Shown: positions 1 to 64,000 of the stretch, one piece after another
Numbering within the stretch: the first letter of the stretch is position 1
How the letters are laid out: each line of letters begins with the position of its first letter
From: an uncultured bacterium
GTDB lineage: Bacteria; Fidelibacterota; Marinisomatia; Marinisomatales; Marinisomataceae
Reading direction: 5' to 3'
DNA length: 64,000 nucleotides
Assembly: GCA_943788675.1 (NCBI GenBank)
Contig: CALSRE010000001.1
Location: 361,400 to 425,399 of the forward strand
The notes under the pieces: generated by a model
The model's database searches: none
What the model was told of the DNA's origin: nothing
The model's input: the letters and a program-made list of their open reading frames with translations, nothing else
Program-made: the position numbers and the translations under genes

Positions 1-237
1 GAAAATATTAAAGTTGGACATGCTTCTATAAAATGGATATCTCCTCTTCCTGGTGATTTAGGTACTATTTTGAAAAACTATAAGAAAGTTTTAATACCAG
101 AAGTTAATACTGGTCAATTTAGGCAAATTATTAGAGCAGAATATTTAGTAGATGCTATTGGTCTTAATGAAGTTCAAGGAAAACCGTTAGGAGCTTCAAA
201 AATTGTTGAAAAAGTAAAGGATTTGATGGATGGCTGA
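1..237 (+). CDS. korA: 2-oxoglutarate:ferredoxin oxidoreductase alpha subunit, C-terminal end (partial)
   Basis: The window opens inside this gene. Frame 1 reads without a stop to TGA at 235-237 and encodes the last 78 residues. The stretch GHASIKWISPLPGDL followed by an LIPEVNTGQ segment is typical of the C-terminal domain of the alpha subunit of KorAB-type 2-oxoacid:ferredoxin oxidoreductases. The enzyme decarboxylates 2-oxoglutarate to succinyl-CoA (or runs in reverse) with ferredoxin as electron partner. The reading frame overlaps the start of the beta subunit by 8 nt, so the two are translationally coupled. The substrate is inferred from family resemblance; other 2-oxoacids are possible. 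Confidence 0.85.
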   Translation, partial: ENIKVGHASIKWISPLPGDLGTILKNYKKVLIPEVNTGQFRQIIRAEYLVDAIGLNEVQGKPLGASKIVEKVKDLMDG

Positions 238-1243
238 TAAACCTGTCTTAAAAAAGAAAGACTTTGAGTCTGATCAAGCAGTAAGATGGTGTCCAGGTTG
301 TGGAGACTATGCTATTCTTGCACAAACACAAAAAGTATTTCCTGAGATTATTACAGATAAAGAAAAAGTAGTATTTGTATCAGGTATTGGTTGTTCAAGT
401 AGATTTCCATATTATATGAACACATATGGATTTCACACTATTCACGGAAGAGCTCCAACAGTTGCAAGTGGATTAAAGATTGCAAATCCTGACCTTTCTG
501 TCTGGTTAGTTACAGGAGATGGAGACGGTTTTTCTATTGGTGGAAACCACATGATTCATCTTTTGCGTAGAAACATTAATCTTAATGTTATGCTATTCAA
601 TAATAGAATTTATGGATTAACTAAAGGTCAATATTCTCCTACTTCAGAGCAAGGAAAGGTAACATATTCAACTCCAATGGGTTCGTTGGACTATCCATTT
701 AATCCAACAAAATTAGCATTAGGAGCAAAAGGAGCTTTTGTTGCCAAAACAATTGATAGAGATTTAAAGCATTTGCAAAGCATGATTAAAAGAGCAAATG
801 ACCATAGAGGTACATCATTTATTGAGATTTATCAAAATTGTAATATTTTTAACGATGGCGCATTTTCTGAATTAACTGATAAAGATATAAAATCAGATAG
901 AGTTGTAAAAGTTGAGCATGGAGAGCCAATGATTTTTGGCGCTGAAAATAATAAAGGGATTTATTTGGATGGAACAACACCAAAAGTAGTAACTGTTGGT
1001 GAAGAATTTTCAATAGATGATATCTTAGTTCACGACGAAACGGATGCATTTATTGGAGATATGCTTTCTAACTTTACTGCAAGTGATACTTTCCCGGAAC
1101 CTTTAGGTGTATTATATTGTGTAGAAAGACCAACTTATGACGATTTAATGGTAGATCAGATGAACGAAGCAAATAAAAATACAAAAGGCCCTAAAAGTGT
1201 TAACGATTTACTTAATGCTGGAGATACCTGGGAGGTAAAATAA
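230..1243 (+). CDS. korB: 2-oxoglutarate:ferredoxin oxidoreductase beta subunit
   Basis: This 337-residue protein is the thiamine-diphosphate-binding beta subunit of the cytoplasmic 2-oxoacid:ferredoxin oxidoreductase whose alpha subunit ends just upstream. Visible features are the CPGC pair at residues 21-24 and a further Cys near 55, which bind the 4Fe-4S cluster in this family, and the TPP/Mg motif GDGD at 96-99 with NN at 124-125. Length fits the two-subunit KorAB type, which has no separate gamma and delta chains. It overlaps korA by 8 nt and its TAA stop overlaps the ATG of fumC (TAATG), so korA-korB-fumC-pbp form one operon. With fumarase next door it probably serves the (reductive or oxidative) TCA cycle. 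Confidence 0.93.
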   Translation: MADKPVLKKKDFESDQAVRWCPGCGDYAILAQTQKVFPEIITDKEKVVFVSGIGCSSRFPYYMNTYGFHTIHGRAPTVASGLKIANPDLSVWLVTGDGDGFSIGGNHMIHLLRRNINLNVMLFNNRIYGLTKGQYSPTSEQGKVTYSTPMGSLDYPFNPTKLALGAKGAFVAKTIDRDLKHLQSMIKRANDHRGTSFIEIYQNCNIFNDGAFSELTDKDIKSDRVVKVEHGEPMIFGAENNKGIYLDGTTPKVVTVGEEFSIDDILVHDETDAFIGDMLSNFTASDTFPEPLGVLYCVERPTYDDLMVDQMNEANKNTKGPKSVNDLLNAGDTWEVK

Positions 1244-2640
1244 TGTCCTTCAGGATCGAAAAAGATAGTATTGGTAAAATAAAAGTACCTTCGAAAGCAT
1301 ATTATGGAGCTCAAACCCAAAGAGCTGTTCAAAATTTTCAAATAGGATGGCCAATGGAGTTTAGTTTAATCTTGCCATATATCATTATAAAGAAATGTGC
1401 AGCAAGAACAAATTATGCCCAAAAAAATATTTCAAAAAAATTATCCAATGCAATTATTAAAGCGTGTGATCATATAATTGACAATCCTGATCATTACATA
1501 GATGAATTTCCAGTACCAGTGTTCCAAACGGGAAGTGGTACCCAAACTAATATGAATGTAAATGAGGTAGTTGCAAACAAAGCTAATGAGATTTTAGGAG
1601 CAAAGTTGGGAACTTATAAATTTGTGCATCCAAATGATCATGTAAATATGTCTCAGTCAACGAATGACACATTTCCAACAGCTATTTTAGTGGGAAGCGC
1701 AATTTCAGTAGAAGACAATTTAATTCCTGCCCTTGAAATGCTTGAAAAGGCTTTATTAAAAAAATCAAAAGAATTTCATTTAATAATTAAAGTAGGGCGT
1801 ACACATCTTCAAGATGCAACTCCAATTAGATTAGGCCAGGAGTTTTCTGGATATGCCTCAATGATAAAGCATGATATCGAAAGAGTTAAAAGTGCAATGA
1901 AAGAATGTACCGATTTACCTATTGGTGGCACTGCTGTTGGAACTGGGATCAATACTATACAAGGATTCGATGAATTAATGTGTTCATTTTTATCAGAAGA
2001 AACCGGTATTTCTTTCAAGGTTTGTAAAAATAAATTTGAGTTACTTTCTTCACAAAATGCTATTACAAATTTATCTGGTCAAATCCGCATTTCTGCTGGC
2101 TCATTAAATAAAATTGCCAATGATATACGTTGGTTGGCTTGTGGTCCTATGGCTGGAATAGGCGAATTAATTCTACCATCAAATGAGCCGGGTAGTTCAA
2201 TCATGCCTGGTAAAGTAAACCCTACACAGTGTGAAGCTGTTAATATGGTCTATGCACAGATTTTAGGTAATGATTCTACAATAAATTATGCAGGAGCTAA
2301 CGGTAATTTTGAATTAAATACTTACAGACCTATTATAGCATCATCTATTCATGAATCAATTTCACTTTTAGCTGAAGTATCTGAATCATTTTCTCAAAAT
2401 GCACTAGAAGGGTTAAAAGCTAATGAGAAAAAAATTAAATCTAATTTAGATAAGTCATTAATGCTGGTAACAGCTCTTGCTCCAAAAATTGGATATGAAA
2501 AGTCAGCTGAAATTGCAAAAAAGGCTTTAAAAGAGAATATTTCCTTAAAAGAAAGCGCAAAAGCTTTAGGGTATTTATCGGAACAAGAGTTTGATAATAT
2601 TGTTAAACCAGAATTAATGGTTTCACCTAAAAAAGCATGA
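1243..2640 (+). CDS. fumC: Class II fumarate hydratase
   Basis: The 465-residue protein interconverts fumarate and malate in the cytoplasm. It carries the fumarase/aspartase superfamily signature GSSIMPGKVNP near residue 317, the GSGTQTNMNVNEV segment near 97-109 and SQSTNDTFP, all typical of the iron-independent class II (FumC) enzyme rather than aspartase or argininosuccinate lyase. Length is normal for the family. The start ATG shares a base with the korB stop, and its TGA stop overlaps the ATG of the following penicillin-binding protein, showing tight translational coupling in a mixed metabolic and cell-wall operon. Confidence 0.95.
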   Translation: MSFRIEKDSIGKIKVPSKAYYGAQTQRAVQNFQIGWPMEFSLILPYIIIKKCAARTNYAQKNISKKLSNAIIKACDHIIDNPDHYIDEFPVPVFQTGSGTQTNMNVNEVVANKANEILGAKLGTYKFVHPNDHVNMSQSTNDTFPTAILVGSAISVEDNLIPALEMLEKALLKKSKEFHLIIKVGRTHLQDATPIRLGQEFSGYASMIKHDIERVKSAMKECTDLPIGGTAVGTGINTIQGFDELMCSFLSEETGISFKVCKNKFELLSSQNAITNLSGQIRISAGSLNKIANDIRWLACGPMAGIGELILPSNEPGSSIMPGKVNPTQCEAVNMVYAQILGNDSTINYAGANGNFELNTYRPIIASSIHESISLLAEVSESFSQNALEGLKANEKKIKSNLDKSLMLVTALAPKIGYEKSAEIAKKALKENISLKESAKALGYLSEQEFDNIVKPELMVSPKKA

Positions 2641-4718
2641 TTAAAACTTTCTTCTCATCACTTAGAATTATTTTATATTTATTTATACTAGTTTTAGTAT
2701 ACGTTTTTTATTTATCTCGAGATTTACCATCCCTTGAAAGACTCGAAACCTTTGACCCTGCAATGCTATCTACTCTTTATGATAGAAACGGTGAAGTTAT
2801 TGGAGAATTTTATATTCAAAAAAGAGTTTTTGTAGATATTGCGGATATGCCAAATCATTTAAAAGAAGCTGTTATAGCTTCAGAAGATAAGAGATTTTAT
2901 TCTCATTGGGGTGTTGATTCACAAAGTTTTTTTCGAGCTGTCGTAGTAAATGTTTCTTCTATGAGTTTTAGACAAGGGTTCAGCACGCTTTCTCAGCAAT
3001 TAGCGCGAAATCTCTACAAGGAGGTAGGTTTTAAGGATAGCATTACCAGAAAATTAAAAGAGATGATAACTGCTGTCCAAATTGAGAGAACTTATACAAA
3101 AGATGAAATTTTAGAAATGTACTTAAATACTGTTCATTTCGGACATGGAACATATGGAGCAGAATCAGCAGCAAAAAGATTTTTTAATAAAACCGCATCT
3201 GAATTAACAATTGGGGAGTCTGCAATGTTAGTAGGGCTACTTCCATCTCCAGCAAACTATTCTCCATTACGAAATCTGAATAAAGCTATTGGAAGAAGAT
3301 CAATTGTTTTGAAACTAATGTATAATCAAAATTACATTAATTATCAGGAATATATGGAGCATAATAGTATTATACCCGATAATGTCTTTTATGAAATTCC
3401 AAAAGGTAAAGCGCCTTATTTTGCTGAACATGTAAGGCGAATTTTAGAAAAACAGGATGAACAGTTAGGTATAGATATTTATCAAGATGGATTAAAAATT
3501 TATACTACATTGGATTATCGATTACAAAAAATTGCAGAAGAATCTGTAATGCAAACCTTAAAAAAAAATCAAGACGAATTCAATAAACAACTATTTGAAG
3601 ACAAAGAAAAATTTTCAAGATTAGGTTATTTGTCTATTTTCCCAGCTGATTCAGTTAAAATGATGCTGAATGGTCAAATGGAGTTATATGAACAATTAAG
3701 AAAAGATCTATTGGTGCAATGTTCTTTTATAGCTTTAGATACCAAAACTGGAGAAATACTTGCGATGATTGGAGGAAGATCTGATTATTTAGATGAATTC
3801 AATAGATCTACTCAGGCCTTGAGGCAGCCAGGCTCTGTATTTAAACCTTATATTTATACTGCAGCAATTGATAATAATTATCCAGTAACAACCCAATTAT
3901 TAAATCAGCCAGTTGCCTTATATAGGAATAATTCTAAAGGAGAACGTGAAAAATGGTCTCCAAATAATTATGATTATAGCACAGGAGGTTTAACAACCTT
4001 AAGAGAAGGACTGCAAAGATCTTTAAATCTAATTTCAGTAAGAATGGTGCAAGAATTAGTACCACCAAGACAGGTAAAAGATATTGCTCAACGAATGCAA
4101 ATTTCTACACCTATAAGAGCTGTTGATTCAATTGCATTAGGAACTTCAGAAGTAAAGCCAATTGAGATTGTTGCTTCATACGCTACATTCGCTAATAAAG
4201 GCATTTATTCTACTCCTATAGCAATTACTCGTATTGAAGATAAGTATGGTAGAGTAATTAAAGAATATTCAATTGATCAAAAAGAAGTATTAAGTCCTGA
4301 AACTGCATATATGGTAACTAATTTGTTGCAATCTGTAATAGATAAGGGTACAGGTGGAAGTATTAGATGGAGACATAAATTTAGACATCCAGCTGGTGGA
4401 AAGACTGGTACAACACAGAATACCAGCGATGCATGGTTCGTAGGATTTACTCCCAATATAACTGCAGGTGTTTGGTATGGTTTAGATCAATATTCGACAA
4501 GCCTTGGAAAAGGGCAATATGGTGGTGTGGCAGCATTGCCAGCATGGGCAAAATTTATGAATAAAGCGCATCAAGAATTAAATATTCCAAAAGATGATTT
4601 TGAAATTCCTTCTGGTGTAGTTGAGATAGAGATAGATGCAGATACTAAACAATTACCTACCAATAGAACTAAAAATTTAGAGAAGGAATATTTCTTAAAG
4701 TCTAATGTGCCACAATAA
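2637..4718 (+). CDS. Class A penicillin-binding protein (PBP1A-type transglycosylase/transpeptidase)
   Basis: The 693-residue bifunctional enzyme polymerises glycan strands and cross-links stem peptides in the periplasm. One membrane anchor lies at about residues 8-26. The GT51 glycosyltransferase domain follows, with EDKRFYSHWGVD (catalytic Glu near 83) and STLSQQLARN. The transpeptidase domain has the three penicillin-binding motifs: SVFK (Ser near 400), SLN near 464 and KTGTT near 589. It starts in an ATGA overlap with fumC. Length is shorter than E. coli PBP1A because the extra OB-fold region is reduced. A conventional antibiotic-target enzyme; nothing is missing from its catalytic motifs. 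Confidence 0.94.
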   Translation: MIKTFFSSLRIILYLFILVLVYVFYLSRDLPSLERLETFDPAMLSTLYDRNGEVIGEFYIQKRVFVDIADMPNHLKEAVIASEDKRFYSHWGVDSQSFFRAVVVNVSSMSFRQGFSTLSQQLARNLYKEVGFKDSITRKLKEMITAVQIERTYTKDEILEMYLNTVHFGHGTYGAESAAKRFFNKTASELTIGESAMLVGLLPSPANYSPLRNLNKAIGRRSIVLKLMYNQNYINYQEYMEHNSIIPDNVFYEIPKGKAPYFAEHVRRILEKQDEQLGIDIYQDGLKIYTTLDYRLQKIAEESVMQTLKKNQDEFNKQLFEDKEKFSRLGYLSIFPADSVKMMLNGQMELYEQLRKDLLVQCSFIALDTKTGEILAMIGGRSDYLDEFNRSTQALRQPGSVFKPYIYTAAIDNNYPVTTQLLNQPVALYRNNSKGEREKWSPNNYDYSTGGLTTLREGLQRSLNLISVRMVQELVPPRQVKDIAQRMQISTPIRAVDSIALGTSEVKPIEIVASYATFANKGIYSTPIAITRIEDKYGRVIKEYSIDQKEVLSPETAYMVTNLLQSVIDKGTGGSIRWRHKFRHPAGGKTGTTQNTSDAWFVGFTPNITAGVWYGLDQYSTSLGKGQYGGVAALPAWAKFMNKAHQELNIPKDDFEIPSGVVEIEIDADTKQLPTNRTKNLEKEYFLKSNVPQ

Positions 4719-4720
4719 AT

Positions 4721-6070
4721 TTAATTCTTTTTATTAGATTGATTTAAAATAATCATACCACTTATAAACAATACAATATTAGGTAGCCAAGAGCCTAAGC
4801 CAGGGTTTATAAGATTTCTATCAGCTAATTGCTCTCCCCATATTAATAGAATATAATATATTAAAAAGAATGCTATGCTCAATCCAGATGCAATAGTCAT
4901 TCCCCCGTTTCGTACAAGCATTCCTAGTGGAGCCCCAACTAATGTGAAGAGTATACACGCAATAGCAAGCGTAAATTTTTTATGAATTTCTACCCTGAAT
5001 TTATTGTTAGTTTTTTGATAATTTTCAATAAGTGTGAATTCATTTTTAAATTGTCTTGCGTTATTGTTAAGAGACGCTATGTATTCTTTCTGTTCAAAAT
5101 TAGAGATTGCTATTTCATCATTATATTCTCTTTCTTCTGTAACTGCACTCATTTTAGCTTCTTTCAAACGTTCAATTTCTTGAATGATTGCATTTAGCGA
5201 ATTAGTGCTTAGATTTGTAATTCCAATTTCTTTCTTCACTTTCTCAATTCGATTATAGATTTGGCTAATTAATAAGTTGTTTTTATTAATTTCACCTATC
5301 ATTTGCGGAACTCTCATTTCACGATCAGTTCGATTTGATTCACTTGTTCGATTTAACATTAAATCATCCATTGATATCATAATTTGATGGGTTGTAAATT
5401 TTATTTTTCGATAGTAATCATAATCAGATAAATCAATCTCATGAATTTCACCGTCTTTTAGATTAATGGTAATTATATTTCCATCGGAGGACATTGAACC
5501 TTGATTTGCATATATAGTGGTTTGTTCTGTTTGTTGGTTTTTACTAAAGATTTTAACATCTTTAAAATCTGAACCTTCCATTTCTTTGACAATCATTGTG
5601 TATTGAGGAATCATGTCAACAAAGTATCCTGGTTCAATAGATAACTCTGGCTTTTTCTGATATATATCTCTTGCTAGTAAGCGAGCATTATAATTCATTT
5701 CAGGAAGAATAAAATTATTGAAAAGACACAAAAGAATAGCAACAAATGTTCCAAACCATAATGCTGGTTTTATAATGTTAAATAGATTTACTCCAGCAGA
5801 TTTTAAAGCAGTAATCTCATTTTGCTGCGCCATTCTTCCAAAAGTCATGACACTTGAAATCAACAAAGACATTGGAACAGATAATGCAATAATCCAAGCT
5901 AGATTAAGATATAAATATTCAAAAATTGTTACAATATCTAATCCTTTTCCTAAAAAACGATCTACCGCTCGAATTAAAAACTGTAAAAATAAAACGGTTG
6001 TAATGACAGCTACGGATAGCACAAATGGTATAAGTGATTGTTTAAAAAGATATTTATTTAATGTGTTCAT
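4721..6070 (-). CDS. LptF/LptG family permease (YjgP/YjgQ)
   Basis: This 449-residue inner-membrane protein belongs to the YjgP/YjgQ family, whose members form the membrane part of the LptB2FG transporter that extracts lipopolysaccharide for export. It has the family layout: about three N-terminal membrane helices, a long periplasmic part (about residues 130-330, with a charged coiled-coil-like stretch), and three C-terminal helices ending near residue 445. The EQLADRNLINPGLGSWLPN segment before the last helix is characteristic. It faces the pbp gene tail to tail with a 2-nt gap. Only one such gene is seen here; the partner LptF or LptG must be elsewhere or the protein may work as a homodimer, as reported in related phyla. 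Confidence 0.88.
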   Translation of the reverse strand: MNTLNKYLFKQSLIPFVLSVAVITTVLFLQFLIRAVDRFLGKGLDIVTIFEYLYLNLAWIIALSVPMSLLISSVMTFGRMAQQNEITALKSAGVNLFNIIKPALWFGTFVAILLCLFNNFILPEMNYNARLLARDIYQKKPELSIEPGYFVDMIPQYTMIVKEMEGSDFKDVKIFSKNQQTEQTTIYANQGSMSSDGNIITINLKDGEIHEIDLSDYDYYRKIKFTTHQIMISMDDLMLNRTSESNRTDREMRVPQMIGEINKNNLLISQIYNRIEKVKKEIGITNLSTNSLNAIIQEIERLKEAKMSAVTEEREYNDEIAISNFEQKEYIASLNNNARQFKNEFTLIENYQKTNNKFRVEIHKKFTLAIACILFTLVGAPLGMLVRNGGMTIASGLSIAFFLIYYILLIWGEQLADRNLINPGLGSWLPNIVLFISGMIILNQSNKKN

Positions 6071-6152
6071 ATGAATTTTTAAAATTTAACTCTACTTGTG
6101 TTAAAACCTAAACTATAATAAGTTCCATGCTTAAATTCAATTTGAGCCTTAT

Positions 6153-6226
6153 GGTGACTGTAGCTCAGTTGGTAGAGCCATCGGTTGTGGTCCGATTGGT
6201 CGTCGGTTCGAGTCCGATCAGTCACC
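6153..6226 (+). tRNA. tRNA-His (GTG)
   Basis: The cloverleaf folds with acceptor GTGACTG (6154-6160) pairing with CAGTCAC (6219-6225). The anticodon loop TTGTGGT carries GTG. A G at -1 (6153) sits opposite C73 (6226), the identity element of histidine tRNA. CCA is not encoded. Confidence 0.95.
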
Positions 6227-6238
6227 CGCAAAAATTTT

Positions 6239-6313
6239 CGGGGTGTAGCGTAGTCCGGTTAGCGCACCTGCTTTGGGAGCAGGGGGTCGCAGGTTCAAAT
6301 CCTGCCACCCCGA
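6239..6313 (+). tRNA. tRNA-Pro (TGG), integration target
   Basis: Acceptor CGGGGTG (6239-6245) pairs with CACCCCG (6306-6312), discriminator A at 6313. The anticodon stem is CCTGC/GCAGG around loop TTTGGGA, anticodon TGG at 6274-6276. From the last base of the 5' anticodon stem onward its sequence is repeated exactly at 15997-16041, so the 3' half of this gene is the left attachment site of an integrated element and was probably supplied by that element. CCA is not encoded. Confidence 0.96.
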
Positions 6314-6315
6314 CA
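6271..6315 (+). repeat. attL, 45-bp direct repeat
   Basis: This stretch runs from the anticodon stem to 2 nt past the end of tRNA-Pro. It is identical over 45 bases to 15997-16041; the flanking bases differ on both sides. Confidence 0.95.
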
Positions 6316-6361
6316 TTATCAATTCTATGAGGAATTAGACAAGTTATACAGGGAAAAAGAG

Positions 6362-6388
6362 AGGCTACTTCGGTAGCCTTTCTTGTTA
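6362..6388 (+). terminator. Rho-independent terminator after the tRNAs
   Basis: The stem AGGCTAC / GTAGCCT encloses a UUCG-type tetraloop (6369-6372) and is followed by a T-rich stretch. It lies inside the element just past attL, so it would end tRNA-His/tRNA-Pro transcription and insulate the cargo from it. Confidence 0.8.
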
Positions 6389-6425
6389 TTATAATACTTC
6401 ATATATAATCAAACTCTATTATAAA

Positions 6426-6448
6426 ATGGTGTTAATAATGGTGTTAAT
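6426..6448 (+). repeat. Tandem ATGGTGTTAAT motif near attL
   Basis: Two copies of ATGGTGTTAAT lie 12 bp apart (6426-6436 and 6438-6448). A very similar copy lies near attR (15936-15947, TTGGTGTTAATA) and another at 11366-11377 (ATGGTATTAATA). Placement near both ends suggests arm-type integrase or excisionase sites, but this is inference. Confidence 0.5.
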
Positions 6449-6453
6449 TTAGG

Positions 6454-6484
6454 CGAACGACAAACCGATAGGTTTGATCGTGAG
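6454..6484 (+). repeat. Element hairpin, copy 1
   Basis: ACGA-CAAACC, loop GATA, then GGTTTG, one bulged A, and TCGT (6457-6481), flanked by CGA and GAG. The same architecture with compensatory changes occurs at 13110-13142 and 14785-14815. This copy lies upstream of the cargo repeat and is not directly in front of a start codon. Confidence 0.75.
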
Positions 6485-6507
6485 CCTTACTCTTACTTTC
6501 AATCTCA

Positions 6508-6597
6508 AATTTTCAACCTAAAATTCTCAACCTAAACAAGAAAAGAGGGTGGGTAGGGTAGTAGTATATCTTGTGTACACATTCTAAAATAATTTTT
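6508..6597 (+). repeat. Cargo-flanking direct repeat, left copy
   Basis: Bases 6508-6557 are identical to 11442-11491 (50 bp). After a diverged middle, 6583-6597 is identical to 11517-11531 (15 bp) at exactly the same offset of 4934, so the whole ~90-bp block is homologous without gaps. Inside it TCAACCTAAA occurs twice 14 bp apart, followed by a G-rich run. The block stands ahead of cusB and its twin stands ahead of the next transcription unit, so it may hold a shared promoter or a recombination site. Across 6316-6689 I see no gene; only the terminator, motifs, hairpin and this repeat. Confidence 0.85.
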
Positions 6598-6689
6598 TGT
6601 AAGTTTTTATATAGTCGTTTACTTTTATACATTACTAACTTCAAGCAGAGTTATTAAAACATCAATTATAAAGGTTAAAATATAAAATT

Positions 6690-8228
6690 ATGAAAATTTT
6701 TAAAATAATATTTGTTATAGCAATAGTTTCAATCTTTACTATAACATCTTGTAAAGATACAAAACCAAAATCAGAGACTACTGAAGACTACAGTCACGCA
6801 CACGATATCCACCATGACACTCGCGTTGGAGAAGAAAATCCACGTTTAGACTATACCATTTGGACGGATAAAACCGAATTATTTGTAGAATTTCCTGCAT
6901 TGACAGTTGGCAGTCCAAGCAGATTTGCAGCCCATTTTACGGTGTTGGATAAGCACCAATCTGTTCGTGAAGGTTCGGTTACAGTTAGTTTAATTAAAGG
7001 TGATAAAGGATTGCGAAACACTGTTGATGTACCTTCATCGCCAGGGATATTTTTGCCCACAATTCAACCTGAAGAAACTGGAACATATCAACTTGTTTTT
7101 GAGTTAACAACACCTGAATATTCCGATAAGATTACGATTGATGATGTAACTGTTTATGCAAATGCCGATGATGCTATTAAAGCGTTAGGGATTACCAAAG
7201 AAGATGGGAGCATTTCGTTCTTAAAAGAACAGGCTTGGAAAATCGATTTTCAAACCGCATCTGTAATTTCGGATAAAATTTATGATGTCATCAATACTTC
7301 TGGTGTTTGGATGCCGTCACAAGGTTCTGTAAAATCTTTGGCAGCAACATCCAACGGAGTGGTTGATTTTCAAATGAATAATCTCACGGAAGGCACAGTA
7401 GTAAAACAAGGTCAGTTATTGATGAGCTTGAGCAGTCAAGGGTTAGCATATAACAATTTGAGTAATGAAATTACCAATGCTCTTGCCAATTTTGAACAGG
7501 CAAAATCTGAATACGAACGTAAAAAGGAATTGTACAATTCTAAAATTATTCCGAAGTCAGATTTTGAAAAAGTGGAGAGCAATTTTGCGATAGCAAAATC
7601 AAACTATCAATCGTTGACATCGGGAGTTTTAGGTGGAAGCAAACAAATTCGTGCACCATTTAATGGCTTTATTAAGTCTATTACAGTTTCCAATGGCGAT
7701 TATGTAGAACAAGGTGTGGCATTGGCAACTATCGGCACGAATCAATCCAAAGTACTAAAAACCCAATTAGCACCAAGTTATGGGCTTACAATGGCGAATG
7801 TACAGGGTATTTGGTATCAAACCAAAGACGGAAAATGGAAAAACGTAACAGATGCCGCAGGTAAAATTCTCTCTATTGATATAGAGGTGGAGCGAGAAAA
7901 TCCATTGATTTCAGTTTTTGCACAAGTGAATGCAGATGTGGATATGCCAGAAGGCAGTTTAACCCAAGTACAAATAGCGATGGGCAATGCTACGCAAAAT
8001 ACAATAATTCCTGTTAATGCCTTATTGGAAGACTATGGAAGTTATTCAGTTATCGTGCAACTTTCAGGCGAAAGCTTTGAAAGACGAGCTATAAAGATTG
8101 GAAAACGAAATGGCGAAAATGTAGAAATCCTGCAAGGTTTGAAAGTAGGCGAAGTGGTTGTTACAACAGGATCTTACCAAGTTAAAATGGCTTCAATGTC
8201 TGGTTCAACACCTGCACACGGTCACTAG
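6690..8228 (+). CDS. Heavy-metal RND efflux periplasmic adaptor (CusB type), lipoprotein
   Basis: The 512-residue protein is the membrane-fusion subunit that links an RND pump to an outer-membrane channel. It has a lipoprotein signal with Cys at residue 21 (TITSC), a His-rich stretch (SHAHDIHH, 35-42) right after it, an N-terminal beta domain seen in Bacteroidota-type adaptors, a barrel-sandwich/coiled-coil part around 190-350 (YERKKELYNSKIIPKSDFEKVE is shortened hairpin; FNGFI and NGDYVEQG lipoyl-like motifs), and a C-terminal domain ending in HGH. It is 18 nt upstream of the pump gene. Resemblance to flavobacterial adaptors suggests horizontal transfer. The exported metal (Cu, Zn, Co or Ag) cannot be fixed from sequence alone. 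Confidence 0.88.
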   Translation: MKIFKIIFVIAIVSIFTITSCKDTKPKSETTEDYSHAHDIHHDTRVGEENPRLDYTIWTDKTELFVEFPALTVGSPSRFAAHFTVLDKHQSVREGSVTVSLIKGDKGLRNTVDVPSSPGIFLPTIQPEETGTYQLVFELTTPEYSDKITIDDVTVYANADDAIKALGITKEDGSISFLKEQAWKIDFQTASVISDKIYDVINTSGVWMPSQGSVKSLAATSNGVVDFQMNNLTEGTVVKQGQLLMSLSSQGLAYNNLSNEITNALANFEQAKSEYERKKELYNSKIIPKSDFEKVESNFAIAKSNYQSLTSGVLGGSKQIRAPFNGFIKSITVSNGDYVEQGVALATIGTNQSKVLKTQLAPSYGLTMANVQGIWYQTKDGKWKNVTDAAGKILSIDIEVERENPLISVFAQVNADVDMPEGSLTQVQIAMGNATQNTIIPVNALLEDYGSYSVIVQLSGESFERRAIKIGKRNGENVEILQGLKVGEVVVTTGSYQVKMASMSGSTPAHGH

Positions 8229-8246
8229 GATTAAAAACAGAAGAAA

Positions 8247-11200
8247 ATGTTAAACAAAATATTATCAATTTCACTTCAAAATAGATTACTCATTCTATTG
8301 GGAGCGGTTGCATTGAGTGTATTGGGTGCGTATTCCGCACGCACGATGAATATTGACGTGTTCCCAGACCTTACAGCACCAACCGTGACCATCCTTACCG
8401 AAGCTCACGGAATGGAATCTGAAGAAGTAGAAAAATTAGTTACCTATCAACTGGAAACAGCCTTAAATGGTTCGCCAAATATGAGAAGGATTCGTTCTTC
8501 ATCCGCAGCAGGAATTTCCATTGTTTGGATAGATTTTGAATGGGGAACCGATATTTATCGGGCACGACAAATTGTAAGTGAACGCATCCCGATGGTTCGT
8601 GAAAACTTACCCGCAGGTACTGGAGCACCAACTATGGCACCCATATCATCCATTATGGGCGGAATAATGATGTTGGGTGTAACGTCTGATAGTTTGTCAG
8701 CAATGGAATTAAGAACTTTATCAGATTGGACAATTCGCCCACAAATAAAAGCAATTAGTGGTGTTGCTAATGTGGTGGTCCTTGGTGGCGATTATAAGCA
8801 ATATCAAGTATTTGCGAATCCTGAAAAGATGAAGCATTACAATGTAAGTCTTTCAGAATTGGTAGAACAAGTAAAAGAGGCTAACAAAAATGCGCCAGGT
8901 GGTGTGATTAATCAATATGGTAATCAATACATCCTTAAAGGCAGTGGAAGAGCTTATGCTTTAGAAGATTTGCAGGAAGCTGTTTTAAAACAAGTCAATG
9001 GGCAAACCATAAAAATTAAGGATGTAGCAACCGTACAAATTGGTGCAGCCGATAAAATTGGAGATGGATCTTTAAATGCAAAACCAGCAGTCATTTTAAC
9101 CATTTCAAAACAACCTGAAGTCAATATATTGGAATTGACAGATAGATTGGATGAAGCTATTGTCGATTTACAAAAAACCTTGCCCAAAGGTGTCAACATC
9201 AACAGTCATATCTTTAGACAATCCGATTTTATTGATGCGTCTATCAGCAATTTAAATCAAACTTTGCTGGAAGGTGCATTCTTTGTAATGATAACTCTTT
9301 TCATCTTTTTGATGAATTGGAGAACAACCTTAATATCCTTATTGGCAATTCCTATTTCATTATTGGTGTCCATTATCATTTTACAGTGGTTAGGCTATAC
9401 TATTAACACAATGAGTTTAGGAGGCATGGCAATTGCTATTGGTGCTTTGGTAGATGATGCAATTATTGATGTGGAGAATGTATATAAACGCTTGCGTGAA
9501 AATATTAGAAAACCAAAAGCAGAACGTGAATCAATTATTACAGTTGTACGTGATGCTTCGGTAGAAATACGAAGCTCAATCATCATTGCAACCCTAATTA
9601 TTATAGTATCGTTTATTCCATTATTCTTTTTAAGCGGAATGGAAGGTCGTTTGCTGCAACCTCTTGGAATTGCATTTATTACTTCAGTCTTAGCATCACT
9701 GGTTGTAGCTGTAACTGTAACACCTGTTTTATGTTCTTATTTATTGGATAATGAAAAGCTTTTAAATAAACAAGCCGAAGGTACACGTGTTGAACGTTGG
9801 TTACAAAAACATTATGGAAACCTCTTGGAACGTGCTAATAAAATTCCGAAAACCATTATCGGAACGACTGTTATCTCTTTTATCATAAGTCTGTTAGTTT
9901 TAACCCAATTAGGAAGAAGTTTTCTACCCGAATTTAATGAAGGATCACTGGTAATAAGTGTTGTTGGTCTGCCAGCAATGTCTTTAGAAGAAAGCAGCAA
10001 AACAGGAAAACTAATGGAGACAATTTTATTGGATTTACCTGAAGTAGAAGTCGTGACACGAAGACAAGGTCGCGCCGAATTGGACGAACACGTACAAAGT
10101 GTAAATGCTTTTGAACTTGATGCTCCTTTTGTTTTAAAAAACAAAACTAAAGAAGATTTTTTTGAAGAAGTCCGAAACAAATTGAGTATTGCGCCAGGTG
10201 TTAATGTTACTTTGGGACAACCCATTGCACACCGAATTGACCATATGCTTTCGGGTACACGTGCCAATATTGCCATCAAAATATTTGGTTCAGATTTACA
10301 GCGTCTGTTTGAAGTTGGAAAAAGTGTGGAACAGAATATCAAAACAATAGATGGATTAGTAGATGTAGCAGTAGACCAACAGATTGAAGTGCCACAGATT
10401 CGCATCCAACCAAAACGCCAAATGCTTTCTGCCTATGGAATGACGGTAGGTAATTTAATGGAGCAATTCGATATTGCTTTTGCAGGTGAAGAAGTAGGCG
10501 AAATTTATGAAGGTCAGCAGTATTTTGATTTGGTAGTTCGCTATGAAAAACCATTTCGAGATAATATTGAAAACATTGGAAACACCTTAATCAGTTTACC
10601 AAATGGAGGTCAAACTACTTTGGGCGAATTGGCAACGGTTGCTTCAGTAAGCAGTCCCAACACGATTAATCGAGAAGGTGTGCAACGTAAAATTGTAGTG
10701 GCCGCCAATGTTCAAGGTAGGGATTTACGTGGAGCGGTAAACGAAATAAAGGAAGTTGTTGCCAAGAATGTAATAATGCCAGAAGGCTATCGTGTGCAAT
10801 ATGGAGGACAGTTTGAAAGCGAATCGAAAGCATCGCGATTACTTATGATAACCGCAATTATTGCAATAGGAATTATATTTCTGTTGCTCTATTACGAATT
10901 TCAAAATATAAAACTGGCATTTGTAGTGCTAATCAATCTACCATTGGCCTTAATTGGTGGTATCTTGATTGTGTATTTTACATCAGGTATTATCAGTATT
11001 GCATCAACTATCGGTTTTATTAGTTTGTTTGGAATAGCCAGTCGTAACGGAATCCTATTGGTTTCTCGTTACGAAGATTTGAGAAAAGAAGGAATGAAAG
11101 GATTTCAGTTAATCAAAACAGGAGCATTGGACAGATTGAATCCAATCCTAATGACAGCCCTTACAACAGGTTTGGCATTAGTACCATTGGCATTGAAAGG

Positions 11201-11327
11201 CGGAGAATCAGGAAGTGAAATACAAAGCCCAATGGCTATAGTAATTTTAGGAGGGTTGTTGTCCGCTACGGTTTTAAATCTGGTAGTTATTCCTTGTGTG
11301 TATCAATTGGTTATTAGAAAACAGTAG
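8247..11327 (+). CDS. Heavy-metal efflux RND transporter (CusA/CzcA type)
   Basis: The 1026-residue inner-membrane pump exports metal ions driven by protons. It shows the HME-RND pattern: N-terminal helix followed by DVFPDLTAPTVT, two large periplasmic loops, and twelve membrane helices. The TM4 segment GALVDDAIIDVENV (near residues 398-411) carries the paired acidic residues of the proton relay. The C terminus GGLLSATVLNLVVIPCVY is typical. Length is normal for the family. No outer-membrane factor and no sensor kinase or regulator gene is present in the element, so it must borrow a host TolC-like channel. By eye the base composition is clearly more GC-rich than that of the surrounding genes. 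Confidence 0.93.
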   Translation: MLNKILSISLQNRLLILLGAVALSVLGAYSARTMNIDVFPDLTAPTVTILTEAHGMESEEVEKLVTYQLETALNGSPNMRRIRSSSAAGISIVWIDFEWGTDIYRARQIVSERIPMVRENLPAGTGAPTMAPISSIMGGIMMLGVTSDSLSAMELRTLSDWTIRPQIKAISGVANVVVLGGDYKQYQVFANPEKMKHYNVSLSELVEQVKEANKNAPGGVINQYGNQYILKGSGRAYALEDLQEAVLKQVNGQTIKIKDVATVQIGAADKIGDGSLNAKPAVILTISKQPEVNILELTDRLDEAIVDLQKTLPKGVNINSHIFRQSDFIDASISNLNQTLLEGAFFVMITLFIFLMNWRTTLISLLAIPISLLVSIIILQWLGYTINTMSLGGMAIAIGALVDDAIIDVENVYKRLRENIRKPKAERESIITVVRDASVEIRSSIIIATLIIIVSFIPLFFLSGMEGRLLQPLGIAFITSVLASLVVAVTVTPVLCSYLLDNEKLLNKQAEGTRVERWLQKHYGNLLERANKIPKTIIGTTVISFIISLLVLTQLGRSFLPEFNEGSLVISVVGLPAMSLEESSKTGKLMETILLDLPEVEVVTRRQGRAELDEHVQSVNAFELDAPFVLKNKTKEDFFEEVRNKLSIAPGVNVTLGQPIAHRIDHMLSGTRANIAIKIFGSDLQRLFEVGKSVEQNIKTIDGLVDVAVDQQIEVPQIRIQPKRQMLSAYGMTVGNLMEQFDIAFAGEEVGEIYEGQQYFDLVVRYEKPFRDNIENIGNTLISLPNGGQTTLGELATVASVSSPNTINREGVQRKIVVAANVQGRDLRGAVNEIKEVVAKNVIMPEGYRVQYGGQFESESKASRLLMITAIIAIGIIFLLLYYEFQNIKLAFVVLINLPLALIGGILIVYFTSGIISIASTIGFISLFGIASRNGILLVSRYEDLRKEGMKGFQLIKTGALDRLNPILMTALTTGLALVPLALKGGESGSEIQSPMAIVILGGLLSATVLNLVVIPCVYQLVIRKQ

Positions 11328-11338
11328 TTTTTATTACA

Positions 11339-11366
11339 TAATAATCCCTTAAAAGAACTTATTATA
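11339..11366 (+). terminator. Weak AT stem after cusA
   Basis: ATAATAA and TTATTAT can pair around a 14-nt loop just past the pump stop codon. It lacks a GC-rich stem and T tract, so it is only a possible transcription end. Confidence 0.25.
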
Positions 11367-11421
11367 TGGTATTAATAATTAATTAGCGAACAAGTCACCC
11401 TGAAATAGTGACCTTGTAAGC
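11366..11421 (+). repeat. Second boundary module: ATGGTATTAATA motif plus bulged hairpin
   Basis: ATGGTATTAATA (11366-11377) is followed by GCGAAC and an imperfect stem in which CAAG-TCAC pairs with GTGA-C-CTTG, leaving one unpaired C on the 3' side. The order motif, GCGAAC, bulged hairpin, then the 50-bp repeat copies the layout at 6426-6557 at the other end of the cargo, although the hairpin sequence differs. Confidence 0.5.
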
Positions 11422-11441
11422 GATTGATTCAACTATATCTG

Positions 11442-11531
11442 AATTTTCAACCTAAAATTCTCAACCTAAACAAGAAAAGAGGGTGGGTAGGTTTGATATA
11501 TAAAAGGCACACACAATCTAAAATAATTTTT
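11442..11531 (+). repeat. Cargo-flanking direct repeat, right copy
   Basis: 11442-11491 equals 6508-6557 base for base, and 11517-11531 equals 6583-6597. Both lie at the same spacing of 4934 bp. Together the two copies enclose cusB-cusA. The rest of 11328-11713 holds no gene; it contains the motif and hairpin just upstream, a DnaA-box-like site and an inverted repeat. Confidence 0.85.
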
Positions 11532-11546
11532 AGAAAATTTTACACT

Positions 11547-11609
11547 TGTGGATAACAGGGGAATAACAATTCGCCATTAATTAGTCGGATTTAGACATTT
11601 AACGACTAA
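11547..11609 (+). promoter_or_regulatory. DnaA-box-like site and inverted repeat (possible origin or operator)
   Basis: TGTGGATAA at 11547-11555 is the exact complement of the consensus DnaA box TTATCCACA. Downstream, TTAGTCG (11581-11587) and CGACTAA (11603-11609) form an inverted repeat. They lie upstream of the large unknown gene at 11714. A single box is weak evidence; an origin or a repressor site are both possible. Confidence 0.3.
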
Positions 11610-11713
11610 ACGAGAGGGGCATACTGCACATATAATCACAATTACCTATATAAAATCTTTACACTTTCTATACAAAACTTGACTCAAACAAAAAAAATAA
11701 GGTAGGTTGCATA

Positions 11714-12886
11714 ATGTCTGAAAAAAGTAAAGAGATTATAACACCAAAGGGTAATAAGATTAAGATTACCTACCACGATAAGTTTCATTATACAGATGCA
11801 CTTGGTAATAGAAAAGAAATAGAGGGTAAGGAATTATTTTCTGATTTATTTGATGCTACTGATATTATCAAAGATGTTAGACAACTTATATCACTTCACA
11901 TATTCCATAGGCAAGGTCTGTATCAATTAGAACCTGTGTTAAGAGCAAAGTCTTGTATGGATAATCTTTGGTGGATAGAACATAAACTTTACAATATGAA
12001 CTTTGCTTTCAATCTATCGGGTGTATTTGATGATAAGAATAGACAATTATTAGAGGATTCGTTTGCAGACTACCAACCTATCTATGATGAATCAGACCAT
12101 AAATATATTCTTGATTTGCATATAGAGATAGCAACTAAAGAGGATAATTGGCAACTCTATCTATCATTAAAAGAACAGTACTTGGAAAAGGTTAGTACTC
12201 TACTGCAGTTTGATGCAGTACCAAGTCATATAGATTTAAGCGAGGATTCACTTAACTATCACGAGAACGAAAGAAAAGAATTTGAATCAAAGAAAGCAAA
12301 GGTCTATGAGTTTACTACTGATGATGCAAGATTATGCTTTGAGTGGTTGATTGACCCTAAAAATAATAGACAAGATGTACCCTATGAATTAATGATGATG
12401 ATGAATAAAAGAAGTCAATTCAGAACAAGATTTAATAGGTGGTTTGATAAACTGCATATGACACATACACCACCAATAGATTTAGAACAACATTATGAAA
12501 AGTTAGAAACTGCACTTCATAACAATCCTGTTAAGATTATAGATTTACCAAGCCCGAGATTTGATTATGCTTTAGGTAAACCTTTCCATATTCTTTTCTA
12601 CAATCTGTTATTCAATAAATTCAAACATTGGTTTGATAGAAAGAACGAAAGAGGATTGGTAGTACAATGGCAAGAGATTGGTACTAAAGATGTAAAGATG
12701 CCACACTTGATACTGCTTGATAAGAACTTTGAAAACAGATTAGCAGAACAAAATAGACAAGATAAACTACTTGAGGAAAGAGTAGCAGATATGGAAATAG
12801 ACCACTTTAAAGATATGACTATAGATGAGGCTATGAAGTGGGTCAAAGAAATCAATCCAATCAATGATGATATAGAAATTATCTAA
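11714..12886 (+). CDS. Unrecognised element protein, 390 residues
   Basis: This is the largest backbone gene of the element and I do not recognise its family. The start has a plausible ribosome site (AAGGTAGG, 9 nt upstream). The product is soluble, charged, rich in Asp, Lys and aromatic residues, with no signal peptide or membrane helix, and is predicted mostly helical with a charged C-terminal part (about 345-390). No Walker, HUH, RNase H or DDE motif is visible. It sits alone between the cargo repeat and the xis-like operon, near a DnaA-box-like site, so a replication or copy-control role is conceivable but not shown. Codon use is AT-rich like the other backbone genes and unlike cusA. Confidence 0.8.
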   Translation: MSEKSKEIITPKGNKIKITYHDKFHYTDALGNRKEIEGKELFSDLFDATDIIKDVRQLISLHIFHRQGLYQLEPVLRAKSCMDNLWWIEHKLYNMNFAFNLSGVFDDKNRQLLEDSFADYQPIYDESDHKYILDLHIEIATKEDNWQLYLSLKEQYLEKVSTLLQFDAVPSHIDLSEDSLNYHENERKEFESKKAKVYEFTTDDARLCFEWLIDPKNNRQDVPYELMMMMNKRSQFRTRFNRWFDKLHMTHTPPIDLEQHYEKLETALHNNPVKIIDLPSPRFDYALGKPFHILFYNLLFNKFKHWFDRKNERGLVVQWQEIGTKDVKMPHLILLDKNFENRLAEQNRQDKLLEERVADMEIDHFKDMTIDEAMKWVKEINPINDDIEII

Positions 12887-13022
12887 CCTGTTAAACAACG
12901 ATAACAGGGAATCTATGACCGAACTCGGTTTCAAATCGGGTGTAATCGGTTATCATAACAACAAATAACAACAAAAGACTACATATAGTAGAGTGTAGGG
13001 ATTAATACTTACACTACCCTAC
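12887..13022 (+). promoter_or_regulatory. Cluster of inverted repeats downstream of the 390-residue gene
   Basis: CCTGTTA (12887-12893) pairs perfectly with TAACAGG (12902-12908), directly after the stop codon. Further on, AGTGTA (12992-12997) can pair with TACACT (13010-13015), while the overlapping GTAGGG (12995-13000) can pair with CCCTAC (13017-13022), so the last two stems exclude one another. They could act as terminator/antiterminator or operator sequences. Apart from these and hairpin copy 2, 12887-13151 has no gene. Confidence 0.35.
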
Positions 13023-13109
13023 TTGTATGGTATTATAGATATATACTTCTACTTGTGTTCGCCAATTTCGGCACTTCTGTATGGTTAAGTATAAGTTAAT
13101 CAATCAAGA

Positions 13110-13142
13110 CGAACGACAAACTCGTAAGAGTTTGATCGTGAG
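13110..13142 (+). repeat. Element hairpin, copy 2 (before the xis-like gene)
   Basis: ACGA-CAAACTC, loop GTAA, GAGTTTG, bulged A, TCGT (13113-13139), flanked by CGA and GAGG. The inner helix is one pair longer than in copies 1 and 3. The trailing GAGG lies 8 nt before the GTG start at 13152 and can serve as the Shine-Dalgarno sequence, so the hairpin may control translation. Confidence 0.75.
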
Positions 13143-13151
13143 GCTTGGAAA

Positions 13152-13343
13152 GTGAATAAGAAAATGCAGAAATATGCAAAAGATGAACAATACTTATCTA
13201 TTAAAGAGGCTAAAGAATATACCACAATGTCTTACAATGCTTTAAAGAAAGCAGTAAAACTTGGTCATTTACAATCAACCTTTGTTAATGGTAGATATGT
13301 ATTCAAACTCAAGTGGTTAGATGCTTGGTTAGGTGGTAAATAA
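13152..13343 (+). CDS. Excisionase-like helix-turn-helix protein
   Basis: The 63-residue product reads YLSIKEAKEY-TTMSYNALKKAVKLG-HL followed by a short beta wing and KLKWLDAWL, the pattern of small MerR-like/HTH_17 excisionase proteins that bind DNA and direct integrase toward excision. The start is GTG with GAGG 8 nt upstream, placed right after the conserved hairpin. The TAA stop shares a base with the next ATG (TAATG), so it heads a coupled operon of three genes. Xis function is inferred from fold, size and the company of an integrase; a transcriptional regulator is the alternative. Confidence 0.7.
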   Translation: MNKKMQKYAKDEQYLSIKEAKEYTTMSYNALKKAVKLGHLQSTFVNGRYVFKLKWLDAWLGGK

Positions 13344-13666
13344 TGAACAATTACTTTATCGCTTGGCAAGAATATCCAAGACAAACAGGCTTTGGTGGTT
13401 GGTTTAGAGTCTATACCGACAATCCCGAAATAGCCTACAACATAAGACAAAGAAAGAAAAGTAGTGAGTGTATCATTACAGGCGAAAAGGCTTATCTATT
13501 TCAGATAAAATTTATCAATAAAGAAAAAGCCCTTAATTCGTTCAACACATTATTAGCACGATATAACTATCCAAAACTAAAATATAATGCCAAGAACGAG
13601 GAATTTACTTCCAATATGCCACCTAATCTCAATCCTAAAAAGAAAGAGAGGTATATAAATGCCTAA
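13343..13666 (+). CDS. Unrecognised element protein, 107 residues
   Basis: I do not recognise this protein. It is soluble, with no signal peptide or membrane segment, and has alternating beta-like (YFIAWQEY, FRVYTD, AYLFQIKFI) and helical (KALNSFNTLLARY) stretches that suggest a small alpha/beta fold. The C terminus is Lys-rich. It starts inside the stop of the xis-like gene and overlaps the next gene by 8 nt, so it is co-translated with both; that coupling argues that it is real and works with them. Confidence 0.7.
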   Translation: MNNYFIAWQEYPRQTGFGGWFRVYTDNPEIAYNIRQRKKSSECIITGEKAYLFQIKFINKEKALNSFNTLLARYNYPKLKYNAKNEEFTSNMPPNLNPKKKERYINA

Positions 13667-14252
13667 TAAAGTAATGTTCTCGCAAGATGAAAAAGAAATG
13701 CTACTACCATACGATTCATTTACTCAAATGGTTTATGTGTTAGGAATTAAGTTTGGTTGTGATTGGTGGGGTGTATGTAGAAATGATATATTAGAACTCA
13801 CAAGTCATATAAATCCTGATGCACAAATTGACCAAGATAGAATACAGAAGTCATTAGATAACTTACACGATACAGGATTGATTGAATACATAGGTCAAAA
13901 CAATAGCCTAATCGTTGTTAAAGACTTTGGTATGGTTAATGAGTTTGGATTTCTTAAGACCAATCATAGTAAGAAAGCAAATGGTAGTGAGTCTAAATGG
14001 TTAATTCATATCAAGGTTGCTATTAAGAGTGGCGAATTACCACCATACTTTTTAGAAATTCCAAGTATCCTTATGGCAAAGAAAAAGGAATTTATAGAAC
14101 GATATGAAAGTGGTACTCTAAAAATGATGACCTACTATGATAGGAATAAAAAGATAGAAAGAAACTATTACGATTCCTTGATGTACAAAGACCTTTATCA
14201 TTGGTATCAAGAATCAAAACAGAAAGGGGAATCAAATGAACAACCTTTCTAA
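13659..14252 (+). CDS. Unrecognised element protein with winged-helix-like segment, 197 residues
   Basis: The N-terminal half (about residues 20-90) reads like a winged helix: a helix around MVYVLGIKFGC, then DILELTSHI, a recognition-like helix DRIQKSLDNLHDTGLIEYI and a beta wing NSLIVVKDFG. This layout is common in replication initiators and regulators of plasmids and phage satellites. The C-terminal half is rich in Lys, Tyr and Glu. No catalytic motif is visible. It overlaps the upstream gene by 8 nt and the next by 17 nt. A replication-initiation or regulatory role is a guess from the domain layout. Confidence 0.68.
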   Translation: MPNKVMFSQDEKEMLLPYDSFTQMVYVLGIKFGCDWWGVCRNDILELTSHINPDAQIDQDRIQKSLDNLHDTGLIEYIGQNNSLIVVKDFGMVNEFGFLKTNHSKKANGSESKWLIHIKVAIKSGELPPYFLEIPSILMAKKKEFIERYESGTLKMMTYYDRNKKIERNYYDSLMYKDLYHWYQESKQKGESNEQPF

Positions 14253-14502
14253 ATTCACAAGTACAAGAACAAGTATAGTTAAATACATAGTAAACAATAG
14301 CAATAGAGTTAGACTTAAACTTTTACTTATACTTACACTTGTACTTATACACTATTCTATAAAGAATAACCTTATAATTAATACAATAGTCGTTAATGGT
14401 ACTTTAGTGTGGAATACCATTACTCGTATGGTGTTAAATCTGTATCCACTCTATAGGGGTGTCTATGGAGGTGTCTGGGTTGGGTCTGGTAATTATGCTT
14501 AA
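14236..14502 (+). CDS. Possible small membrane protein overlapping hexamer repeats (doubtful)
   Basis: An 88-codon frame begins 6 nt after a good ribosome site (AAAGGGGA) within the end of the previous gene. It would encode one hydrophobic segment (about residues 28-42, LKLLLILTLVLIHYS). That segment is encoded by an ACTTNN hexamer array, so the hydrophobicity may be a by-product of a DNA repeat. The C terminus overlaps the next gene. No family is recognised. It may be a real small membrane protein or a non-coding region with iterons. Confidence 0.35.
   Translation: MNNLSKFTSTRTSIVKYIVNNSNRVRLKLLLILTLVLIHYSIKNNLIINTIVVNGTLVWNTITRMVLNLYPLYRGVYGGVWVGSGNYA
14257..14348 (+). repeat. Inverted hexamer arrays (ACAAGN and ACTTNN)
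   Basis: Three hexamers ACAAGT, ACAAGA, ACAAGT lie end to end at 14257-14274. Six hexamers of the form ACTTNN run at 14313-14348, among them ACTTGT, the complement of ACAAGT. The two arrays are thus in opposite orientation about 40 bp apart and could fold on each other or act as iteron-like binding sites. Confidence 0.5.
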
Positions 14503-14725
14503 ATATTACACAAACACTCAATTAAGAAAGATACTTGGTTGTTCTCAATCCACACTTGATAGACAACTAAAGACTATGCGAATAAAGGTTTTGCGATTTG
14601 GTTCAAATGGATTACCAAGATATAATTCCTATGATGTTCATAGCAACATAGAGTATGGTACTTCTTATGATTCATTAATGACACACCAAAAGCAAAGAAT
14701 AAAGGAAATGTTGAGTAATGATTAA
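14465..14725 (+). CDS. Small helix-turn-helix protein of the element
   Basis: The body reads YYTNTQLRKILGCSQSTLDR, a helix-turn-helix with a typical CSQSTLDRQLK recognition helix, followed by a wing-like GSNGLPRYNSYDV. It is a DNA-binding protein of regulator or excisionase size. I chose the ATG at 14465, with AGGGG about 6 nt upstream; GTG at 14459 and ATG at 14495 are alternatives, and the HTH fold begins only after the last of these. It lies between the hexamer arrays and the integrase and probably regulates one of them. Family not identified beyond the fold. Confidence 0.65.
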   Translation: MEVSGLGLVIMLKYYTNTQLRKILGCSQSTLDRQLKTMRIKVLRFGSNGLPRYNSYDVHSNIEYGTSYDSLMTHQKQRIKEMLSND

Positions 14726-14784
14726 GTATTCATTAACTTTAGTTTCCCTGTATTTCTTGTCTTTGGTTCGCTTTGACAAACAAC

Positions 14785-14815
14785 CGAACGACAAGCCGAT
14801 AGGCTTGATCGTGAG
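14785..14815 (+). repeat. Element hairpin, copy 3 (before integrase)
   Basis: ACGA-CAAGCC, loop GATA, GGCTTG, bulged A, TCGT (14788-14812), then GAGG. Compared with copy 1 an A-T pair has become G-C, which keeps the stem paired. The integrase start is at 14837, 22 nt downstream, with its own AAGGAAAGG in between. Confidence 0.75.
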
Positions 14816-14836
14816 GATTAAAGGAAAGGCGAAATA

Positions 14837-15934
14837 ATGAGTGTTCTTAAACCAAATCATACTTTGGTAAATGGTAAGTACAAACGATTCAATTACTATC
14901 TTATGGTATCATTACCAACAGGTAAAGTAAGAATCACATTACCTAATACAAAAGACGATAAGAGATTAGCCAATAGATTACAACATAAGGCTAATGCACT
15001 TGAGAAACGAGCAAGAGAGTTCCCTACTGATAAAGATTGGTATGTAGAACTGCATAAGGAATTAGGATTAGAACATAAACTTCCTAATTACAACTTGGAT
15101 AAACATACAATCAAATCTGCTTGGAATCAGATGTTAGATAGTAAGCGATTGCTTAAAGATGTAAACAAAGAATCTACATTAGACTTCTATAGATTCTCAA
15201 AGCAACTGCTGTTAGAAGTGATTGGTAATATCCCTTTAGAGATGTTATCACTACAACATAAATCACAGATAGAACAAGCAGTAGGTAAAACTGATTGGTC
15301 TGATACTACCAAGAATATGAGAGTAAGATACATTAATACTTTCTTAATATGGTGTTATGATAATCAACTGATTGATAAGATACCTTTCAAATTACAGTTA
15401 ATTAAAACAACACCAAGAAGTAAGACTTGGATAAGTGAACAAGACTTTAATCTAATCTGTTCTGTGTCTGACCCTGTGTATGTGGCATACTTTACGATTG
15501 CTTACAATACAGGGTTAAGACTTCGTGAATTAAATACTAACCCTAATGACAAGGCTTACAAAGGTCTTTACCATACCATAAGCAGACAAGATAACTTATG
15601 GCAACTTAAAGTCTATGGTAAGCAAGGCAAAGAGGGATTGGTAATATTAGATGACGATTTAAAGCCTGTCTATGATGTGATGACTGCTAATAGAGTACAC
15701 CCGAGAACTATTACCAAGAAGTTTAAACAAGCCTGTAAAGATGTAGGGTTTGATAACTTTAGATTCCACGACTTAAGACATAGTTTCTGTCAAAACTTGG
15801 CTATGACAACTAACGATTCTGTTCTATTAAGATTACAGATGAGGCATAGTACCATTTCTACCACAGAAAACTACTTAAAAGATGACCGATTTAATTGGTC
15901 TAAATTAGTGGAAAATAAGAGATATGAGGGGTAA
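14837..15934 (+). CDS. int: Tyrosine recombinase (site-specific integrase)
   Basis: The 365-residue protein catalyses integration and excision of the element at the tRNA-Pro attachment site. The catalytic set is visible: Arg in TGLRLREL near 228, His-x-x-Arg in HDLRH near 311-314, His in QMRHSTIS near 336, and the nucleophile Tyr in TTENYLK near 345. The N-terminal part (about 1-190) holds an arm-binding and a SAM-like core-binding domain. It ends 62 nt before attR, at the end of the element opposite the intact tRNA. An upstream bulged hairpin with GAGG suggests shared control with the xis-like gene. Confidence 0.94.
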   Translation: MSVLKPNHTLVNGKYKRFNYYLMVSLPTGKVRITLPNTKDDKRLANRLQHKANALEKRAREFPTDKDWYVELHKELGLEHKLPNYNLDKHTIKSAWNQMLDSKRLLKDVNKESTLDFYRFSKQLLLEVIGNIPLEMLSLQHKSQIEQAVGKTDWSDTTKNMRVRYINTFLIWCYDNQLIDKIPFKLQLIKTTPRSKTWISEQDFNLICSVSDPVYVAYFTIAYNTGLRLRELNTNPNDKAYKGLYHTISRQDNLWQLKVYGKQGKEGLVILDDDLKPVYDVMTANRVHPRTITKKFKQACKDVGFDNFRFHDLRHSFCQNLAMTTNDSVLLRLQMRHSTISTTENYLKDDRFNWSKLVENKRYEG

Positions 15935-15935
15935 A

Positions 15936-15958
15936 TTGGTGTTAATAGCGAACTAATT
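15936..15958 (+). repeat. Right-end TTGGTGTTAATA motif and small hairpin
   Basis: TTGGTGTTAATA (15936-15947) repeats the motif found twice near attL, again followed by GCGAA, which here pairs with TTCGC (GCGAA-CTAAT-TTCGC). Likely an integrase arm or excisionase site close to attR. Confidence 0.45.
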
Positions 15959-15996
15959 TCGCAGAATTTGATAATTTATAGACGAGATGCCCTGTT

Positions 15997-16041
15997 CTTT
16001 GGGAGCAGGGGGTCGCAGGTTCAAATCCTGCCACCCCGACA
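15997..16041 (+). repeat. attR, 45-bp direct repeat (orphan tRNA-Pro 3' half)
   Basis: Identical to 6271-6315. It contains the anticodon loop TTTGGGA, T arm and acceptor 3' strand of tRNA-Pro but has no 5' half upstream, so it cannot make a tRNA. It marks the original host sequence displaced by integration. Confidence 0.95.
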
Positions 16042-16067
16042 AATTCAAATTATTCGTAGATTGTAAT

Positions 16068-16931
16068 ATGACATTTTTAAAAAAGACAATAAGCCATAAT
16101 CAAAAGATAGAGCTTTACAAATTCACTGGAGAAAGTTTTGTTAATCTACCTGAGAATTATCATAATGAAGATGCTGTAAAAGTATGCTTTCTAGATCTTG
16201 AGACAACTGGCCTTAATAAGCAACAATGTAAAATCATTGAATTTGCAGCAAAGTTAACTGCAATTGATAAAAATAGTGGAGAACTATTGGGGGTTATTAA
16301 TAGTTATCAATCATTCAATGACCCAGAAGAAAGCATCGGAGCAGAAATTACCAGAGTAACAGGTATTACAGACGATGATGTAAAGGGACATTCTTTAGAT
16401 TGGGAGTTGGTTTCTACATTAATAGGAAATGCTGACATCATTGTTGCTCATAATGCTAATTTTGATCGTGCTTTTATGGATAGGTATTTGCCACTTTCAA
16501 AAGATAAAGTGTGGGTATGTTCTGTAAATGATATTAATTGGACTGAGCGAGGTTTTGGTGCTAAAGGTCAGGAAATTTTATGTATATGGCACGGTTTCTA
16601 TTATGAATCACATCGTGCGATGTATGATGTAGATGCACTAATTCATTTAGTAACACATGATATTGAAGGAGTAAGCAAAGCATCGTTAGAGCTATTAGAA
16701 AATGCAGCAAATCCAAGCTACATAATTGCCGCTTTAAACAGCCCTTTTGAAACCAAAGATATTCTAAAGGCCAGAAAGTATCGCTGGAATCCAGAAAAAA
16801 GATACTGGTGGAAAAAAGTACTATTTGAAGAAATTGAAATTGAAAAAGAATGGATGGCTGATAATATTTACAACGGTCATTTTCAAGGCAAGGTTGATGA
16901 AATTGGCTTTACAGAAAAGTATAAAAATTAA
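16068..16931 (+). CDS. DnaQ-like 3'-5' exonuclease
   Basis: The 287-residue protein has the DEDDh exonuclease pattern: DLETTG (D and E near 43-45), HNANFD (D near 133) and H-x4-D in HRAMYDVD (near 182-187). This fold trims single-stranded 3' ends, as the proofreading subunit of DNA polymerase III or as a stand-alone nuclease. The C-terminal ~70 residues (KARKYRWNPEKRYWWKK) form a basic aromatic extension found in some stand-alone members. The frame is open farther upstream to 15987, but those codons come from attR, so the ATG at 16068 is the start. It is the first host gene after the element. Confidence 0.88.
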   Translation: MTFLKKTISHNQKIELYKFTGESFVNLPENYHNEDAVKVCFLDLETTGLNKQQCKIIEFAAKLTAIDKNSGELLGVINSYQSFNDPEESIGAEITRVTGITDDDVKGHSLDWELVSTLIGNADIIVAHNANFDRAFMDRYLPLSKDKVWVCSVNDINWTERGFGAKGQEILCIWHGFYYESHRAMYDVDALIHLVTHDIEGVSKASLELLENAANPSYIIAALNSPFETKDILKARKYRWNPEKRYWWKKVLFEEIEIEKEWMADNIYNGHFQGKVDEIGFTEKYKN

Positions 16932-17024
16932 TATTTTGTTGTCCATTATTTAAAAGTTGCATAAAAAAATATGCAAGCATTCTAAAATATCAATATTGCA
17001 AAAAACAAATTAGAAGGACTATAT

Positions 17025-17159
17025 ATGGATTATAAAAATAGCGTTTGGTTTAAAATAGAAAGATTTTTTGATAGGCATAATCATTTAATGGAGTTTATAA
17101 GAACTCTTATAGCATTACTTGTTTTATTTTTACAATTTTATATTTTAACAAGACTATAA
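17025..17159 (+). CDS. Small single-span membrane protein, 44 residues
   Basis: ATG at 17025 follows AGAAGGA with good spacing. The product begins with a charged, aromatic stretch (WFKIERFFDRHNH) and ends with one hydrophobic helix of about 18 residues (LIALLVLFLQFYI). No family is recognised; size and layout resemble small regulatory or complex-stabilising membrane peptides. The rest of 16932-17387 shows nothing coding, and 17160-17387 is plain AT-rich spacer. Confidence 0.55.
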   Translation: MDYKNSVWFKIERFFDRHNHLMEFIRTLIALLVLFLQFYILTRL

Positions 17160-17387
17160 TAAAAGTGAAAAAATTAGAAAATTCAAAGTGTCCAAAGGTT
17201 AAAAAATAAATAATTACAGTTATTATGAAGCCAAAAAATCTTTACTTGTCATTTTAAGGGTAAAGTTAATAAGATTATATTATTTGAAAATTATAAATCC
17301 TAAAAACAAAGTAATCATCTGTATTAATAGCATTAATACTTAATGACAAATCATACCACAGAATATTATAGTTTAGTAATTTAACTT

Positions 17388-17831
17388 ATGTATTTATTGT
17401 TCCTAGTTTTTCTTACACAGGTTACTCTAGCACAAGAGAATTTAGAAATTTCACTAAGTTTGACAGTAGTTAATTACAATGAATTGTTAAAAAATAATAA
17501 TATTTTTATCTTAAATAATAGTTTAGAACCATATTCTGGCGATGTATTTGTATCTGATTCTTTGAACAAAATCATTTTAAAAGGAAGTATGAATAATGGA
17601 AAAGCTGTTGGAGAATGGACACATTTTTTTGAAGATGGCAACGTGCACGCTTTTTTTAATATAGAAAATAATAAATTGAATGGAGAATTTAAGGAATATT
17701 ACCTAAATAATAATCTATACAAAGAGGGAAATTTTTTAAATGGGGAAATGGATGGAGTATGGAATTTATATAATTTAAATGGTCAACTTCTTTTTTCGAT
17801 CGAATATGAAAATGGCAAGGTTAAATACTAG
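17388..17831 (+). CDS. Secreted MORN-repeat protein
   Basis: The 147-residue product has a signal peptide ending at LAQ (residues 1-15) and, from about residue 70, repeated units of the form GEWTHFFEDGNVHAFFNIE, GEFKEYYLNNNLYKEGNF, GVWNLYNLNGQLLFSIEY. These are MORN-like (YwqK-type) repeats that form a stacked beta sheet. Such proteins are exported or surface-associated in Bacteroidota and relatives; their partner is usually unknown. It stands alone between the small membrane gene and the Trp-rich protein. Confidence 0.8.
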   Translation: MYLLFLVFLTQVTLAQENLEISLSLTVVNYNELLKNNNIFILNNSLEPYSGDVFVSDSLNKIILKGSMNNGKAVGEWTHFFEDGNVHAFFNIENNKLNGEFKEYYLNNNLYKEGNFLNGEMDGVWNLYNLNGQLLFSIEYENGKVKY

Positions 17832-17844
17832 CTCTGAGTAATAA

Positions 17845-18048
17845 ATGAAGCATTTAAAAAATTCCAAATGGACAGCAATTAAAAAAATTAAAAATTGGCG
17901 TCACTTTGAAGTAATAAATATTTATAAAAAAGAAAAAAAAGTGGAAATGTTCTCTGTATGTGATAAAAAAATCAGAATTGAAGTTTCGTTTAAAGATTTA
18001 AAAAATCAAATGAAGTGGCATAGTGGCTGGGTTGAAATTGTAGATTAG
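17845..18048 (+). CDS. Trp-rich small protein (TIGR02450-like)
   Basis: The 67-residue protein carries the pattern SKWTAI...WRHFEVI...VEMFSVCDKKIRIEV...WHSGWVEI, which matches the small tryptophan-rich family known as TIGR02450. The function of that family is unknown; members are short cytoplasmic proteins found mainly in marine and photosynthetic bacteria. It follows the MORN protein by 13 nt and precedes the LOG gene by 30 nt. Confidence 0.75.
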   Translation: MKHLKNSKWTAIKKIKNWRHFEVINIYKKEKKVEMFSVCDKKIRIEVSFKDLKNQMKWHSGWVEIVD

Positions 18049-18078
18049 GATAATTATGTATATATTGGTGTTCATTGA

Positions 18079-18744
18079 ATGAAAGTAAAGCAAGAAAAAG
18101 TAAGAAAATTTTTATCTAAGCAGATTCAAGAACTTAGTAGTATCGTAGCTGATCTCGATGATCTCGTCACGGAAATTGGGACTGAATACTACAGGGTAGC
18201 AATTTTTGGTTCAGCAAGAATTCAAGAAGATACTCCAGAATATAAAAGTGTTTATAATTTGGCAAAAAGTCTTGCGCAAAATGGAGCAGATATTGTTACT
18301 GGCGGTGGACCTGGATTGATGGAGGCTGCAAATGCTGGTGCCAAAGAAGGTAGCAAAAAAACAAAATCATTTGGATTGAGAATTGATTTACCATTTGAAT
18401 CAGGTTTTAACGATCATATAGATATTAAATTTTTTCATAAGAAATTCTCTTCTAGACTAGATGAATTTATGCGCATAAGCAATGCTGTAGTGGTAACTCC
18501 TGGTGGAATTGGCACATTGTTAGAGTTGTATTATGCGTGGCAGCTTATGCAGGTTGGTCATATAAAAGAAAGGCCAATTATTTTAGTTGGAAAAATGTGG
18601 CAAGGATTGATTGATTGGATGAAAGAAAATCCACTTAAAAAAGAATTGATAGATCAGAAAGATATCAATCAGATTCAAATTGTTGAAAAAATGGAAGATG
18701 TTGTTCTAATTCTCCAAAAAGAAATTGAAGCTTTTTATAAATAA
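18079..18744 (+). CDS. LOG family protein (nucleotide 5'-monophosphate phosphoribohydrolase type)
   Basis: The 221-residue protein has a Rossmann-like fold and the two LOG signatures GGGPGLMEAANAGA (near 75-88) and PGGIGTLLE (near 140-148, the PGGxGTxxE motif). Members cleave the N-glycosidic bond of cytokinin riboside monophosphates or of ordinary NMPs such as AMP; older annotation as lysine decarboxylase is wrong. An N-terminal helical extension of about 35 residues precedes the core. It lies 9 nt before the aldo-keto reductase gene. The true substrate here is unknown. Confidence 0.88.
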   Translation: MKVKQEKVRKFLSKQIQELSSIVADLDDLVTEIGTEYYRVAIFGSARIQEDTPEYKSVYNLAKSLAQNGADIVTGGGPGLMEAANAGAKEGSKKTKSFGLRIDLPFESGFNDHIDIKFFHKKFSSRLDEFMRISNAVVVTPGGIGTLLELYYAWQLMQVGHIKERPIILVGKMWQGLIDWMKENPLKKELIDQKDINQIQIVEKMEDVVLILQKEIEAFYK

Positions 18745-18753
18745 TAATTAAAA

Positions 18754-19782
18754 ATGCTTTCTTCTCAATTTTTAATTAGTCAAAAAAAATGTTGTGGTAA
18801 TGGATGTAGAATGTGTCCATACGAACCTAGGCATATTAAAGGAAATACATCTCTTCAAAAAAGATGGAATGTTTCTGAAAAAAACCCGTATACTACTATA
18901 ATGAATAAAATAAATATCCCAATGATTGGTCTTGGAACATGGCTCATTCCAAATGATGAAGTAGATAGCATTGTCAAAGATGCTATATCTTTAGGATACA
19001 AGCATATCGATACTGCCGAAGTATATCGCAATGAAGAAGGAATTGGAAAAGCATTAAAAGTATCAGGTATTCCTAGAGATGAAATCTATATTACTACTAA
19101 AATGTGGCCAGGTATGTTTGGACAAGAAGAGCCATTTCAAACGTTTAAAGGTGCTATTGAAGCATGCGAACAGAGTTTACAGTTATTGCAAGTTGATGAA
19201 ATAGATTTGTACTTAATTCATAACCCTTTTGCAAAAGAAAATCGTTTAGAGTTGTGGGAAGCAATGCTGGAGTTAAAAAAGCAAGGCAAAGTCAAGCATG
19301 TAGGTGTTTCAAACTATAATGTCAAACATATTGAGGAAATTGAAGCAGCAGAATTAGAAATGCCATCTGCTAATCAAATTGAAATTCATCCTTGGCATGT
19401 TATTAAAACAGAATTAGCGCAATACATGGATAAGCATGAAATATTACCTATTGCTTACTCAACCTTAGCCCCAATTCCTAATTGGAGAGAAGGATCACAG
19501 TGGAATGGAAAGCCAGAAGATATGAAGTCTGGGTCCATGCCATGTCAAGATATAGCTGATAGCTATAATGTTACTGTGCCGCAATTATTTTTAAAATGGG
19601 CTATTCAATTAGGGTATCCAGTATTACCAAAATCTGTTAAATATGATAGATTAAAAGAAAATTTAGATTTACATCATTTTGAAATTTCAAGAGTAGATAT
19701 TAAAACTATTTCAAAAATTGCCAAAGATGACCAAAAATGTTTAGCATGGTCTGGCGACTTTGATCCGTTAGAAGTGGAATAA
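18754..19782 (+). CDS. Aldo-keto reductase with N-terminal Cys-rich DUF5522-like domain
   Basis: Residues 13-23 read CCGNGCRMCPY, the signature of a tiny Cys-rich domain (DUF5522/oxidoreductase-like) that is usually a separate ~50-residue protein in Bacteroidota. From about residue 50 an aldo-keto reductase follows, with tetrad Asp and Tyr in HIDTAEVYRNE, Lys in ITTKMW and His in LIHNP, and the NADPH-binding C terminus. It should reduce aldehydes or ketones in the cytoplasm. The frame is continuous, so either it is a fusion or the reductase also starts at an internal ATG at 18901. The four cysteines could bind metal. Confidence 0.87.
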   Translation: MLSSQFLISQKKCCGNGCRMCPYEPRHIKGNTSLQKRWNVSEKNPYTTIMNKINIPMIGLGTWLIPNDEVDSIVKDAISLGYKHIDTAEVYRNEEGIGKALKVSGIPRDEIYITTKMWPGMFGQEEPFQTFKGAIEACEQSLQLLQVDEIDLYLIHNPFAKENRLELWEAMLELKKQGKVKHVGVSNYNVKHIEEIEAAELEMPSANQIEIHPWHVIKTELAQYMDKHEILPIAYSTLAPIPNWREGSQWNGKPEDMKSGSMPCQDIADSYNVTVPQLFLKWAIQLGYPVLPKSVKYDRLKENLDLHHFEISRVDIKTISKIAKDDQKCLAWSGDFDPLEVE

Positions 19783-19785
19783 ATT

Positions 19786-20541
19786 ATGGGCTATGGATAT
19801 AACCCAATTGTTGGAAAAAACTGGCGTTATAACCCTGAAAAAACTTTTAAAATAAGTAGATCAAAAATTGAACTATATTTTAATTGTCCTACCTGTTTTT
19901 ATAAAGACGCCAAGCTCGGACTTAGAAAACCTCCCATGCCAGGGTGGGCAATAAATAGCGCAGTAGACGCATTGTTAAAAAAAGAAATGGATATATGCCG
20001 AGCCAAAGACAGACCCCATGGAATTTTTATTGAAAATGGATTAGACATCAAGCCATTTAAGCATGATGATATTGAGAAATGGCAAAATGCCTTTACTGGG
20101 ATTCAATATAAAGATACAGAACATAATTTTCTCCTATATGGTGGCGTGGATGATATCATGGTTGATAAAGATGGTAAGCTAGTTGTTATTGATTTTAAAG
20201 CCACTGCAAAAGCAGCAGATATCCTTTCTTCAGCAAATGTGTATAATAATGGTGAATCATACAAAAGACAGTTAGAGATTTATAGCTGGCTCTTGCAAAA
20301 AAATGGTTTTGAAGTATCTACAAAAGGATACTTAATGTATTATAATGGAGAAGCTTCAAGACCGCACCTTGGAAAACAGATGCACTTTAGAAGAACATTA
20401 GTGCCATTTGAGTTAAATACAAGTTGGATTAGTCCCATGATTTCAGAAATGTATGCTTGTCTTCAGAGGGATAAAATGCCCAAATATAATGATTCAAATT
20501 GTGAAGATTGTTTGTACTTAGCTACAATTGAAAAAATGTAA
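19786..20541 (+). CDS. PD-(D/E)XK nuclease family protein (RecB/Cas4-like)
   Basis: The 251-residue protein has the nuclease core: GGVDDIMVDKDGKLVVIDFKAT (split here: Asp in GVDD near 122 and Asp-x-Lys in DFK near 135-137), then the helix motif QLEIYSWLL (Q-x3-Y) of RecB-type nucleases. Two Cys pairs, CPTC (34-37) and CEDC (239-242), flank the core and could hold a zinc or Fe-S cluster as in Cas4 and AddB. No CRISPR array or cas gene lies near. It follows the reductase gene by 3 nt. A DNA end-processing role is likely; the partner is unknown. Confidence 0.8.
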   Translation: MGYGYNPIVGKNWRYNPEKTFKISRSKIELYFNCPTCFYKDAKLGLRKPPMPGWAINSAVDALLKKEMDICRAKDRPHGIFIENGLDIKPFKHDDIEKWQNAFTGIQYKDTEHNFLLYGGVDDIMVDKDGKLVVIDFKATAKAADILSSANVYNNGESYKRQLEIYSWLLQKNGFEVSTKGYLMYYNGEASRPHLGKQMHFRRTLVPFELNTSWISPMISEMYACLQRDKMPKYNDSNCEDCLYLATIEKM

Positions 20542-20542
20542 T

Positions 20543-21235
20543 TTATTGATTAAAACCTGAAGGTTTTTCAAATATATATACAATATCAATTGCATCAGAG
20601 CGAGATATTCCGCCTGGATTTAATCCTAATTCGCCTTCTGGTATAGGATGATTTAATTCATTATAATAGTCTACCCAATGTCTAAATGGCTCATTAGTTC
20701 CAGGTTCGTTGAAGGTCATTGGATTCAAAGCAAGAATTTCTTGGGAAGAATCAGCTACTTTTAATCCTTCATAGATAATTTCAGAACAATAATACGTGTC
20801 ATCAGTTAAATCAAAAATATAGTCATATTTTTTTCCAAGAAGATTAGTAGATATATGCTCTACAGTAGCATTAATCATATACTGGTAATCATTTTTTAAG
20901 CGACCTACTATCACCTTATCGCTACGATTTAAAAATTCTTCTAAAGTGGTTTCAATCACATAATCTCCAATAGCCTCTGTTAGAATAGTTTCTTGATAGG
21001 ATGGACCAACGGCAGTGATAATAGCGCAGTGAGATAATTGAGATCCATTATATCCTTGAGTGACAGCTTCGATTGCTTCGCAGGGCGGGCCACAGTCAAG
21101 ATCCTGAAAGAAGATATCGCCTTTCTGAAATGAAATCGAAGGTTGTTTAAAAAAAAGCTCGACATAAAAAATAAAAAAACCCACCATGCCGATGAGATAG
21201 AGTTTTTTTGCTGACATACTTTTATGTGTTATCAA
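20543..21235 (-). CDS. YiiX-like permuted NlpC/P60 cysteine hydrolase
   Basis: The 230-residue protein has an N-terminal membrane helix or signal (about 10-27) and then the circularly permuted papain-like layout: GDIFFQD, His in SQLSHCAII near 87, and the nucleophile Cys in TYYCSEIIYEGL near 148. Members of the YiiX/YaeF group are thought to act as amidases or lipid/peptide hydrolases in the envelope. The gene overlaps the upstream EthD gene by 14 nt, so the two are coupled. Function by family only. Confidence 0.8.
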   Translation of the reverse strand: MITHKSMSAKKLYLIGMVGFFIFYVELFFKQPSISFQKGDIFFQDLDCGPPCEAIEAVTQGYNGSQLSHCAIITAVGPSYQETILTEAIGDYVIETTLEEFLNRSDKVIVGRLKNDYQYMINATVEHISTNLLGKKYDYIFDLTDDTYYCSEIIYEGLKVADSSQEILALNPMTFNEPGTNEPFRHWVDYYNELNHPIPEGELGLNPGGISRSDAIDIVYIFEKPSGFNQ

Positions 21236-21554
21236 CTATTTGGATTTCTCTGCCTGTATACTCATATCGATCAGGATCAGGCCATGCTTTTGCTACATCA
21301 TGCCAATTATCAGATGAGCCATATTCTGTTTTTCTACGCTCCATAGCTTCTTGATATTCAGCTTCAGTATTGTACCATAACTCTGCCATACCACAGCATC
21401 CATTTTTCATATCTTCTTCAAAAAAAGTTAAAACATATTTTAATGGTTTTAATACTTTTACCATATGAGGGGCATGAATATTTTCCCAATGATCAAAGAA
21501 ATTGGAACGTTTGATAGCAGTTCGATTTTGTATAAAAAGTACTTTTTTTATCAT
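21222..21554 (-). CDS. EthD-domain protein
   Basis: The 110-residue protein starts MIKKVLFIQNRTAIKRSNFFDHWENIHAPH, written here in part; F-x2-HW-x3-HAPH is the typical EthD pattern of the dimeric ferredoxin-like fold. EthD was first seen in the ethyl tert-butyl ether degradation cluster, but the family is broad and mostly of unknown function (small-molecule binding or oxidation). The gene has a Shine-Dalgarno GGAGA upstream of ATG and overlaps the downstream YiiX-like gene. Confidence 0.78.
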   Translation of the reverse strand: MIKKVLFIQNRTAIKRSNFFDHWENIHAPHMVKVLKPLKYVLTFFEEDMKNGCCGMAELWYNTEAEYQEAMERRKTEYGSSDNWHDVAKAWPDPDRYEYTGREIQIVDNT

Positions 21555-21656
21555 AATTCTCTCCTTAACACTTTAAAGATAACATCTTTTTTTTATTTAC
21601 AACATCATTATTTGCTCCTTACATTGTTAGTTCACAGAATATTAGGAGAAATAAGC

Positions 21657-24122
21657 ATGTTTAAGAAAATCGTTATAGCCATTTTTTTATTATCTTTTTC
21701 GTTCGCTCAAGATGCAGTTGAACTAGAAGAAAACAAACATTTTAATTCATATCAAATTAACCTAGATCGTTTTAAGCAGCTTAACGAAGATATAACTACG
21801 CCAAACACTTATCGTACGGCAGCTGGATATCCCGGTCACGAATATTGGCAAGTAAGAGCTGACTATGATATGAAGCTACGAATTGATGATAATAAACAAA
21901 GGCTATACGGTGAAGAAACTGTAACCTTTTATAACAATTCACCAGATGCTCTTAACTATCTATGGATGGAGTTAACACAAAATGTTAGAGCATTAGATTC
22001 AGACTCCTACAAAATACAGTCTACTGGTGATTTATCTGCGCAGCGTGGTAATGAGAAGATGGTCATTGGAAGTACCGTATCATCCAGAACATTAGAAAAT
22101 TTTTATAGAGATTTTGATGGCGGTTTCAAAATTCAATATGTAAAAGACGAAAAAAATAAAAATGTTCCATACACTATTAATAAAACAATGATGCGTATCG
22201 ATGTTCCAGAGCCAATTCAGCCTGGGGAAACCTATACATTTAAAATTAAGTGGTGGTACAATATTAATGATCATATTAGAGATGGCGGAAGATCAGGGTA
22301 CGAGCATTTTGAAGAAGATGATAACTATATCTATACTATTGCACAATTCTTTCCCAGAATGTGTATGTACAACGATGTATATGGTTGGCAAAATAAGCAA
22401 TTCTTAGGTAGAGGTGAATTCACTTTAATTTTTGGTGATTATGATGTAAAAATTACGGTTCCCGAAGATTTTGTTGTTGGTGCAACCGGTTCTTTACAGA
22501 ATCCTGATGAAGTACTTTCTGAAGAACAAATAAAAAGACTCGATAAAGCAAAGAAATCAAAAGAGCCGGTGTTAATTATAACTGTTGATGAAGCGCTAGA
22601 AAATTTAGAAACAAAAACAAGTAGACAAAAAACATGGCATTTTAAAGCAGATAATGTAAGAGATTATGCATTTGCTGCTTCAAGAAGATATATATGGGAT
22701 GCGATGGGTGTTGAAGTCGGTGATAAGACAGTGATGGCTATGTCATACTACCCAAATGAAGCAAATCCACTATGGGGACAATATTCAACAAAAGCGGTAG
22801 CGCATACAGTTGATTTTTATTCCAGATATACATTTGATTATCCTTACCCTGTTGCTATTTCAGCACATATAGATCGTATGGGAATGGAATATCCAATGGT
22901 TACATTTAATGGATATCGCCCTGAAGAAGATGGTACATATTCTGAAAGAACTAAAAGAGGATTAATTGGAGTTATTATACATGAAGTTGGACACTTTTGG
23001 TTTCCAATGATTGTTAATTCGGATGAAAGGCAATGGACCTGGATGGATGAAGGATTAAACTCATTCATGGATGATCTAGCTGGTAGAGCCTGGGATTCTG
23101 AACTATTTCATCCAAGAAATAATCAAGACTACATTGTGAGGTATATGCGAGGAGATAAGTCAAATATTATGCCAATTATGACAAACTCTGAATCAATCTA
23201 TCAATTTGGTGCAAATGCATATGGAAAGCCTACCGTTGCATTAAATATCCTAAGAGATACTATTATGGGCAGAGAATTGTTTGATTTTGCATTTAAAGAA
23301 TACTCCAGAACATGGATGTTTAAACATCCAACGCCATCTGACTTTTTCAGAATAATGGAAAATGCATCCGGAGTTGATTTAGATTGGTTTTGGAGAGGAT
23401 GGTTTTTCACCAATGACCACGTAGATTTATCAATTGAAGAAGTTGAGTGGTTCCAATTAGAACTAGACCCTACAAATAAAAGAGCAGCTGAGAAGAAAGA
23501 TAAAGAAGGTAAAAAATATTATGCTGCCATGTTAGATAAGAAAGATATTAAACAAACTGTAACAGACAGAGATCCAAAGACTAGAGATTTTTATGATTCA
23601 TACGATGAGTTTGCTGACATTACAGATGCTAGCGATCGTAGAAGATATGAAACAATGCTCAATGATGCTGACCTTTCAGATGAAATGAAAGCAAAAATCA
23701 TGGAAAAAATGAGCGGAAAAAGCAAATACGAAGAGCTGATGGATGAATTGTCTGACAATGAAAGAAAGCTGGCAAAGCGTGAAGACCATTTCTATAAAAT
23801 CAAATTTAAAAATATTGGTGGATTAGTAATGCCATTAATTATTGAAATGACTTTTGAAGATGGATCTACAGATGTTGTAAGAGTTCCAGTTGAAATTTGG
23901 AGATTTAATAGGCCAGAAGTATCAAAAGTATTTAAGACTGAAAAGAAGGTAGTAAGTTTTATGCTAGATCCATTTAGAGAAACTGCAGATACTTTTAGAG
24001 ATAATAATCATTGGCCACCTAAAAATGAACCAACGTTATTTGATATATATAAGTATGATAGTTCATCTTGGTATGGCGGATCAAATCCAATGCAAAGAGC
24101 AAAGCAGCAAGAAGGCAAGTAG
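21657..24122 (+). CDS. Secreted M1 family metallopeptidase
   Basis: The 821-residue protein has a signal peptide ending SFAQ (residues 1-16) and the gluzincin zinc site HEVGH near 442-446 with the third ligand Glu in WMDEGLN about 18 residues later. GMEYPMVTFNG replaces the exopeptidase motif GAMEN of classical aminopeptidases. An N-terminal beta domain starts near YDMKLRIDDNKQRL. It probably degrades peptides in the periplasm or outside. The start is the ATG at 21657 preceded by AGGAGA; the frame is open farther upstream but that part overlaps the divergent EthD gene. Confidence 0.92.
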   Translation: MFKKIVIAIFLLSFSFAQDAVELEENKHFNSYQINLDRFKQLNEDITTPNTYRTAAGYPGHEYWQVRADYDMKLRIDDNKQRLYGEETVTFYNNSPDALNYLWMELTQNVRALDSDSYKIQSTGDLSAQRGNEKMVIGSTVSSRTLENFYRDFDGGFKIQYVKDEKNKNVPYTINKTMMRIDVPEPIQPGETYTFKIKWWYNINDHIRDGGRSGYEHFEEDDNYIYTIAQFFPRMCMYNDVYGWQNKQFLGRGEFTLIFGDYDVKITVPEDFVVGATGSLQNPDEVLSEEQIKRLDKAKKSKEPVLIITVDEALENLETKTSRQKTWHFKADNVRDYAFAASRRYIWDAMGVEVGDKTVMAMSYYPNEANPLWGQYSTKAVAHTVDFYSRYTFDYPYPVAISAHIDRMGMEYPMVTFNGYRPEEDGTYSERTKRGLIGVIIHEVGHFWFPMIVNSDERQWTWMDEGLNSFMDDLAGRAWDSELFHPRNNQDYIVRYMRGDKSNIMPIMTNSESIYQFGANAYGKPTVALNILRDTIMGRELFDFAFKEYSRTWMFKHPTPSDFFRIMENASGVDLDWFWRGWFFTNDHVDLSIEEVEWFQLELDPTNKRAAEKKDKEGKKYYAAMLDKKDIKQTVTDRDPKTRDFYDSYDEFADITDASDRRRYETMLNDADLSDEMKAKIMEKMSGKSKYEELMDELSDNERKLAKREDHFYKIKFKNIGGLVMPLIIEMTFEDGSTDVVRVPVEIWRFNRPEVSKVFKTEKKVVSFMLDPFRETADTFRDNNHWPPKNEPTLFDIYKYDSSSWYGGSNPMQRAKQQEGK

Positions 24123-24141
24123 TAAAACTACAACTTGAAAG

Positions 24142-24618
24142 ATGTATAAATTATTTTTTAAAATAATTTTACTACACACAGTAGTTTTTAGTCATCAATT
24201 CTTTTTGACAACCACTGAAGTACGCTTGAGTGACAATCAAAAAAATTTAGAAGTAACTATTCAGACATTTTCTCATGATGTCGAAGCTTTATTGAAAGCT
24301 GCTAATTTTAATTTAGCAAATCTTGGTTCAGAAAGAGAAGATAATGCAATTGATGACTTTTTAATTGATTATCTTTCCGATAATTTTATTATTCAAGATC
24401 ATTTTTGGAAGTACATTGGTAAAAAAATAGATGGAGATTTCACCTTATTTTTTTTAGAAATTGAACAATTTAAATCTTCATCTAATGTTTCTATCTTTAA
24501 TACAATTTTTATGGATATGTATGATAAACAGCAAAATATTATGAATGTTTATGGACAAAGAAATGTTCAATCAGCTACAATGACGATTGATAATCCAGCG
24601 TTTAAGTTTAAGCTGTAA
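24142..24618 (+). CDS. DUF6702-like secreted protein
   Basis: The 158-residue protein has a signal peptide (to about FSHQ, residue 18) and the pattern FFLTTTEVRLSDNQKNLEVTI...FSHDVEALL, which matches a Bacteroidota family of small periplasmic proteins (DUF6702) of unknown function. These often follow an M1 peptidase gene, as here (19 nt downstream). Its 3' end overlaps the converging lgt gene by 11 nt. Confidence 0.72.
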   Translation: MYKLFFKIILLHTVVFSHQFFLTTTEVRLSDNQKNLEVTIQTFSHDVEALLKAANFNLANLGSEREDNAIDDFLIDYLSDNFIIQDHFWKYIGKKIDGDFTLFFLEIEQFKSSSNVSIFNTIFMDMYDKQQNIMNVYGQRNVQSATMTIDNPAFKFKL

Positions 24619-25510
24619 TAGTTTCTTTTTTGCCAACATACCATATATATGTTCCACTTAACATCATAGCGATACATAGCAGTTGACCCATACTAAGGTT
24701 AAGAAATATAAACCCTAAGTGTGCATCAGGCTCTCTAAAATATTCAATGCAAAAACGAAAGAATCCATACCCAAATACATATAATCCACTATTGAATCCT
24801 AGTTTGTTATGATTATTAAAAGATTTAATAATAGCATACAGGACAATGCCTTCGAATAATGCTTCATATAATTGAGATGGATGTCTGAGTAGTTGATCTC
24901 CTGCATTTGGGAAGTACATTCCAATGGATGATTCTGTGGTTCTACCGTACAATTCTCCATTTATAAAATTGCCTATCCTTCCAAAGAAGTATCCTAATGG
25001 AATTGCAGACGTTAGAAAGTCAGCTAAAACAAATAGATGAAGATTTACTTTACGACTAAACAGCCAGATTGCAGTGACTACTCCAAGAACTCCACCGTGG
25101 TATGACATGCCGGCTATACCTGTAAAAATCCAGTTTCCATTATAATATTTAAATGGTAAAAGAATTTCTAAAGGATTAGAAAAATAATATTCAAAATTAT
25201 AGAAAAAAACATATCCAAATCTTGCACCTATAAGCAGTCCAATAAAGCACCAAGATAATAAGTCTTCAAATTGTTCAAGATTTATTTTATTAAATGAATT
25301 ATTTTTGATTTGCCGACTACATAGAATATAGACTACACCAAATGCAACTAAATACATTGTAGAATACCAATAGATTCTTAAAGGACCGATAGATATAAGA
25401 ATAGGGTCCATTTTGGAAGGAAGAGTCTGCCACCATGATAAGAAATCCATATTGGAAGATACAAAAAATACTTTGTAACCTAAAAAAAAATTATATAACC
25501 TCGAATACAC
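24608..25510 (-). CDS. lgt: Prolipoprotein diacylglyceryl transferase
   Basis: The protein transfers diacylglycerol from phosphatidylglycerol to the lipobox Cys of prolipoproteins in the inner membrane. It has seven membrane helices, the Lgt signature GRIGNFINGELYGR near 179-192, YHGGVLG with the essential His near 137, and HPSQLYEAL. The 300-residue reading uses ATG at 25510; an internal Met at residue 21 (25450) gives 280 residues and fits the usual N terminus better. It is the only lipoprotein-maturation gene in the window, which carries several lipoprotein genes. Confidence 0.92.
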   Translation of the reverse strand: MYSRLYNFFLGYKVFFVSSNMDFLSWWQTLPSKMDPILISIGPLRIYWYSTMYLVAFGVVYILCSRQIKNNSFNKINLEQFEDLLSWCFIGLLIGARFGYVFFYNFEYYFSNPLEILLPFKYYNGNWIFTGIAGMSYHGGVLGVVTAIWLFSRKVNLHLFVLADFLTSAIPLGYFFGRIGNFINGELYGRTTESSIGMYFPNAGDQLLRHPSQLYEALFEGIVLYAIIKSFNNHNKLGFNSGLYVFGYGFFRFCIEYFREPDAHLGFIFLNLSMGQLLCIAMMLSGTYIWYVGKKETITA

Positions 25511-25513
25511 ATT

Positions 25514-26041
25514 ATGATTTTATCAGGAAAGGAAATTTTAAAAAGAAAAGATACGGATATCATTATTGATCCGTTTAGGGAAGAGCAAGTAAATCCTAAT
25601 AGTTATAATCTAAGACTTCATAATGAATTAATGGTTTATGATAAAACACCTTTAGATATGAAGAAAGATAATACGGCATCTAAAATTATCATTCCGGAAG
25701 AGGGGTTGTTACTTGAAAGTAGAAAATTATATTTAGGAAGAACTATTGAATATACTGAAACGCATAATCTTGTTCCTATGCTTGAAGGAAGATCTTCTGT
25801 TGGAAGGCTAGGTCTTTTTGTGCACGTAACCGCAGGATTTGGAGATGTGGGCTTTAAGGGGTACTGGACGTTAGAAATTTTTTGTGCTCAACCTATAAAA
25901 ATTTATCCATCTGTAGAAATTTGTCAAATTTTTTATCATTCTGTTGAAGGAGATGTTGATCCTTACAAAAGTGGAAAATATCAAGGAAACAAAGATATTC
26001 AAACAAGCATGCTTTATAAAGATTTTAAAAAAGATGAATAG
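25514..26041 (+). CDS. dcd: dCTP deaminase
   Basis: The 175-residue protein converts dCTP to dUTP in pyrimidine deoxynucleotide supply. It shows [32 protein letters not shown] (substrate loop with the catalytic Arg/Ser) and [15 protein letters not shown] with the catalytic Glu in TLEI. Length is close to the homotrimeric Dcd family. It is divergent from lgt with only 3 nt between the two starts, and its end overlaps the yidD start by 8 nt. Confidence 0.93.
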
Positions 26042-26264
26042 GCTATTAATCCTTCCTTTTATTGTCTTAATAAAATTTTATCAAACATTAATTTCTCCTC
26101 TTTTAGGCTCAAACTGTAGATATCAACCTACTTGCTCAGAGTATAGTATTGAAGCATTAAAAACCTGGGGCCTGTTCAAAGGATTATTAATATCTTTAAA
26201 AAGAATTTTTAAGTGTCATCCTTGGGGTGGAAAAGGGTATGACCCTGTTCCAAAAAAAGATTAA
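26034..26264 (+). CDS. yidD: Membrane protein insertion efficiency factor YidD
   Basis: The 76-residue product has the conserved set [33 protein letters not shown] and [12 protein letters not shown] with both Cys residues of the family. YidD is a small amphipathic membrane-associated protein that helps YidC insert proteins. I chose the ATG at 26034 inside the end of dcd; the longer open frame upstream lies in the dcd gene and is not homologous. Confidence 0.92.
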
Positions 26265-26266
26265 CA

Positions 26267-26971
26267 ATGTATGAATTCATAGAAAGCTTAGAAGCCTTAC
26301 TCAATAATAACTTTACTTATACTATTATATTTATTTTAGGAATGTTTCATGCATTAGAGCCTGGACATGGTAAAACCTTAATTCTTGCATATTTAAGCGG
26401 AGGTTCAATTCAAACAGCTGGATCGCTAAAGATTATCAGTGGATTAATTTTGACACACTTTATCTTATTTTCATTTATTGCATTTTTATTGAAGGCAGGT
26501 GGAGAGTCATTCCCAATTCTTGAGTTAATTGGCCCAATACTTATTATTTGTCTTGGTTCATATTTATTTTACAGGTCTATGAAAGAAACTAGGCACGAGC
26601 ATGAAGAAGATTGTGATGACCCGATGCATTTTCATTTTAATGATACAAAATTTGCAAGTCCGTTTGTTACTGGAATGGTTGCTGGTCTTATTCCATGCCC
26701 TTCTGCCATCGCAGTTTTATTAATTGCTGCAAATAAATTTCAGGAAGATAATTACACACTATATTCATCAATTTTCATATATGTATTAGGAATTGCATTG
26801 ACATTAATTAGTATCATGATGCTTTTTCTAGTATTTAAAGATCAATTTACAACTAGACTGAATTCGATTAATAATAAGTTTAATACAAATTTGATAGCAG
26901 CAATGCTAATAATTTTAGTTGGTATATTATATTTAGCTTTAAATCTGCTAGGAGTTGATCATCAGCACTAA
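26267..26971 (+). CDS. NicO/RcnA-type metal exporter
   Basis: The 234-residue membrane protein has the motif HALEPGHGK (His 28 and His 34) in the first helix, as in Ni/Co transporters of the NicO/RcnA group, and a cytoplasmic His/Asp-rich loop (RHEHEEDCDDPMHFHF, about 109-124) that probably senses or binds metal. Six helices are visible. The second conserved element GLIPCPSAIAVLL near 139-151 is also typical. The substrate is probably Ni2+ or Co2+; sulfite exporter-like relatives are an alternative. Its TAA stop shares bases with the converging lipocalin stop (CTAA). Confidence 0.85.
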   Translation: MYEFIESLEALLNNNFTYTIIFILGMFHALEPGHGKTLILAYLSGGSIQTAGSLKIISGLILTHFILFSFIAFLLKAGGESFPILELIGPILIICLGSYLFYRSMKETRHEHEEDCDDPMHFHFNDTKFASPFVTGMVAGLIPCPSAIAVLLIAANKFQEDNYTLYSSIFIYVLGIALTLISIMMLFLVFKDQFTTRLNSINNKFNTNLIAAMLIILVGILYLALNLLGVDHQH

Positions 26972-27480
26972 TCGTGCTTTACTAGTTCAAATTGATCTGC
27001 AGTATATCCAAGTTCAATTAAAGAATTAATAATTTTCTTGTAGTCCTCTTCGCTAACTGATGAAGATCTTCCCATAATCCATCCCATAGTATTTTTTGGG
27101 TAACCTACTGCCATATATTCGTAACTCTCATCAACATAAACTATTTTAAAAGGGAATTTCATGAACGGTATAAATGGCTTTCTCATTTGAATTGTCCATT
27201 CAGCATTAGAAACTTTATTGATAACAGTCCCTTTCTGTCTGATTTGTCTTTGTTTCCCATCTTTAATAGCATCATAGGTTATATCAATTGTACCATCTTC
27301 ATTTAATACATAAGTATCCGATGAGTTTGTTGCCCCTTTTTCAATCATATTAGGCACAAGAGCAATAACAAACCATTTACCCATAAATTTTTCTAAATCC
27401 ACAAATTCAACAGTTTTCATTGTGTCAGCTCCTTTAATAAAGCTCATAAAGATTATTAAGAGTAACAATAACGTTTTCAT
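26968..27480 (-). CDS. Lipocalin (Blc-like)
   Basis: The 170-residue protein has a signal peptide (about residues 1-17) and the bacterial lipocalin pattern: MGKWFVIALVP (GxW motif near 35-37), a run of beta strands, and YMAVGYPKNTMGWIMGRSS. Bacterial lipocalins bind lysophospholipids or fatty acids in the envelope. Unlike E. coli Blc it has no lipobox Cys, so it should be soluble in the periplasm. Confidence 0.85.
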   Translation of the reverse strand: MKTLLLLLIIFMSFIKGADTMKTVEFVDLEKFMGKWFVIALVPNMIEKGATNSSDTYVLNEDGTIDITYDAIKDGKQRQIRQKGTVINKVSNAEWTIQMRKPFIPFMKFPFKIVYVDESYEYMAVGYPKNTMGWIMGRSSSVSEEDYKKIINSLIELGYTADQFELVKHD

Positions 27481-27519
27481 ACTTTAATATTAATAAAATT
27501 TTTGATAAAAAGTTTCAGC

Positions 27520-27810
27520 TTAATTATAAAATGGATTCACTGCTTTAAGAATGGAATCAATAATTGGGAAAATTGCTATCAGCTTGATATAAATTAAATC
27601 GATAAAAGCAAACCCTGGAATTTTAGTAAGGACTTTAAATATTAATGAATATATAATGTAGGCAGTTGAAAAATATTGCAATGTTAATAAAAGAGGAATC
27701 CAGCCAAAAAGACCAATACATAAAATGATGATACTGGAAATAATAAGATATGACTTATCAAGAATTGCTTCAACATTGCAATTTCTTATACTGTAAATTA
27801 ATTTTTTCAC
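27520..27810 (-). CDS. Small membrane protein, 96 residues, unrecognised
   Basis: The product has three hydrophobic stretches (about 22-46, 45-62 and 73-87) and ends in VNPFYN. No family is recognised. Its stop-start arrangement with the upstream DUF3147 gene (it begins at the last base of that gene's stop) shows translational coupling, so the two probably act together in the membrane. Confidence 0.65.
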   Translation of the reverse strand: MKKLIYSIRNCNVEAILDKSYLIISSIIILCIGLFGWIPLLLTLQYFSTAYIIYSLIFKVLTKIPGFAFIDLIYIKLIAIFPIIDSILKAVNPFYN

Positions 27811-28154
27811 TAAATATCTACTCCAATTTTTTTGTATAACATGCTTAAAGCAAAATATAATATGATCATAATCGATATTGAAAAAAACATGCTAGGTACA
27901 AAAGTAACTTTTTTGAGAAAATATGGCAATGTTATAAAAAATGATAACGAGGGCATTATCATTGCAAATACTCCATAAGAAAAATCAATAATTTTATCTA
28001 CATCTCTTGTTTCAAAGTATAGCCATGAAATTGTAATAAGTGATACCATTGGTAATGAAACAATAATTGCCCCCAATAAAGAATCTCTTTTTCCAATTTC
28101 TGAAGCTGCAAATATAATAAGGGCTGATATTAAAATTTTGGCTAAATTGAACAT
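27810..28154 (-). CDS. DUF3147 family membrane protein
   Basis: The 114-residue protein has four membrane helices and the family pattern SEIGKRDSLLGAIIVSLPMVS followed by WLYFETRD and MPSLSFFITLPYFLKK (fragments here kept short). DUF3147 proteins have no known function. It is divergent from the ZIP transporter gene (10 nt between starts), so both may share a control region, and it is coupled to the small membrane gene downstream. Confidence 0.8.
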   Translation of the reverse strand: MFNLAKILISALIIFAASEIGKRDSLLGAIIVSLPMVSLITISWLYFETRDVDKIIDFSYGVFAMIMPSLSFFITLPYFLKKVTFVPSMFFSISIMIILYFALSMLYKKIGVDI

Positions 28155-28164
28155 TAAATAAATT

Positions 28165-28959
28165 ATGGAATTAAATAATATATATCTAGGATTTGCTTTA
28201 GCAACATTTGCAGGACTAAGTACAGGTATTGGGAGCGGTATTGCTCTTTTTACTAAAGCGTCAAATAAAAGATTTTTGGCTATTGCGTTAGGATTGTCAG
28301 CAGGAATAATGATTTATGTATCCTTTATGGAGATGATGCAACTATCATTTGAATCATTGTCATTAATATATGGACCTAATTTTGGAAAATTAATTAGTGT
28401 TACTGGGTTTGTAGTGGGACTATTATTAATGTTGTTAATTGATCAGTTATTTGATCATCAATCTATTGCTGATTTTATTGCCAGATCAGAGGATAAAAAT
28501 GAATCTTCATTGATTAAGGCAGGCGTATTTTCAGCTATTGCTTTGGCAATTCATAACTTTCCTGAAGGCTTTGCAACCTTTACAGCCACAGTATACGATC
28601 CTGCTATTGGCTTGACTTTAGCATCAGCAATTGCTGTTCATAATATTCCTGAAGGCATTGCTGTTTCAGTTCCAATTTATTATGCTACAAAAAGTAAGAA
28701 AAAAGCATTTTATATATCATTTTTATCTGGACTAGCTGAGCCTGTAGGCGCCTTGCTCGGCTTTTTGATTTTCAGAACCGTATTTAATGATGCATTATTT
28801 GGAATATCGTTTGCTTTGTGCGCAGGTATTATGGTATATGTTGCCTTAAATGAATTATTGCCTGTAGCTAAAGATTATGGGGAGCCTAGCGATGCTATTA
28901 TTGGCGTTACTATTGGAATGATTGTAATGGCTGTCAGCCTAATAATGATGTATGCTTAA
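28165..28959 (+). CDS. zupT: ZIP family zinc transporter (ZupT-like)
   Basis: The 264-residue inner-membrane protein imports Zn2+ and other divalent metals. Two membrane helices carry the metal site motifs HNFPEGFATF (near 131-140) and HNIPEGIAVSVP (near 160-171). Eight helices and length fit bacterial ZupT. Its stop shares the palindrome TTAA with the stop of the converging GPx gene (28956-28959). Confidence 0.92.
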   Translation: MELNNIYLGFALATFAGLSTGIGSGIALFTKASNKRFLAIALGLSAGIMIYVSFMEMMQLSFESLSLIYGPNFGKLISVTGFVVGLLLMLLIDQLFDHQSIADFIARSEDKNESSLIKAGVFSAIALAIHNFPEGFATFTATVYDPAIGLTLASAIAVHNIPEGIAVSVPIYYATKSKKKAFYISFLSGLAEPVGALLGFLIFRTVFNDALFGISFALCAGIMVYVALNELLPVAKDYGEPSDAIIGVTIGMIVMAVSLIMMYA

Positions 28960-29546
28960 AGAAGTTCAGTGATTTCTTTAGACATAGGTTTTACAGATTT
29001 ATCAAAAAATTCAACAAGATTTCCATTCTCATCAATTAGATATTTACAAAAATTCCATGTAGGTTTTTTTTCGTTCCATCCATTTAAATCTTTATTTGTA
29101 AGCCAGGTATATACAGGGCTTTGATTTCTTCCCTTGGTGGTAATTTTTGAAAACATTTGAAATGTTACACCATAGTTTTTTTCACAAAAGTCAGCTATAT
29201 CACTATCTGAACCTCTTTCTTGAAATAAGAAATCGTTTGCAGGAAAGCCAAGCACTTCAACATCATTACCATAAATGTCATTTAACTTCTGTAATCCTTC
29301 GTATTGATATGTATAGCCACAACTAGAAGCTGTATTTACAATTAATACTTTTTTTCCTTTGTATTTTTCGAACGAAATCTCTTCCCCATCTATTGATGTA
29401 GCTTTTAAATCATAAAAGCTTGCAATTGCCTTGGATTTTTTTGAAGATTCATCTGAGTTCTTTGCTGAAAATCCAACCAATAGGAATGCAGTGCCTATTG
29501 CTAGGAAAATTATCATTCCGGCAGTGATTGTAAATGTTTTTATCAT
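28956..29546 (-). CDS. Membrane-anchored glutathione peroxidase family protein
   Basis: The 196-residue protein has an N-terminal membrane anchor or signal (about 7-27) and a thioredoxin-fold GPx domain: VNTASSCGYT with the peroxidatic Cys near 77, a GFPANDF motif, and WNFCKYLID near 168-176. Cys replaces selenocysteine. It lacks a clear cytosolic form, so it likely reduces peroxides or lipid peroxides on the outer face of the membrane, using thioredoxin-like donors; a TlpA-like protein is encoded divergently next to it. Confidence 0.88.
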   Translation of the reverse strand: MIKTFTITAGMIIFLAIGTAFLLVGFSAKNSDESSKKSKAIASFYDLKATSIDGEEISFEKYKGKKVLIVNTASSCGYTYQYEGLQKLNDIYGNDVEVLGFPANDFLFQERGSDSDIADFCEKNYGVTFQMFSKITTKGRNQSPVYTWLTNKDLNGWNEKKPTWNFCKYLIDENGNLVEFFDKSVKPMSKEITELL

Positions 29547-29577
29547 ATTATTGTTTAAATTTGCTTGAAAAAATACT

Positions 29578-29724
29578 ATGTATTTAATTAATAAAGAAGA
29601 ATTATCTGGAAAAGCCCTGTGGATAAAAAATCATTTTGAAGAGATATTCATTTGGTTTTCTGTGGTATGTATTCTTATCTCAATGTTGTTTATATTGAGA
29701 TTGTATTTAAATCGTCAAAAATGA
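29578..29724 (+). CDS. Small membrane protein, 48 residues, coupled to TlpA-like gene
   Basis: A 48-codon frame starts at ATG 29578 and ends with TGA at 29722-29724, overlapping the ATG of the next lipoprotein (ATGA). The product has a short charged N terminus (MYLINKEELSGKALWIKNHF, 20 residues) and one helix (IFIWFSVVCILISMLFIL) ending in RLYLNRQK. The ribosome site is weak. The ATGA overlap is the main reason to believe it. Family unknown; it may anchor or partner the thiol-redox lipoprotein. Confidence 0.55.
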   Translation: MYLINKEELSGKALWIKNHFEEIFIWFSVVCILISMLFILRLYLNRQK

Positions 29725-30527
29725 GAATATTACAAATTATATTGGTTTTATCTTTGCTTTCATGTCAGAGCGCGTCTAGTGAAGATGTAAAAACAAATCA
29801 GCCTGAAGCTCCGCAAAGCATGCAACCTAATAATCAAACAACAAATGGGATTGTTTTTAGAGATGCTCAAGGAAATTTTTTAACAGACGCAGAAAAAGAT
29901 AGTATAGTTCAGAACTTGGAAAGCGTGCAGGCGTTAAGACGATATGATGATGAAAACAATAATACAGAATATATTCTTTTCCAAGACTATGAAGATTTAA
30001 GAGGTTTTCTTGAAGACGATGTCATAGCAAATTTGATAGAAGAAAATAAACTAATGCGCTCGGGAGGTAGAGGCGCTGTAATAAATAAAAGAATTAATGA
30101 TCAATGGATAGATAAACCTCTTCCAGCGGGAGATTTAAATATGCTTGACGGATCAACGAAATCATTTGCTGACTATAAGGGAAAAATGCTAGTTATAAAC
30201 TTTTGGTATATCAATTGTGGCCCTTGTATTGCTGAGATGCCTTATTTAAATGACTTGGTTGATAAGTATAGTAATGAAGATATTCAATTTCTTGCATTAA
30301 GTTTTGATTCTAAAACTGATATTAAAAATTTTTTACAGCGTACAGAATTTAAATACGAACAAGGGGCTATTACTCGAGCATTCATGTATGATTTTACACC
30401 AGTTTCACCAGGGCACTTCATTGTAGATGAAGAAGGCATCATTAGAGATATTCTGATTGGAGCCCCTAGGCAGACCTCTATTATTTATCAACGACTGATT
30501 TCCGTAATTGAAAAAAATAAAAAATAA
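29721..30527 (+). CDS. TlpA-like thiol-disulfide lipoprotein
   Basis: The 268-residue product has a lipobox (LSLLSC, Cys 15) and a thioredoxin-like C-terminal domain with the redox motif CGPC in NFWYINCGPCIAEMPYL. It resembles TlpA/ResA proteins that reduce periplasmic disulfides, for example during cytochrome c maturation. A linker and unknown segment occupy residues 20-125. I start it at ATG 29721; a longer frame exists upstream but overlaps the small membrane gene. Cargo and partner are not evident. Confidence 0.85.
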   Translation: MRILQIILVLSLLSCQSASSEDVKTNQPEAPQSMQPNNQTTNGIVFRDAQGNFLTDAEKDSIVQNLESVQALRRYDDENNNTEYILFQDYEDLRGFLEDDVIANLIEENKLMRSGGRGAVINKRINDQWIDKPLPAGDLNMLDGSTKSFADYKGKMLVINFWYINCGPCIAEMPYLNDLVDKYSNEDIQFLALSFDSKTDIKNFLQRTEFKYEQGAITRAFMYDFTPVSPGHFIVDEEGIIRDILIGAPRQTSIIYQRLISVIEKNKK

Positions 30528-30563
30528 ATTCTATTAAGCTTATTCAATGAGTAAATTTTTCTA

Positions 30564-31349
30564 ATGAAAAAATTATTATCACTTATCGTACTTACTTGCT
30601 CATTTCTCAATGCGCAAACACATATTATTCCAGAAGGTTTCACCGGATTTTCAGTGTCTTTCAAGCATGACCAAAATGTAGATTTTTTTGGAGAAGGTAA
30701 ATTTTTAAGAGATAGCTATGGGAATGGCCTTGGTATTGGATATATTTACGATGGAACATTTGGAATTGATTTAGAATATGGATATTCATTTTTTGACAGA
30801 AAAGACGCTTATTCTTTTTTACCAGCTGATTCTGAATTACCCGAACCGTCTGAAGATGAATATTTTAATTTTGTAGAAAACTTTAGATCAGAAAATGCTG
30901 GGATAGGTGATAAAGGATTTTCTTTTGGTCTAACATATTACTTAAACGAAAGTCAAACACTTTTTGATCAAGCGCTTCCTGTTAATCTTTCATTAGGCTT
31001 TCGTTACGGAAGCTCAAATTATAGTAGCAATGCTCTGAATTATTTAGATCAAGATTTTTATGGAAAGTTTTATTCTTTAGAATTTGGCGTGTATAAAGAA
31101 ATTGAAACTTCAGCAAGTTTTTATATGATTCCCCGAATTAAATTAAATATTACCAACGAAAAAAATATACATGACTCATTGACTGAAGACAATGATACAG
31201 AATCATTCAGTCTTTCAAGTAATTATTTTGAGATAGCGCTCCCATTTATTTTAAATAATACCTCAGTTGGCCAACCTTTTGTTGAGCCTAGCATTGCTAA
31301 CAAGTATGGTACAACACATCTAGGGTTAAAATTTGGATTTTTATTTTAA
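30564..31349 (+). CDS. Outer-membrane beta-barrel protein
   Basis: The 261-residue product has a signal peptide ending LNAQ (residues 1-18), strands rich in alternating aromatic residues (GIGYIYDGTFGIDLEYGYSF and similar), and a C-terminal FGFLF, the terminal Phe expected for BAM-dependent barrels. It looks like an eight- to ten-strand porin-like protein. No family is recognised. It follows the TlpA-like gene by 36 nt. Confidence 0.72.
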   Translation: MKKLLSLIVLTCSFLNAQTHIIPEGFTGFSVSFKHDQNVDFFGEGKFLRDSYGNGLGIGYIYDGTFGIDLEYGYSFFDRKDAYSFLPADSELPEPSEDEYFNFVENFRSENAGIGDKGFSFGLTYYLNESQTLFDQALPVNLSLGFRYGSSNYSSNALNYLDQDFYGKFYSLEFGVYKEIETSASFYMIPRIKLNITNEKNIHDSLTEDNDTESFSLSSNYFEIALPFILNNTSVGQPFVEPSIANKYGTTHLGLKFGFLF

Positions 31350-31367
31350 CTAAATATTGAGGCTAAT

Positions 31368-32453
31368 GTGCCAAAAGCATTCAATATTAACTCTGATATT
31401 TCATTAGCTAAAACACTGCCTTCAAGTTTTTACAGAAGTCAAACAACATTTGATAGAATCAAAGATGATGTATTTTTAAAGTCTTGGCAATTTGTTGGAG
31501 ATAATTCTCAAATTAAAATAAATAACTCATTCTCACCTCAAACACTTTTAAACGGCTTTTTAACTGAACCAATTGTTCTTACACGCGACAATAATAGCCA
31601 AGCGCACTGTTTAACAAATGTATGTACTCATCGAGGGAACATAGTGGCTATGGGTTCTGGTAAAGGAAAGAAATTGACCTGCTGTTACCACGGTAGATCC
31701 TTTGAGTTAGATGGAAGCTTTAAATCAATGCCTGAATTTGAAAAAGCAAAAAATTTTCCATCAGAAAACGATAATTTACATAGTTTTCCACTTGAAGAGT
31801 GGGGCCCTTTTCTGTTTGCAGGACTCAATCCGTCTTTTGATTTTAAAAATGTATTAGACACTATGAATGAAAGAATCGGGTTTTTACCATTAAATGAATT
31901 TTCTTTCAATCCAAATCTCTCAAAAGATTATCTAGTGCATTGTCACTGGGCGTTATATTGCGACAACTATTTGGAAGGATTTCATATTCCTTTTGTGCAT
32001 GAAGGTTTGAATAAGGTATTGGATTATGGAAATTACGAAACCAAGATTTTTGATTATTGCAACTTGCAAATTGGATATTCTGATGAATCCAATGAGGTTT
32101 TTGATTTGCCAAAAGGGCATATCGATGAGGGGAAATCTATTGCAGCATATTATTTTTGGATCTATCCTAATATGATGTTCAATTTTTATCCATGGGGACT
32201 TTCAATTAATGTTGTAAAGCCATTATCAATCAATAAAACTAAAGTATCGTTTCTAACATATATTTATGATGAATCTAAATTGCAAAAAGGTGCTGGAAAC
32301 GATATTGATAAGGTTGAAAGAGAAGATGAGTTTATAGTTGAGAGTGTAAATAAAGGAATTCAATCTTCTTTTTATAAAGCAGGAAGATATTCGCCGAGCA
32401 GAGAGCAAGGGGTACATCATTTTCATCGTTTACTAGCTAAATCTTTAAAATAA
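31368..32453 (+). CDS. Rieske-type aromatic ring-hydroxylating oxygenase alpha subunit
   Basis: The 361-residue protein has the Rieske 2Fe-2S site CTHRG ... CCYHGR (near 86-110) and the mononuclear iron site DNYLEGFHIPFVHEGL (Asp, two His near 200-214) of ring-hydroxylating and choline-type monooxygenases. It oxidises an unknown substrate with O2 and a reductase. Start is GTG with GAGG upstream. No reductase gene is adjacent, so the electron donor must be encoded elsewhere. Betaine synthesis or degradation, or sterol/aromatic hydroxylation, are possible. Confidence 0.85.
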   Translation: MPKAFNINSDISLAKTLPSSFYRSQTTFDRIKDDVFLKSWQFVGDNSQIKINNSFSPQTLLNGFLTEPIVLTRDNNSQAHCLTNVCTHRGNIVAMGSGKGKKLTCCYHGRSFELDGSFKSMPEFEKAKNFPSENDNLHSFPLEEWGPFLFAGLNPSFDFKNVLDTMNERIGFLPLNEFSFNPNLSKDYLVHCHWALYCDNYLEGFHIPFVHEGLNKVLDYGNYETKIFDYCNLQIGYSDESNEVFDLPKGHIDEGKSIAAYYFWIYPNMMFNFYPWGLSINVVKPLSINKTKVSFLTYIYDESKLQKGAGNDIDKVEREDEFIVESVNKGIQSSFYKAGRYSPSREQGVHHFHRLLAKSLK

Positions 32454-32488
32454 ATATTTTTTAATGGTATACATTATTTATTACCTAG

Positions 32489-32561
32489 CTGGGCTATCTG
32501 GATTCGAACCAGAATTATCTGAATTAACAGTTCAGTGTCTTGCCAGTTAGACCATAGCCCA
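32489..32561 (-). tRNA. tRNA-Asn (GTT)
   Basis: On the minus strand the acceptor TGGGCTA pairs with TAGCCCA, and the stem CTGAA/TTCAG closes loop CTGTTAA with anticodon GTT. T-loop TTCGAAT is standard. CCA is not encoded. Confidence 0.95.
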
Positions 32562-32577
32562 AATAATGTATGGTAGA

Positions 32578-32646
32578 CGGGGGATGATATAGGTATAAAA
32601 AGTAGAATTGAGATATATTTTATGAACTAATCAAGGATTTCCCCCG
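32578..32646. other. GC-rich long-range inverted repeat between tRNAs
   Basis: CGGGGGA (32578-32584) and TCCCCCG (32640-32646) are perfect complements about 55 nt apart in otherwise AT-rich spacer. They may close a structured RNA or mark a tRNA processing unit. No protein gene fits here. Confidence 0.35.
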
Positions 32647-32705
32647 CCCAACTAACTCATATTGACCATTTAATTTAAATACATACTTTTTAAAAATACA
32701 AGAAA

Positions 32706-32729
32706 AAACCGACCAGTCGGTTTATTTTT
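32706..32729. terminator. Bidirectional-looking terminator
   Basis: AAACCGA / TCGGTTT form a stem with loop CCAG, flanked by an A run on the left and a T-rich stretch on the right, so it can act on either strand. On the minus strand it would end tRNA-Glu transcription. Confidence 0.65.
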
Positions 32730-32773
32730 ATCAAAAGACATAATTAGGAGTATGTTTTTGTGGGAAAAGAAAG

Positions 32774-32845
32774 CAGCCCGTAGGGGGATCGAACCCCTGT
32801 TGCATGGATGAAAACCATGAGTCCTAACCACTAGACGAACGGGCC
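32774..32845 (-). tRNA. tRNA-Glu (TTC)
   Basis: On the minus strand the acceptor GGCCCGT pairs with ACGGGCT (first pair G-U). The stem CATGG/CCATG closes loop TTTTCAT, anticodon TTC. CCA is not encoded. Confidence 0.94.
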
Positions 32846-32901
32846 AAAAACGTAGCAAAATATAGACCTAAGATATTATTTTTACAATAGACTTTCTTTA
32901 C

Positions 32902-33228
32902 TTAAGAATTAACGTCTAAAGCATCAAGCAGTTGACCGTTTTCATGCATTTCAACTGTAATATCGCAGCCACCTAATAATTTACCATTTACAAACAATTG
33001 TGGAAAAGTTGGCCATCCAGATAGTTCTGCAAGCGCAGGTCTCATTTCTTCGCTAGCCAAAATGTTTACGTCATGGAAATCAACGCCATAATGATTCAAT
33101 ACGCTCACAACTGTTTTTGAAAAGCCACAAACTGGCATATCTTTAGTTCCTTTCATAAAAAGAACAATATTGTTTTCATCAATGATTTTTTTGAAATCTT
33201 CTTTGTAATTCATGGTTAAATTTATCAA
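32902..33228 (-). CDS. grxD: Monothiol glutaredoxin (Grx4/GrxD family)
   Basis: The 108-residue protein carries the CGFS active site (Cys 34) after KGTKDMPV and the glutathione-binding WPTFPQLFVNGKLLGGCDI. Monothiol glutaredoxins of this class carry a glutathione-ligated 2Fe-2S cluster and pass clusters between assembly proteins. ATG at 33213 (residue 6) would remove only five residues and is an equally plausible start. It is divergent from the exonuclease III gene. Confidence 0.93.
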   Translation of the reverse strand: MINLTMNYKEDFKKIIDENNIVLFMKGTKDMPVCGFSKTVVSVLNHYGVDFHDVNILASEEMRPALAELSGWPTFPQLFVNGKLLGGCDITVEMHENGQLLDALDVNS

Positions 33229-33262
33229 TATATTTTAAAAATAAAAGGGAGTTATTCAATCA

Positions 33263-34033
33263 ATGAGACTTTTTTCATGGAATGTTAACGGAGTAAGAGC
33301 AATAGAAAAGAAAGGTTTCTTAAATTGGATGGATAATGTTGCTCCAGATATATTATGTATTCAAGAAACCAAAGCAAATTTTGATCAATTGCCCGATTCT
33401 CTTCAAAGTATCGATGGATATCATGGTTATTGGCACTCAGGTGTACGAAAAGGATACAGCGGCGTAGCAACTTTTTGCAAACAAGAGCCTCTTGATGTCC
33501 AATATGGACTCGGTATTGAAAAATATGATAGAGAAGGAAGAGTGCTTATTACAGAATTTGATAATTTTTTACTTTACAATATTTATTTTCCAAATGGACA
33601 AAAAGATGAACATAGATTGCAATACAAATTGGATTTTTATGACGATCTCTTGGTTATTCTTAATGAGCAGGTTGAATCAGGAATTAATGTAGTTGTAGCT
33701 GGTGATTGGAATACTGCACACTTCCCTATAGATCTAGCAAATCCAAAAGCAAATGAAAAAAATTCAGGGTTTATGCCAGTTGAGAGAGCTCAATTAGATG
33801 AATATGTTGAAAATGGCTATGTTGATACCTTTAGATTATTTCACGATGAACCTGATAGATATTCATGGTGGACATATCGCTTTGGAGCACGCCAACGAAA
33901 TATTGGATGGAGAATTGACTATTTTTTTGTCAATGAAAGTTTTGTTGAATCAGTTTCAGATGCTGACATTCATGAAGATGTCATGGGATCTGATCATTGC
34001 CCAGTTTCAATAGAGCTGATTGATAATTTCTAA
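33263..34033 (+). CDS. xth: Exodeoxyribonuclease III (AP endonuclease)
   Basis: The 256-residue enzyme cuts DNA at abasic sites in base-excision repair. It has the EEP nuclease pattern: SWNVNGVRA, IQETKA (metal-binding Glu), GDWNTAH, WRIDYFFV and the catalytic SDHCPV near the C terminus. Length fits XthA/ExoA. Its 3' end overlaps the converging hydrolase gene by 27 nt. Confidence 0.94.
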   Translation: MRLFSWNVNGVRAIEKKGFLNWMDNVAPDILCIQETKANFDQLPDSLQSIDGYHGYWHSGVRKGYSGVATFCKQEPLDVQYGLGIEKYDREGRVLITEFDNFLLYNIYFPNGQKDEHRLQYKLDFYDDLLVILNEQVESGINVVVAGDWNTAHFPIDLANPKANEKNSGFMPVERAQLDEYVENGYVDTFRLFHDEPDRYSWWTYRFGARQRNIGWRIDYFFVNESFVESVSDADIHEDVMGSDHCPVSIELIDNF

Positions 34034-34765
34034 AATAGAAAAATGTAAACTAGAGGTATGTCCCACTCTTTCTCCGTTTAAGCTATCTGGAAATTGAAAA
34101 ACAATTGAATCTTTAATCTCGCCATCATAAGGATCAAAATCATAATTTTTGAATTGAGAGTCGAACTCTTTTAAATTTCTCCATTGCACATGCTTATTGG
34201 TAAATCCATTTTCAAATTCATAATCAAGACTATTAATATTTTCAGAACAATTTTTATTAAAAATTGATTCATAGAGTCTTATATAAAAAGGAGTCTTGTT
34301 TCTTTCATAATTCACCGGGGTGGCTACAGTATTAAATGTAATTTTTTCATTAAATGGAAAAGATTGATTTGTAAACATTACAACGCTTCCACCCATGCTG
34401 TGCCCAACAATTTGCCAATTATCAATTTCTGGATATTGTACAATGAGATGCTGTAATTCTTCCTCAAAATCTTTTGAAACATTACCAGGACATTCATTCC
34501 AATTATATTTATAAAAAAATGTGTTGATATTATTTTCAACAAGATAATTAAATGGTTGTACCCATTCATGATGAATTTCCACCCAATATATAGGATAGAA
34601 TCCATGTATGGCTACAACAGCAGTAGTACCTTCTCCGTTATGAACTACATTCATGCCATCAGGAATTTTTTTCAAATCTTTAAAAGATACATACTTGTCA
34701 TCTCCATTTGAAAAAGAGAATAAACAAGTAAAAGCAAGAATTGTTGTTAGTGTGCGATTAAACAT
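34007..34765 (-). CDS. Secreted alpha/beta hydrolase
   Basis: The 252-residue protein has a signal peptide (about residues 1-20) and an alpha/beta-hydrolase fold with an oxyanion HGF after VVAI near 52 and the nucleophile elbow GHSMGGS near 120. The acid and His are probably further on (His in VGHTSSLHF). It may be a lipase or esterase in the periplasm. The gene converges on xth with a 27-nt overlap. Confidence 0.78.
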   Translation of the reverse strand: MFNRTLTTILAFTCLFSFSNGDDKYVSFKDLKKIPDGMNVVHNGEGTTAVVAIHGFYPIYWVEIHHEWVQPFNYLVENNINTFFYKYNWNECPGNVSKDFEEELQHLIVQYPEIDNWQIVGHSMGGSVVMFTNQSFPFNEKITFNTVATPVNYERNKTPFYIRLYESIFNKNCSENINSLDYEFENGFTNKHVQWRNLKEFDSQFKNYDFDPYDGEIKDSIVFQFPDSLNGERVGHTSSLHFSILEIINQLY

Positions 34766-34788
34766 TATATATTGTCAAAATTGGTAAA

Positions 34789-35208
34789 ATGAATTTAAAA
34801 ATACAATTAGTAAAAACTAAGAAAGAATACGATGATATTCTTGAGATAAGAAAACAAGTTTTTGTTAGAGAGCAAAATGTGCCTGAAAGCATAGAAATTG
34901 AATATGAAAGCTTATCATCTCATGTTATTTGTTTTCTAGATGGAGATCCAATTGGAACTGGTAGATGGAGAAAGAGTGATTTCGGAATAAAGCTAGAAAG
35001 GTTTGCTGTCTTAAAAAAATATAGAGGTCTTGGAATTGGAAAAGAGATTGTTAATTTTATTTTATCTCAAATTTCTTCAAATAAAACCATATATTTACAT
35101 GCACAGGAAGCAGTGGTGGATTTTTATAAAAAACTCGGATTTAGCGTTTCAGGAAAACAATTTTTTGAAGCAAATATCCCTCATTCTAAAATGATCTATA
35201 AGCCTTAA
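34789..35208 (+). CDS. GNAT family N-acetyltransferase (YjcF/ElaA-like)
   Basis: The 139-residue protein begins with IRKQVFVREQNVPESIE, has the acetyl-CoA pyrophosphate loop in LKKYRGLGIGKEIV near 79-92, and ends with FYKKLGFSVSGKQFFEANIPH, as in small GNAT enzymes of the YjcF group. The substrate is unknown. It lies 2 nt before the ABC exporter gene on the same strand. Confidence 0.86.
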   Translation: MNLKIQLVKTKKEYDDILEIRKQVFVREQNVPESIEIEYESLSSHVICFLDGDPIGTGRWRKSDFGIKLERFAVLKKYRGLGIGKEIVNFILSQISSNKTIYLHAQEAVVDFYKKLGFSVSGKQFFEANIPHSKMIYKP

Positions 35209-35210
35209 TT

Positions 35211-37046
35211 ATGCAAGAGTCCTCATTAAAAAGATTATTTAAGTTTGTTTTGGTGCATTGGCCTTTCTTGCTTTTATCAACTTGCGCAGCTTTCTTTTTT
35301 GTTGTTTTTAACAGCGCATCTATTTGGATTACAGCAACAATGATTAATAATATCTTGATTGATTTCAACGAGATGTTAATTGAAAATCAAAAGCTTTTAA
35401 GCTTGAATGAGTTAACGATGAATGATCGTTTAAAGTTATTTTCAAATAGCTTGTTATTAAAAGATACAGCTATCAGTACCGTTTCATCTGTTTGTGTAGC
35501 GTTGATAGTTGTTTTTTCTGCAAAAAATATTTTTCTATATATAAAAAATATCACACTCTCCGTGGTTCAGTATAAACTAATTCGAGACTTAAGGAATAAA
35601 CTTTATAGTCACTTCCATTATTTATCATTATCATATTTTAACAAAAATAAATCTGGTGAATTAACAGCTGTCTTAGTGAATGATATCGATAATATGAGAA
35701 ATTCATTATCAATCATGTTTCAAAAATTATTTGTAGAGCCTATTAATATAATTATTCTGATGAGTCTATTATTTATTGTTAGTTCAAAATTAGCATTTAT
35801 TGCTTTGCTAATTATTCCCATAAGCGGTGTTATCATTTTTGGCATATCTCACAGCATTCGAAGAAGGTCAAAAAGAAGTCAAGCTCAGTTAGCAGGAATG
35901 ACATCAATGATTGCAGAAACTATTGGGTCTATGAGAATTGTTAAGGCATTTGCAACTAAAGGATTTGAAATCAATAGATTTGCAAAAGAAACGCAGAAAT
36001 ATTATAAATTGATGCTACGCAGAGATAGATTGAGATTTGTTTCTTCTCCTGTTTCTGAAACATTTGGTGCGACTATTGCTGCTTTGCTACTTTGGGTTGG
36101 AGCAAGAGATGTCTTAGTAGTTCAATCTATTAGCTCTGAAGATTTTTTAAGATTTATATTATTATTATTTAGTCTTTTTCAACCTCTTAAAAACCTAACC
36201 AATGTTGTAAATGAGCTTCAAAACGGCCTTGCATCTGCGGATAGAGTTTTTGCAATTATGGATATTAAATCTGATATACAAGATTCAACTGATGCCAGAA
36301 ATGTTAAAGACTTAAATAGTAATATCTCTTTTAACAATGTTTCCTTTTCATATGGAAAAGAACACGAAAAAGTACTCGATAACATAAGCTTTAATATTGA
36401 CAAAGGAGAAATAATAGCTTTGGTTGGACCTAGCGGAGCAGGAAAATCTACATTAGTAGATTTAATCCCGAGATTCTATGACACTTTAGGCGGATCAATT
36501 ACTATTGATGGTACGGATATTAGAGAAATCCAGATTGGATCATTAAGATCTATGATGGGCATTGTAACACAAGAAACATTTCTTTTCGATGACTCTATAA
36601 AAGCAAATATTGCCTATGGAGTTAATAATCTTTCAGATAAAGAAATTGAAGAAGCTGCAAAAGCTGCTAATGCCCATGATTTTATTGTCAAGCTTGCTGA
36701 TGGATATGATACTATAATTGGGGAAAGAGGCGTTTCTCTTTCTGGTGGTCAAAAACAGAGGATTGCAATAGCCAGAGCCATTGTGAAAAATCCTCCCATA
36801 TTAATTCTAGACGAAGCGACATCTTCACTTGATAGTGAATCTGAAAAGCATGTTCAATCTGCAATTGAAAATTTAATGAATCATAGAACAGTATTTGTTA
36901 TTGCACATAGATTATCTACTGTTCACAATGCTAGTAAAATTTTGGTCCTAGATAAAGGCAAAGTTGTTCAAGAAGGTAAACATGAAGAATTAGTAAATAC
37001 TGATGGATTATATAAACAATTACACAAAATGCAATTTCAAACTTAA
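35211..37046 (+). CDS. ABC exporter, fused membrane and ATPase domains (MsbA-like)
   Basis: The 611-residue half-transporter dimerises to flip lipids or export drugs across the inner membrane. The N-terminal domain has six helices (about 15-325). The ATPase domain has Walker A GPSGAGKST near 406-414, the signature LSGGQKQ near 510, Walker B ILILDEATS and the His switch in VIAHRLST. Length and layout match MsbA-type lipid flippases; a multidrug or peptide exporter is equally possible. Citrate synthase follows after 13 nt. Confidence 0.9.
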   Translation: MQESSLKRLFKFVLVHWPFLLLSTCAAFFFVVFNSASIWITATMINNILIDFNEMLIENQKLLSLNELTMNDRLKLFSNSLLLKDTAISTVSSVCVALIVVFSAKNIFLYIKNITLSVVQYKLIRDLRNKLYSHFHYLSLSYFNKNKSGELTAVLVNDIDNMRNSLSIMFQKLFVEPINIIILMSLLFIVSSKLAFIALLIIPISGVIIFGISHSIRRRSKRSQAQLAGMTSMIAETIGSMRIVKAFATKGFEINRFAKETQKYYKLMLRRDRLRFVSSPVSETFGATIAALLLWVGARDVLVVQSISSEDFLRFILLLFSLFQPLKNLTNVVNELQNGLASADRVFAIMDIKSDIQDSTDARNVKDLNSNISFNNVSFSYGKEHEKVLDNISFNIDKGEIIALVGPSGAGKSTLVDLIPRFYDTLGGSITIDGTDIREIQIGSLRSMMGIVTQETFLFDDSIKANIAYGVNNLSDKEIEEAAKAANAHDFIVKLADGYDTIIGERGVSLSGGQKQRIAIARAIVKNPPILILDEATSSLDSESEKHVQSAIENLMNHRTVFVIAHRLSTVHNASKILVLDKGKVVQEGKHEELVNTDGLYKQLHKMQFQT

Positions 37047-37059
37047 ATTACCAAGTGCA

Positions 37060-38325
37060 ATGGGGAAATTAAAAGAAAGTCTATCAAAAAAAATTCCGGA
37101 TTGGAGATATAACTATCGTCAACTTCTTGATGAAAAAGGCGATCAAGTTACTAGCACGGTTACCATAGAAAAAGCATACTCTGGAATGAAAGGTGTTAAG
37201 GGAATGGTGTGTGACACCTCTTCTGTAACTGCAGACGCAGGTTTACACGTAAGGGGAAAACATATACTAGACCTTATAGATCTAAAGCCTGAAGAAATTT
37301 TATACCTTTTACTCATTGGAGAGGAGCCAGACGCAGAAGCCCTTTTAGATTTACAAAAAGAGTTAAAAGGAAAAAGTACGGTTCCCGATTATGTTTGGGA
37401 TGTGCTAGATAGCATGCCTAAAGATTCTCATCCAATGGCAATGTTTAATACTGCAATTTTATCAATGCAAAAAGAGAGCAAATTTTCTGAAGCATATGAC
37501 TTAGTGATTTCCAAAAGTGATTACTGGGAGACAACATTAGAGGATGGATTAAATATTATTGCAAAATTACCTGCAATTGGAGCTGCTATTTACAGAATGC
37601 GTTTTAATAAAGGCGATAGAATTGAAGCTGGCGATTCAATTGATTGGTCAGAAAACTTTTTACAAATGATGGGGTTTGACTATTCTGATGATATGTTAAA
37701 GATGATGCAATTATATCTTATGCTACATTGCGATCATGAAGGAGGGAATGTTAGTACCTTTAGCGCTTTAACTGTTAATTCTGCACTGTCTGACCCTTAC
37801 TATTCCTTATCTGCGGGGTTAAATGGTTTAGCTGGACCATTACATGGGTTAGCTAACCAAAATAATCTAAAATTTGTTTTAGATATCATTGATCATTACA
37901 AAGGCGTTCCATCAGATGAGCAATTAAAAGAATTTTCATGGGATAGATTAAATTCTGGTAAAGTAATTCCTGGGTATGGTCATGCAGTGCTAAGATGTCC
38001 AGATCCTAGATTTACAGCATTTATGAATTTCGGAAAAAATCACATAAACGATAGCGATGTTTTTGATGTGGTTACAAAGCTATTTAAGATTGTTCCTGAT
38101 GTCTTAAAAGAGCATGGCAAGGCAAGAAATCCTTGGCCAAACGTAGATGCTGCATCTGGTTCACTACTTCATCATTATGGAATTAAAGAATTTCAATTTT
38201 ATACTGTTTTATTTAGTATGTCAAGATCGCTTGGTATTGTGTCACAGATGGTATTAGCTCGAGCAATGGGAATGCCGTTAACAAGACCAAAATCTTTAAC
38301 GTACGAGGCATTAAAACAGCTTTAA
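37060..38325 (+). CDS. gltA: Citrate synthase
   Basis: The 421-residue enzyme condenses oxaloacetate and acetyl-CoA as the first TCA step. Catalytic His in LMLHCDHEGGNVSTF and in GYGHAVLRCPDPRF, plus the acidic residue near its C-terminal part, are present. The sequence (type with GPLHGLANQ) is closer to the eukaryotic-like/mitochondrial group than to hexameric bacterial GltA. Start chosen at ATG 37060; the open frame upstream lies in the ABC gene. With KorAB and fumarase it completes part of the TCA cycle in this window. Confidence 0.93.
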   Translation: MGKLKESLSKKIPDWRYNYRQLLDEKGDQVTSTVTIEKAYSGMKGVKGMVCDTSSVTADAGLHVRGKHILDLIDLKPEEILYLLLIGEEPDAEALLDLQKELKGKSTVPDYVWDVLDSMPKDSHPMAMFNTAILSMQKESKFSEAYDLVISKSDYWETTLEDGLNIIAKLPAIGAAIYRMRFNKGDRIEAGDSIDWSENFLQMMGFDYSDDMLKMMQLYLMLHCDHEGGNVSTFSALTVNSALSDPYYSLSAGLNGLAGPLHGLANQNNLKFVLDIIDHYKGVPSDEQLKEFSWDRLNSGKVIPGYGHAVLRCPDPRFTAFMNFGKNHINDSDVFDVVTKLFKIVPDVLKEHGKARNPWPNVDAASGSLLHHYGIKEFQFYTVLFSMSRSLGIVSQMVLARAMGMPLTRPKSLTYEALKQL

Positions 38326-38331
38326 GTCTAG

Positions 38332-38967
38332 ATGCTCAAAAAAGATAAAGTAAAATTTATTGTTGAGCAGCTTGATAAATTTTATCCAAGAGTACATCCA
38401 CCATTAAATCATTCTAACAATTATACGCTACTAATTGCCGTATTATTATCAGCAAATTCGACAGACAAATATGTTAACAAAGTAACTCCTAATCTTTTCA
38501 AAAAAGCACATTCTCCAGATCAAATGATGCAATTATCATATGAAGAATTGTATAGTATTATAAAACCGTGTGGCTTGGGTCCAGCTAAGGCTAAAAATAT
38601 ATTAGCTCTCTCAATTATTTTAGTTAATGAATTTCAGGGCGAAGTTCCAGATAGTTTTCCAGCGCTTGAAAAATTGCCTGGAGTTGGTCATAAAACAGCT
38701 TCTGTTGTGATGTCGCAAGCGTTTGGGTATCCAGCTTTTGCTGTTGACACGCATGTGCACCGTTTAATGTATAGGTGGGGTCTTTCTAATGGAAAAAGTG
38801 TAGTTCAAACAGAGCGTGACGGTAAAAGGCTTTTTCCAAAAGATAAATGGAACAAGCTCCATCTTCAGATAATTTTTTATGGAAGAGAATATTGTCCTGC
38901 AAGAAATTTTAATCCAAATTTATGTCCAATTACATCTGTTGTTGGAAGAAGAACTTTATTTAAATAA
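38332..38967 (+). CDS. nth: Endonuclease III with incomplete Fe-S cluster site
   Basis: The 211-residue DNA glycosylase/AP lyase removes oxidised pyrimidines. The helix-hairpin-helix LPGVGHKTASVV holds the catalytic Lys, and the catalytic Asp is in AVDTHVHR. In ordinary Nth four Cys (C-x6-C-x2-C-x5-C) bind a 4Fe-4S cluster at the C terminus. Here only Cys 188 and Cys 198 remain, with the correct spacing of the first and third ligands; the second and fourth positions are Pro 195 and Val 204. Thus a cluster is unlikely. It is the first gene of a long same-strand run. Confidence 0.92.
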   Translation: MLKKDKVKFIVEQLDKFYPRVHPPLNHSNNYTLLIAVLLSANSTDKYVNKVTPNLFKKAHSPDQMMQLSYEELYSIIKPCGLGPAKAKNILALSIILVNEFQGEVPDSFPALEKLPGVGHKTASVVMSQAFGYPAFAVDTHVHRLMYRWGLSNGKSVVQTERDGKRLFPKDKWNKLHLQIIFYGREYCPARNFNPNLCPITSVVGRRTLFK

Positions 38968-38979
38968 ATTAATAGCTCT

Positions 38980-39405
38980 ATGAATAAAAAAAATACAACA
39001 TTTCTTACTAAAGTATTTTCATTTTGCGCAGCTCATCAGTATGGAAATGATAAATGGTCAGAAGAAGAAAATTGGAAAGTATTTGGAAAAGATACCCGAG
39101 TACATGGTCATAACTACACGTTACATATCACAGTGACAGGCGACATCAATCATGACTCAGGATTCCTTGTTGATTTGGGGCATTTAAAAGATGTCGTTAA
39201 AACTCATGTTGTTGATGTTTTAGATCACTCACAATTTGAAAAGGATATTCCTTGGTTTAAGGGAAAACAGCCTTCTACAGAAGTCTTGGTAGTCTTTATA
39301 TGGGAAGAAATTGTTAAGCGTTTAAAGGGGTGTACACTACACAGAATCCGCATTGAAGAGACTCCAACAATTTATACCGACTACTACGGACCAAATGATG
39401 AATGA
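38980..39405 (+). CDS. 6-pyruvoyl-tetrahydropterin synthase/QueD family protein lacking the catalytic Cys
   Basis: The 141-residue protein has the zinc ligands of the PTPS/QueD family (His 19 in CAAHQYG, His 42 and His 44 in VHGHNY) and the pterin-anchoring Glu near the C terminus (IRIEETPTIY). The nucleophile Cys, which sits in the segment FGKC before HGH in PTPS and KC-x3-HGH in QueD, is Asp 38 here (FGKDTRVHGH). It overlaps the queuosine-precursor transporter gene and lies two genes before folE, so a role in 7-deazaguanine or pterin synthesis is likely, but the chemistry may differ. Confidence 0.88.
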   Translation: MNKKNTTFLTKVFSFCAAHQYGNDKWSEEENWKVFGKDTRVHGHNYTLHITVTGDINHDSGFLVDLGHLKDVVKTHVVDVLDHSQFEKDIPWFKGKQPSTEVLVVFIWEEIVKRLKGCTLHRIRIEETPTIYTDYYGPNDE

Positions 39406-40066
39406 TTTTCAAGAAAGACTTTATTTAATTTTTACTGGAATATTTATTGCTTCACTAGTGGCTTGCAATTTGATATTTCAAAAATTTTTCACTTGGAATT
39501 TTTTAGGATTAAACTTTGAGCTTTCAGTCGGTATCATTGCTTATCCAGTTACATTTTTAGTAACAGATTTAATTTCTGAACTATACGGCCAGAAGCGTGC
39601 AAATCAAGTAGTAGTAGCTGGTTTTTTTGCCAGTATTTTTACCACATTGCTTGTGATGGTTGCAATGAATGCCACTGCAGTAGAATGGTCTCCAATAGAT
39701 AGCGAAACCTTTACTAAAGTTTTTGGCCTTACTGGTCCTGCATTTTTTGCATCTATGGTAGCATATTTAACAGCGCAGTTGATAGATGTCAGAATATTTC
39801 ATTTTTGGAAACGCCTTACCAAGGGCAAATATTTATGGCTTAGAAATAATGCATCTACCATGTTTTCACAATTAGTTGATACATCAGTAATTTTGATTAT
39901 TCTCTGTTCAGCTGGAGTGATTGAGTGGGAACGTTTTTATAGTTTATGGATGATGGGATGGCTTTTTAAAGTATTGGTTGCATTGATTGACACGCCAATC
40001 ATTTATTTTGCATTATGGGCATTAAAAGATAAAATAAAACCAACTAGTTATTTGGGGGAACATTGA
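39395..40066 (+). CDS. Queuosine precursor transporter (YhhQ/QPTR family)
   Basis: The roughly 223-residue inner-membrane protein has about six helices and the family pattern [10 protein letters not shown] near the first helix, [17 protein letters not shown] near 44-60, and [16 protein letters not shown]. Members such as YhhQ import queuine precursors (preQ0/preQ1). It starts at ATG 39395 or 39398 inside the end of the PTPS-family gene, showing coupling; a longer frame upstream is not homologous. Together with the PTPS-like gene and folE it points to a queuosine/pterin module. Confidence 0.9.
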
Positions 40067-40638
40067 AAGACGAACAACAAAAACAATTAGAAAAAAATAC
40101 AAAGAACCTTCTTGAGCTTCTTGGAGAAGATCCAAACAGAGAAGGGTTAATTAATACTCCAAAAAGGGTAGCCAAAGCCTGGAAATTCTTAACAAAAGGT
40201 TACACTGAGGACCTTGATAAGCTGATAAATAATGCAATTTTTGAAGGCGAATCAAAGGATATGGTAATCGTTAAAAATATTGAATTTTATAGTTTATGTG
40301 AACATCACATGATCCCTTTTTATGGCAAAGCTCATATTGGTTATATCCCAGATGGAAAGATTATTGGACTATCAAAGCTTGCTCGAATTACCGATCTTTT
40401 TTCTCAAAGATTGCAAGTGCAAGAACGATTAACAAATCAAATAGCTCAATGTCTTCAAGAAGTGTTAAATCCACGCGGAGTAGCCGTAGTTTTGGAGGGG
40501 AAGCATTTTTGTATGCTTAGTAGAGGCGTTCAAAAACAAAATAGTATAGCTACAAGCAGTTCCATGTTGGGCATATTTAGAGAAAAAGAATCAACTCGAA
40601 ATGAATTTTTAAAACTTATTGAAATGAACAATATTTAG
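40063..40638 (+). CDS. folE: GTP cyclohydrolase I
   Basis: The 191-residue enzyme converts GTP to 7,8-dihydroneopterin triphosphate, the first step for folate and 7-deazaguanine compounds. The zinc-site motif CEHHMIPF near 84-91 and [10 protein letters not shown] with the second Cys are present, as is the long N-terminal helix. The start is TTG after a strong GGGGGA and overlaps the transporter stop (TTGA). It supplies the substrate of the PTPS/QueD family protein two genes upstream. Confidence 0.94.
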
Positions 40639-40645
40639 AGGATCT

Positions 40646-41944
40646 TTGAAGAAATATCAATTAATTATAATCGGTGGTGGTCCTGGAGGGTATACTGCTG
40701 CATTCAGAGCAGCAGAGCTAGGAATGAGCGTAGCAATCATTGATGATAATGACCTAGGGGGTGTATGTTTAAACTGGGGATGTATTCCAACAAAATCACT
40801 TTTAAAAAATGCAGAAGTGATGGATTTAATAAGTAACGCTGACAACTATGGTATTGAAATTGGCAAACCAAAAATTCATTTTGATAAAATCTTAGATAAA
40901 ACAATTCAAGCAAGAAAAAGGCTTTCAAAAGGATTGCATTTTCAAGTTCGAAAATTAGGCATTGATTTTTTTCCAGGCTTAGCAACTTTTGTAAGCTCAT
41001 CTTCTATAGAAGTTGATGGAAATATCCTTGAAGGAGAAAAATTTATTATTGCAACAGGTTCAAAAGCTCGCGAACTAACACATTTAAAAGATTCCTCAAA
41101 AGAAGTAATGACGGCAAAAGATATTTTTAATATGAAAAGTCTTCCAGATTCAATGACAATTATTGGAGCAGGAGCAATTGGTATTGAATTCGCTTATTTT
41201 TTTAATGCTTTTGGAGTAAAAATTACTCTTATTGAAGCACAAGACTTTCTTCTACCGAACGAAGATGAAGAAATTTCGCAGTGGATGCATAAAGTATTTA
41301 AAAGAAAGAAAATGAATATTCAAACTGGTATTATTGCAGATAATATTCAAGATGACCATATTTTAGTTTCTATTGGAGTTGAAGGAAATTCTCTTGGATT
41401 GGGTCTTGATAAAATTGGAGTTTCTTTAGGAGAAAATAATCATATAATAGTGAATAAGAATGGTCAAACAAATATTGAAAACATTTATGCTGTCGGGGAT
41501 GTTATTGGTCCTCCTTGGCTTGCCCATGTTTCTGCTGCTGAAGGACTATATGTAGCAGAGCACATTGCAAATCTTCATCCAAAGAAAATTGATTATAATT
41601 GTATTCCTGCATGTACTTATTCAAAACCGGAGGTTGCTTCAATTGGAATGACAAAGAAGCAATTAGATAAAGAAGGGATAGTATATAATACTGCAAAATC
41701 TTTCTTTAATTCCAATGGAAAGGCTGTTGCGACAGGTGGAACTGATGGATTTATTAAAATTTATGTTGGAAGCGACAACTTAATCCTTGGAGCACATATT
41801 ATTGGTTCCAATGCTACTGAAATGATATCAGAATTTAGCTTAGCAATGCGCAATCAATTATCAGTTGAGAATATCTTAGATACAATCCATCCTCATCCGA
41901 CTTTTTCTGAAGCTATTTTTGAAACATTGATGCAATTAAAATAA
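40646..41944 (+). CDS. lpdA: Dihydrolipoyl dehydrogenase
   Basis: The 432-residue flavoprotein reoxidises dihydrolipoyl groups of 2-oxoacid dehydrogenases or the glycine cleavage system, passing electrons to NAD+. It has the FAD motif GGGPGG near 10-15, the redox disulfide GGVCLNWGC (Cys 41 and 46), a second GAGAIGIEFAY nucleotide motif, and the C-terminal HPHPTFSE with the active-site His-Glu pair. It starts with TTG, 7 nt after folE, and is shorter than most Lpd. The lipoate genes lipB and lipA follow at once, a clear functional grouping. Confidence 0.93.
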   Translation: MKKYQLIIIGGGPGGYTAAFRAAELGMSVAIIDDNDLGGVCLNWGCIPTKSLLKNAEVMDLISNADNYGIEIGKPKIHFDKILDKTIQARKRLSKGLHFQVRKLGIDFFPGLATFVSSSSIEVDGNILEGEKFIIATGSKARELTHLKDSSKEVMTAKDIFNMKSLPDSMTIIGAGAIGIEFAYFFNAFGVKITLIEAQDFLLPNEDEEISQWMHKVFKRKKMNIQTGIIADNIQDDHILVSIGVEGNSLGLGLDKIGVSLGENNHIIVNKNGQTNIENIYAVGDVIGPPWLAHVSAAEGLYVAEHIANLHPKKIDYNCIPACTYSKPEVASIGMTKKQLDKEGIVYNTAKSFFNSNGKAVATGGTDGFIKIYVGSDNLILGAHIIGSNATEMISEFSLAMRNQLSVENILDTIHPHPTFSEAIFETLMQLK

Positions 41945-42550
41945 ATGCTTTTCAACATTCAAGATTTACAGCAACTCAATTACAAAGATACATTAAAAAT
42001 TCAACAAGACTTGCGAGAAAAAATTGCACGGAATAAATCTGACGATTCATTAATTATTGTTGAGCATGATCATGTTTATACCTTAGGAAAAAATGCCAAT
42101 CCAAATAATATCTTAAATGGTAATTGCAAAGTAGTGCAAACAAATAGAGGAGGAGATGTAACTTATCATGGTCCTGGACAGCTTGTTATTTATCCAATTT
42201 TTAATCTTAAAAAGAAAAATATCGGTGTAAAATCCTATGTTCGAAAAATTGAAAAAATTATACAGCTAACATTGGATGATTTCAACATTGACAGTCATGT
42301 GCCTTTTAAGGAGACTGGAGTATGGACAAATAACAAAAAAATTGCAAGTATCGGTATTCATGTATCAAGAGGAATTGCTATGCATGGCCTTGCCATAAAT
42401 GTTGCTACAGATTTATCATATTTTGATCATATTATCTCTTGCGGTATTCAAGGAGTTGAGATGACTTCAATAGAGAAAGAGCTTGGAAAAAAAATTCCTA
42501 TGAACGATATTAAAACAGCAGTTGTAAAGTATTTTAACCAACAATTTTAA
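41945..42550 (+). CDS. lipB: Octanoyltransferase
   Basis: The 201-residue enzyme moves octanoyl from acyl-carrier protein to lipoyl domains. GGDVTYHGPGQLVIYP near 74-89, the catalytic Lys in NKKIASIG and Cys in HIISCGIQG near 160 are all present. Its ATG directly follows the lpdA stop, and lipA begins 1 nt after its own stop, so lpdA-lipB-lipA is one operon for lipoate attachment. Confidence 0.94.
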   Translation: MLFNIQDLQQLNYKDTLKIQQDLREKIARNKSDDSLIIVEHDHVYTLGKNANPNNILNGNCKVVQTNRGGDVTYHGPGQLVIYPIFNLKKKNIGVKSYVRKIEKIIQLTLDDFNIDSHVPFKETGVWTNNKKIASIGIHVSRGIAMHGLAINVATDLSYFDHIISCGIQGVEMTSIEKELGKKIPMNDIKTAVVKYFNQQF

Positions 42551-42551
42551 T

Positions 42552-43415
42552 ATGATTCATTCAAGATTACATAAACCTAAAGTTAATATCTCGACAGATA
42601 AAAACTATAAATCTGTAAAAAAGATGGTGCAGGAAAGTTACTTAAATACTGTATGCGCTGAAGCGAGATGTCCTAATATTTATGAATGTTGGAACAGAAA
42701 GACAGCAACCTTAATGATTTTGGGAGACACTTGTACAAGAGCTTGCGGTTTTTGTTCAGTCAAAACTGGAAAGCCAACCTGGAATGATCCATTAGAGCCT
42801 GTGAGAGTTGCTCAAGCTGTGAAAAAAATGGGGCTAAGGCATGTAGTGATTACATCTGTAGATCGCGATGATCTGAAAGGTGATTATGGTGCAGCGATAT
42901 GGGCGGAAACAATTACTCAAACTAAAAAGATAAATGAAAAATGTACTGTCGAAGTTTTAACTCCTGATTTTAAAGGTGATGAATTTGCCTTAAAAACAGT
43001 TTTTGATTCTCAGCCTGATATTTTTAGTCATAACGTTGAGTGTGTAGAGAGAATTAGTAAAGCTGTTAGAGCGCAAGCTAATTGGCAAAGGTCATTGGGT
43101 GTTTTAAAAAGCTCAATCAGTTATGGATTGAGAACAAAAACTGGAATTATGGTTGGCTTAGGTGAGCAGGTTGAAGAAGTGAAAGAAACAATGAAGCAAG
43201 TAGTAGATTTAGGTGTACAGATCTTCACAATAGGGCAATATTTACAACCAACTAAGAAGCATCTACCAGTACAGGATTATATTTCTAAAGAACAGTTTGA
43301 AGCATATAAAGTGTACGGCTATTCTATTGGATTTAAAGTAGTAGAATCAGGGCCTCTGGTTCGTAGTTCTTACCATGCAGATGAACAGGCAAGAATGGTT
43401 TTTAATGATGTTTAG
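42552..43415 (+). CDS. lipA: Lipoyl synthase
   Basis: The 287-residue radical-SAM enzyme inserts two sulfurs into octanoyl groups. The auxiliary Fe-S Cys set is CAEARCPNIYEC near 35-46 and the radical SAM motif is CTRACGFC near 61-68. The final RSSYHADEQ holds the Ser ligand of the auxiliary cluster. It overlaps the next unknown gene by 11 nt. Confidence 0.95.
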   Translation: MIHSRLHKPKVNISTDKNYKSVKKMVQESYLNTVCAEARCPNIYECWNRKTATLMILGDTCTRACGFCSVKTGKPTWNDPLEPVRVAQAVKKMGLRHVVITSVDRDDLKGDYGAAIWAETITQTKKINEKCTVEVLTPDFKGDEFALKTVFDSQPDIFSHNVECVERISKAVRAQANWQRSLGVLKSSISYGLRTKTGIMVGLGEQVEEVKETMKQVVDLGVQIFTIGQYLQPTKKHLPVQDYISKEQFEAYKVYGYSIGFKVVESGPLVRSSYHADEQARMVFNDV

Positions 43416-43947
43416 AAAAGTAATTACATTGGCTGTAATCTTATTTTTTTGCGGATTTATTTCTTTTATTTCTATAAATGGGACTGATGGTTTTTATGGA
43501 AGAAGTCAGGTAGCAAATATCACCTATAAACTTCCAGAAGCTTGGGTTGCTAACAAATCTGATAAACAATTTAGATTACTAGAAATTTCCTTAGAAAGTA
43601 CCAGTGATTTTAGTGTTATACTTTTTTCTAACATCCAAGGGTCTGCTGATCAAAATATTCAACGATGGGTTAATCAATTTCAAGTAGATGCATCTAATAT
43701 TGAAGTCTCCAAGGATACTTTAGATAGCAAATATATAAGCGTTGTTGAACTTTATGGAACTTACGAAGTGCCAAATATGTTAAATAGAAATGCAACCAAA
43801 GAATTAAAAGAAGATTACGGCCTTTTAGGGGGAGTAGTTGAATTTGGTAATAGTGTTTATTTTGTAAAAGGCATAGGAAATAAAGAAGATATTAAGCAGA
43901 ATAAATTAAAATTTAATGACTTTGTTAATTCAATATCATTAAAATAG
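43405..43947 (+). CDS. Unrecognised exported protein between lipA and lon
   Basis: The 180-residue product starts at ATG 43405 (or 43408) inside the end of lipA. It has an N-terminal membrane helix (about 7-25) and then a folded periplasmic part with the pattern YKLPEAWVANKSDKQFRLLE, short here, and a C-terminal helix NKLKFNDFVNSIS. A similar layout occurs in small proteins that trap unfolded or lipoprotein cargo, but I recognise no family. Its tight coupling to lipA is conserved-looking yet its function is unknown. Confidence 0.6.
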   Translation: MMFRKVITLAVILFFCGFISFISINGTDGFYGRSQVANITYKLPEAWVANKSDKQFRLLEISLESTSDFSVILFSNIQGSADQNIQRWVNQFQVDASNIEVSKDTLDSKYISVVELYGTYEVPNMLNRNATKELKEDYGLLGGVVEFGNSVYFVKGIGNKEDIKQNKLKFNDFVNSISLK

Positions 43948-43956
43948 CATACTTTA

Positions 43957-43971
43957 ATGCCATATTGGCAT
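43957..43971. promoter_or_regulatory. Palindrome upstream of lon
   Basis: ATGCCA and TGGCAT flank a 3-nt centre in the short gap between the unknown exported gene and lon. It may be a small hairpin or the operator of a heat-shock or stress regulator; no CIRCE or HAIR element is visible. Confidence 0.35.
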
Positions 43972-44040
43972 ATAATAATAACTTTTTAATACTATTTTTA
44001 TACTAAAGAAGAAAGGCATGGTTTTTGCAACAATAACAAT

Positions 44041-46383
44041 ATGAATATGGACACAACAAAACAATACCCAGTAATGCCGTTGAAAAATACGGTTCTTTTC
44101 CCACAGCAAGTAATTCCGATTTACGTTGGAAGAGAGAAGTCATTAAAACTTATAGAAGATTTACCATCAGATAATAAATATCTAGTGGTTGTTGCTCAGC
44201 AGGATGGCTCAATAGAAGATCCGAAAGAAGCAGACTTGTATTCATATGGAACACTTGCCTTGGTTCTTAAAACTTTTGACATGCCTGACAACAGCAAATC
44301 AGCTATTGTACAAGGGGTTGAAAGAGTCAAAATTTTAAAATTTAATCAAGGTGAATCTTATTTCATGGCAGATGTAGATAGAATACCAGAATCTATTACT
44401 ACACCAGATGTTCAAATTGAAGCGTTAGCTAAAAACCTTAAAAATTCATTTACAGAACTTATAAAAATATCTCCAAATCTTAATGAAGAGCACGCAGGGA
44501 TGTTATCAAACATTGATAAACCATCAAGGTTAGCAGATAGAGCAACTTCATTACTATCTGTTTCAAATTCAGAAAAACAAGAAGTTTTGGAAGAACTTGA
44601 CATTAGAAAGAGAGTAGAAAATGCAATCAATCTACTCCAAAAAGAAATCCAAAGAATTAAACTTGGCGAAGAAATACAAACAGAAGTACAAGACGAAATC
44701 TCAAAAACGCAACGCGAGTATTATTTGCGAGAACAAATGAAAACTATTCAAAAAGAATTAGGGGAGGATAGTCAAACTGTTGAGCTGGATGAGTTGAAGC
44801 AGAAAATTGATGACGTTAAGATGAGCGAAGAAGCAACAAAAGTTGCAAATAAAGAACTGGATCGTCTTGGTAGAATTTCTCCACAATCTCCAGAGTATTC
44901 AGTAGCCAGAACTTATTTAGAGTGGCTTACTGAGTTACCGTGGAGCAAATCAAGCAAAGATAATCTTAATGTTAAAGAAGCTCAAAAAACATTAGACCAT
45001 GATCATTACGGTTTGCCTAAAGTCAAAGAAAGAGTTCTTGAATATTTAGCTGTCCGTTCTTTAAAAAAGAAAGTCACTAAAGAAGAAACAGTTCGAGGAC
45101 CGATATTATGTTTTACTGGACCCCCGGGAGTTGGAAAAACATCGCTTGGTAAGTCAATTGCTAAGTCAATGGGTAGAGAATTTGTTCGCATTTCGTTGGG
45201 CGGTGTAAGAGATGAGGCAGAAATTAGAGGGCATAGAAGAACGTATATTGGTGCTTTACCAGGAAGAATTATTCAGTCATTAAAAAAAGCAAAAACAAAT
45301 AATCCGGTATTCATGCTTGATGAAATTGATAAACTAGGATCAGATTTTAGAGGAGATCCATCATCTGCAATGCTTGAAGTGTTAGATCCAGAACAAAATC
45401 ACGCATTTAGCGACCATTACCTTGAAGTAGATTTTGATCTAAGCAAAGTAATGTTTATTGCAACTGCAAATTATCCCGATAATATTCCACCTGCATTATA
45501 CGACAGAATGGAGATGATTGATTTTAGAGGATATATTGACGATGAAAAAGTTAAGATTGCACAAAAGCATTTGATTCCAAAACAAATTAAAGAAAATGGA
45601 TTAACTCCAAAGCAGATTAAGTTTAATGAAACTGGAATTAAAGAAATCATTTCGTCTTATACTCGCGAATCAGGAGTCAGAAGTTTAGAAAGAGAAATTT
45701 CAAATGTATTAAGAAAAGTAGCAGTAGATGTAGTAAACAAAAAATTGAAAGCTGCAAGTATCACAAAGAAATCAGTAAATGCATACTTAGGAATTCCTAG
45801 GTTTCAATCTGATTTAGCAGAAAGAACAACCAAGCCAGGAGTAGTTACTGGAATGGCATGGACAGCAGCTGGCGGAGATATTCTATTTATAGAATCTAGC
45901 AAAATGAAAGGTAAGGGAGTATTAACTCTTACTGGACAGCTTGGAGATGTTATGAAAGAGTCAGCATCCGCTGCGTTTACCTATGTAAAATCACATACAG
46001 ATATTTTAGGATTAAGCGAAGATTTTGCTGAAAAGATGGATATTCATGTTCATTGTCCTGCAGGTGCTATCCCTAAAGATGGACCATCAGCTGGAGTAGG
46101 TATGTTTACATCATTGGTATCTTTAATCACAGATACACCAGTAAAAAGTAAACTTGCTATGACAGGAGAGATAACTCTTAGAGGAAATGTATTAGCTATT
46201 GGAGGAGTCAAAGAAAAAGTCACTGCAGCTCATAGAGCGGGAATTAAAACTATTATTTTACCTCATGCTAATAAAAGGGATCTTGAAGAAATTCCTGAAC
46301 ATATTGTTAAAGATTTATCATTTCATTTTGCTAAAGAAGTGATAGATGTAATTGATGTTGCAATTCCAAATCTTAAAAAGTAA
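44041..46383 (+). CDS. lon: ATP-dependent Lon protease
   Basis: The 780-residue cytoplasmic protease degrades misfolded and regulatory proteins. Domains in order: N-terminal substrate-binding domain (1-200), coiled coil, AAA+ with Walker A GPPGVGKT near 360-367, and the Ser-Lys protease domain with DGPSAG (Ser near 682) and GGVKEKV (Lys near 724). ATG at 44041 or 44047 are both possible starts. It is the last gene of the nth-to-lon run, separated by a palindrome-bearing gap and followed by tRNA-Val. Confidence 0.96.
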   Translation: MNMDTTKQYPVMPLKNTVLFPQQVIPIYVGREKSLKLIEDLPSDNKYLVVVAQQDGSIEDPKEADLYSYGTLALVLKTFDMPDNSKSAIVQGVERVKILKFNQGESYFMADVDRIPESITTPDVQIEALAKNLKNSFTELIKISPNLNEEHAGMLSNIDKPSRLADRATSLLSVSNSEKQEVLEELDIRKRVENAINLLQKEIQRIKLGEEIQTEVQDEISKTQREYYLREQMKTIQKELGEDSQTVELDELKQKIDDVKMSEEATKVANKELDRLGRISPQSPEYSVARTYLEWLTELPWSKSSKDNLNVKEAQKTLDHDHYGLPKVKERVLEYLAVRSLKKKVTKEETVRGPILCFTGPPGVGKTSLGKSIAKSMGREFVRISLGGVRDEAEIRGHRRTYIGALPGRIIQSLKKAKTNNPVFMLDEIDKLGSDFRGDPSSAMLEVLDPEQNHAFSDHYLEVDFDLSKVMFIATANYPDNIPPALYDRMEMIDFRGYIDDEKVKIAQKHLIPKQIKENGLTPKQIKFNETGIKEIISSYTRESGVRSLEREISNVLRKVAVDVVNKKLKAASITKKSVNAYLGIPRFQSDLAERTTKPGVVTGMAWTAAGGDILFIESSKMKGKGVLTLTGQLGDVMKESASAAFTYVKSHTDILGLSEDFAEKMDIHVHCPAGAIPKDGPSAGVGMFTSLVSLITDTPVKSKLAMTGEITLRGNVLAIGGVKEKVTAAHRAGIKTIILPHANKRDLEEIPEHIVKDLSFHFAKEVIDVIDVAIPNLKK

Positions 46384-46395
46384 TTTCGCGAACTC

Positions 46396-46469
46396 GGGCG
46401 ATTAGCTCAGCTGGTCAGAGCGCCTGCTTTACACGCAGGATGTCGGGAGTTCGAATCTCTCATCGCCCA
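46396..46469 (+). tRNA. tRNA-Val (TAC)
   Basis: Acceptor GGGCGAT pairs with ATCGCCC, the stem CCTGC/GCAGG closes loop TTTACAC, anticodon TAC. CCA is not encoded. Confidence 0.95.
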
Positions 46470-46495
46470 CAATTTAAATTATAAAAAAAGTCAAA

Positions 46496-46633
46496 ATGAA
46501 AAAATTATCACTTGGAGCTATGACAGGAATTGCAGTTGGAGTAGGTAGCGGAATTGCTGTTGCTGTAGATTATGCGGTAGGGCTAGGTATTGGAATTGCG
46601 ATTTTTGTTGTAATGAAACTCACAAGCAAATAA
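46496..46633 (+). CDS. Glycine-zipper small membrane protein, 45 residues
   Basis: The product is almost one long Gly/Ala/Val-rich helix (GAMTGIAVGVGSGIAVAVDY and continuing GLGIGIAIFVVM), the repeated Gly spacing typical of glycine zippers. It lies between tRNA-Val and a clear terminator and has no strong ribosome site. No family is recognised. Confidence 0.6.
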   Translation: MKKLSLGAMTGIAVGVGSGIAVAVDYAVGLGIGIAIFVVMKLTSK

Positions 46634-46656
46634 TACCTAATTAAGCAGAAAAAAAT

Positions 46657-46686
46657 AAAGGGCTATTTAGATAGTCCTTTTTTATT
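46657..46686 (+). terminator. Rho-independent terminator
   Basis: AAAGGGCTAT / ATAGTCCTTT pair with one G-U around loop TTAG, followed by a T run. It ends the tRNA-Val/small membrane protein transcript. Confidence 0.82.
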
Positions 46687-46751
46687 TAAATAAAGCCTAT
46701 GATAGTTTAGGCTTTGTTGTATATTGCACCTTATATGGCAGTAAAATAATT

Positions 46752-47951
46752 ATGTCCTTCAAAAACATTGGTTTGAAAGAACCTATTCTTAAAGCGCTTC
46801 AACAAAAAGGCTATACAGAACCAACTCCAATTCAAAAGTTGGCAATAGCATCAATTATTCAACAAAAAGATGTAATGGCTGCAGCACAAACAGGTACGGG
46901 TAAAACAGCATGCTTTACGCTCCCTATTTTAGAAATTTTATCAAATGCTCAAGAAAATAAAAATCATCATCAATTGAACGCCTTAATTGTCACGCCAACC
47001 AGAGAATTGGCCTCGCAAGTACAAGACAATATCAAGTCTTACGGAAAAAATTTATCATTAAAATCCATAGCAATATATGGAGGGGTTTCAGATGTTAATC
47101 AAAAAGATGCTATTAATAATGGCGTAGATATTATTGTCGCTACCCCTGGTAGATTGCTTGATTTGTATCATCAAAAAGCAATCAATTTTAGCAAAATAAA
47201 AATTTTAGTTTTGGACGAAGCAGACCAGATGCTAGACATGGGTTTCATTAATGATATAAAGAAAATTGACAAATATCTTCCGAAAAAAAGACAAAATTTA
47301 ATGTTTACAGCTACATTTTCAGATCCATTCAGATCGCTGGTCAAGCAGTTTTCAAATGATCCTATTGAGATATCAGTAGCTAAAGACAATGAAACCGGAA
47401 AAAATATCGAACATTATTGTCATCCTGTTGATGCAAGCAACAAAGCAAAGCTACTCATTCATTTGATAAAAAATGAAAAATGGAATCAAGCGCTTGTGTT
47501 TACTAGAACAAAACATGGAGCAAATAGACTCACCAAAAAACTTATCAATGCTAAAATTACAGCAGTTGCAATACATAGTAACAAAACACAAAACTACAGA
47601 ACAAAAGCTTTAAATAAGTTTAAAAAAAATCATATTCAAATATTGGTGGCAACTGATGTTGCAGCTAGAGGAATAGATATTAAAAATATGAATCAGGTAG
47701 TAAATTTTGATCTTCCAAGCGTGGCAAAAGACTACATCCATAGAATAGGTAGAACAGGTAGAGCGGGAAAGTCAGGGAAAGCCATATCCTTTGTTTGTAG
47801 TGATCAACAAAAATTATTAAGAGATATTCAGAAACTTCTCAATCAAAAATTACCAATGTATACTGTGGAAGGTTTTGAACCAACCAGCGATATGCAACCA
47901 ATCAAAAAATCTAAAAAGAAAAAGAAGTTTAAAAAGCGTTTTAAAAAATAA
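46752..47951 (+). CDS. DEAD-box RNA helicase (RhlE-like)
   Basis: The 399-residue helicase unwinds structured RNA during ribosome assembly or cold adaptation. The order of motifs is Q motif with PTPIQKLAI, AQTGTGKT, PTRELA, DEAD in VLDEADQMLDMG, TAT in place of SAT, and HRIGRTGRAG. A Lys-rich tail of about 15 residues ends the protein. It follows the terminator and begins with its own promoter region. Confidence 0.93.
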   Translation: MSFKNIGLKEPILKALQQKGYTEPTPIQKLAIASIIQQKDVMAAAQTGTGKTACFTLPILEILSNAQENKNHHQLNALIVTPTRELASQVQDNIKSYGKNLSLKSIAIYGGVSDVNQKDAINNGVDIIVATPGRLLDLYHQKAINFSKIKILVLDEADQMLDMGFINDIKKIDKYLPKKRQNLMFTATFSDPFRSLVKQFSNDPIEISVAKDNETGKNIEHYCHPVDASNKAKLLIHLIKNEKWNQALVFTRTKHGANRLTKKLINAKITAVAIHSNKTQNYRTKALNKFKKNHIQILVATDVAARGIDIKNMNQVVNFDLPSVAKDYIHRIGRTGRAGKSGKAISFVCSDQQKLLRDIQKLLNQKLPMYTVEGFEPTSDMQPIKKSKKKKKFKKRFKK

Positions 47952-47989
47952 AAATTATTATAGAGCAAAAATTATATTAATATTTATTA

Positions 47990-48601
47990 ATGAAGCTCAG
48001 CCATATACTATATAAATCAAATAATCTTTCAGAAGCTGTTAATCAATTTGAAGAAAAGGGATTTAAAGTTGAGTATGGATCTAAAAATAATCCCAGCAAT
48101 GCATTAATATATTTTTCAGAAGGGCCTTATATAGAAATTCTTGAAAAAGCTCCTATTTCAAATTTTTTGATGATCATATTAAGATTGATTGGTAAAACAA
48201 ATTTAGTGAAACGTTTTAAAAGTTGGGAAAATGCTAACGAAGGATATTTTGATATTTGCTTAGAGAAATATAAAAATGATTTTGATGATGAAGTTCGAAT
48301 ATTGAAGGAGTATAAAGAGCATTATTTTATTACCAAGAGCAAGAGATTAGATACATTGGACAGACTATTAACATGGAAATTATTATTTCCTAATAATCTA
48401 AATCTTCCATTCTTTATGACATATTTTAATATTGATCCAAAGCCTAGAAACTTTGTTCATCCAAATGGCATTAAAAAAATAAATGAGGTATCTTATTATA
48501 TAGATAATTCTCTAATTTCAATTTTTAAAAAGTTATGTGATGATAAAACTATCAAATTAACTAATAAAAAAGGAGAGATGCGTGTTAGTTTTCAAAAATA
48601 A
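47990..48601 (+). CDS. Glyoxalase-like (VOC) domain protein
   Basis: The 203-residue protein begins MKLSHILYKSNNLSEAVNQF and has the low-complexity VOC pattern of the Glyoxalase-like family PF13468 (SEGPYIEILE near 44-53, YFDICLE, and a second half with NFVHPNGIKKINEV). Metal ligands are not obvious. Function unknown; some members bind aldehydes or antibiotics. It overlaps the CIA30 gene by 20 nt. Confidence 0.7.
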   Translation: MKLSHILYKSNNLSEAVNQFEEKGFKVEYGSKNNPSNALIYFSEGPYIEILEKAPISNFLMIILRLIGKTNLVKRFKSWENANEGYFDICLEKYKNDFDDEVRILKEYKEHYFITKSKRLDTLDRLLTWKLLFPNNLNLPFFMTYFNIDPKPRNFVHPNGIKKINEVSYYIDNSLISIFKKLCDDKTIKLTNKKGEMRVSFQK

Positions 48602-49136
48602 ATTTCATTTGATTGTTTTTTTATTATGGCAAACGAATATTTTTTCTCAAAGTATTACAATGGTAGATCCATCAAATAATATTGGTATTGATAAATGGGG
48701 AATAGTCAATGATGGTGTCATGGGAGGTGTTTCACAGTCTAATATTTATCTAAGTGAAGCAAACAATATTATTTTTACTGGCAATGTTTCTTTAGAAAAT
48801 AATGGTGGATTTGCATCGATTAGAAGGGGATTTGATGGTGATCAATTAAAAGGGTTGTCAACATTCTTGCTTAAAGTAAAAGGTGATGGTAATATTTATA
48901 AGTTTCGCATGACAACAAAGGGAAGTTATGCCAATTATTCTGCTGATTTTAAAACCATTAAAGGTCAATGGATGGATATTAAAATCCCAATTGAAAATTT
49001 TAAACCTTACTATTTTGGTAGAAGTATTAGAGCTCCAAAATTTAAAATTCACAAAGTAAATTCTATGAGCATTCTTATTTCAGATAAGCAAGAAGGAAAT
49101 TTTTTATTAGAAATTGAATACATTAAAGCGTTGTAA
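48582..49136 (+). CDS. CIA30 family exported protein
   Basis: The 184-residue protein has a signal peptide ending IFSQ and the CIA30 (NADH:ubiquinone oxidoreductase intermediate-associated) pattern: KWGIVNDGVMGGVSQS, FTGNVSLENNGGFASIR and MDIKIPIENFKPYYFGR. In mitochondria the family assists complex I assembly; in bacteria it is a carbohydrate-binding-like beta sandwich of unknown role. The GTG start lies inside the glyoxalase-like gene. Confidence 0.82.
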   Translation: MLVFKNKFHLIVFLLWQTNIFSQSITMVDPSNNIGIDKWGIVNDGVMGGVSQSNIYLSEANNIIFTGNVSLENNGGFASIRRGFDGDQLKGLSTFLLKVKGDGNIYKFRMTTKGSYANYSADFKTIKGQWMDIKIPIENFKPYYFGRSIRAPKFKIHKVNSMSILISDKQEGNFLLEIEYIKAL

Positions 49137-49224
49137 TTATATTTCTTTCTGAAAAAGGAAAAAATTATAAGACATTTAAGTATTCTATTATTATTTACCT
49201 TATCATATACTAAATAGATTATTT

Positions 49225-49257
49225 TTTTGAAAAAATAATTTGGCAATTTTTTCAAAA
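49225..49257. terminator. AT-only inverted repeat
   Basis: TTTTGAAAAAAT (49225-49236) and ATTTTTTCAAAA (49246-49257) are perfect complements around a 9-nt loop. It may terminate the CIA30 transcript, though it has no GC pairs of note. The rest of 49137-49355 is AT-rich spacer without a gene. Confidence 0.35.
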
Positions 49258-49355
49258 CAATTATGATAAAAATCATTTAATAATATGTTATCAAAACAAT
49301 TTCTATTCTACAACTGTAACCCTTTTTTATTAAATTAAAATGAAAGGAAACATTT

Positions 49356-49967
49356 ATGAAAAAAAATATAAATTTATTTTTAATGTTTACGATTTTAAGT
49401 TTTTTAGCATGTGACAATAATGCTGCTGGTCCAGATAAGCCTACACAAATTCCTGAGATCATAAATTTTGATTTAGAGGTAAACGAAGATAGTCAAATCA
49501 CTTTTTCTTTACCAAAAACAGATAATTCTTCAAGTGGATTGACTTATACTATTTTTGATAATCCTCAAAATGGAAATTTAAATATTGTAGCTGGAAATTT
49601 AACGTATATACCTAATCCCAATTTTTTTGGTATTGAATCATTTTCTTATACAATTTCAAACGAAAGTAATTCGTCTATCTTGGGAGACATAGTTATTAAT
49701 GTTTTACCTGTTAACGATTCACCCATTGTTCAGAATGGATCTTTTTTTATTACTTCAGGAGATAATATTATGACGCTTGAAGGAGAAGACATTGATGATG
49801 AAAATTTAGTTTTTAGGATCGTTGTTTTTCCATCTTCAGGTACTTTAGATTTAGACATTGATCAAGTTACATACAATGGACCAGGTGGAACGTCTTTTGA
49901 TTATGTTGCTAACGATGGCGAAATAGATAGCAATAGGGGTAGGATTAGTATTATTTCACAAGATTGA
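49356..49967 (+). CDS. Lipoprotein with tandem cadherin-like (Big_9) domains
   Basis: The 203-residue product has a lipobox (LSFLAC, Cys 19) and two beta-sandwich repeats, each with the VNEDSQITF / YIPNPNFFGIESFSYTIS pattern of tandem-95 or cadherin-like domains found in surface adhesins. The second repeat is only partly present. It is probably exported to the outer membrane as an adhesin fragment or surface layer part. GAAAGGA precedes ATG. Confidence 0.78.
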   Translation: MKKNINLFLMFTILSFLACDNNAAGPDKPTQIPEIINFDLEVNEDSQITFSLPKTDNSSSGLTYTIFDNPQNGNLNIVAGNLTYIPNPNFFGIESFSYTISNESNSSILGDIVINVLPVNDSPIVQNGSFFITSGDNIMTLEGEDIDDENLVFRIVVFPSSGTLDLDIDQVTYNGPGGTSFDYVANDGEIDSNRGRISIISQD

Positions 49968-50017
49968 TAGCTGAGCATTTTGAAAGAAATGAAATATTAT
50001 ATTATCAATAATAAAAT

Positions 50018-52843
50018 TTATAAATTATTTCCTTCTCTATCTAATAGTACAGCTTTTCCAAACCCTAATTTTTCAATTAATTCAAGCTGAGTTTTAGCAT
50101 CACCAGCAACAACATAAATCATATGTTGTCCATTTAGATAATCACTGGCTAATTGTTGCACATCTTCTACAGTCATTCCTGTTAATACATCTTGTTGATT
50201 AGCAATGTAATTTACTGGAAGATTGTACTTACTGATGTTGTCAAGCATATTGATAAGACTTCCAAGCGTTTCAAATCTTAGCGCATTACTCTTGATTAAT
50301 TTATTTCTTGTAACATCTAAGTCGTTTTGGAAATAGGTGGAAGAATAATTAGTGATTAAATCTCTAAAAATCTCCAATGATTCCAATGTTACATTTGTAC
50401 GAACTTGTGAGTATGCATAAAAAGGTGTTTGAAATTTATTTGGTCGCAAGAAAGATCCTGCTCCGTAAGTATATCCTTTCTCTAAACGCAAAGTTCTCAT
50501 TAATCTAGCTTCCATTCCTCCGCCTAATCTGTTATTGGTAACATCTAGAGGGTATAAAAGTGGATCTGCTCCTGGAATAGTTAATGTACCAACTGTGATA
50601 GCAGATTGTTTAGCATCAGGTATATCAATAAAATATACCACTGGTTTTGATGGTGCATCTACCATTGCTATTGTTGGTATTTCAACAGTATCTCCATTCC
50701 ATTTTTTATTAAAATTGCTTAACACATTTACAGCTTCTTTTTCATTGATATCTCCAACAATGTGAAAGTGAGCAACCTGTGGTGATATATTAGCATTAAA
50801 GTAATTTTTTAAATCAGACATGGTGATTGACTCAACACTATCAGCTGTTCCACCTAATGGTGTTGCAGATGGATGATTATCGCCATACAATCTTTTATTC
50901 AAAGCATTAAATGCTAAAGATTGTGGATTACCCTTCACTTGTTGGATAGAAGCCAGCCTTCTAGTTTTAGCAATTTCAAATGCTTTTTCATCCCATCGTG
51001 GCTCTGTCAATATTTCATTTACTAAATCAAGAGTAGCATCCAGATTTTTAGCCAAGCTATTTCCAGATATACTAATACTTTCTAAGCCTGCACTAATAGA
51101 AATTGAAGATCCCAGAAGATCAATCGCCTCTTCTAGTTCAGCTGGTGTTTTGCTTTTAGTTCCTTCATCCATTAGATTGGCAACTAAGCTTGCAGTACCT
51201 TTCTTTTCTGCTGGGTCTAATAATTGTCCTCCATCAATGCGTAAATAAAACTGTACTAATGGTAATTCAGAATTTTCTATACCATAGAGCTTTGTACCAT
51301 TAGAAAGACTATTTGTCCACACTTGTGGAATGGTTAATAAAGGCAATTCTCCAAGCGCAGGTTCTGAGCGGTCATATTTAGTTTCTGTTTTCACAAATGG
51401 TTTATTTTCTTGACCATATTTCATATCAAATTCCTTTTCTTTTCCTCTTACCACTTGCTCTACCTTGATAAATGCTTCTTCTGAATCATCTAGAATTAAT
51501 TCAGGTTGAGATTGAGGAACTACACTTAAAATGACAGCATGTTGGTCTTTGATATATTTATTATAAACGTGCATGACATCTTCTTTTGTAACACTTAAAA
51601 TATTAGCAATATCTGTTGTGACAAATCCTGGATCTCCAGCATATTCATTATAAAATCCAAGCTGCCTTGCTTTGCTAAGATTGGTAGAAATACTATTATA
51701 AAAGGCTGTTTCTTGACCTGCTTTAATACGTTTGAGGTCATTATCGCTCACACCGTTTGCTTCAAAGTTTGCTAATGATTGCATAATAGCATCATAAATA
51801 TCATTTAAAGATGTATTAGGGTTTGCACGAACACTCATACTGAATTGTCCTGCAATTTCAGATGAATAATTATAGGCAGATGCAGAAGGTGCTAATTTTT
51901 GTTTCTCAATAATTTCTTTATAAAATACAGAATTTCTTCCATCTGATAATAGTTCTCCCAAAGTGTTTAATGCATAGGAATCTTTGCTAAACTGTTCCAC
52001 GCTAGGAAAAGTAAGAGAAAGTTGAGGAAGCTGAGCATATTTATCTAAATGATATAATTTTTTAGTCTCGGACAAAGTCACTAGTCTCACTTCTGGTTTT
52101 TCAATGATATTTTCATTGGGCTTTATCTCGCCAAACCAGCGTTCAACTAGTTGCTTTGTTTCATCAAAATCAATATCTCCTGCGATGACTACTGTCGCAT
52201 TGCTTGGACCATAAAATTCGTTATAAAATTCTTTTACATCTTCTATGGTTGCAGCTTGTAAGTCTTCAAGCTCTCCAATCACTGACCAACTGTAAGGGTG
52301 TCCTTGAGGGTAAAGCGCTTTTTGTATAATACCACTACTATGACCATATGGTTGATTGTCTACACGTTGCCTTTTTTCATTTTTGACCACCTGAATTTCT
52401 CCTTCAAGTGTTTCAGCATCTACGGTATTAATCATAAAACCTAATCGATCTGAATCAATCCACATTAACTTTTCAAGAGCATCTTTTGGTACTATTTCAT
52501 AATAAATGGTGTAGTCAAAGCTTGTTCCACCATTCCTGCTTCCACCCCAAGTAGGGATCAATAATCTGTTTGCGCCTCGAGGAGTATTTTCAGATGCAGT
52601 AAAAGCCATATGTTCAAAGAAGTGAGCAAATCCAGTTTTACCAGGTTTTTCCCTATTTGATCCAACATGCACAATAGTAGAAATTGCAACTAAGGGATCT
52701 GAACTGTCTTTGTGAAGAATAACTTTAAGACCATTATCTAATGTATACTTCTCATAATCAATGGACAGTTCTTTGGTATTGTCTGAACAGTTAATAATAA
52801 AAGCTAAAATTAAAACGATTAATAAATTTTTTTTAATAAACAT
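50018..52843 (-). CDS. M16 family zinc peptidase, lipoprotein
   Basis: The 941-residue protein has a lipoprotein signal (IINCS, Cys 19) and two pitrilysin-type halves. The first half holds the active zinc motif HFFEHMAF (inverted HxxEH near 75-79) with the distal Glu (ETLEGE / VKNEKR region near 150); the second half near residue 510 onward is the inactive partner fold. It should degrade peptides in the envelope as a clam-shell peptidase. It ends the minus-strand operon TrpB2 - SerK-like - M16. Confidence 0.92.
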   Translation of the reverse strand: MFIKKNLLIVLILAFIINCSDNTKELSIDYEKYTLDNGLKVILHKDSSDPLVAISTIVHVGSNREKPGKTGFAHFFEHMAFTASENTPRGANRLLIPTWGGSRNGGTSFDYTIYYEIVPKDALEKLMWIDSDRLGFMINTVDAETLEGEIQVVKNEKRQRVDNQPYGHSSGIIQKALYPQGHPYSWSVIGELEDLQAATIEDVKEFYNEFYGPSNATVVIAGDIDFDETKQLVERWFGEIKPNENIIEKPEVRLVTLSETKKLYHLDKYAQLPQLSLTFPSVEQFSKDSYALNTLGELLSDGRNSVFYKEIIEKQKLAPSASAYNYSSEIAGQFSMSVRANPNTSLNDIYDAIMQSLANFEANGVSDNDLKRIKAGQETAFYNSISTNLSKARQLGFYNEYAGDPGFVTTDIANILSVTKEDVMHVYNKYIKDQHAVILSVVPQSQPELILDDSEEAFIKVEQVVRGKEKEFDMKYGQENKPFVKTETKYDRSEPALGELPLLTIPQVWTNSLSNGTKLYGIENSELPLVQFYLRIDGGQLLDPAEKKGTASLVANLMDEGTKSKTPAELEEAIDLLGSSISISAGLESISISGNSLAKNLDATLDLVNEILTEPRWDEKAFEIAKTRRLASIQQVKGNPQSLAFNALNKRLYGDNHPSATPLGGTADSVESITMSDLKNYFNANISPQVAHFHIVGDINEKEAVNVLSNFNKKWNGDTVEIPTIAMVDAPSKPVVYFIDIPDAKQSAITVGTLTIPGADPLLYPLDVTNNRLGGGMEARLMRTLRLEKGYTYGAGSFLRPNKFQTPFYAYSQVRTNVTLESLEIFRDLITNYSSTYFQNDLDVTRNKLIKSNALRFETLGSLINMLDNISKYNLPVNYIANQQDVLTGMTVEDVQQLASDYLNGQHMIYVVAGDAKTQLELIEKLGFGKAVLLDREGNNL

Positions 52844-52871
52844 AATTTCTCCTAATTAAGTATAATAGCTC

Positions 52872-53267
52872 TTAAAATAACGAATATTTTTTATGAATAT
52901 CGATAATTTTTATATAAGAGCCATCGATATTTATAAAGTGTTTAGATGATTGAGGTTCTAAAAGTATTCCTGAAAGAGCGCTATAAAATACTTCCTCTTT
53001 GTTGATAAAATTTCCTTTTATGATTATTCCGGGATCAAAGTACTGAAATTGACAAACATTAACGACTTTGATCCCATTTTGTTTACACATTTCTATTCGA
53101 TGGTGACCATCAATAATAATATTTTCTTCTGATACTGCCACAGCTGGAATAAAGGATTTTTCAATGTACATTTTATTCCAATAGCTAACATGTTCGTTCG
53201 TTGTTTTTTCATGAGGTCTAAGAAGTTCTATTGGAACACTAAGATTATATTTGAATTTCCTCTTCAT
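52872..53267 (-). CDS. SerK-like ParB-fold protein, putative free-serine kinase
   Basis: The 131-residue protein has a ParB/Srx-like core with PHE (Glu 20) and DGHHR (52-56), then QYFDPGI near 74-80. From memory, SerK of archaea, which phosphorylates free L-serine to O-phosphoserine, has KPHE with the catalytic Glu, VDGHHR and YFDEG at matching places, and SbnI of Staphylococcus has a related core. The gene is 2 nt after trpB2 on the same strand, which suggests that it supplies O-phosphoserine to TrpB2. It is shorter than SerK (131 versus about 240 residues), so kinase activity is a prediction. Confidence 0.68.
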   Translation of the reverse strand: MKRKFKYNLSVPIELLRPHEKTTNEHVSYWNKMYIEKSFIPAVAVSEENIIIDGHHRIEMCKQNGIKVVNVCQFQYFDPGIIIKGNFINKEEVFYSALSGILLEPQSSKHFINIDGSYIKIIDIHKKYSLF

Positions 53268-53269
53268 TA

Positions 53270-54661
53270 TTATCCAACTGATGGCAGTCCTGAAAGAGCC
53301 ATTGCTATTTCAGATTCAGAATATTTATTATCAAAAAGCTTTCCATCAAAATAGTCAATGTATGCTTGCATATCAAAATGACCATGACCACATAAATTGA
53401 ATAAGATAGTTTTTGTTTCTCCGCTTTCTTTGCATTTTAAGGCAGCTTCAATTGCTCCTTTTACTGCGTGGTTTGCTTCTGGCGCTGGTACAATTCCCTC
53501 AGCTTTAGCAAAAGTGACACCAGCTTGAAATGTATCTAATTGCGTATAAGCCTCTGGAGCAATATAACCAAGATTTGTTAAATGGCTAATGATTGGTGCC
53601 ATTCCATGATACCTAAGTCCTCCCGCATGAAAACCAGAGGGTACAAATTCTGAACCTAAAGTATGCATTTTAGTTAAAGGTGTCATTTTCCCTGTATCTC
53701 CAAAATCATAGGCATATTTTCCTTTTGTTAGCGATGGACAAGCGGACGGTTCAATCGCCTTTAGTTCTATAGAGCTATTATCTCTAAATGATTTACCTAG
53801 AAATGGAAGTGCGATTCCAGCAAAATTACTTCCACCTCCAGTACATCCAACAATAATATCTGGATATTCATCCTGTTTTTCTAGTTGCGACATAGCTTCT
53901 TGTCCTATGATAGTTTGATGAGTAAGCACATGGTTTAATACAGATCCAAGCGCATACTTTGTTGAGTCGCTTTTAACGCATTGCTCTACTGCTTCAGATA
54001 TAGCAATTCCCAAACTTCCAGTTGATTCTGGATTTTCAGCAAGAATTTTTTGTCCAATTTCCGTTTCAATTGAGGGACTAGCTATACATCTTGCTCCAAA
54101 CGTTTCCATCAATGCTCTACGATATGGTTTTTGATTATAACTGACTTTAACCATATATACATCAAGGTCTATTCCAAATTTAGAACAAGCAAAAGCTAAG
54201 GATGAACCCCATTGTCCAGCTCCAGTTTCAGTAGTCAATTTTTCTACACCCTCTTGCTTGTTGTAATACGCTTGAGGTATTGCAGTGTTGGGCTTGTGAC
54301 TTCCAGTAGGGCTTACTCCTTCATATTTATAGAAAATCTTTGCAGGAGTATCTAAAACTTTTTCAAGATTCCTTGCTCTATATAATGGACTAGGTCGATA
54401 TAATTTATAGATATCTTGAACTTCTTCAGGAATATCAATATATCTATCTTGACTCACTTCTTGTCCTATTAATTCCATTGGAAATAATGGCGATAAGTCA
54501 TCTGGACCAACCGGATCTTTTCTACCAGGATGAAGTACGGGAGGAAGAGGTTCTGGTAAATCAGCAGATATATTGTAAAATTTTTCAGGCATTTCTTTTT
54601 CGCTTAGTTGTGTTTTAATAATCATTTTTTTCTCCATTGTTTTAATTGATTGATAGTTCAA
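53270..54661 (-). CDS. trpB2: Tryptophan synthase beta-like protein TrpB2
   Basis: The protein is a PLP enzyme of the TrpB2 class (TIGR01415 type), longer at the N terminus than TrpB1. The Lys that binds PLP is in GSHKPNTA (Lys 123 in the 463-residue reading), and GCTGGGSNF binds the phosphate. Family enzymes form tryptophan from indole without an alpha subunit; several accept O-phosphoserine. No trpA or other trp gene is near. ATG at residue 9 or 13 are plausible alternative starts, with AATGGAGAAAAA just ahead of the last. Confidence 0.9.
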   Translation of the reverse strand: MNYQSIKTMEKKMIIKTQLSEKEMPEKFYNISADLPEPLPPVLHPGRKDPVGPDDLSPLFPMELIGQEVSQDRYIDIPEEVQDIYKLYRPSPLYRARNLEKVLDTPAKIFYKYEGVSPTGSHKPNTAIPQAYYNKQEGVEKLTTETGAGQWGSSLAFACSKFGIDLDVYMVKVSYNQKPYRRALMETFGARCIASPSIETEIGQKILAENPESTGSLGIAISEAVEQCVKSDSTKYALGSVLNHVLTHQTIIGQEAMSQLEKQDEYPDIIVGCTGGGSNFAGIALPFLGKSFRDNSSIELKAIEPSACPSLTKGKYAYDFGDTGKMTPLTKMHTLGSEFVPSGFHAGGLRYHGMAPIISHLTNLGYIAPEAYTQLDTFQAGVTFAKAEGIVPAPEANHAVKGAIEAALKCKESGETKTILFNLCGHGHFDMQAYIDYFDGKLFDNKYSESEIAMALSGLPSVG

Positions 54662-54702
54662 TCATGATTGTAAAGTTTAAGTAGATCTAGTTATGTTAAG
54701 AT

Positions 54703-54750
54703 TGCACGTAAGTGCAGAAGGGTATTATTGGCCTGAAGGCCACCAATGAA
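54703..54750 (+). ncRNA. Tandem hairpins in the leader of the beta-barrel gene
   Basis: TGCAC-GTAA-GTGCA (GNRA loop) is followed by TGGCC-TGAA-GGCCA, and beyond it AAAAAGCGTTTTT. The two hairpins sit in the 213-nt gap between divergent genes trpB2 and the beta-barrel protein. They look like a structured mRNA leader or small RNA; no known riboswitch class fits what I can recall. No other gene lies in the gap. Confidence 0.4.
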
Positions 54751-54873
54751 GATTCCAAGAAAAAAGCGTTTTTGAATCAATTAACATGCAAGATATTAAA
54801 TGTACTTTTGGTGCCATTGCAAGAAAAATATTATATATTGTATAAAATAAATACATTATATGAGGAAAATTTT

Positions 54874-55515
54874 ATGAAGATTTTTATTGTTTTAGTGTTA
54901 GGCACTTCACTTTTTGGTCAAGCTAAAGAAGTTAATTCTTCTGCAATGTGGGGAGTCTATTCTGGATATCAATCGATGCAAATCTCAGGAATAGAAGATG
55001 ATGCTTCGGATGAAGAACTTGGTTCATTTTCATCAGACAGATTAGGCTCGTATTACATTGGAGTTTGGAAAAGTACCGATTGGAAAATTGGTTCATTGCC
55101 AGTTACTATTGGCGCTGAACTTGGACATCGCGGAACTTCTTCAAACTACGAAACAGATTCAAGCCAAGATCAGCCATTGATGTATATAAATTCTGCTGAA
55201 ATACTAATCACTTACTTGGATCTTTGGACGACTGTTAACTATCGAATGTCAGATAAATTTAATTTATGGATTGGACCATCAATTGGAATTCATCTAGATG
55301 AAAAAGTAACCTTAGATATAGAAGGACAAGAAGCAGAAAGCGCTGAGCTATCAACCGATTTTGGATTCGATGAGAATGATTTTGGATTTCTTGTTGGAGC
55401 AGGATATTCAATTAGTAAAAATATTTACATTAATGCTGGCTTATACAAAGGACTGAAAGACCATGATGGTGGAAAGTTTAATAATTTATTTATTGATCTT
55501 GGATATTCATTTTAA
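54874..55515 (+). CDS. Outer-membrane beta-barrel protein
   Basis: The 213-residue protein starts at ATG 54874 with TGAGGA upstream. The signal peptide ends LFGQ (residue 16). Alternating aromatic strands (SYYIGVWKSTDWKIG, LDLWTTVNYRMSDKFNLWIGP) and a C-terminal LGYSF mark an eight-strand type barrel. Family not recognised. A longer frame upstream to 54712 has no signal and runs through the leader hairpins, so it is not the start. Confidence 0.78.
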   Translation: MKIFIVLVLGTSLFGQAKEVNSSAMWGVYSGYQSMQISGIEDDASDEELGSFSSDRLGSYYIGVWKSTDWKIGSLPVTIGAELGHRGTSSNYETDSSQDQPLMYINSAEILITYLDLWTTVNYRMSDKFNLWIGPSIGIHLDEKVTLDIEGQEAESAELSTDFGFDENDFGFLVGAGYSISKNIYINAGLYKGLKDHDGGKFNNLFIDLGYSF

Positions 55516-55530
55516 AATAGGGTAAAGCAC

Positions 55531-56475
55531 ATGGAAAAAACTGCAATAATAGCATTAGGAGGAAATGCTCTTTCCAATAAGCAGCAAGCTGGAACTGTTA
55601 AAGAGCAATTTGGTAACACTAGAAAATCTTTAACTGAAATAGTTAAATTTTTGAGGAAAGATTATAATATCTGTATTACGCATGGAAATGGTCCTCAGGT
55701 GGGAGATGAGTTGTTACGAATGGATTTGACACAAGATGAAGTGCCACCAATTCCTCTTGGTATTTGTGTTGCTGGTACTCAGGGAACAATCGGCTATATG
55801 ATTCAACAAACATTTCAAAATATTTTAAATCAGGAAAAAATTGATAAGGAGGTGGTGACCTTAGTTACGCAGGTTGTAGTTGATCCCAATCATCCATCTT
55901 TAAAAAATCCTACCAAGTTTGTGGGAAAACGTTTTTCAAAACAAGAAGCTGAAAAAAGAGCAAAAAACATGGGTTGGATTGTAAAAGAACAAGATCCAGG
56001 TGAGTGGAGAAGAGTAGTGCCATCTCCAGATCCTGACTTTGTAATGCATGGTATTAGTATTAGAACGTTAGTACATGCAGGTATTGTTGTTTTAGCTGCA
56101 GGAGGTGGAGGCATTCCAGTTTTTGTAGATGATAATGAAAATTTTAAAGGAATTGATGCTGTAATTGATAAAGATTTAACGGCCGCAAAACTCGGTAGAG
56201 TCATCAGAGCTGATGAATATTACATTGTGACTGATATAGAACAAGTATACTTGAATTATGGAAAAGATAATCAAACACCAATTGATACAATGACGGACGA
56301 AGAAGCTAAGCAGTATCAAGAGGAAGGTCATTTCCAGCAAGGGAGTATGTGGCCAAAAATTCGCTCAGCTATTCATTTTTTAAAACATCATGGTAAGAAA
56401 GTTGTTATTACTAATATTGATAATTTACAAGATGCAATTGATGGCAAGGCTGGAACCTCTATTATTAAAAGATAA
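55531..56475 (+). CDS. arcC: Carbamate kinase
   Basis: The 314-residue enzyme makes ATP from carbamoyl phosphate and ADP or the reverse. It has the amino-acid-kinase fold with ALGGNALSN near 7-15, ITHGNGPQVGDELL near 49-62, and AAGGGGIPVF near 189-198. No arginine deiminase or ornithine carbamoyltransferase gene is nearby, so the source of carbamoyl phosphate here is unclear (purine or pyrimidine breakdown, or cyanate). Confidence 0.93.
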   Translation: MEKTAIIALGGNALSNKQQAGTVKEQFGNTRKSLTEIVKFLRKDYNICITHGNGPQVGDELLRMDLTQDEVPPIPLGICVAGTQGTIGYMIQQTFQNILNQEKIDKEVVTLVTQVVVDPNHPSLKNPTKFVGKRFSKQEAEKRAKNMGWIVKEQDPGEWRRVVPSPDPDFVMHGISIRTLVHAGIVVLAAGGGGIPVFVDDNENFKGIDAVIDKDLTAAKLGRVIRADEYYIVTDIEQVYLNYGKDNQTPIDTMTDEEAKQYQEEGHFQQGSMWPKIRSAIHFLKHHGKKVVITNIDNLQDAIDGKAGTSIIKR

Positions 56476-56482
56476 AACATAG

Positions 56483-57043
56483 TTGTCCTTAAAAGAAAAT
56501 ATTCGAAACAATCAAATCCACAATAGACTTCTTTTGTCACAAGCCCATATTGAACGATTGTCTGATAATTTTTTATCACAGTGGATAAAATTTTCAAAAT
56601 TGGTATCTTATTCCACTGTTGCAGTATACTACCCTTTCAACAATGAAGGTTCGACCTTGCAGATTATATCATATCTACATCAAAAAAATAAAAATGTATT
56701 ATTACCTGTTGTTAAGCATGATAGAAAAAAGTTATTATTTGCTAAGTATCATCCTTCAAGCATGTTGAAAAAAAATCAATTAGATATTTTTGAACCAGTT
56801 AACAAAGAATATGTTAATATTGAGGATATTGACATAGTGTTAGTACCGTGTGTTGCATTTAATAAAAAATTATCTCGCGTAGGCATGGGAGGTGGATTTT
56901 ATGATCAAACATTTTCAAAAAAAGCATCAACAAAATTGGTAGGTCTTGCGTATAGTTTTCAAATGGAAGATAATTCATTTGAAGAAGAACATGATGTACA
57001 AATGGATTTTATAATAACGCAAAAAGAAATTTTGACAAATTAA
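56483..57043 (+). CDS. 5-formyltetrahydrofolate cyclo-ligase
   Basis: The 186-residue enzyme converts 5-formyl-THF to 5,10-methenyl-THF with ATP. It has the nucleotide motif GMGGGFYDQTF near 134-144 and the N-terminal basic helix. It starts with TTG, 7 nt after arcC. Its stop shares TTAA with the converging phosphodiesterase gene (57040-57043). Confidence 0.88.
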   Translation: MSLKENIRNNQIHNRLLLSQAHIERLSDNFLSQWIKFSKLVSYSTVAVYYPFNNEGSTLQIISYLHQKNKNVLLPVVKHDRKKLLFAKYHPSSMLKKNQLDIFEPVNKEYVNIEDIDIVLVPCVAFNKKLSRVGMGGGFYDQTFSKKASTKLVGLAYSFQMEDNSFEEEHDVQMDFIITQKEILTN

Positions 57044-58275
57044 TCTCTATTTAAAAATTCTGATATACGATAAAGGTATCCATCATTTTGGGCCGGCTCA
57101 ATATCCAATAACTTACACATTAATGCATACAAATGAATGTTACTTACTCTTGAGCCTGAATATCCTTCTTTAAAATTAGGTCCTGAAGCAATAAATATAC
57201 CATCCATTGATCGTAATCCTGGATCATATCCATGAGTTCCAGCATAGGGCGTTCTGCTATCAGTCCAAACTGTCCATTGTTCATCTGGTACTAGAATTAA
57301 TGGCTCAATTCTATCGTTTAAACCCCATTGAAATTCATCATACATTTCTTGTTTGGTAAATACTCTGGTATTAGGAACTTGTTTCAATTCATCATATAGG
57401 CTATTTACTCTATCCTCACTTGGTCTAAGCATTAAATATTCCCCTCTGCTAACAGTAATTACATTTGAAAGGTCGACATACGATGAAACATCAATTGCTT
57501 TTTCTTGAGGCGTTTCAATCATTCCATGGTCTGAAACAATCATTAAATTTACTTTATCAAAAATGTTCCTTGACTCAAGTCCGTCAATTAACATTCCAAT
57601 TGCCGAATCTACATCTTTTATTGCATCAATAACTTCTTGTGATTCTGGTCCAAAACTATGACCCGCTCCATCCACTCTATTGAAATAAGTTGCTAAAAAA
57701 GAAGGTTTTTGTTCTTCTTCATAATCAAGCCAGTTAAGGATTTGTTGCACCCTCTGTTCATATGAATAATCATTGCTATAAGCATAATATTCTGTTGGTC
57801 TGATACCCATATATTCTGCTTCAGACATTGGCCAAAACATTATCATGGCTTTTTTTAAATTTTTTTCAGCAGTTACCCAAATTGGTTCAGATTGTAACCA
57901 TTTTCCGTCTTTAGCAGGCTCACTATTTAAACCAATATAGAAATATTCTTGAAAGTCTTGATCATAAAAATAATTACCAATAATACCATGATTGTCAGGA
58001 TATCTTCCAGTAACAATAGTCACGTGGTTTGGAAAAGTTTTTGAAGGATATACGGTTTCTAAGCCATCTGCCTTAACACCTCTTTGAATAATTTTATCTA
58101 GATTTGGTGTAGATGTTTTTTCAAAATAGTCCCACCTAAATCCATCAATAGAAATTAATATTAAAGGAAATTCTTCAATTTCTTTTTGATTATTATTGTT
58201 TACATCTGTACATGAAATAACTAGCATTTGAAAAAAAACAGTTATAGATATAATTTTTAAGAAAAAATAATTCAT
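57040..58275 (-). CDS. Nucleotide pyrophosphatase/phosphodiesterase family lipoprotein
   Basis: The 411-residue alkaline-phosphatase-superfamily enzyme has a lipobox (LVISC, Cys 22), the metal Asp in ISIDGFR near 44, the nucleophile Thr in SKTFPNH near 84, then DHGM and THGYDPG as further metal sites. NPP enzymes cleave nucleotide or phospholipid diesters outside the membrane. The start overlaps the upstream methyltransferase stop by 4 nt (ATGA). Confidence 0.88.
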   Translation of the reverse strand: MNYFFLKIISITVFFQMLVISCTDVNNNNQKEIEEFPLILISIDGFRWDYFEKTSTPNLDKIIQRGVKADGLETVYPSKTFPNHVTIVTGRYPDNHGIIGNYFYDQDFQEYFYIGLNSEPAKDGKWLQSEPIWVTAEKNLKKAMIMFWPMSEAEYMGIRPTEYYAYSNDYSYEQRVQQILNWLDYEEEQKPSFLATYFNRVDGAGHSFGPESQEVIDAIKDVDSAIGMLIDGLESRNIFDKVNLMIVSDHGMIETPQEKAIDVSSYVDLSNVITVSRGEYLMLRPSEDRVNSLYDELKQVPNTRVFTKQEMYDEFQWGLNDRIEPLILVPDEQWTVWTDSRTPYAGTHGYDPGLRSMDGIFIASGPNFKEGYSGSRVSNIHLYALMCKLLDIEPAQNDGYLYRISEFLNRD

Positions 58276-58979
58276 TTTTTGGCCTCATATATATTTACAA
58301 TTCCTAGATTTAATTTATTAATTTCTATTTCGATAAAACCATTTTTTTTAAGAATTTTTTTAAAACTTTTCCCGTGTGGAAATTGTTCAGCAGAATTGGA
58401 TAGGTAATTATAAGCTTGCTGATTATTAGCTATTATTTTTCCTAAAAATGGTACAAAAATTTTAGTATAAATTACGTAACCTACTCTAAATAAAAAGAAT
58501 GAGGGTACGGCTGTTTCTAGAATGATTAATTTTTTTCCAGGTTTTAAGATTCTCTTAATTTCTTTTAACCCTTTATCTAAATTTTCAAAATTTCTAACTC
58601 CGAAACCTACAGTAGCAACGTCGAATGTATTATCATCAAAGCTCATATTTTCTGCATCCTCCAAAAGAAATGTAATATTCTGTTTATTTTCACTTTTTTT
58701 CTTTGCTAAATCTAACATCATCTGAGCATTATCAACCCCAATCACCTCAACATTGTCATTCGCAAAGCATAGTGCTATATCTCCTGTACCTGTAGCAATA
58801 TCAATAATCTTCTTTGGATTATCTTTCATTGAAAGATTGTAAACAGTATTTCTCCAATTTTTATCCATGCTTAACGTCATGACTCGATTAATTCTATCAT
58901 ACTTTGAAGAGATATTGTTAAACATATCTTTTACTTGAATTTTTTTTGAACTTTTATTGGATTTTTCAGGTTTAATCAC
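58272..58979 (-). CDS. menG: Ubiquinone/menaquinone biosynthesis methyltransferase
   Basis: The 235-residue SAM-dependent C-methyltransferase has the family features MFNNISSKYDRINRVMTLSMD, SAM loop DIATGTGDIAL near 62-72, and NPxGFGVRNFENLDKGL near 124-137. It adds the last methyl group to menaquinone (MenG) or works in ubiquinone synthesis (UbiE); with an FCB-type host the menaquinone role is more likely. It is coupled to the phosphodiesterase gene. Confidence 0.93.
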   Translation of the reverse strand: MIKPEKSNKSSKKIQVKDMFNNISSKYDRINRVMTLSMDKNWRNTVYNLSMKDNPKKIIDIATGTGDIALCFANDNVEVIGVDNAQMMLDLAKKKSENKQNITFLLEDAENMSFDDNTFDVATVGFGVRNFENLDKGLKEIKRILKPGKKLIILETAVPSFFLFRVGYVIYTKIFVPFLGKIIANNQQAYNYLSNSAEQFPHGKSFKKILKKNGFIEIEINKLNLGIVNIYEAKK

Positions 58980-58995
58980 CTGATAAGATAAAGAA

Positions 58996-59021
58996 AAGGG
59001 CTGACATTGTGCCAGCCCTTT
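58996..59021 (-). terminator. Rho-independent terminator
   Basis: AAAGGGCTG / CAGCCCTTT form a strong 9-bp stem. On the minus strand it is followed by a T-rich run, ending the gene at 59035-59868. Confidence 0.85.
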
Positions 59022-59034
59022 CTATAGATAGTAA

Positions 59035-59868
59035 TTATTTATTAGCTCCAAGCCAGTTGTTGAACAAGCCGATGTCTTCATGACGTCCTGGTGCCCAATA
59101 CTTAGCATACGCTGCGCCTTCTTCTTCTGAAAATGCTTTACTGAATAATGCAGGATTATCGTCACCAGCATTATCCGCATCTTCCATTGAATTGTATTCA
59201 GAAATAGTGATGACTGGGAAATATCCATCAACAACTTTTCCTGACCAAAGATGCGTTAATATTTTTTGACTAACAATTTTAGGATTATTAGCAATTACTT
59301 CTTTTTGGAATTTTTTCAACAATTCATAACGTTCTTCTGCAGAGCCATTTTCAACTAAACCCATTGGTTGAAAATATCCTACAGTTACAGTTACAATAGT
59401 TGAGTTTCCAAATCCACCACTTCTTTTCTTTTCAAGAGCCACGTGATTTTCAAAAATATGAAGATCTTCATGATAATTCTCAAAGTATTTTGATTGATGG
59501 TTCCATGCAGCTCTTCTTTCTTCATCATTAGGAAAGGCTGTTTGACGAATTTTTCCAGCAGTTCTAATTGCTTCAGTTGCATCTTCAATACTTGCATATT
59601 CGTTTACGATATGGACATCTTCAACAGCGCCTGTCCAATAGTGATACAGAAACATACTGCTCTTGAGTAATTTGTTTGCTTGATTAGTTTTTGAATACCA
59701 AGTATTTACAGCTTGGTTTCTATCAGCAGCTGAACCACCGTCTACTTCAGACATATTGGTCCATTTATATTTGCTCCACATTATAACAGTATTATCAGTA
59801 CCATTAGAATTGTATTGTGCAAATGTAAATGAGGTGAGCACAGCTACCAGCATTAGTATTTTTCTCAT
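59035..59868 (-). CDS. Exported protein with internal duplication (dimeric ferredoxin-like)
   Basis: The 277-residue product has a signal peptide ending TFAQ (residue 17). Two halves resemble each other: HYWTGAVEDVHIVNEYASIEDA and HLWSGKVVDGYFPVITISEYNS (both shortened), as in NIPSNAP or EthD-like folds in tandem. Function is unknown; a small-molecule or stress sensor role in the periplasm is possible. It stands alone before a strong terminator. Confidence 0.7.
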   Translation of the reverse strand: MRKILMLVAVLTSFTFAQYNSNGTDNTVIMWSKYKWTNMSEVDGGSAADRNQAVNTWYSKTNQANKLLKSSMFLYHYWTGAVEDVHIVNEYASIEDATEAIRTAGKIRQTAFPNDEERRAAWNHQSKYFENYHEDLHIFENHVALEKKRSGGFGNSTIVTVTVGYFQPMGLVENGSAEERYELLKKFQKEVIANNPKIVSQKILTHLWSGKVVDGYFPVITISEYNSMEDADNAGDDNPALFSKAFSEEEGAAYAKYWAPGRHEDIGLFNNWLGANK

Positions 59869-59999
59869 TTTACCCTATCCTTAGTTAGTTCAGATGATAT
59901 ACTTTATTCAATTTAAATGAAGCATTGTTTGTAAATGTGTTGGTATATCTTTGTAACCTTAGTATATGAATGATCTCCCAAATCAATTTTTTTATACTA

Positions 60000-60623
60000 A
60001 TGAAAGAAGATAAGCTAAACGTTATTTCGCATGGTGTTGGATTTATTCTAAGCATTGTTGGGCTATATTTTTTAATTACCAAAGGTCTTCAAAACTATCA
60101 ATTTACATACTTCATTAGTTTGCTAATCTATGGAATAAGTTTATCATTGATGTACATTGCATCAACCTTATATCACAACTCTAAAACATCTTCAACTCGA
60201 TATAAATTGCGCATGTTTGATATGATTTCAATCTATATTTTAATTGCTGGATCATATACACCAATTACCTTAACTCTTTTACAGAACAACGGAGGCTGGC
60301 TACTCTTTTCACTAATATGGTTATTGGCTCTACTTGGTATAGTTTGGAAGGTATTCACCACTGGAAAATATAATTTTATATCTACATTGCTTTATATTTT
60401 TATGGGTGGATTATGGTTGTTTTTTATTGAGGAATTTGTGGATGCTATTCCAGCGCCAGCGCTATGGTGGATTACTGCTGGATGTTTCACTTATTTGGTC
60501 GGCGTTATTTTTTATTTAATGGATAAGACTATTAAGTATAACCACTTTATTTGGCATCTTTTTGTATTGCTTGGCAGTACGTGTCACTATATCTCAATTT
60601 ACTTTTATGTTTTTCCGTCCTAA
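60000..60623 (+). CDS. Hemolysin III/PAQR family membrane protein
   Basis: The roughly 207-residue protein begins MKEDKLNVISHGVGF and has seven membrane helices with conserved Ser-His in SHGVG, a second Glu/Asp, and TWHLF-type Trp-His (IWHLFVLLGSTCHY) near the end, as in bacterial YqfA/HlyIII and the PAQR receptors, which are thought to be ceramidase-like metal hydrolases. ATG 60000 is preferred over an upstream ATG. It lies 9 nt before the acetyl-CoA synthetase gene. Confidence 0.88.
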   Translation: MKEDKLNVISHGVGFILSIVGLYFLITKGLQNYQFTYFISLLIYGISLSLMYIASTLYHNSKTSSTRYKLRMFDMISIYILIAGSYTPITLTLLQNNGGWLLFSLIWLLALLGIVWKVFTTGKYNFISTLLYIFMGGLWLFFIEEFVDAIPAPALWWITAGCFTYLVGVIFYLMDKTIKYNHFIWHLFVLLGSTCHYISIYFYVFPS

Positions 60624-60632
60624 GTTTATTTC

Positions 60633-62558
60633 ATGAAGAAATATCCAGTACCTGCAGCATTCACCTCTTCGTTAGGTTTCAATGACTATGACCAATATCA
60701 ATTGGTGCGTGAAAATGCTCAAGAAGATTCAAATGCATATTGGGAATCAGTTGCAGAACGAATTGATTGGTTTGAAAAATGGACAGATGTAAACAAAACG
60801 GACTATCATCAATCTCATATTGAATGGTTTTCTAATGGAAAGCTTAATGCATCCTACAATTGCTTAGATCGGCACATCAAAAACGGATTAGGTGACAAAA
60901 CAGCTCTTATCTGGCAATCAAATGATCCCAATATATCTAAAGAAGTGTCTTATAATGAATTATTACAGAAGGTATCTCAATTTGCTAATGGGTTAAAACA
61001 GTCTGGTATTCAAAAGGGTGATAGAGTTTGCATATATATGCAAATGATTCCAGAGGCAATTGTAGCCATGTTAGCTTGTGCAAGAATAGGAGCAGTGCAT
61101 TCAGTGGTTTTTGGTGCATTTTCAAGCGACGCACTGAAAAATAGAATAAATGATTCTGAGTGTAAGCTATTAATTACCCAAGACAATGGAGTACGAGGAT
61201 CAAAGTTTGATATCAAGATGAAGGAAAATGCAGATGAGATTGCAAACGATTGTCCATCATTGAAGACAGTTGTCATGGTAGAGCGCTCTGGAAACCCTAT
61301 ACACATGCAAGAAGGAAGAGATTTTACCTGGGATCAGTTCATTGATGGATGTGCATCAGAATGTGAACCTGAAGTGATGGATGCAGAAGATCCATTGTTT
61401 ATTTTGTATACCTCTGGATCAACTGGAAAACCAAAAGGAGTCCTGCATACAACTGGAGGATATATTGTATACGCATCACATACACATGAACTAGTGTTCG
61501 ATTATAATAAAGACGATGTGTATTGGTGTACTGCCGATATTGGATGGATTACTGGACACTCTTATATTGTTTATGGACCTCTCTCCAATGCTGCTACTCA
61601 AGTGATTTTTGAAGGGGTACCAAATTACCCTGATTTTGGAAGATTTTGGCAAATTGTTGAACAGCATCAAGTGAATGTTTTTTATACTGCTCCAACAGCT
61701 CTAAGAGCCTTAATGAAGGAAGGAGATAGCTGGGTAAATAAATATGATTTATCTAGTTTAAAAGTGTTGGGAACTGTTGGTGAACCAATTAAATCTCCAG
61801 AATGGCATTGGTATTTTAATACTATTGGGAATAAAAATTGTCCTATTGTTGATACATGGTGGCAAACTGAAACTGGTGGAATTTTAATGTCTCCTATCCC
61901 AGGATGTGTGCCTACAAAACCAGGATCAGCTACCTTGCCGCTGCCTGGAATAGTACCAGCAATTTTAGATGAAGAAGGAAATGAAATAACCGAACGTAAT
62001 ACAACTGGATTTTTAGTAATGACTCAGTCATGGCCGGGACAAATGCGATCTGTTTATGGAGATCATCAACGTTTTATAGATACTTATTTTTCGCAAGCTT
62101 CAGGAAATTATTTTACAGGCGATGGAGCTTATATTGACGATGATGGTTATTTCTGGATTACTGGAAGAGTAGATGATGTATTGAATGTTTCTGGACATAG
62201 AATTGGTACAGCTGAAGTGGAAGGCGCTATCGGTGAAGCAAGCGGTGTTGCTGAAGCTGCTGTAATAGGATATACGCATGAAATTAAAGGAGAAGGTATT
62301 TATGCATTTGTCACATTGATGACAGGAGTAGAATCATCTGAAGAAATCAAAAAAGATATTTTAGCTACTGTTACAAAAATCATTGGCCCTCATGCTAAAC
62401 CGAGCGTTATTCAATTTTGCTCTGGACTTCCAAAAACGAGATCTGGAAAAATTATGAGAAGAATTCTAAAGAAAATCGCCCAAAACGAAACAGACGATTT
62501 GGGCGACACCTCAACACTTGCTGATCCAAGCGTAATTGACAGTTTGTTAAAAAAATAA
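60633..62558 (+). CDS. acsA: Acetyl-CoA synthetase
   Basis: The 641-residue adenylate-forming enzyme makes acetyl-CoA from acetate, ATP and CoA. It has YTSGSTGKPKGVLHTTGGY (shortened: TSGSTGKPKG near 259-268), TWWQTETGG near 410, and the C-terminal PKTRSGKIMRR with the Lys (near 606) controlled by acetylation in other bacteria. Length fits the classical family. It feeds citrate synthase with acetyl-CoA. Two codons overlap nothing; the next gene is convergent. Confidence 0.95.
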   Translation: MKKYPVPAAFTSSLGFNDYDQYQLVRENAQEDSNAYWESVAERIDWFEKWTDVNKTDYHQSHIEWFSNGKLNASYNCLDRHIKNGLGDKTALIWQSNDPNISKEVSYNELLQKVSQFANGLKQSGIQKGDRVCIYMQMIPEAIVAMLACARIGAVHSVVFGAFSSDALKNRINDSECKLLITQDNGVRGSKFDIKMKENADEIANDCPSLKTVVMVERSGNPIHMQEGRDFTWDQFIDGCASECEPEVMDAEDPLFILYTSGSTGKPKGVLHTTGGYIVYASHTHELVFDYNKDDVYWCTADIGWITGHSYIVYGPLSNAATQVIFEGVPNYPDFGRFWQIVEQHQVNVFYTAPTALRALMKEGDSWVNKYDLSSLKVLGTVGEPIKSPEWHWYFNTIGNKNCPIVDTWWQTETGGILMSPIPGCVPTKPGSATLPLPGIVPAILDEEGNEITERNTTGFLVMTQSWPGQMRSVYGDHQRFIDTYFSQASGNYFTGDGAYIDDDGYFWITGRVDDVLNVSGHRIGTAEVEGAIGEASGVAEAAVIGYTHEIKGEGIYAFVTLMTGVESSEEIKKDILATVTKIIGPHAKPSVIQFCSGLPKTRSGKIMRRILKKIAQNETDDLGDTSTLADPSVIDSLLKK

Positions 62559-62560
62559 TC

Positions 62561-63025
62561 CTACTCTTTTTCTTTACAATCTTCACACATAGTTTTCTTT
62601 TCTTTACAATCTTTACACATATGTGCTTCTTTTTTCATCATTCTTTTTTGTATCATCATTTTTTTACCTTTTTTAGGTTTCCATGATCCGTTATTTAACT
62701 GGAATGATTTATATTCATCCGCTGAAAGCTCTTTTCCGTTAACTGTAACTTTCATTTGTTCTTCACCATTGATAATTTCTTTCTCAACCCTGACTTCCAT
62801 TTGATCTTTGCCATCTATATCAATGATTTCTTCAAGATCAACTTCGTTCATATTATCCATTTCCATAACAATCATTTGTTCGCCTTTTAGAGGAAAAGCT
62901 CCTTCAAATTGGGCCAATGGACTATTTTCAATAGATTTATTAAAAAGAAAAGCAAACACTAATAGTGCGCTAAACTTAAAGACAATATCTAATGTTTCTT
63001 TTTGAGTCATAATTTTTTTCTCCAA
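62561..63025 (-). CDS. Membrane-anchored protein with C-terminal Cys repeats
   Basis: The 154-residue product has one N-terminal helix (about 15-32), an acidic Met-rich central part and a C terminus with two copies of C-x2-CKEK spaced ten residues (MCKDCKEKK and MCEDCKEKE). The DNA of this tail is a 30-bp tandem repeat. The Cys pairs may bind metal or sense redox state. It is transcribed away from the sigma factor gene, with which it shares a promoter region. Family unknown. Confidence 0.65.
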   Translation of the reverse strand: MEKKIMTQKETLDIVFKFSALLVFAFLFNKSIENSPLAQFEGAFPLKGEQMIVMEMDNMNEVDLEEIIDIDGKDQMEVRVEKEIINGEEQMKVTVNGKELSADEYKSFQLNNGSWKPKKGKKMMIQKRMMKKEAHMCKDCKEKKTMCEDCKEKE

Positions 63026-63103
63026 TTATTTATTTATCATACAATTATTATAAAATACATTATTAAGTTGATAAAGTTTCAATGAAATTAAAATATTTTT
63101 TTA

Positions 63104-63620
63104 TTGCAACTTTTTTTATTAAACAATGGTCTAAATAAATTGAATTATAACACCAAACATAAAATTTTTATGCAGGCCATTGATACATACGGTTCCATAT
63201 TATATAACATTTCATTATTTGTGTTAAAAAATGAAGTGCTAGCCGAAGATTTGACTCAGGAGTCGTTTCAAAAAATTTGGAAAAATTTAGATAAATTTTC
63301 CTTTAAATCATCATTGTATACTTGGATGTACCGTATTACTTATAACAATGCTATTACCACATACAATAAAGAAAAAAAACATAGAAAAAGTGATGTTGAA
63401 CATGATTTTTTTTCAAAGGATTTTGATTTAACGAATAATATTACTTTAAAAGATGCAATTGAGAAATTGCCACTGAATTACTGTAAAGCTATTGTCATGT
63501 TTTTTTTTAGAGTACTCAATTAAAGAGATCTCTATTCAGCTATCGATTAAAGAAAATACCATTAAATCTTGGCTTAGAAGAGGCAAGGAACAATTAAAAG
63601 ATTATATTGATGAAAAATAA
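63104..63620 (+). pseudogene. ECF sigma factor split by a frameshift
   Basis: The first part (139 codons to 63523) has sigma region 2 (LAEDLTQESFQKIWKN, TWMYRITYNNA) and region 4 begins at KLPLNYCKAIVMF. At nine consecutive T (63500-63508) the frame breaks; reading with one T fewer continues as LEYSIKEISIQLSIKENT and ends at TAA 63618-63620 with a complete region 4 (HTH). A functional protein of about 170 residues would need slippage or a sequencing error. The start (TTG 63104 or a later codon) is uncertain. The next frame begins inside its end. Confidence 0.75.
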
Positions 63621-63918
63621 CAATTATCCAAATATGTTCGATGAAAAAATTGTGAATGAAGAATTTCTGGATTCTTTACATTCTATTGCTAAAGAACCAT
63701 TATCGGAAAGGATTGCATCATCTATAAAGCCTGTAAGGTTAGGAGGTGTAGTTATATTATTATTACTGTATGGCAACACTATGTTTGAGTCCATATCAAA
63801 AATTTATTGGCATTATTATGCTCAATTAACTACAAAGCTTATTAATATCGAAATAGCTAGTTCCTATGGGGTTGGTCTAGTAGAATTCATATTTTCAAAT
63901 GCAACTTTTTTGAATTAA
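63610..63918 (+). CDS. Small membrane protein after the sigma factor, possible anti-sigma factor
   Basis: The 102-residue product starts at ATG 63610 overlapping the sigma factor end (ATGAAAAATAA). It has a charged N terminus and one or two hydrophobic segments (VRLGGVVILLLLYGN near 44-58, and a weaker one at the end). Anti-sigma factors of ECF type usually have a cytoplasmic N terminus and one membrane span, so this fits by position and layout, but no ZAS/Cys-His motif is seen. Confidence 0.55.
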   Translation: MKNNNYPNMFDEKIVNEEFLDSLHSIAKEPLSERIASSIKPVRLGGVVILLLLYGNTMFESISKIYWHYYAQLTTKLINIEIASSYGVGLVEFIFSNATFLN

Positions 63919-63956
63919 TGAGGTCTAAATAACAAAGAAACAAATCGGAGATAAAC

Positions 63957-64000
63957 ATGAAACAAAAAATTATACTACTAATCTTTGCCACTTTAATTGT
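63957..64000 (+). CDS. Start of an exported protein (partial)
   Basis: ATG at 63957 follows CGGAGA with good spacing. The first 14 residues (MKQKIILLIFATLI) look like a signal peptide; the window ends there. Confidence 0.5.
   Translation, partial: MKQKIILLIFATLI

Follow-up and report, generated by a model that had tools for sequence, protein, structure and literature searches.

The segment 6271-16041 of the window, i.e. of the whole 64,000 nt stretch of DNA analysed here, is very probably a tRNA-Pro-directed integrative island that is driven by its integrase, possesses no recognised transfer machinery and carries an efflux pump as cargo under a leader shared with related islands. Its features are given in Table 1.

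Table 1. Features of the tRNA-Pro island and its left border (positions in the window)
Feature	Position	Strand	Remark
tRNA-His(gtg)	6154..6227	+	left neighbour of target tRNA
tRNA-Pro(tgg), target gene	6239..6314	+	remains intact next to the left end of the element; RF00005
attL core, 45-bp direct repeat of tRNA-Pro 3' part	6271..6315	+	
Terminator-like hairpin, TTCGG loop and T run	6360..6385	+	recurs behind occupied tRNAs
Tandem 12-bp repeat AATGGTGTTAAT (x2)	6425..6449	+	putative integrase arm sites
Hairpin box copy 1	6449..6489	+	left end
Leader copy 1 (100-nt core 6508-6607)	6491..6612	+	probable promoter of RND pair
RND periplasmic adaptor (CusB/CzcB-like), 512 aa	6690..8228	+	
RND permease, CusA/CzcA heavy-metal family, 1026 aa	8247..11327	+	
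Internal TGGTATTAATA	11367..11377	+	one mismatch from arm motif
Leader copy 2	11425..11545	+	upstream of 390-aa gene
390-aa protein	11714..12886	+	no relative found
Hairpin box copy 2	13105..13147	+	directly upstream of excisionase-like ORF
63-aa HTH_17/excisionase-like protein	13152..13343	+	sub-threshold
107-aa protein	13343..13666	+	no relative found
197-aa protein	13659..14252	+	no relative found; N part winged-helix-like by eye only
Weak HTH protein, 75 aa	14498..14725	+	
Hairpin box copy 3	14780..14820	+	directly upstream of integrase
Tyrosine integrase, 365 aa, open frame	14837..15934	+	PF00589, phrog_1
TGGTGTTAATA	15937..15947	+	putative right arm site
attR core, second copy of 45-bp repeat	15997..16041	+	

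A direct repeat of the tRNA 3' part is present at both borders of the island. As the first-pass annotation had reported, its two 45 nt copies are perfect (100 % match by sequence comparison), and the repeat extends to 6271-6322 versus 15997-16048 at 94 % identity, with the first 45 bases identical. The start-to-start spacing of the copies gives an insertion of 9,726 bp. The two tRNAs were the only Rfam matches above gathering scores, and the G+C content was 37.4 % for the RND pair, 32.7 % for 11542-15934 and 32.3 % outside.

For comparison, we used 24 genomes of the genus, 130 of the order and 245 of the phylum (221 outside the genus). A check set beforehand asked for a tRNA-Pro that is not interrupted and at which both flanks of the island meet; this arrangement was seen in five genomes of the genus (L049-L053). 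The empty site of G023 has a right flank 99.7 % identical over 4.5 kb and a left flank only 88.8 % identical, so that the insertion is not necessarily recent; since this site was read base by base, the arrangement is not due to chance, and the segment is an insertion at tRNA-Pro. A second pair of occupied and empty sites is formed by G012 (L097) and G018 (L200), with flanks 87 % identical on both sides. Overall, tRNA-Pro was matched in 20 of the 24 genomes of the genus, and 17 of its 3' flanks (leaving out G001, G006 and G011) comprised two with the window-type left end (G000 and G012), 13 empty sites, one cut by a contig end and one with other sequence. Direct repeat and empty sites thus bear out the earlier proposal of a cargo-bearing, tRNA-directed integrative element.

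The tyrosine integrase, also named in the first-pass annotation, matches PF00589 (E 1.1e-11) and phrog_1 (E 4.2e-26) and adjoins one border, ending 62 nt before attR; TGLRLRE, HDLRH, MRH and ENY are readable in its ORF, and we take these boxes to have their usual meaning. Matches occur in 32 of the 130 genomes of the order; outside the window, the best of them is a fragment in G015 with 42 % identity, all others being remote (E 4.9e-13 or weaker). No relative was found in plasmids, and none was confirmed in viral or genome contigs, including IMG/VR. The integron-type family TIGR02249 reached 21.6 bits versus a cut-off of 265, which sets the enzyme apart from IntI. The excisionase-like gene recognised earlier does match HTH_17 (E 2.8e-4) and TIGR01764 (18.9 bits), but both scores are under the cut-offs and its identity is therefore only suggestive. 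PADLOC, run on six element proteins, gave only mad1 for the 75-aa ORF (E 0.015), which was not used.

The cargo had been called an RND efflux pair, and both genes score above family cut-offs, i.e. the permease for TIGR00914 CusA/CzcA (818.6 bits, cut-off 701.45) and the adaptor for TIGR01730 (127 bits, cut-off 94.9). Judged by these matches, it is a metal-type pair of the CusBA/CzcBA type. The gene for an outer-membrane channel is absent from the element. Among the matches listed, the adaptor's best plasmid matches are 26-34 % identical, and we therefore name no donor of the pump.

Four or more proteins of no recognised family had been counted in the segment. The 390-, 107- and 197-aa proteins stand as such, having no match below E 0.01 in Pfam, PHROGs and NCBIfam, but the 75-aa protein shows a weak HTH and the 88-aa ORF at 14236 is perhaps no true gene. 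In a PDB sequence search, the 390-aa protein had no match and the 197-aa protein a single one (E 1.7); single-sequence structure predictions had a mean pLDDT of 40.2 and 33.7, respectively, so low that the models were not used for a fold search. No known transfer genes were found in the families scanned (Pfam, PHROGs and NCBIfam), in agreement with the earlier description. Specifically, relaxase and conjugation families, as looked for in an ICE or IME, were absent from nine ORFs compared with Pfam and NCBIfam and seven compared with PHROGs; capsid, portal, terminase and tail genes, as looked for in a prophage, were absent from the seven ORFs other than the RND pair compared with PHROGs; and recognisable primase, AlpA and packaging-interference genes, as looked for in a satellite, were absent in Pfam, PHROGs and NCBIfam.

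The unusual part of the island, going beyond the earlier account, is the set of noncoding ends and leaders that it shares with other islands of the genus. TTCGG lies within 120 nt at 11 of 17 occupied left ends versus 0 of 13 empty sites. With one mismatch allowed, TGGTGTTAATA occurs seven times in the whole window versus 2.2 by chance (seven or more in 1 of 100 shuffles), i.e. it exceeds chance only moderately. The hairpin box covaries and stands before the integrase, the excisionase-like ORF and the first leader; in IMG/VR, the hairpin pattern was found in a single contig (L056), which looked unrelated and G+C-rich and was taken as a chance match. The two leader copies are 84 % identical over 100 nt and bracket the RND cargo. 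Across the copies found, a same-strand ORF follows the leader in 18 of 21 cases, compared with three of the 21 on the opposite side and 56 % at random positions; the leader of around 100 nt is thus probably a portable promoter, as far as its sequence context tells.

Within the genus, relatives of the element's ends are located behind three tRNA genes, i.e. tRNA-Pro, tRNA-Val(gac) and tRNA-Val(tac). The Val-type end was found, in part or in full, in at least 13 of the 24 genomes of the genus versus at least 1 of the 221 elsewhere in the phylum, both counts being lower bounds since three candidates per genome were scored. A tally of shared ends in 24 of 24 genomes at E<=1 consisted mostly of short chance matches and was replaced by stricter searches. 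Two further candidates, G008 C4 (E 7e-5) and G004 C6 (E 9.5e-5), covered little beyond the terminator, had no adjoining tRNA (the tRNA-Ala of L171 is more than 3 kb away and L172 has no tRNA) and were rejected.

Several of these relatives are mini-islands. In the island at tRNA-Pro of G012 (L097), the sole cargo is a 1038-aa Big_9/cadherin lipoprotein unrelated to the cargo of the window; the left end of this island is 92 % identical to that of the window element over 180 nt, tRNA part included, and its right end matches at 37 of 60 positions (0 of 2000 shuffles as good), with no arm motif visible there. At tRNA-Val, mini-islands bounded by tRNA repeats measure 1.27 kb (L103), 1.0 kb (L101) and 5.5 kb (L105), the last with an integrase 3' remnant at the homologous place (59 % over 22 aa, E 0.006 in that search). 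L097, L103 and L101 keep both att copies and have neither a window-type integrase nor a PF00589 match. No whole integrase was present in the stretch examined of six islands with shared ends (L095, L096, L097, L101, L103 and L105), which indicates that decay is common in the genus.

Our data suggest the following course for the island. Integration at tRNA-Pro, shown by the direct repeat and the empty sites, would have started from a circular form that the tyrosine integrase joined to the 3' half of the gene; the tRNA stays whole because the element brings a matching tRNA 3' end. The integrase could also excise the island, in which case the small HTH protein would act as excisionase and the short end repeats would provide the arm sites. 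Since the element contains no recognised transfer machinery, spread from cell to cell would need a helper or passive route, such as vesicles, transformation, packaging by a phage or mobilisation by a conjugative element. The RND pair may be expressed from the leader that the island family sets before its cargo and may use a channel of the host. The relatives in the genus, with the same kind of ends, other cargo and in several cases no integrase, would be decayed relatives or passengers.

Were they passengers, integrase-less mini-islands would be moved in trans by integrases like that of the window element, and the tRNA islands would serve the genus as slots for interchangeable cargo, each provided with a portable promoter, a reading that we regard as conceivable, if rather improbable. 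The G012 mini-island, matching both ends of the element and carrying a lipoprotein gene only, points in this direction, as do the tRNA-Val mini-islands and the same-strand ORFs behind the leaders; nevertheless, L097 is devoid of a right arm motif, and decay in place (CIME formation) yields the same layout without movement in trans (PMC5704250, PMC3146451). It is tempting to speculate further, though quite doubtful, that an end kit (terminator hairpin, integrase-matched arm repeats and tRNA att) and the portable leader promoter form a modular cargo system of the genus. Rare complete elements, the window element among them, would then act in trans to bring cargo modules devoid of an integrase to tRNA-Pro and two tRNA-Val genes, where these modules could accumulate and be expressed; in function, this would resemble an integron, though at tRNA genes.

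Another, unlikely reading is that of a phage satellite, with the 390-, 197- and 107-aa proteins, which could be satellite-type genes, and the small HTH proteins serving as a replication or packaging-hijack module for travel in the capsids of an unknown phage. In its size, in its layout of integrase, excisionase-like and HTH genes and in having no transfer genes, the island is similar to minimal satellites. Two other stretches with an integrase in genomes of the genus (L162 and L165) also contain DUF5906/VapE-like domains and, in L165, an AEP-like primase, although these contigs may be contaminants. Against this, PHROG matches below E 0.01 comprise integrase, excisionase/HTH and unknown-function families only, the integrase and the 390-aa protein have no relative in 50,697 phage records, and the 390-, 365-, 197- and 107-aa proteins have no close relatives in IMG/VR contigs. 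That the segment is a relic of a once larger ICE, IME or prophage, fixed after loss of its transfer genes and kept for the metal pump, would fit the islands without whole integrase, but is very unlikely given that the frames of the integrase and of the remaining listed ORFs are still open, the att copies are identical and the G023 site is empty beside a nearly identical right flank, its diverged left flank notwithstanding.

The preferred reading is thus that of an integrase-driven tRNA-Pro island; its integration is shown by the data, while its excision and vehicle, like any mobilisation of related islands in trans, are inferred. Few mobile elements are expected in bacteria with genomes near 1 Mb, and the host is a small-genomed bacterium (genomes of 0.4-1.0 Mb). 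A complete tRNA island, together with stripped relatives with common ends and a promoter-like leader, offers, with its att sites, leader and hairpin box, a handle for studying gene gain in such cells, given that the mobile element itself brings along no recognised machinery for transfer. If the stripped relatives do move in trans, this would be a gene-capture system at tRNA genes.

Since the site in related species is empty or holds other cargo, the element belongs to the genomic islands that target tRNA genes and have no recognised genes for transfer, a known broad kind, and is tycheposon-like. The first-pass annotation had suggested an undescribed type, which is only partly right: islands that sit at tRNA or tmRNA genes and have a recombinase but lack genes for transfer form a widespread class that has been described before (PMC12595487, PMC3146451, PMC10872708), while for the shared ends and leaders of the genus no published description was found in the open-licence literature. 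The Pseudomonas island I55 and its relatives likewise have direct repeats at the 3' end of a tRNA or tmRNA, a terminal tyrosine integrase, a small regulator gene, varied cargo and no transfer genes, but they carry phage-defence cargo at a tmRNA site, and transfer of I55 by a jumbo phage has been demonstrated (PMC12595487); the window element has an RND pump at tRNA-Pro and no AlpA family match. The closest printed parallel is found in the ssrA islands of Dehalococcoides, which share target-gene direct repeats, common integration features and discordant cargo, and of which 16 have an integration module and 15 do not, the latter being read as possible cis-mobilizable elements (PMC3146451). In these islands, the recombinase is of the serine type and the module at ssrA comprises six genes (PMC3146451), whereas the family described here has a tyrosine integrase, three different tRNAs and a shared leader before the cargo. 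Mini-islands that lack an integrase and keep both att copies may belong to the CIME class (PMC5704250), unlike the window element, which has kept its own integrase. Finally, the layout of tycheposons, i.e. a tRNA border, a tyrosine recombinase, cargo, a size of 4-200 kb and a small-genome host (PMC10872708), is also that of the window element; the family, which targets tRNA-Pro and tRNA-Val, is likened to the Prochlorococcus tycheposons by this layout alone.

The element integrated at tRNA-Pro(TGG). The 45-bp repeat at this tRNA named in the first-pass annotation was borne out as a perfect match (spacing 9,726 nt), and the uninterrupted tRNA-Pro with both flanks joined, sought in relatives, was found in five genomes. 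In G023, the tRNA-His/tRNA-Pro pair leads directly into the right flank of the window, with the 45 bp present once; in L050–L053 (stretches of G010, G007, G013 and G015), both flanks are present and the element is absent. These sites show integration at tRNA-Pro. In a wider census, tRNA-Pro was matched in 20 of the 24 genomes of the genus and its 3' flank was read in 17 of these, the window counted and G001, G006 and G011 left out: two are occupied by an element-type left end (the window's own genome, G000, and G012), 13 are empty (neighbouring genes vary among some of these, and only the G023 stretch L049 and L050–L053 match the window flank to flank), one is truncated where the contig stops (G021, L198) and one carries other sequence (G004, L199).

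The right flanks of G000 and G023 (window 15997–20542, L049 9960–14505) are 99.7 % identical over 4.5 kb, most 250-nt steps being 100 % identical, and their left flanks are 75–91 % identical per step past the first 250 nt. The break lies at the tRNA pair or close to it, as though a tract of recent recombination had started at the att site.

The G+C content is 37.4 % in the RND pair, 32.7 % in 11542–15934 and 32.3 % outside the element, and profile searches found no match to an outer-membrane channel family among the element's ORFs. The integrase, together with the small HTH protein, would excise the element; since scans found no transfer gene, passage between cells would require an outside vehicle. 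The 390-, 197- and 107-aa proteins might be a satellite-type module, a question on which predicted structure models were of low confidence.

Features of the element and related repeats (window positions unless a stretch is named)
Feature	Position	Strand	Remark
tRNA-His	6154–6227		adjoins tRNA-Pro(TGG)
tRNA-Pro(TGG)	6239–6314		
Direct repeat, left copy	6271–6315	+	3' part of tRNA-Pro
Direct repeat, right copy	15997–16041	+	perfect match to left copy
RND adaptor	6690–8228	+	passes NCBIfam cut-off for RND_mfp
RND permease	8247–11327	+	passes NCBIfam cut-off for CusA/CzcA heavy-metal subfamily
390-aa ORF	11714–12886	+	
63-aa ORF	13152–13343	+	HTH_17/excisionase-like
107-aa and 197-aa ORFs		+	within element
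88-aa ORF		+	within element; doubtful gene
75-aa ORF		+	within element; weak HTH
Integrase	14837–15934	+	stop 62 nt short of second repeat
Hairpin box	6449–6489		left end, before first leader
Hairpin box	13105–13147		before excisionase-like ORF
Hairpin box	14780–14820		before integrase
Hairpin box	L061 9918–9958		
Arm-like repeat	tRNA-Pro		AATGGTGTTAAT
Arm-like repeats	tRNA-Val		GGGTATACAATT, AATAGGTCTACA, AGGGTATAAA
Arm-like repeat	L161 (tRNA-Arg)		TACCTACAACA

The second occupied tRNA-Pro, in G012, has a left end 92 % identical to that of the window over 180 nt (tRNA part counted) and a second tRNA-Pro repeat 3.4 kb further on. Its cargo is a single lipoprotein of 1038 aa, in which Big_9 and cadherin domains were recognized; neither a window-type integrase nor other proteins of the element were found in this stretch, the PF00589 matches of G012 sitting elsewhere. 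The last 60 nt ahead of its right repeat share 37 of 60 positions with the window's right end, an alignment score equalled by none of 2000 shuffles and none of 610 cargo 60-mers; no arm motif is visible there. G018 provides the matching empty site, with flanks 87 % identical to those of the G012 element on either side. The same kind of ends thus bounds unrelated cargo. Another element of G012, at tRNA-Arg(tct) (L161 2576–9221), has 44-nt perfect repeats and encodes a tyrosine integrase, a serine resolvase and a ParB_N-DruA fusion protein.

With the element's noncoding left end as query, relatives were found directly behind intact tRNAs, i.e. tRNA-Val(gac) in G000 (stretch L095), G012, G023, G005, G014 and G003, and tRNA-Val(tac) in G021, G014 and G016. 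The Val-type left end of L095 as query added G018, G004 and G019 (gac) and G011 and G001 (tac), giving matches in 15 of 24 genomes of the genus at E≤1e-4, several of which span the query only partly, some barely beyond tRNA end and terminator. At E≤1e-6, at least 13 of 24 genomes matched versus at least one of 221 elsewhere in the phylum, both lower bounds with three candidates scored per genome. The G009 match, and those in G008 and G004 C6 at E≤1e-4, had no adjoining tRNA in the stretch examined.

Partial second tRNA copies bound mini-islands of 1.27 kb (L103), 1.0 kb (L101) and 5.5 kb (L105). In the last, 22 aa left over from the 3' end of an integrase (59 %) directly precede the right repeat. 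No second copy was seen in the examined stretches of L095, L096, L098–L100, L102 and L166–L170, nor in a further 17.5 kb of the G000 island (L207). L104 and L106, with no tRNA in the stretch, carry leaders and a DEAD-helicase gene resembling that behind the window's tRNA-Val(tac), and may be distal island parts at that site.

The second G000 island (L095, contig C2 62000–81999, tRNA-Val(gac) at 12586–12660) has the same leaders and a series of small cargo genes, with no window-type integrase in the stretch read. Behind the window's own tRNA-Val(tac) (46396–46470) there is only a terminator-like match (46657–46689), without a leader; a DEAD helicase like that at 46752–47951 occurs on leader-bearing contigs of G021 and G009, and the G016 island (L105) lies between tRNA-Val(tac) and a gene resembling, by eye, window 48582–49136. 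Contigs of G023 and G009, possibly contaminants, carry integrase and DUF5906/VapE-like modules (L165 110–6680, with an AEP-TOTE primase domain, and L162 121–4212).

Among 17 left ends scanned (16 of the element's family plus the unrelated L161), 11 contain, 60–200 nt behind the tRNA, a tandem repeat 9 bp or longer, versus none of 13 empty tRNA-Pro sites, the only sites used as controls; for each, at most 2 of 300 shuffles were as good. L103, L105, L166 and L168–L170 had none by this criterion. Of the 11 best repeats, four are the leader's TTCTCAACC repeat; the other seven are arm-like and vary with target or element. A TTCGG motif within 120 nt likewise occurs in 11 of 17 left ends versus 0 of 13 empty tRNA-Pro sites. 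The tandem repeats would serve as arm sites bound by the integrase.

The leader, a probable portable promoter, was recognized as two 100-nt repeats, 84 % identical, flanking the RND pair; 36 DNA sources yielded 21 copies at E≤1e-4. After 18 of the 21, a same-strand ORF of 50 aa or more begins within 200 nt (random positions, 56 %), and in 10 it begins no more than 34 nt from the position 10 nt short of the match end (random, 19 %); on the other side and strand, three have such an ORF. With the minimum length raised to 100 aa, the counts are 16, 7 and 3 of 21 (random, 36 % and 13 % for the first two). Downstream genes, named by eye from ORFs, include the RND pair, a HupE/UreJ-like protein, an acetyltransferase and repeat-rich lipoproteins. 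One copy (L206 827–937) comes from a different family within the order; the 12 kb examined around it contain no tRNA, and the contig starts 0.8 kb away. The leader may therefore be an older promoter type which the islands recruited. The ORF behind this copy is cysteine-rich and metallothionein-like, hinting at a possibly metal-responsive leader. Conjecturally, recombination between leaders could exchange cargo.

Three copies of the hairpin box, GAACGACAA...TTGATCGTGAG, lie in the window (0 expected), all of them within the element; its exact pattern is present once more in 244 other genomes of the phylum (G021). As RNA, the three window copies fold strongly (z −6.7, −4.9 and −6.7); the hairpin has an internal loop of GA/GA and one bulged A. 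Across four copies, few and related, 94.6 % of cells pair (matched by 2 of 500 shuffles), 3 of 14 pairs are altered on both sides (5 of 500) and further pair types occur in ordinary number (118 of 500). A model search of 33 sources found no further places, and Rfam no match. The box, either an RNA regulator or a DNA operator, would co-regulate the genes it precedes.

The open-licence literature searched yielded no description of the hairpin box, of the portable leader or of ends shared by different cargo at three tRNAs. The 'undescribed type' of the first-pass annotation holds only in part: tRNA/tmRNA islands with a recombinase and without transfer genes are already described, one having been shown to travel with a jumbo phage (PMC12595487), and the element is therefore placed as a variant within this known kind. 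The closest published parallel found to the mini-islands is that of the Dehalococcoides ssrA islands, of which 16 carry an integration module and 15 lack it (PMC3146451). Tycheposons resemble the element in general layout (PMC10872708).
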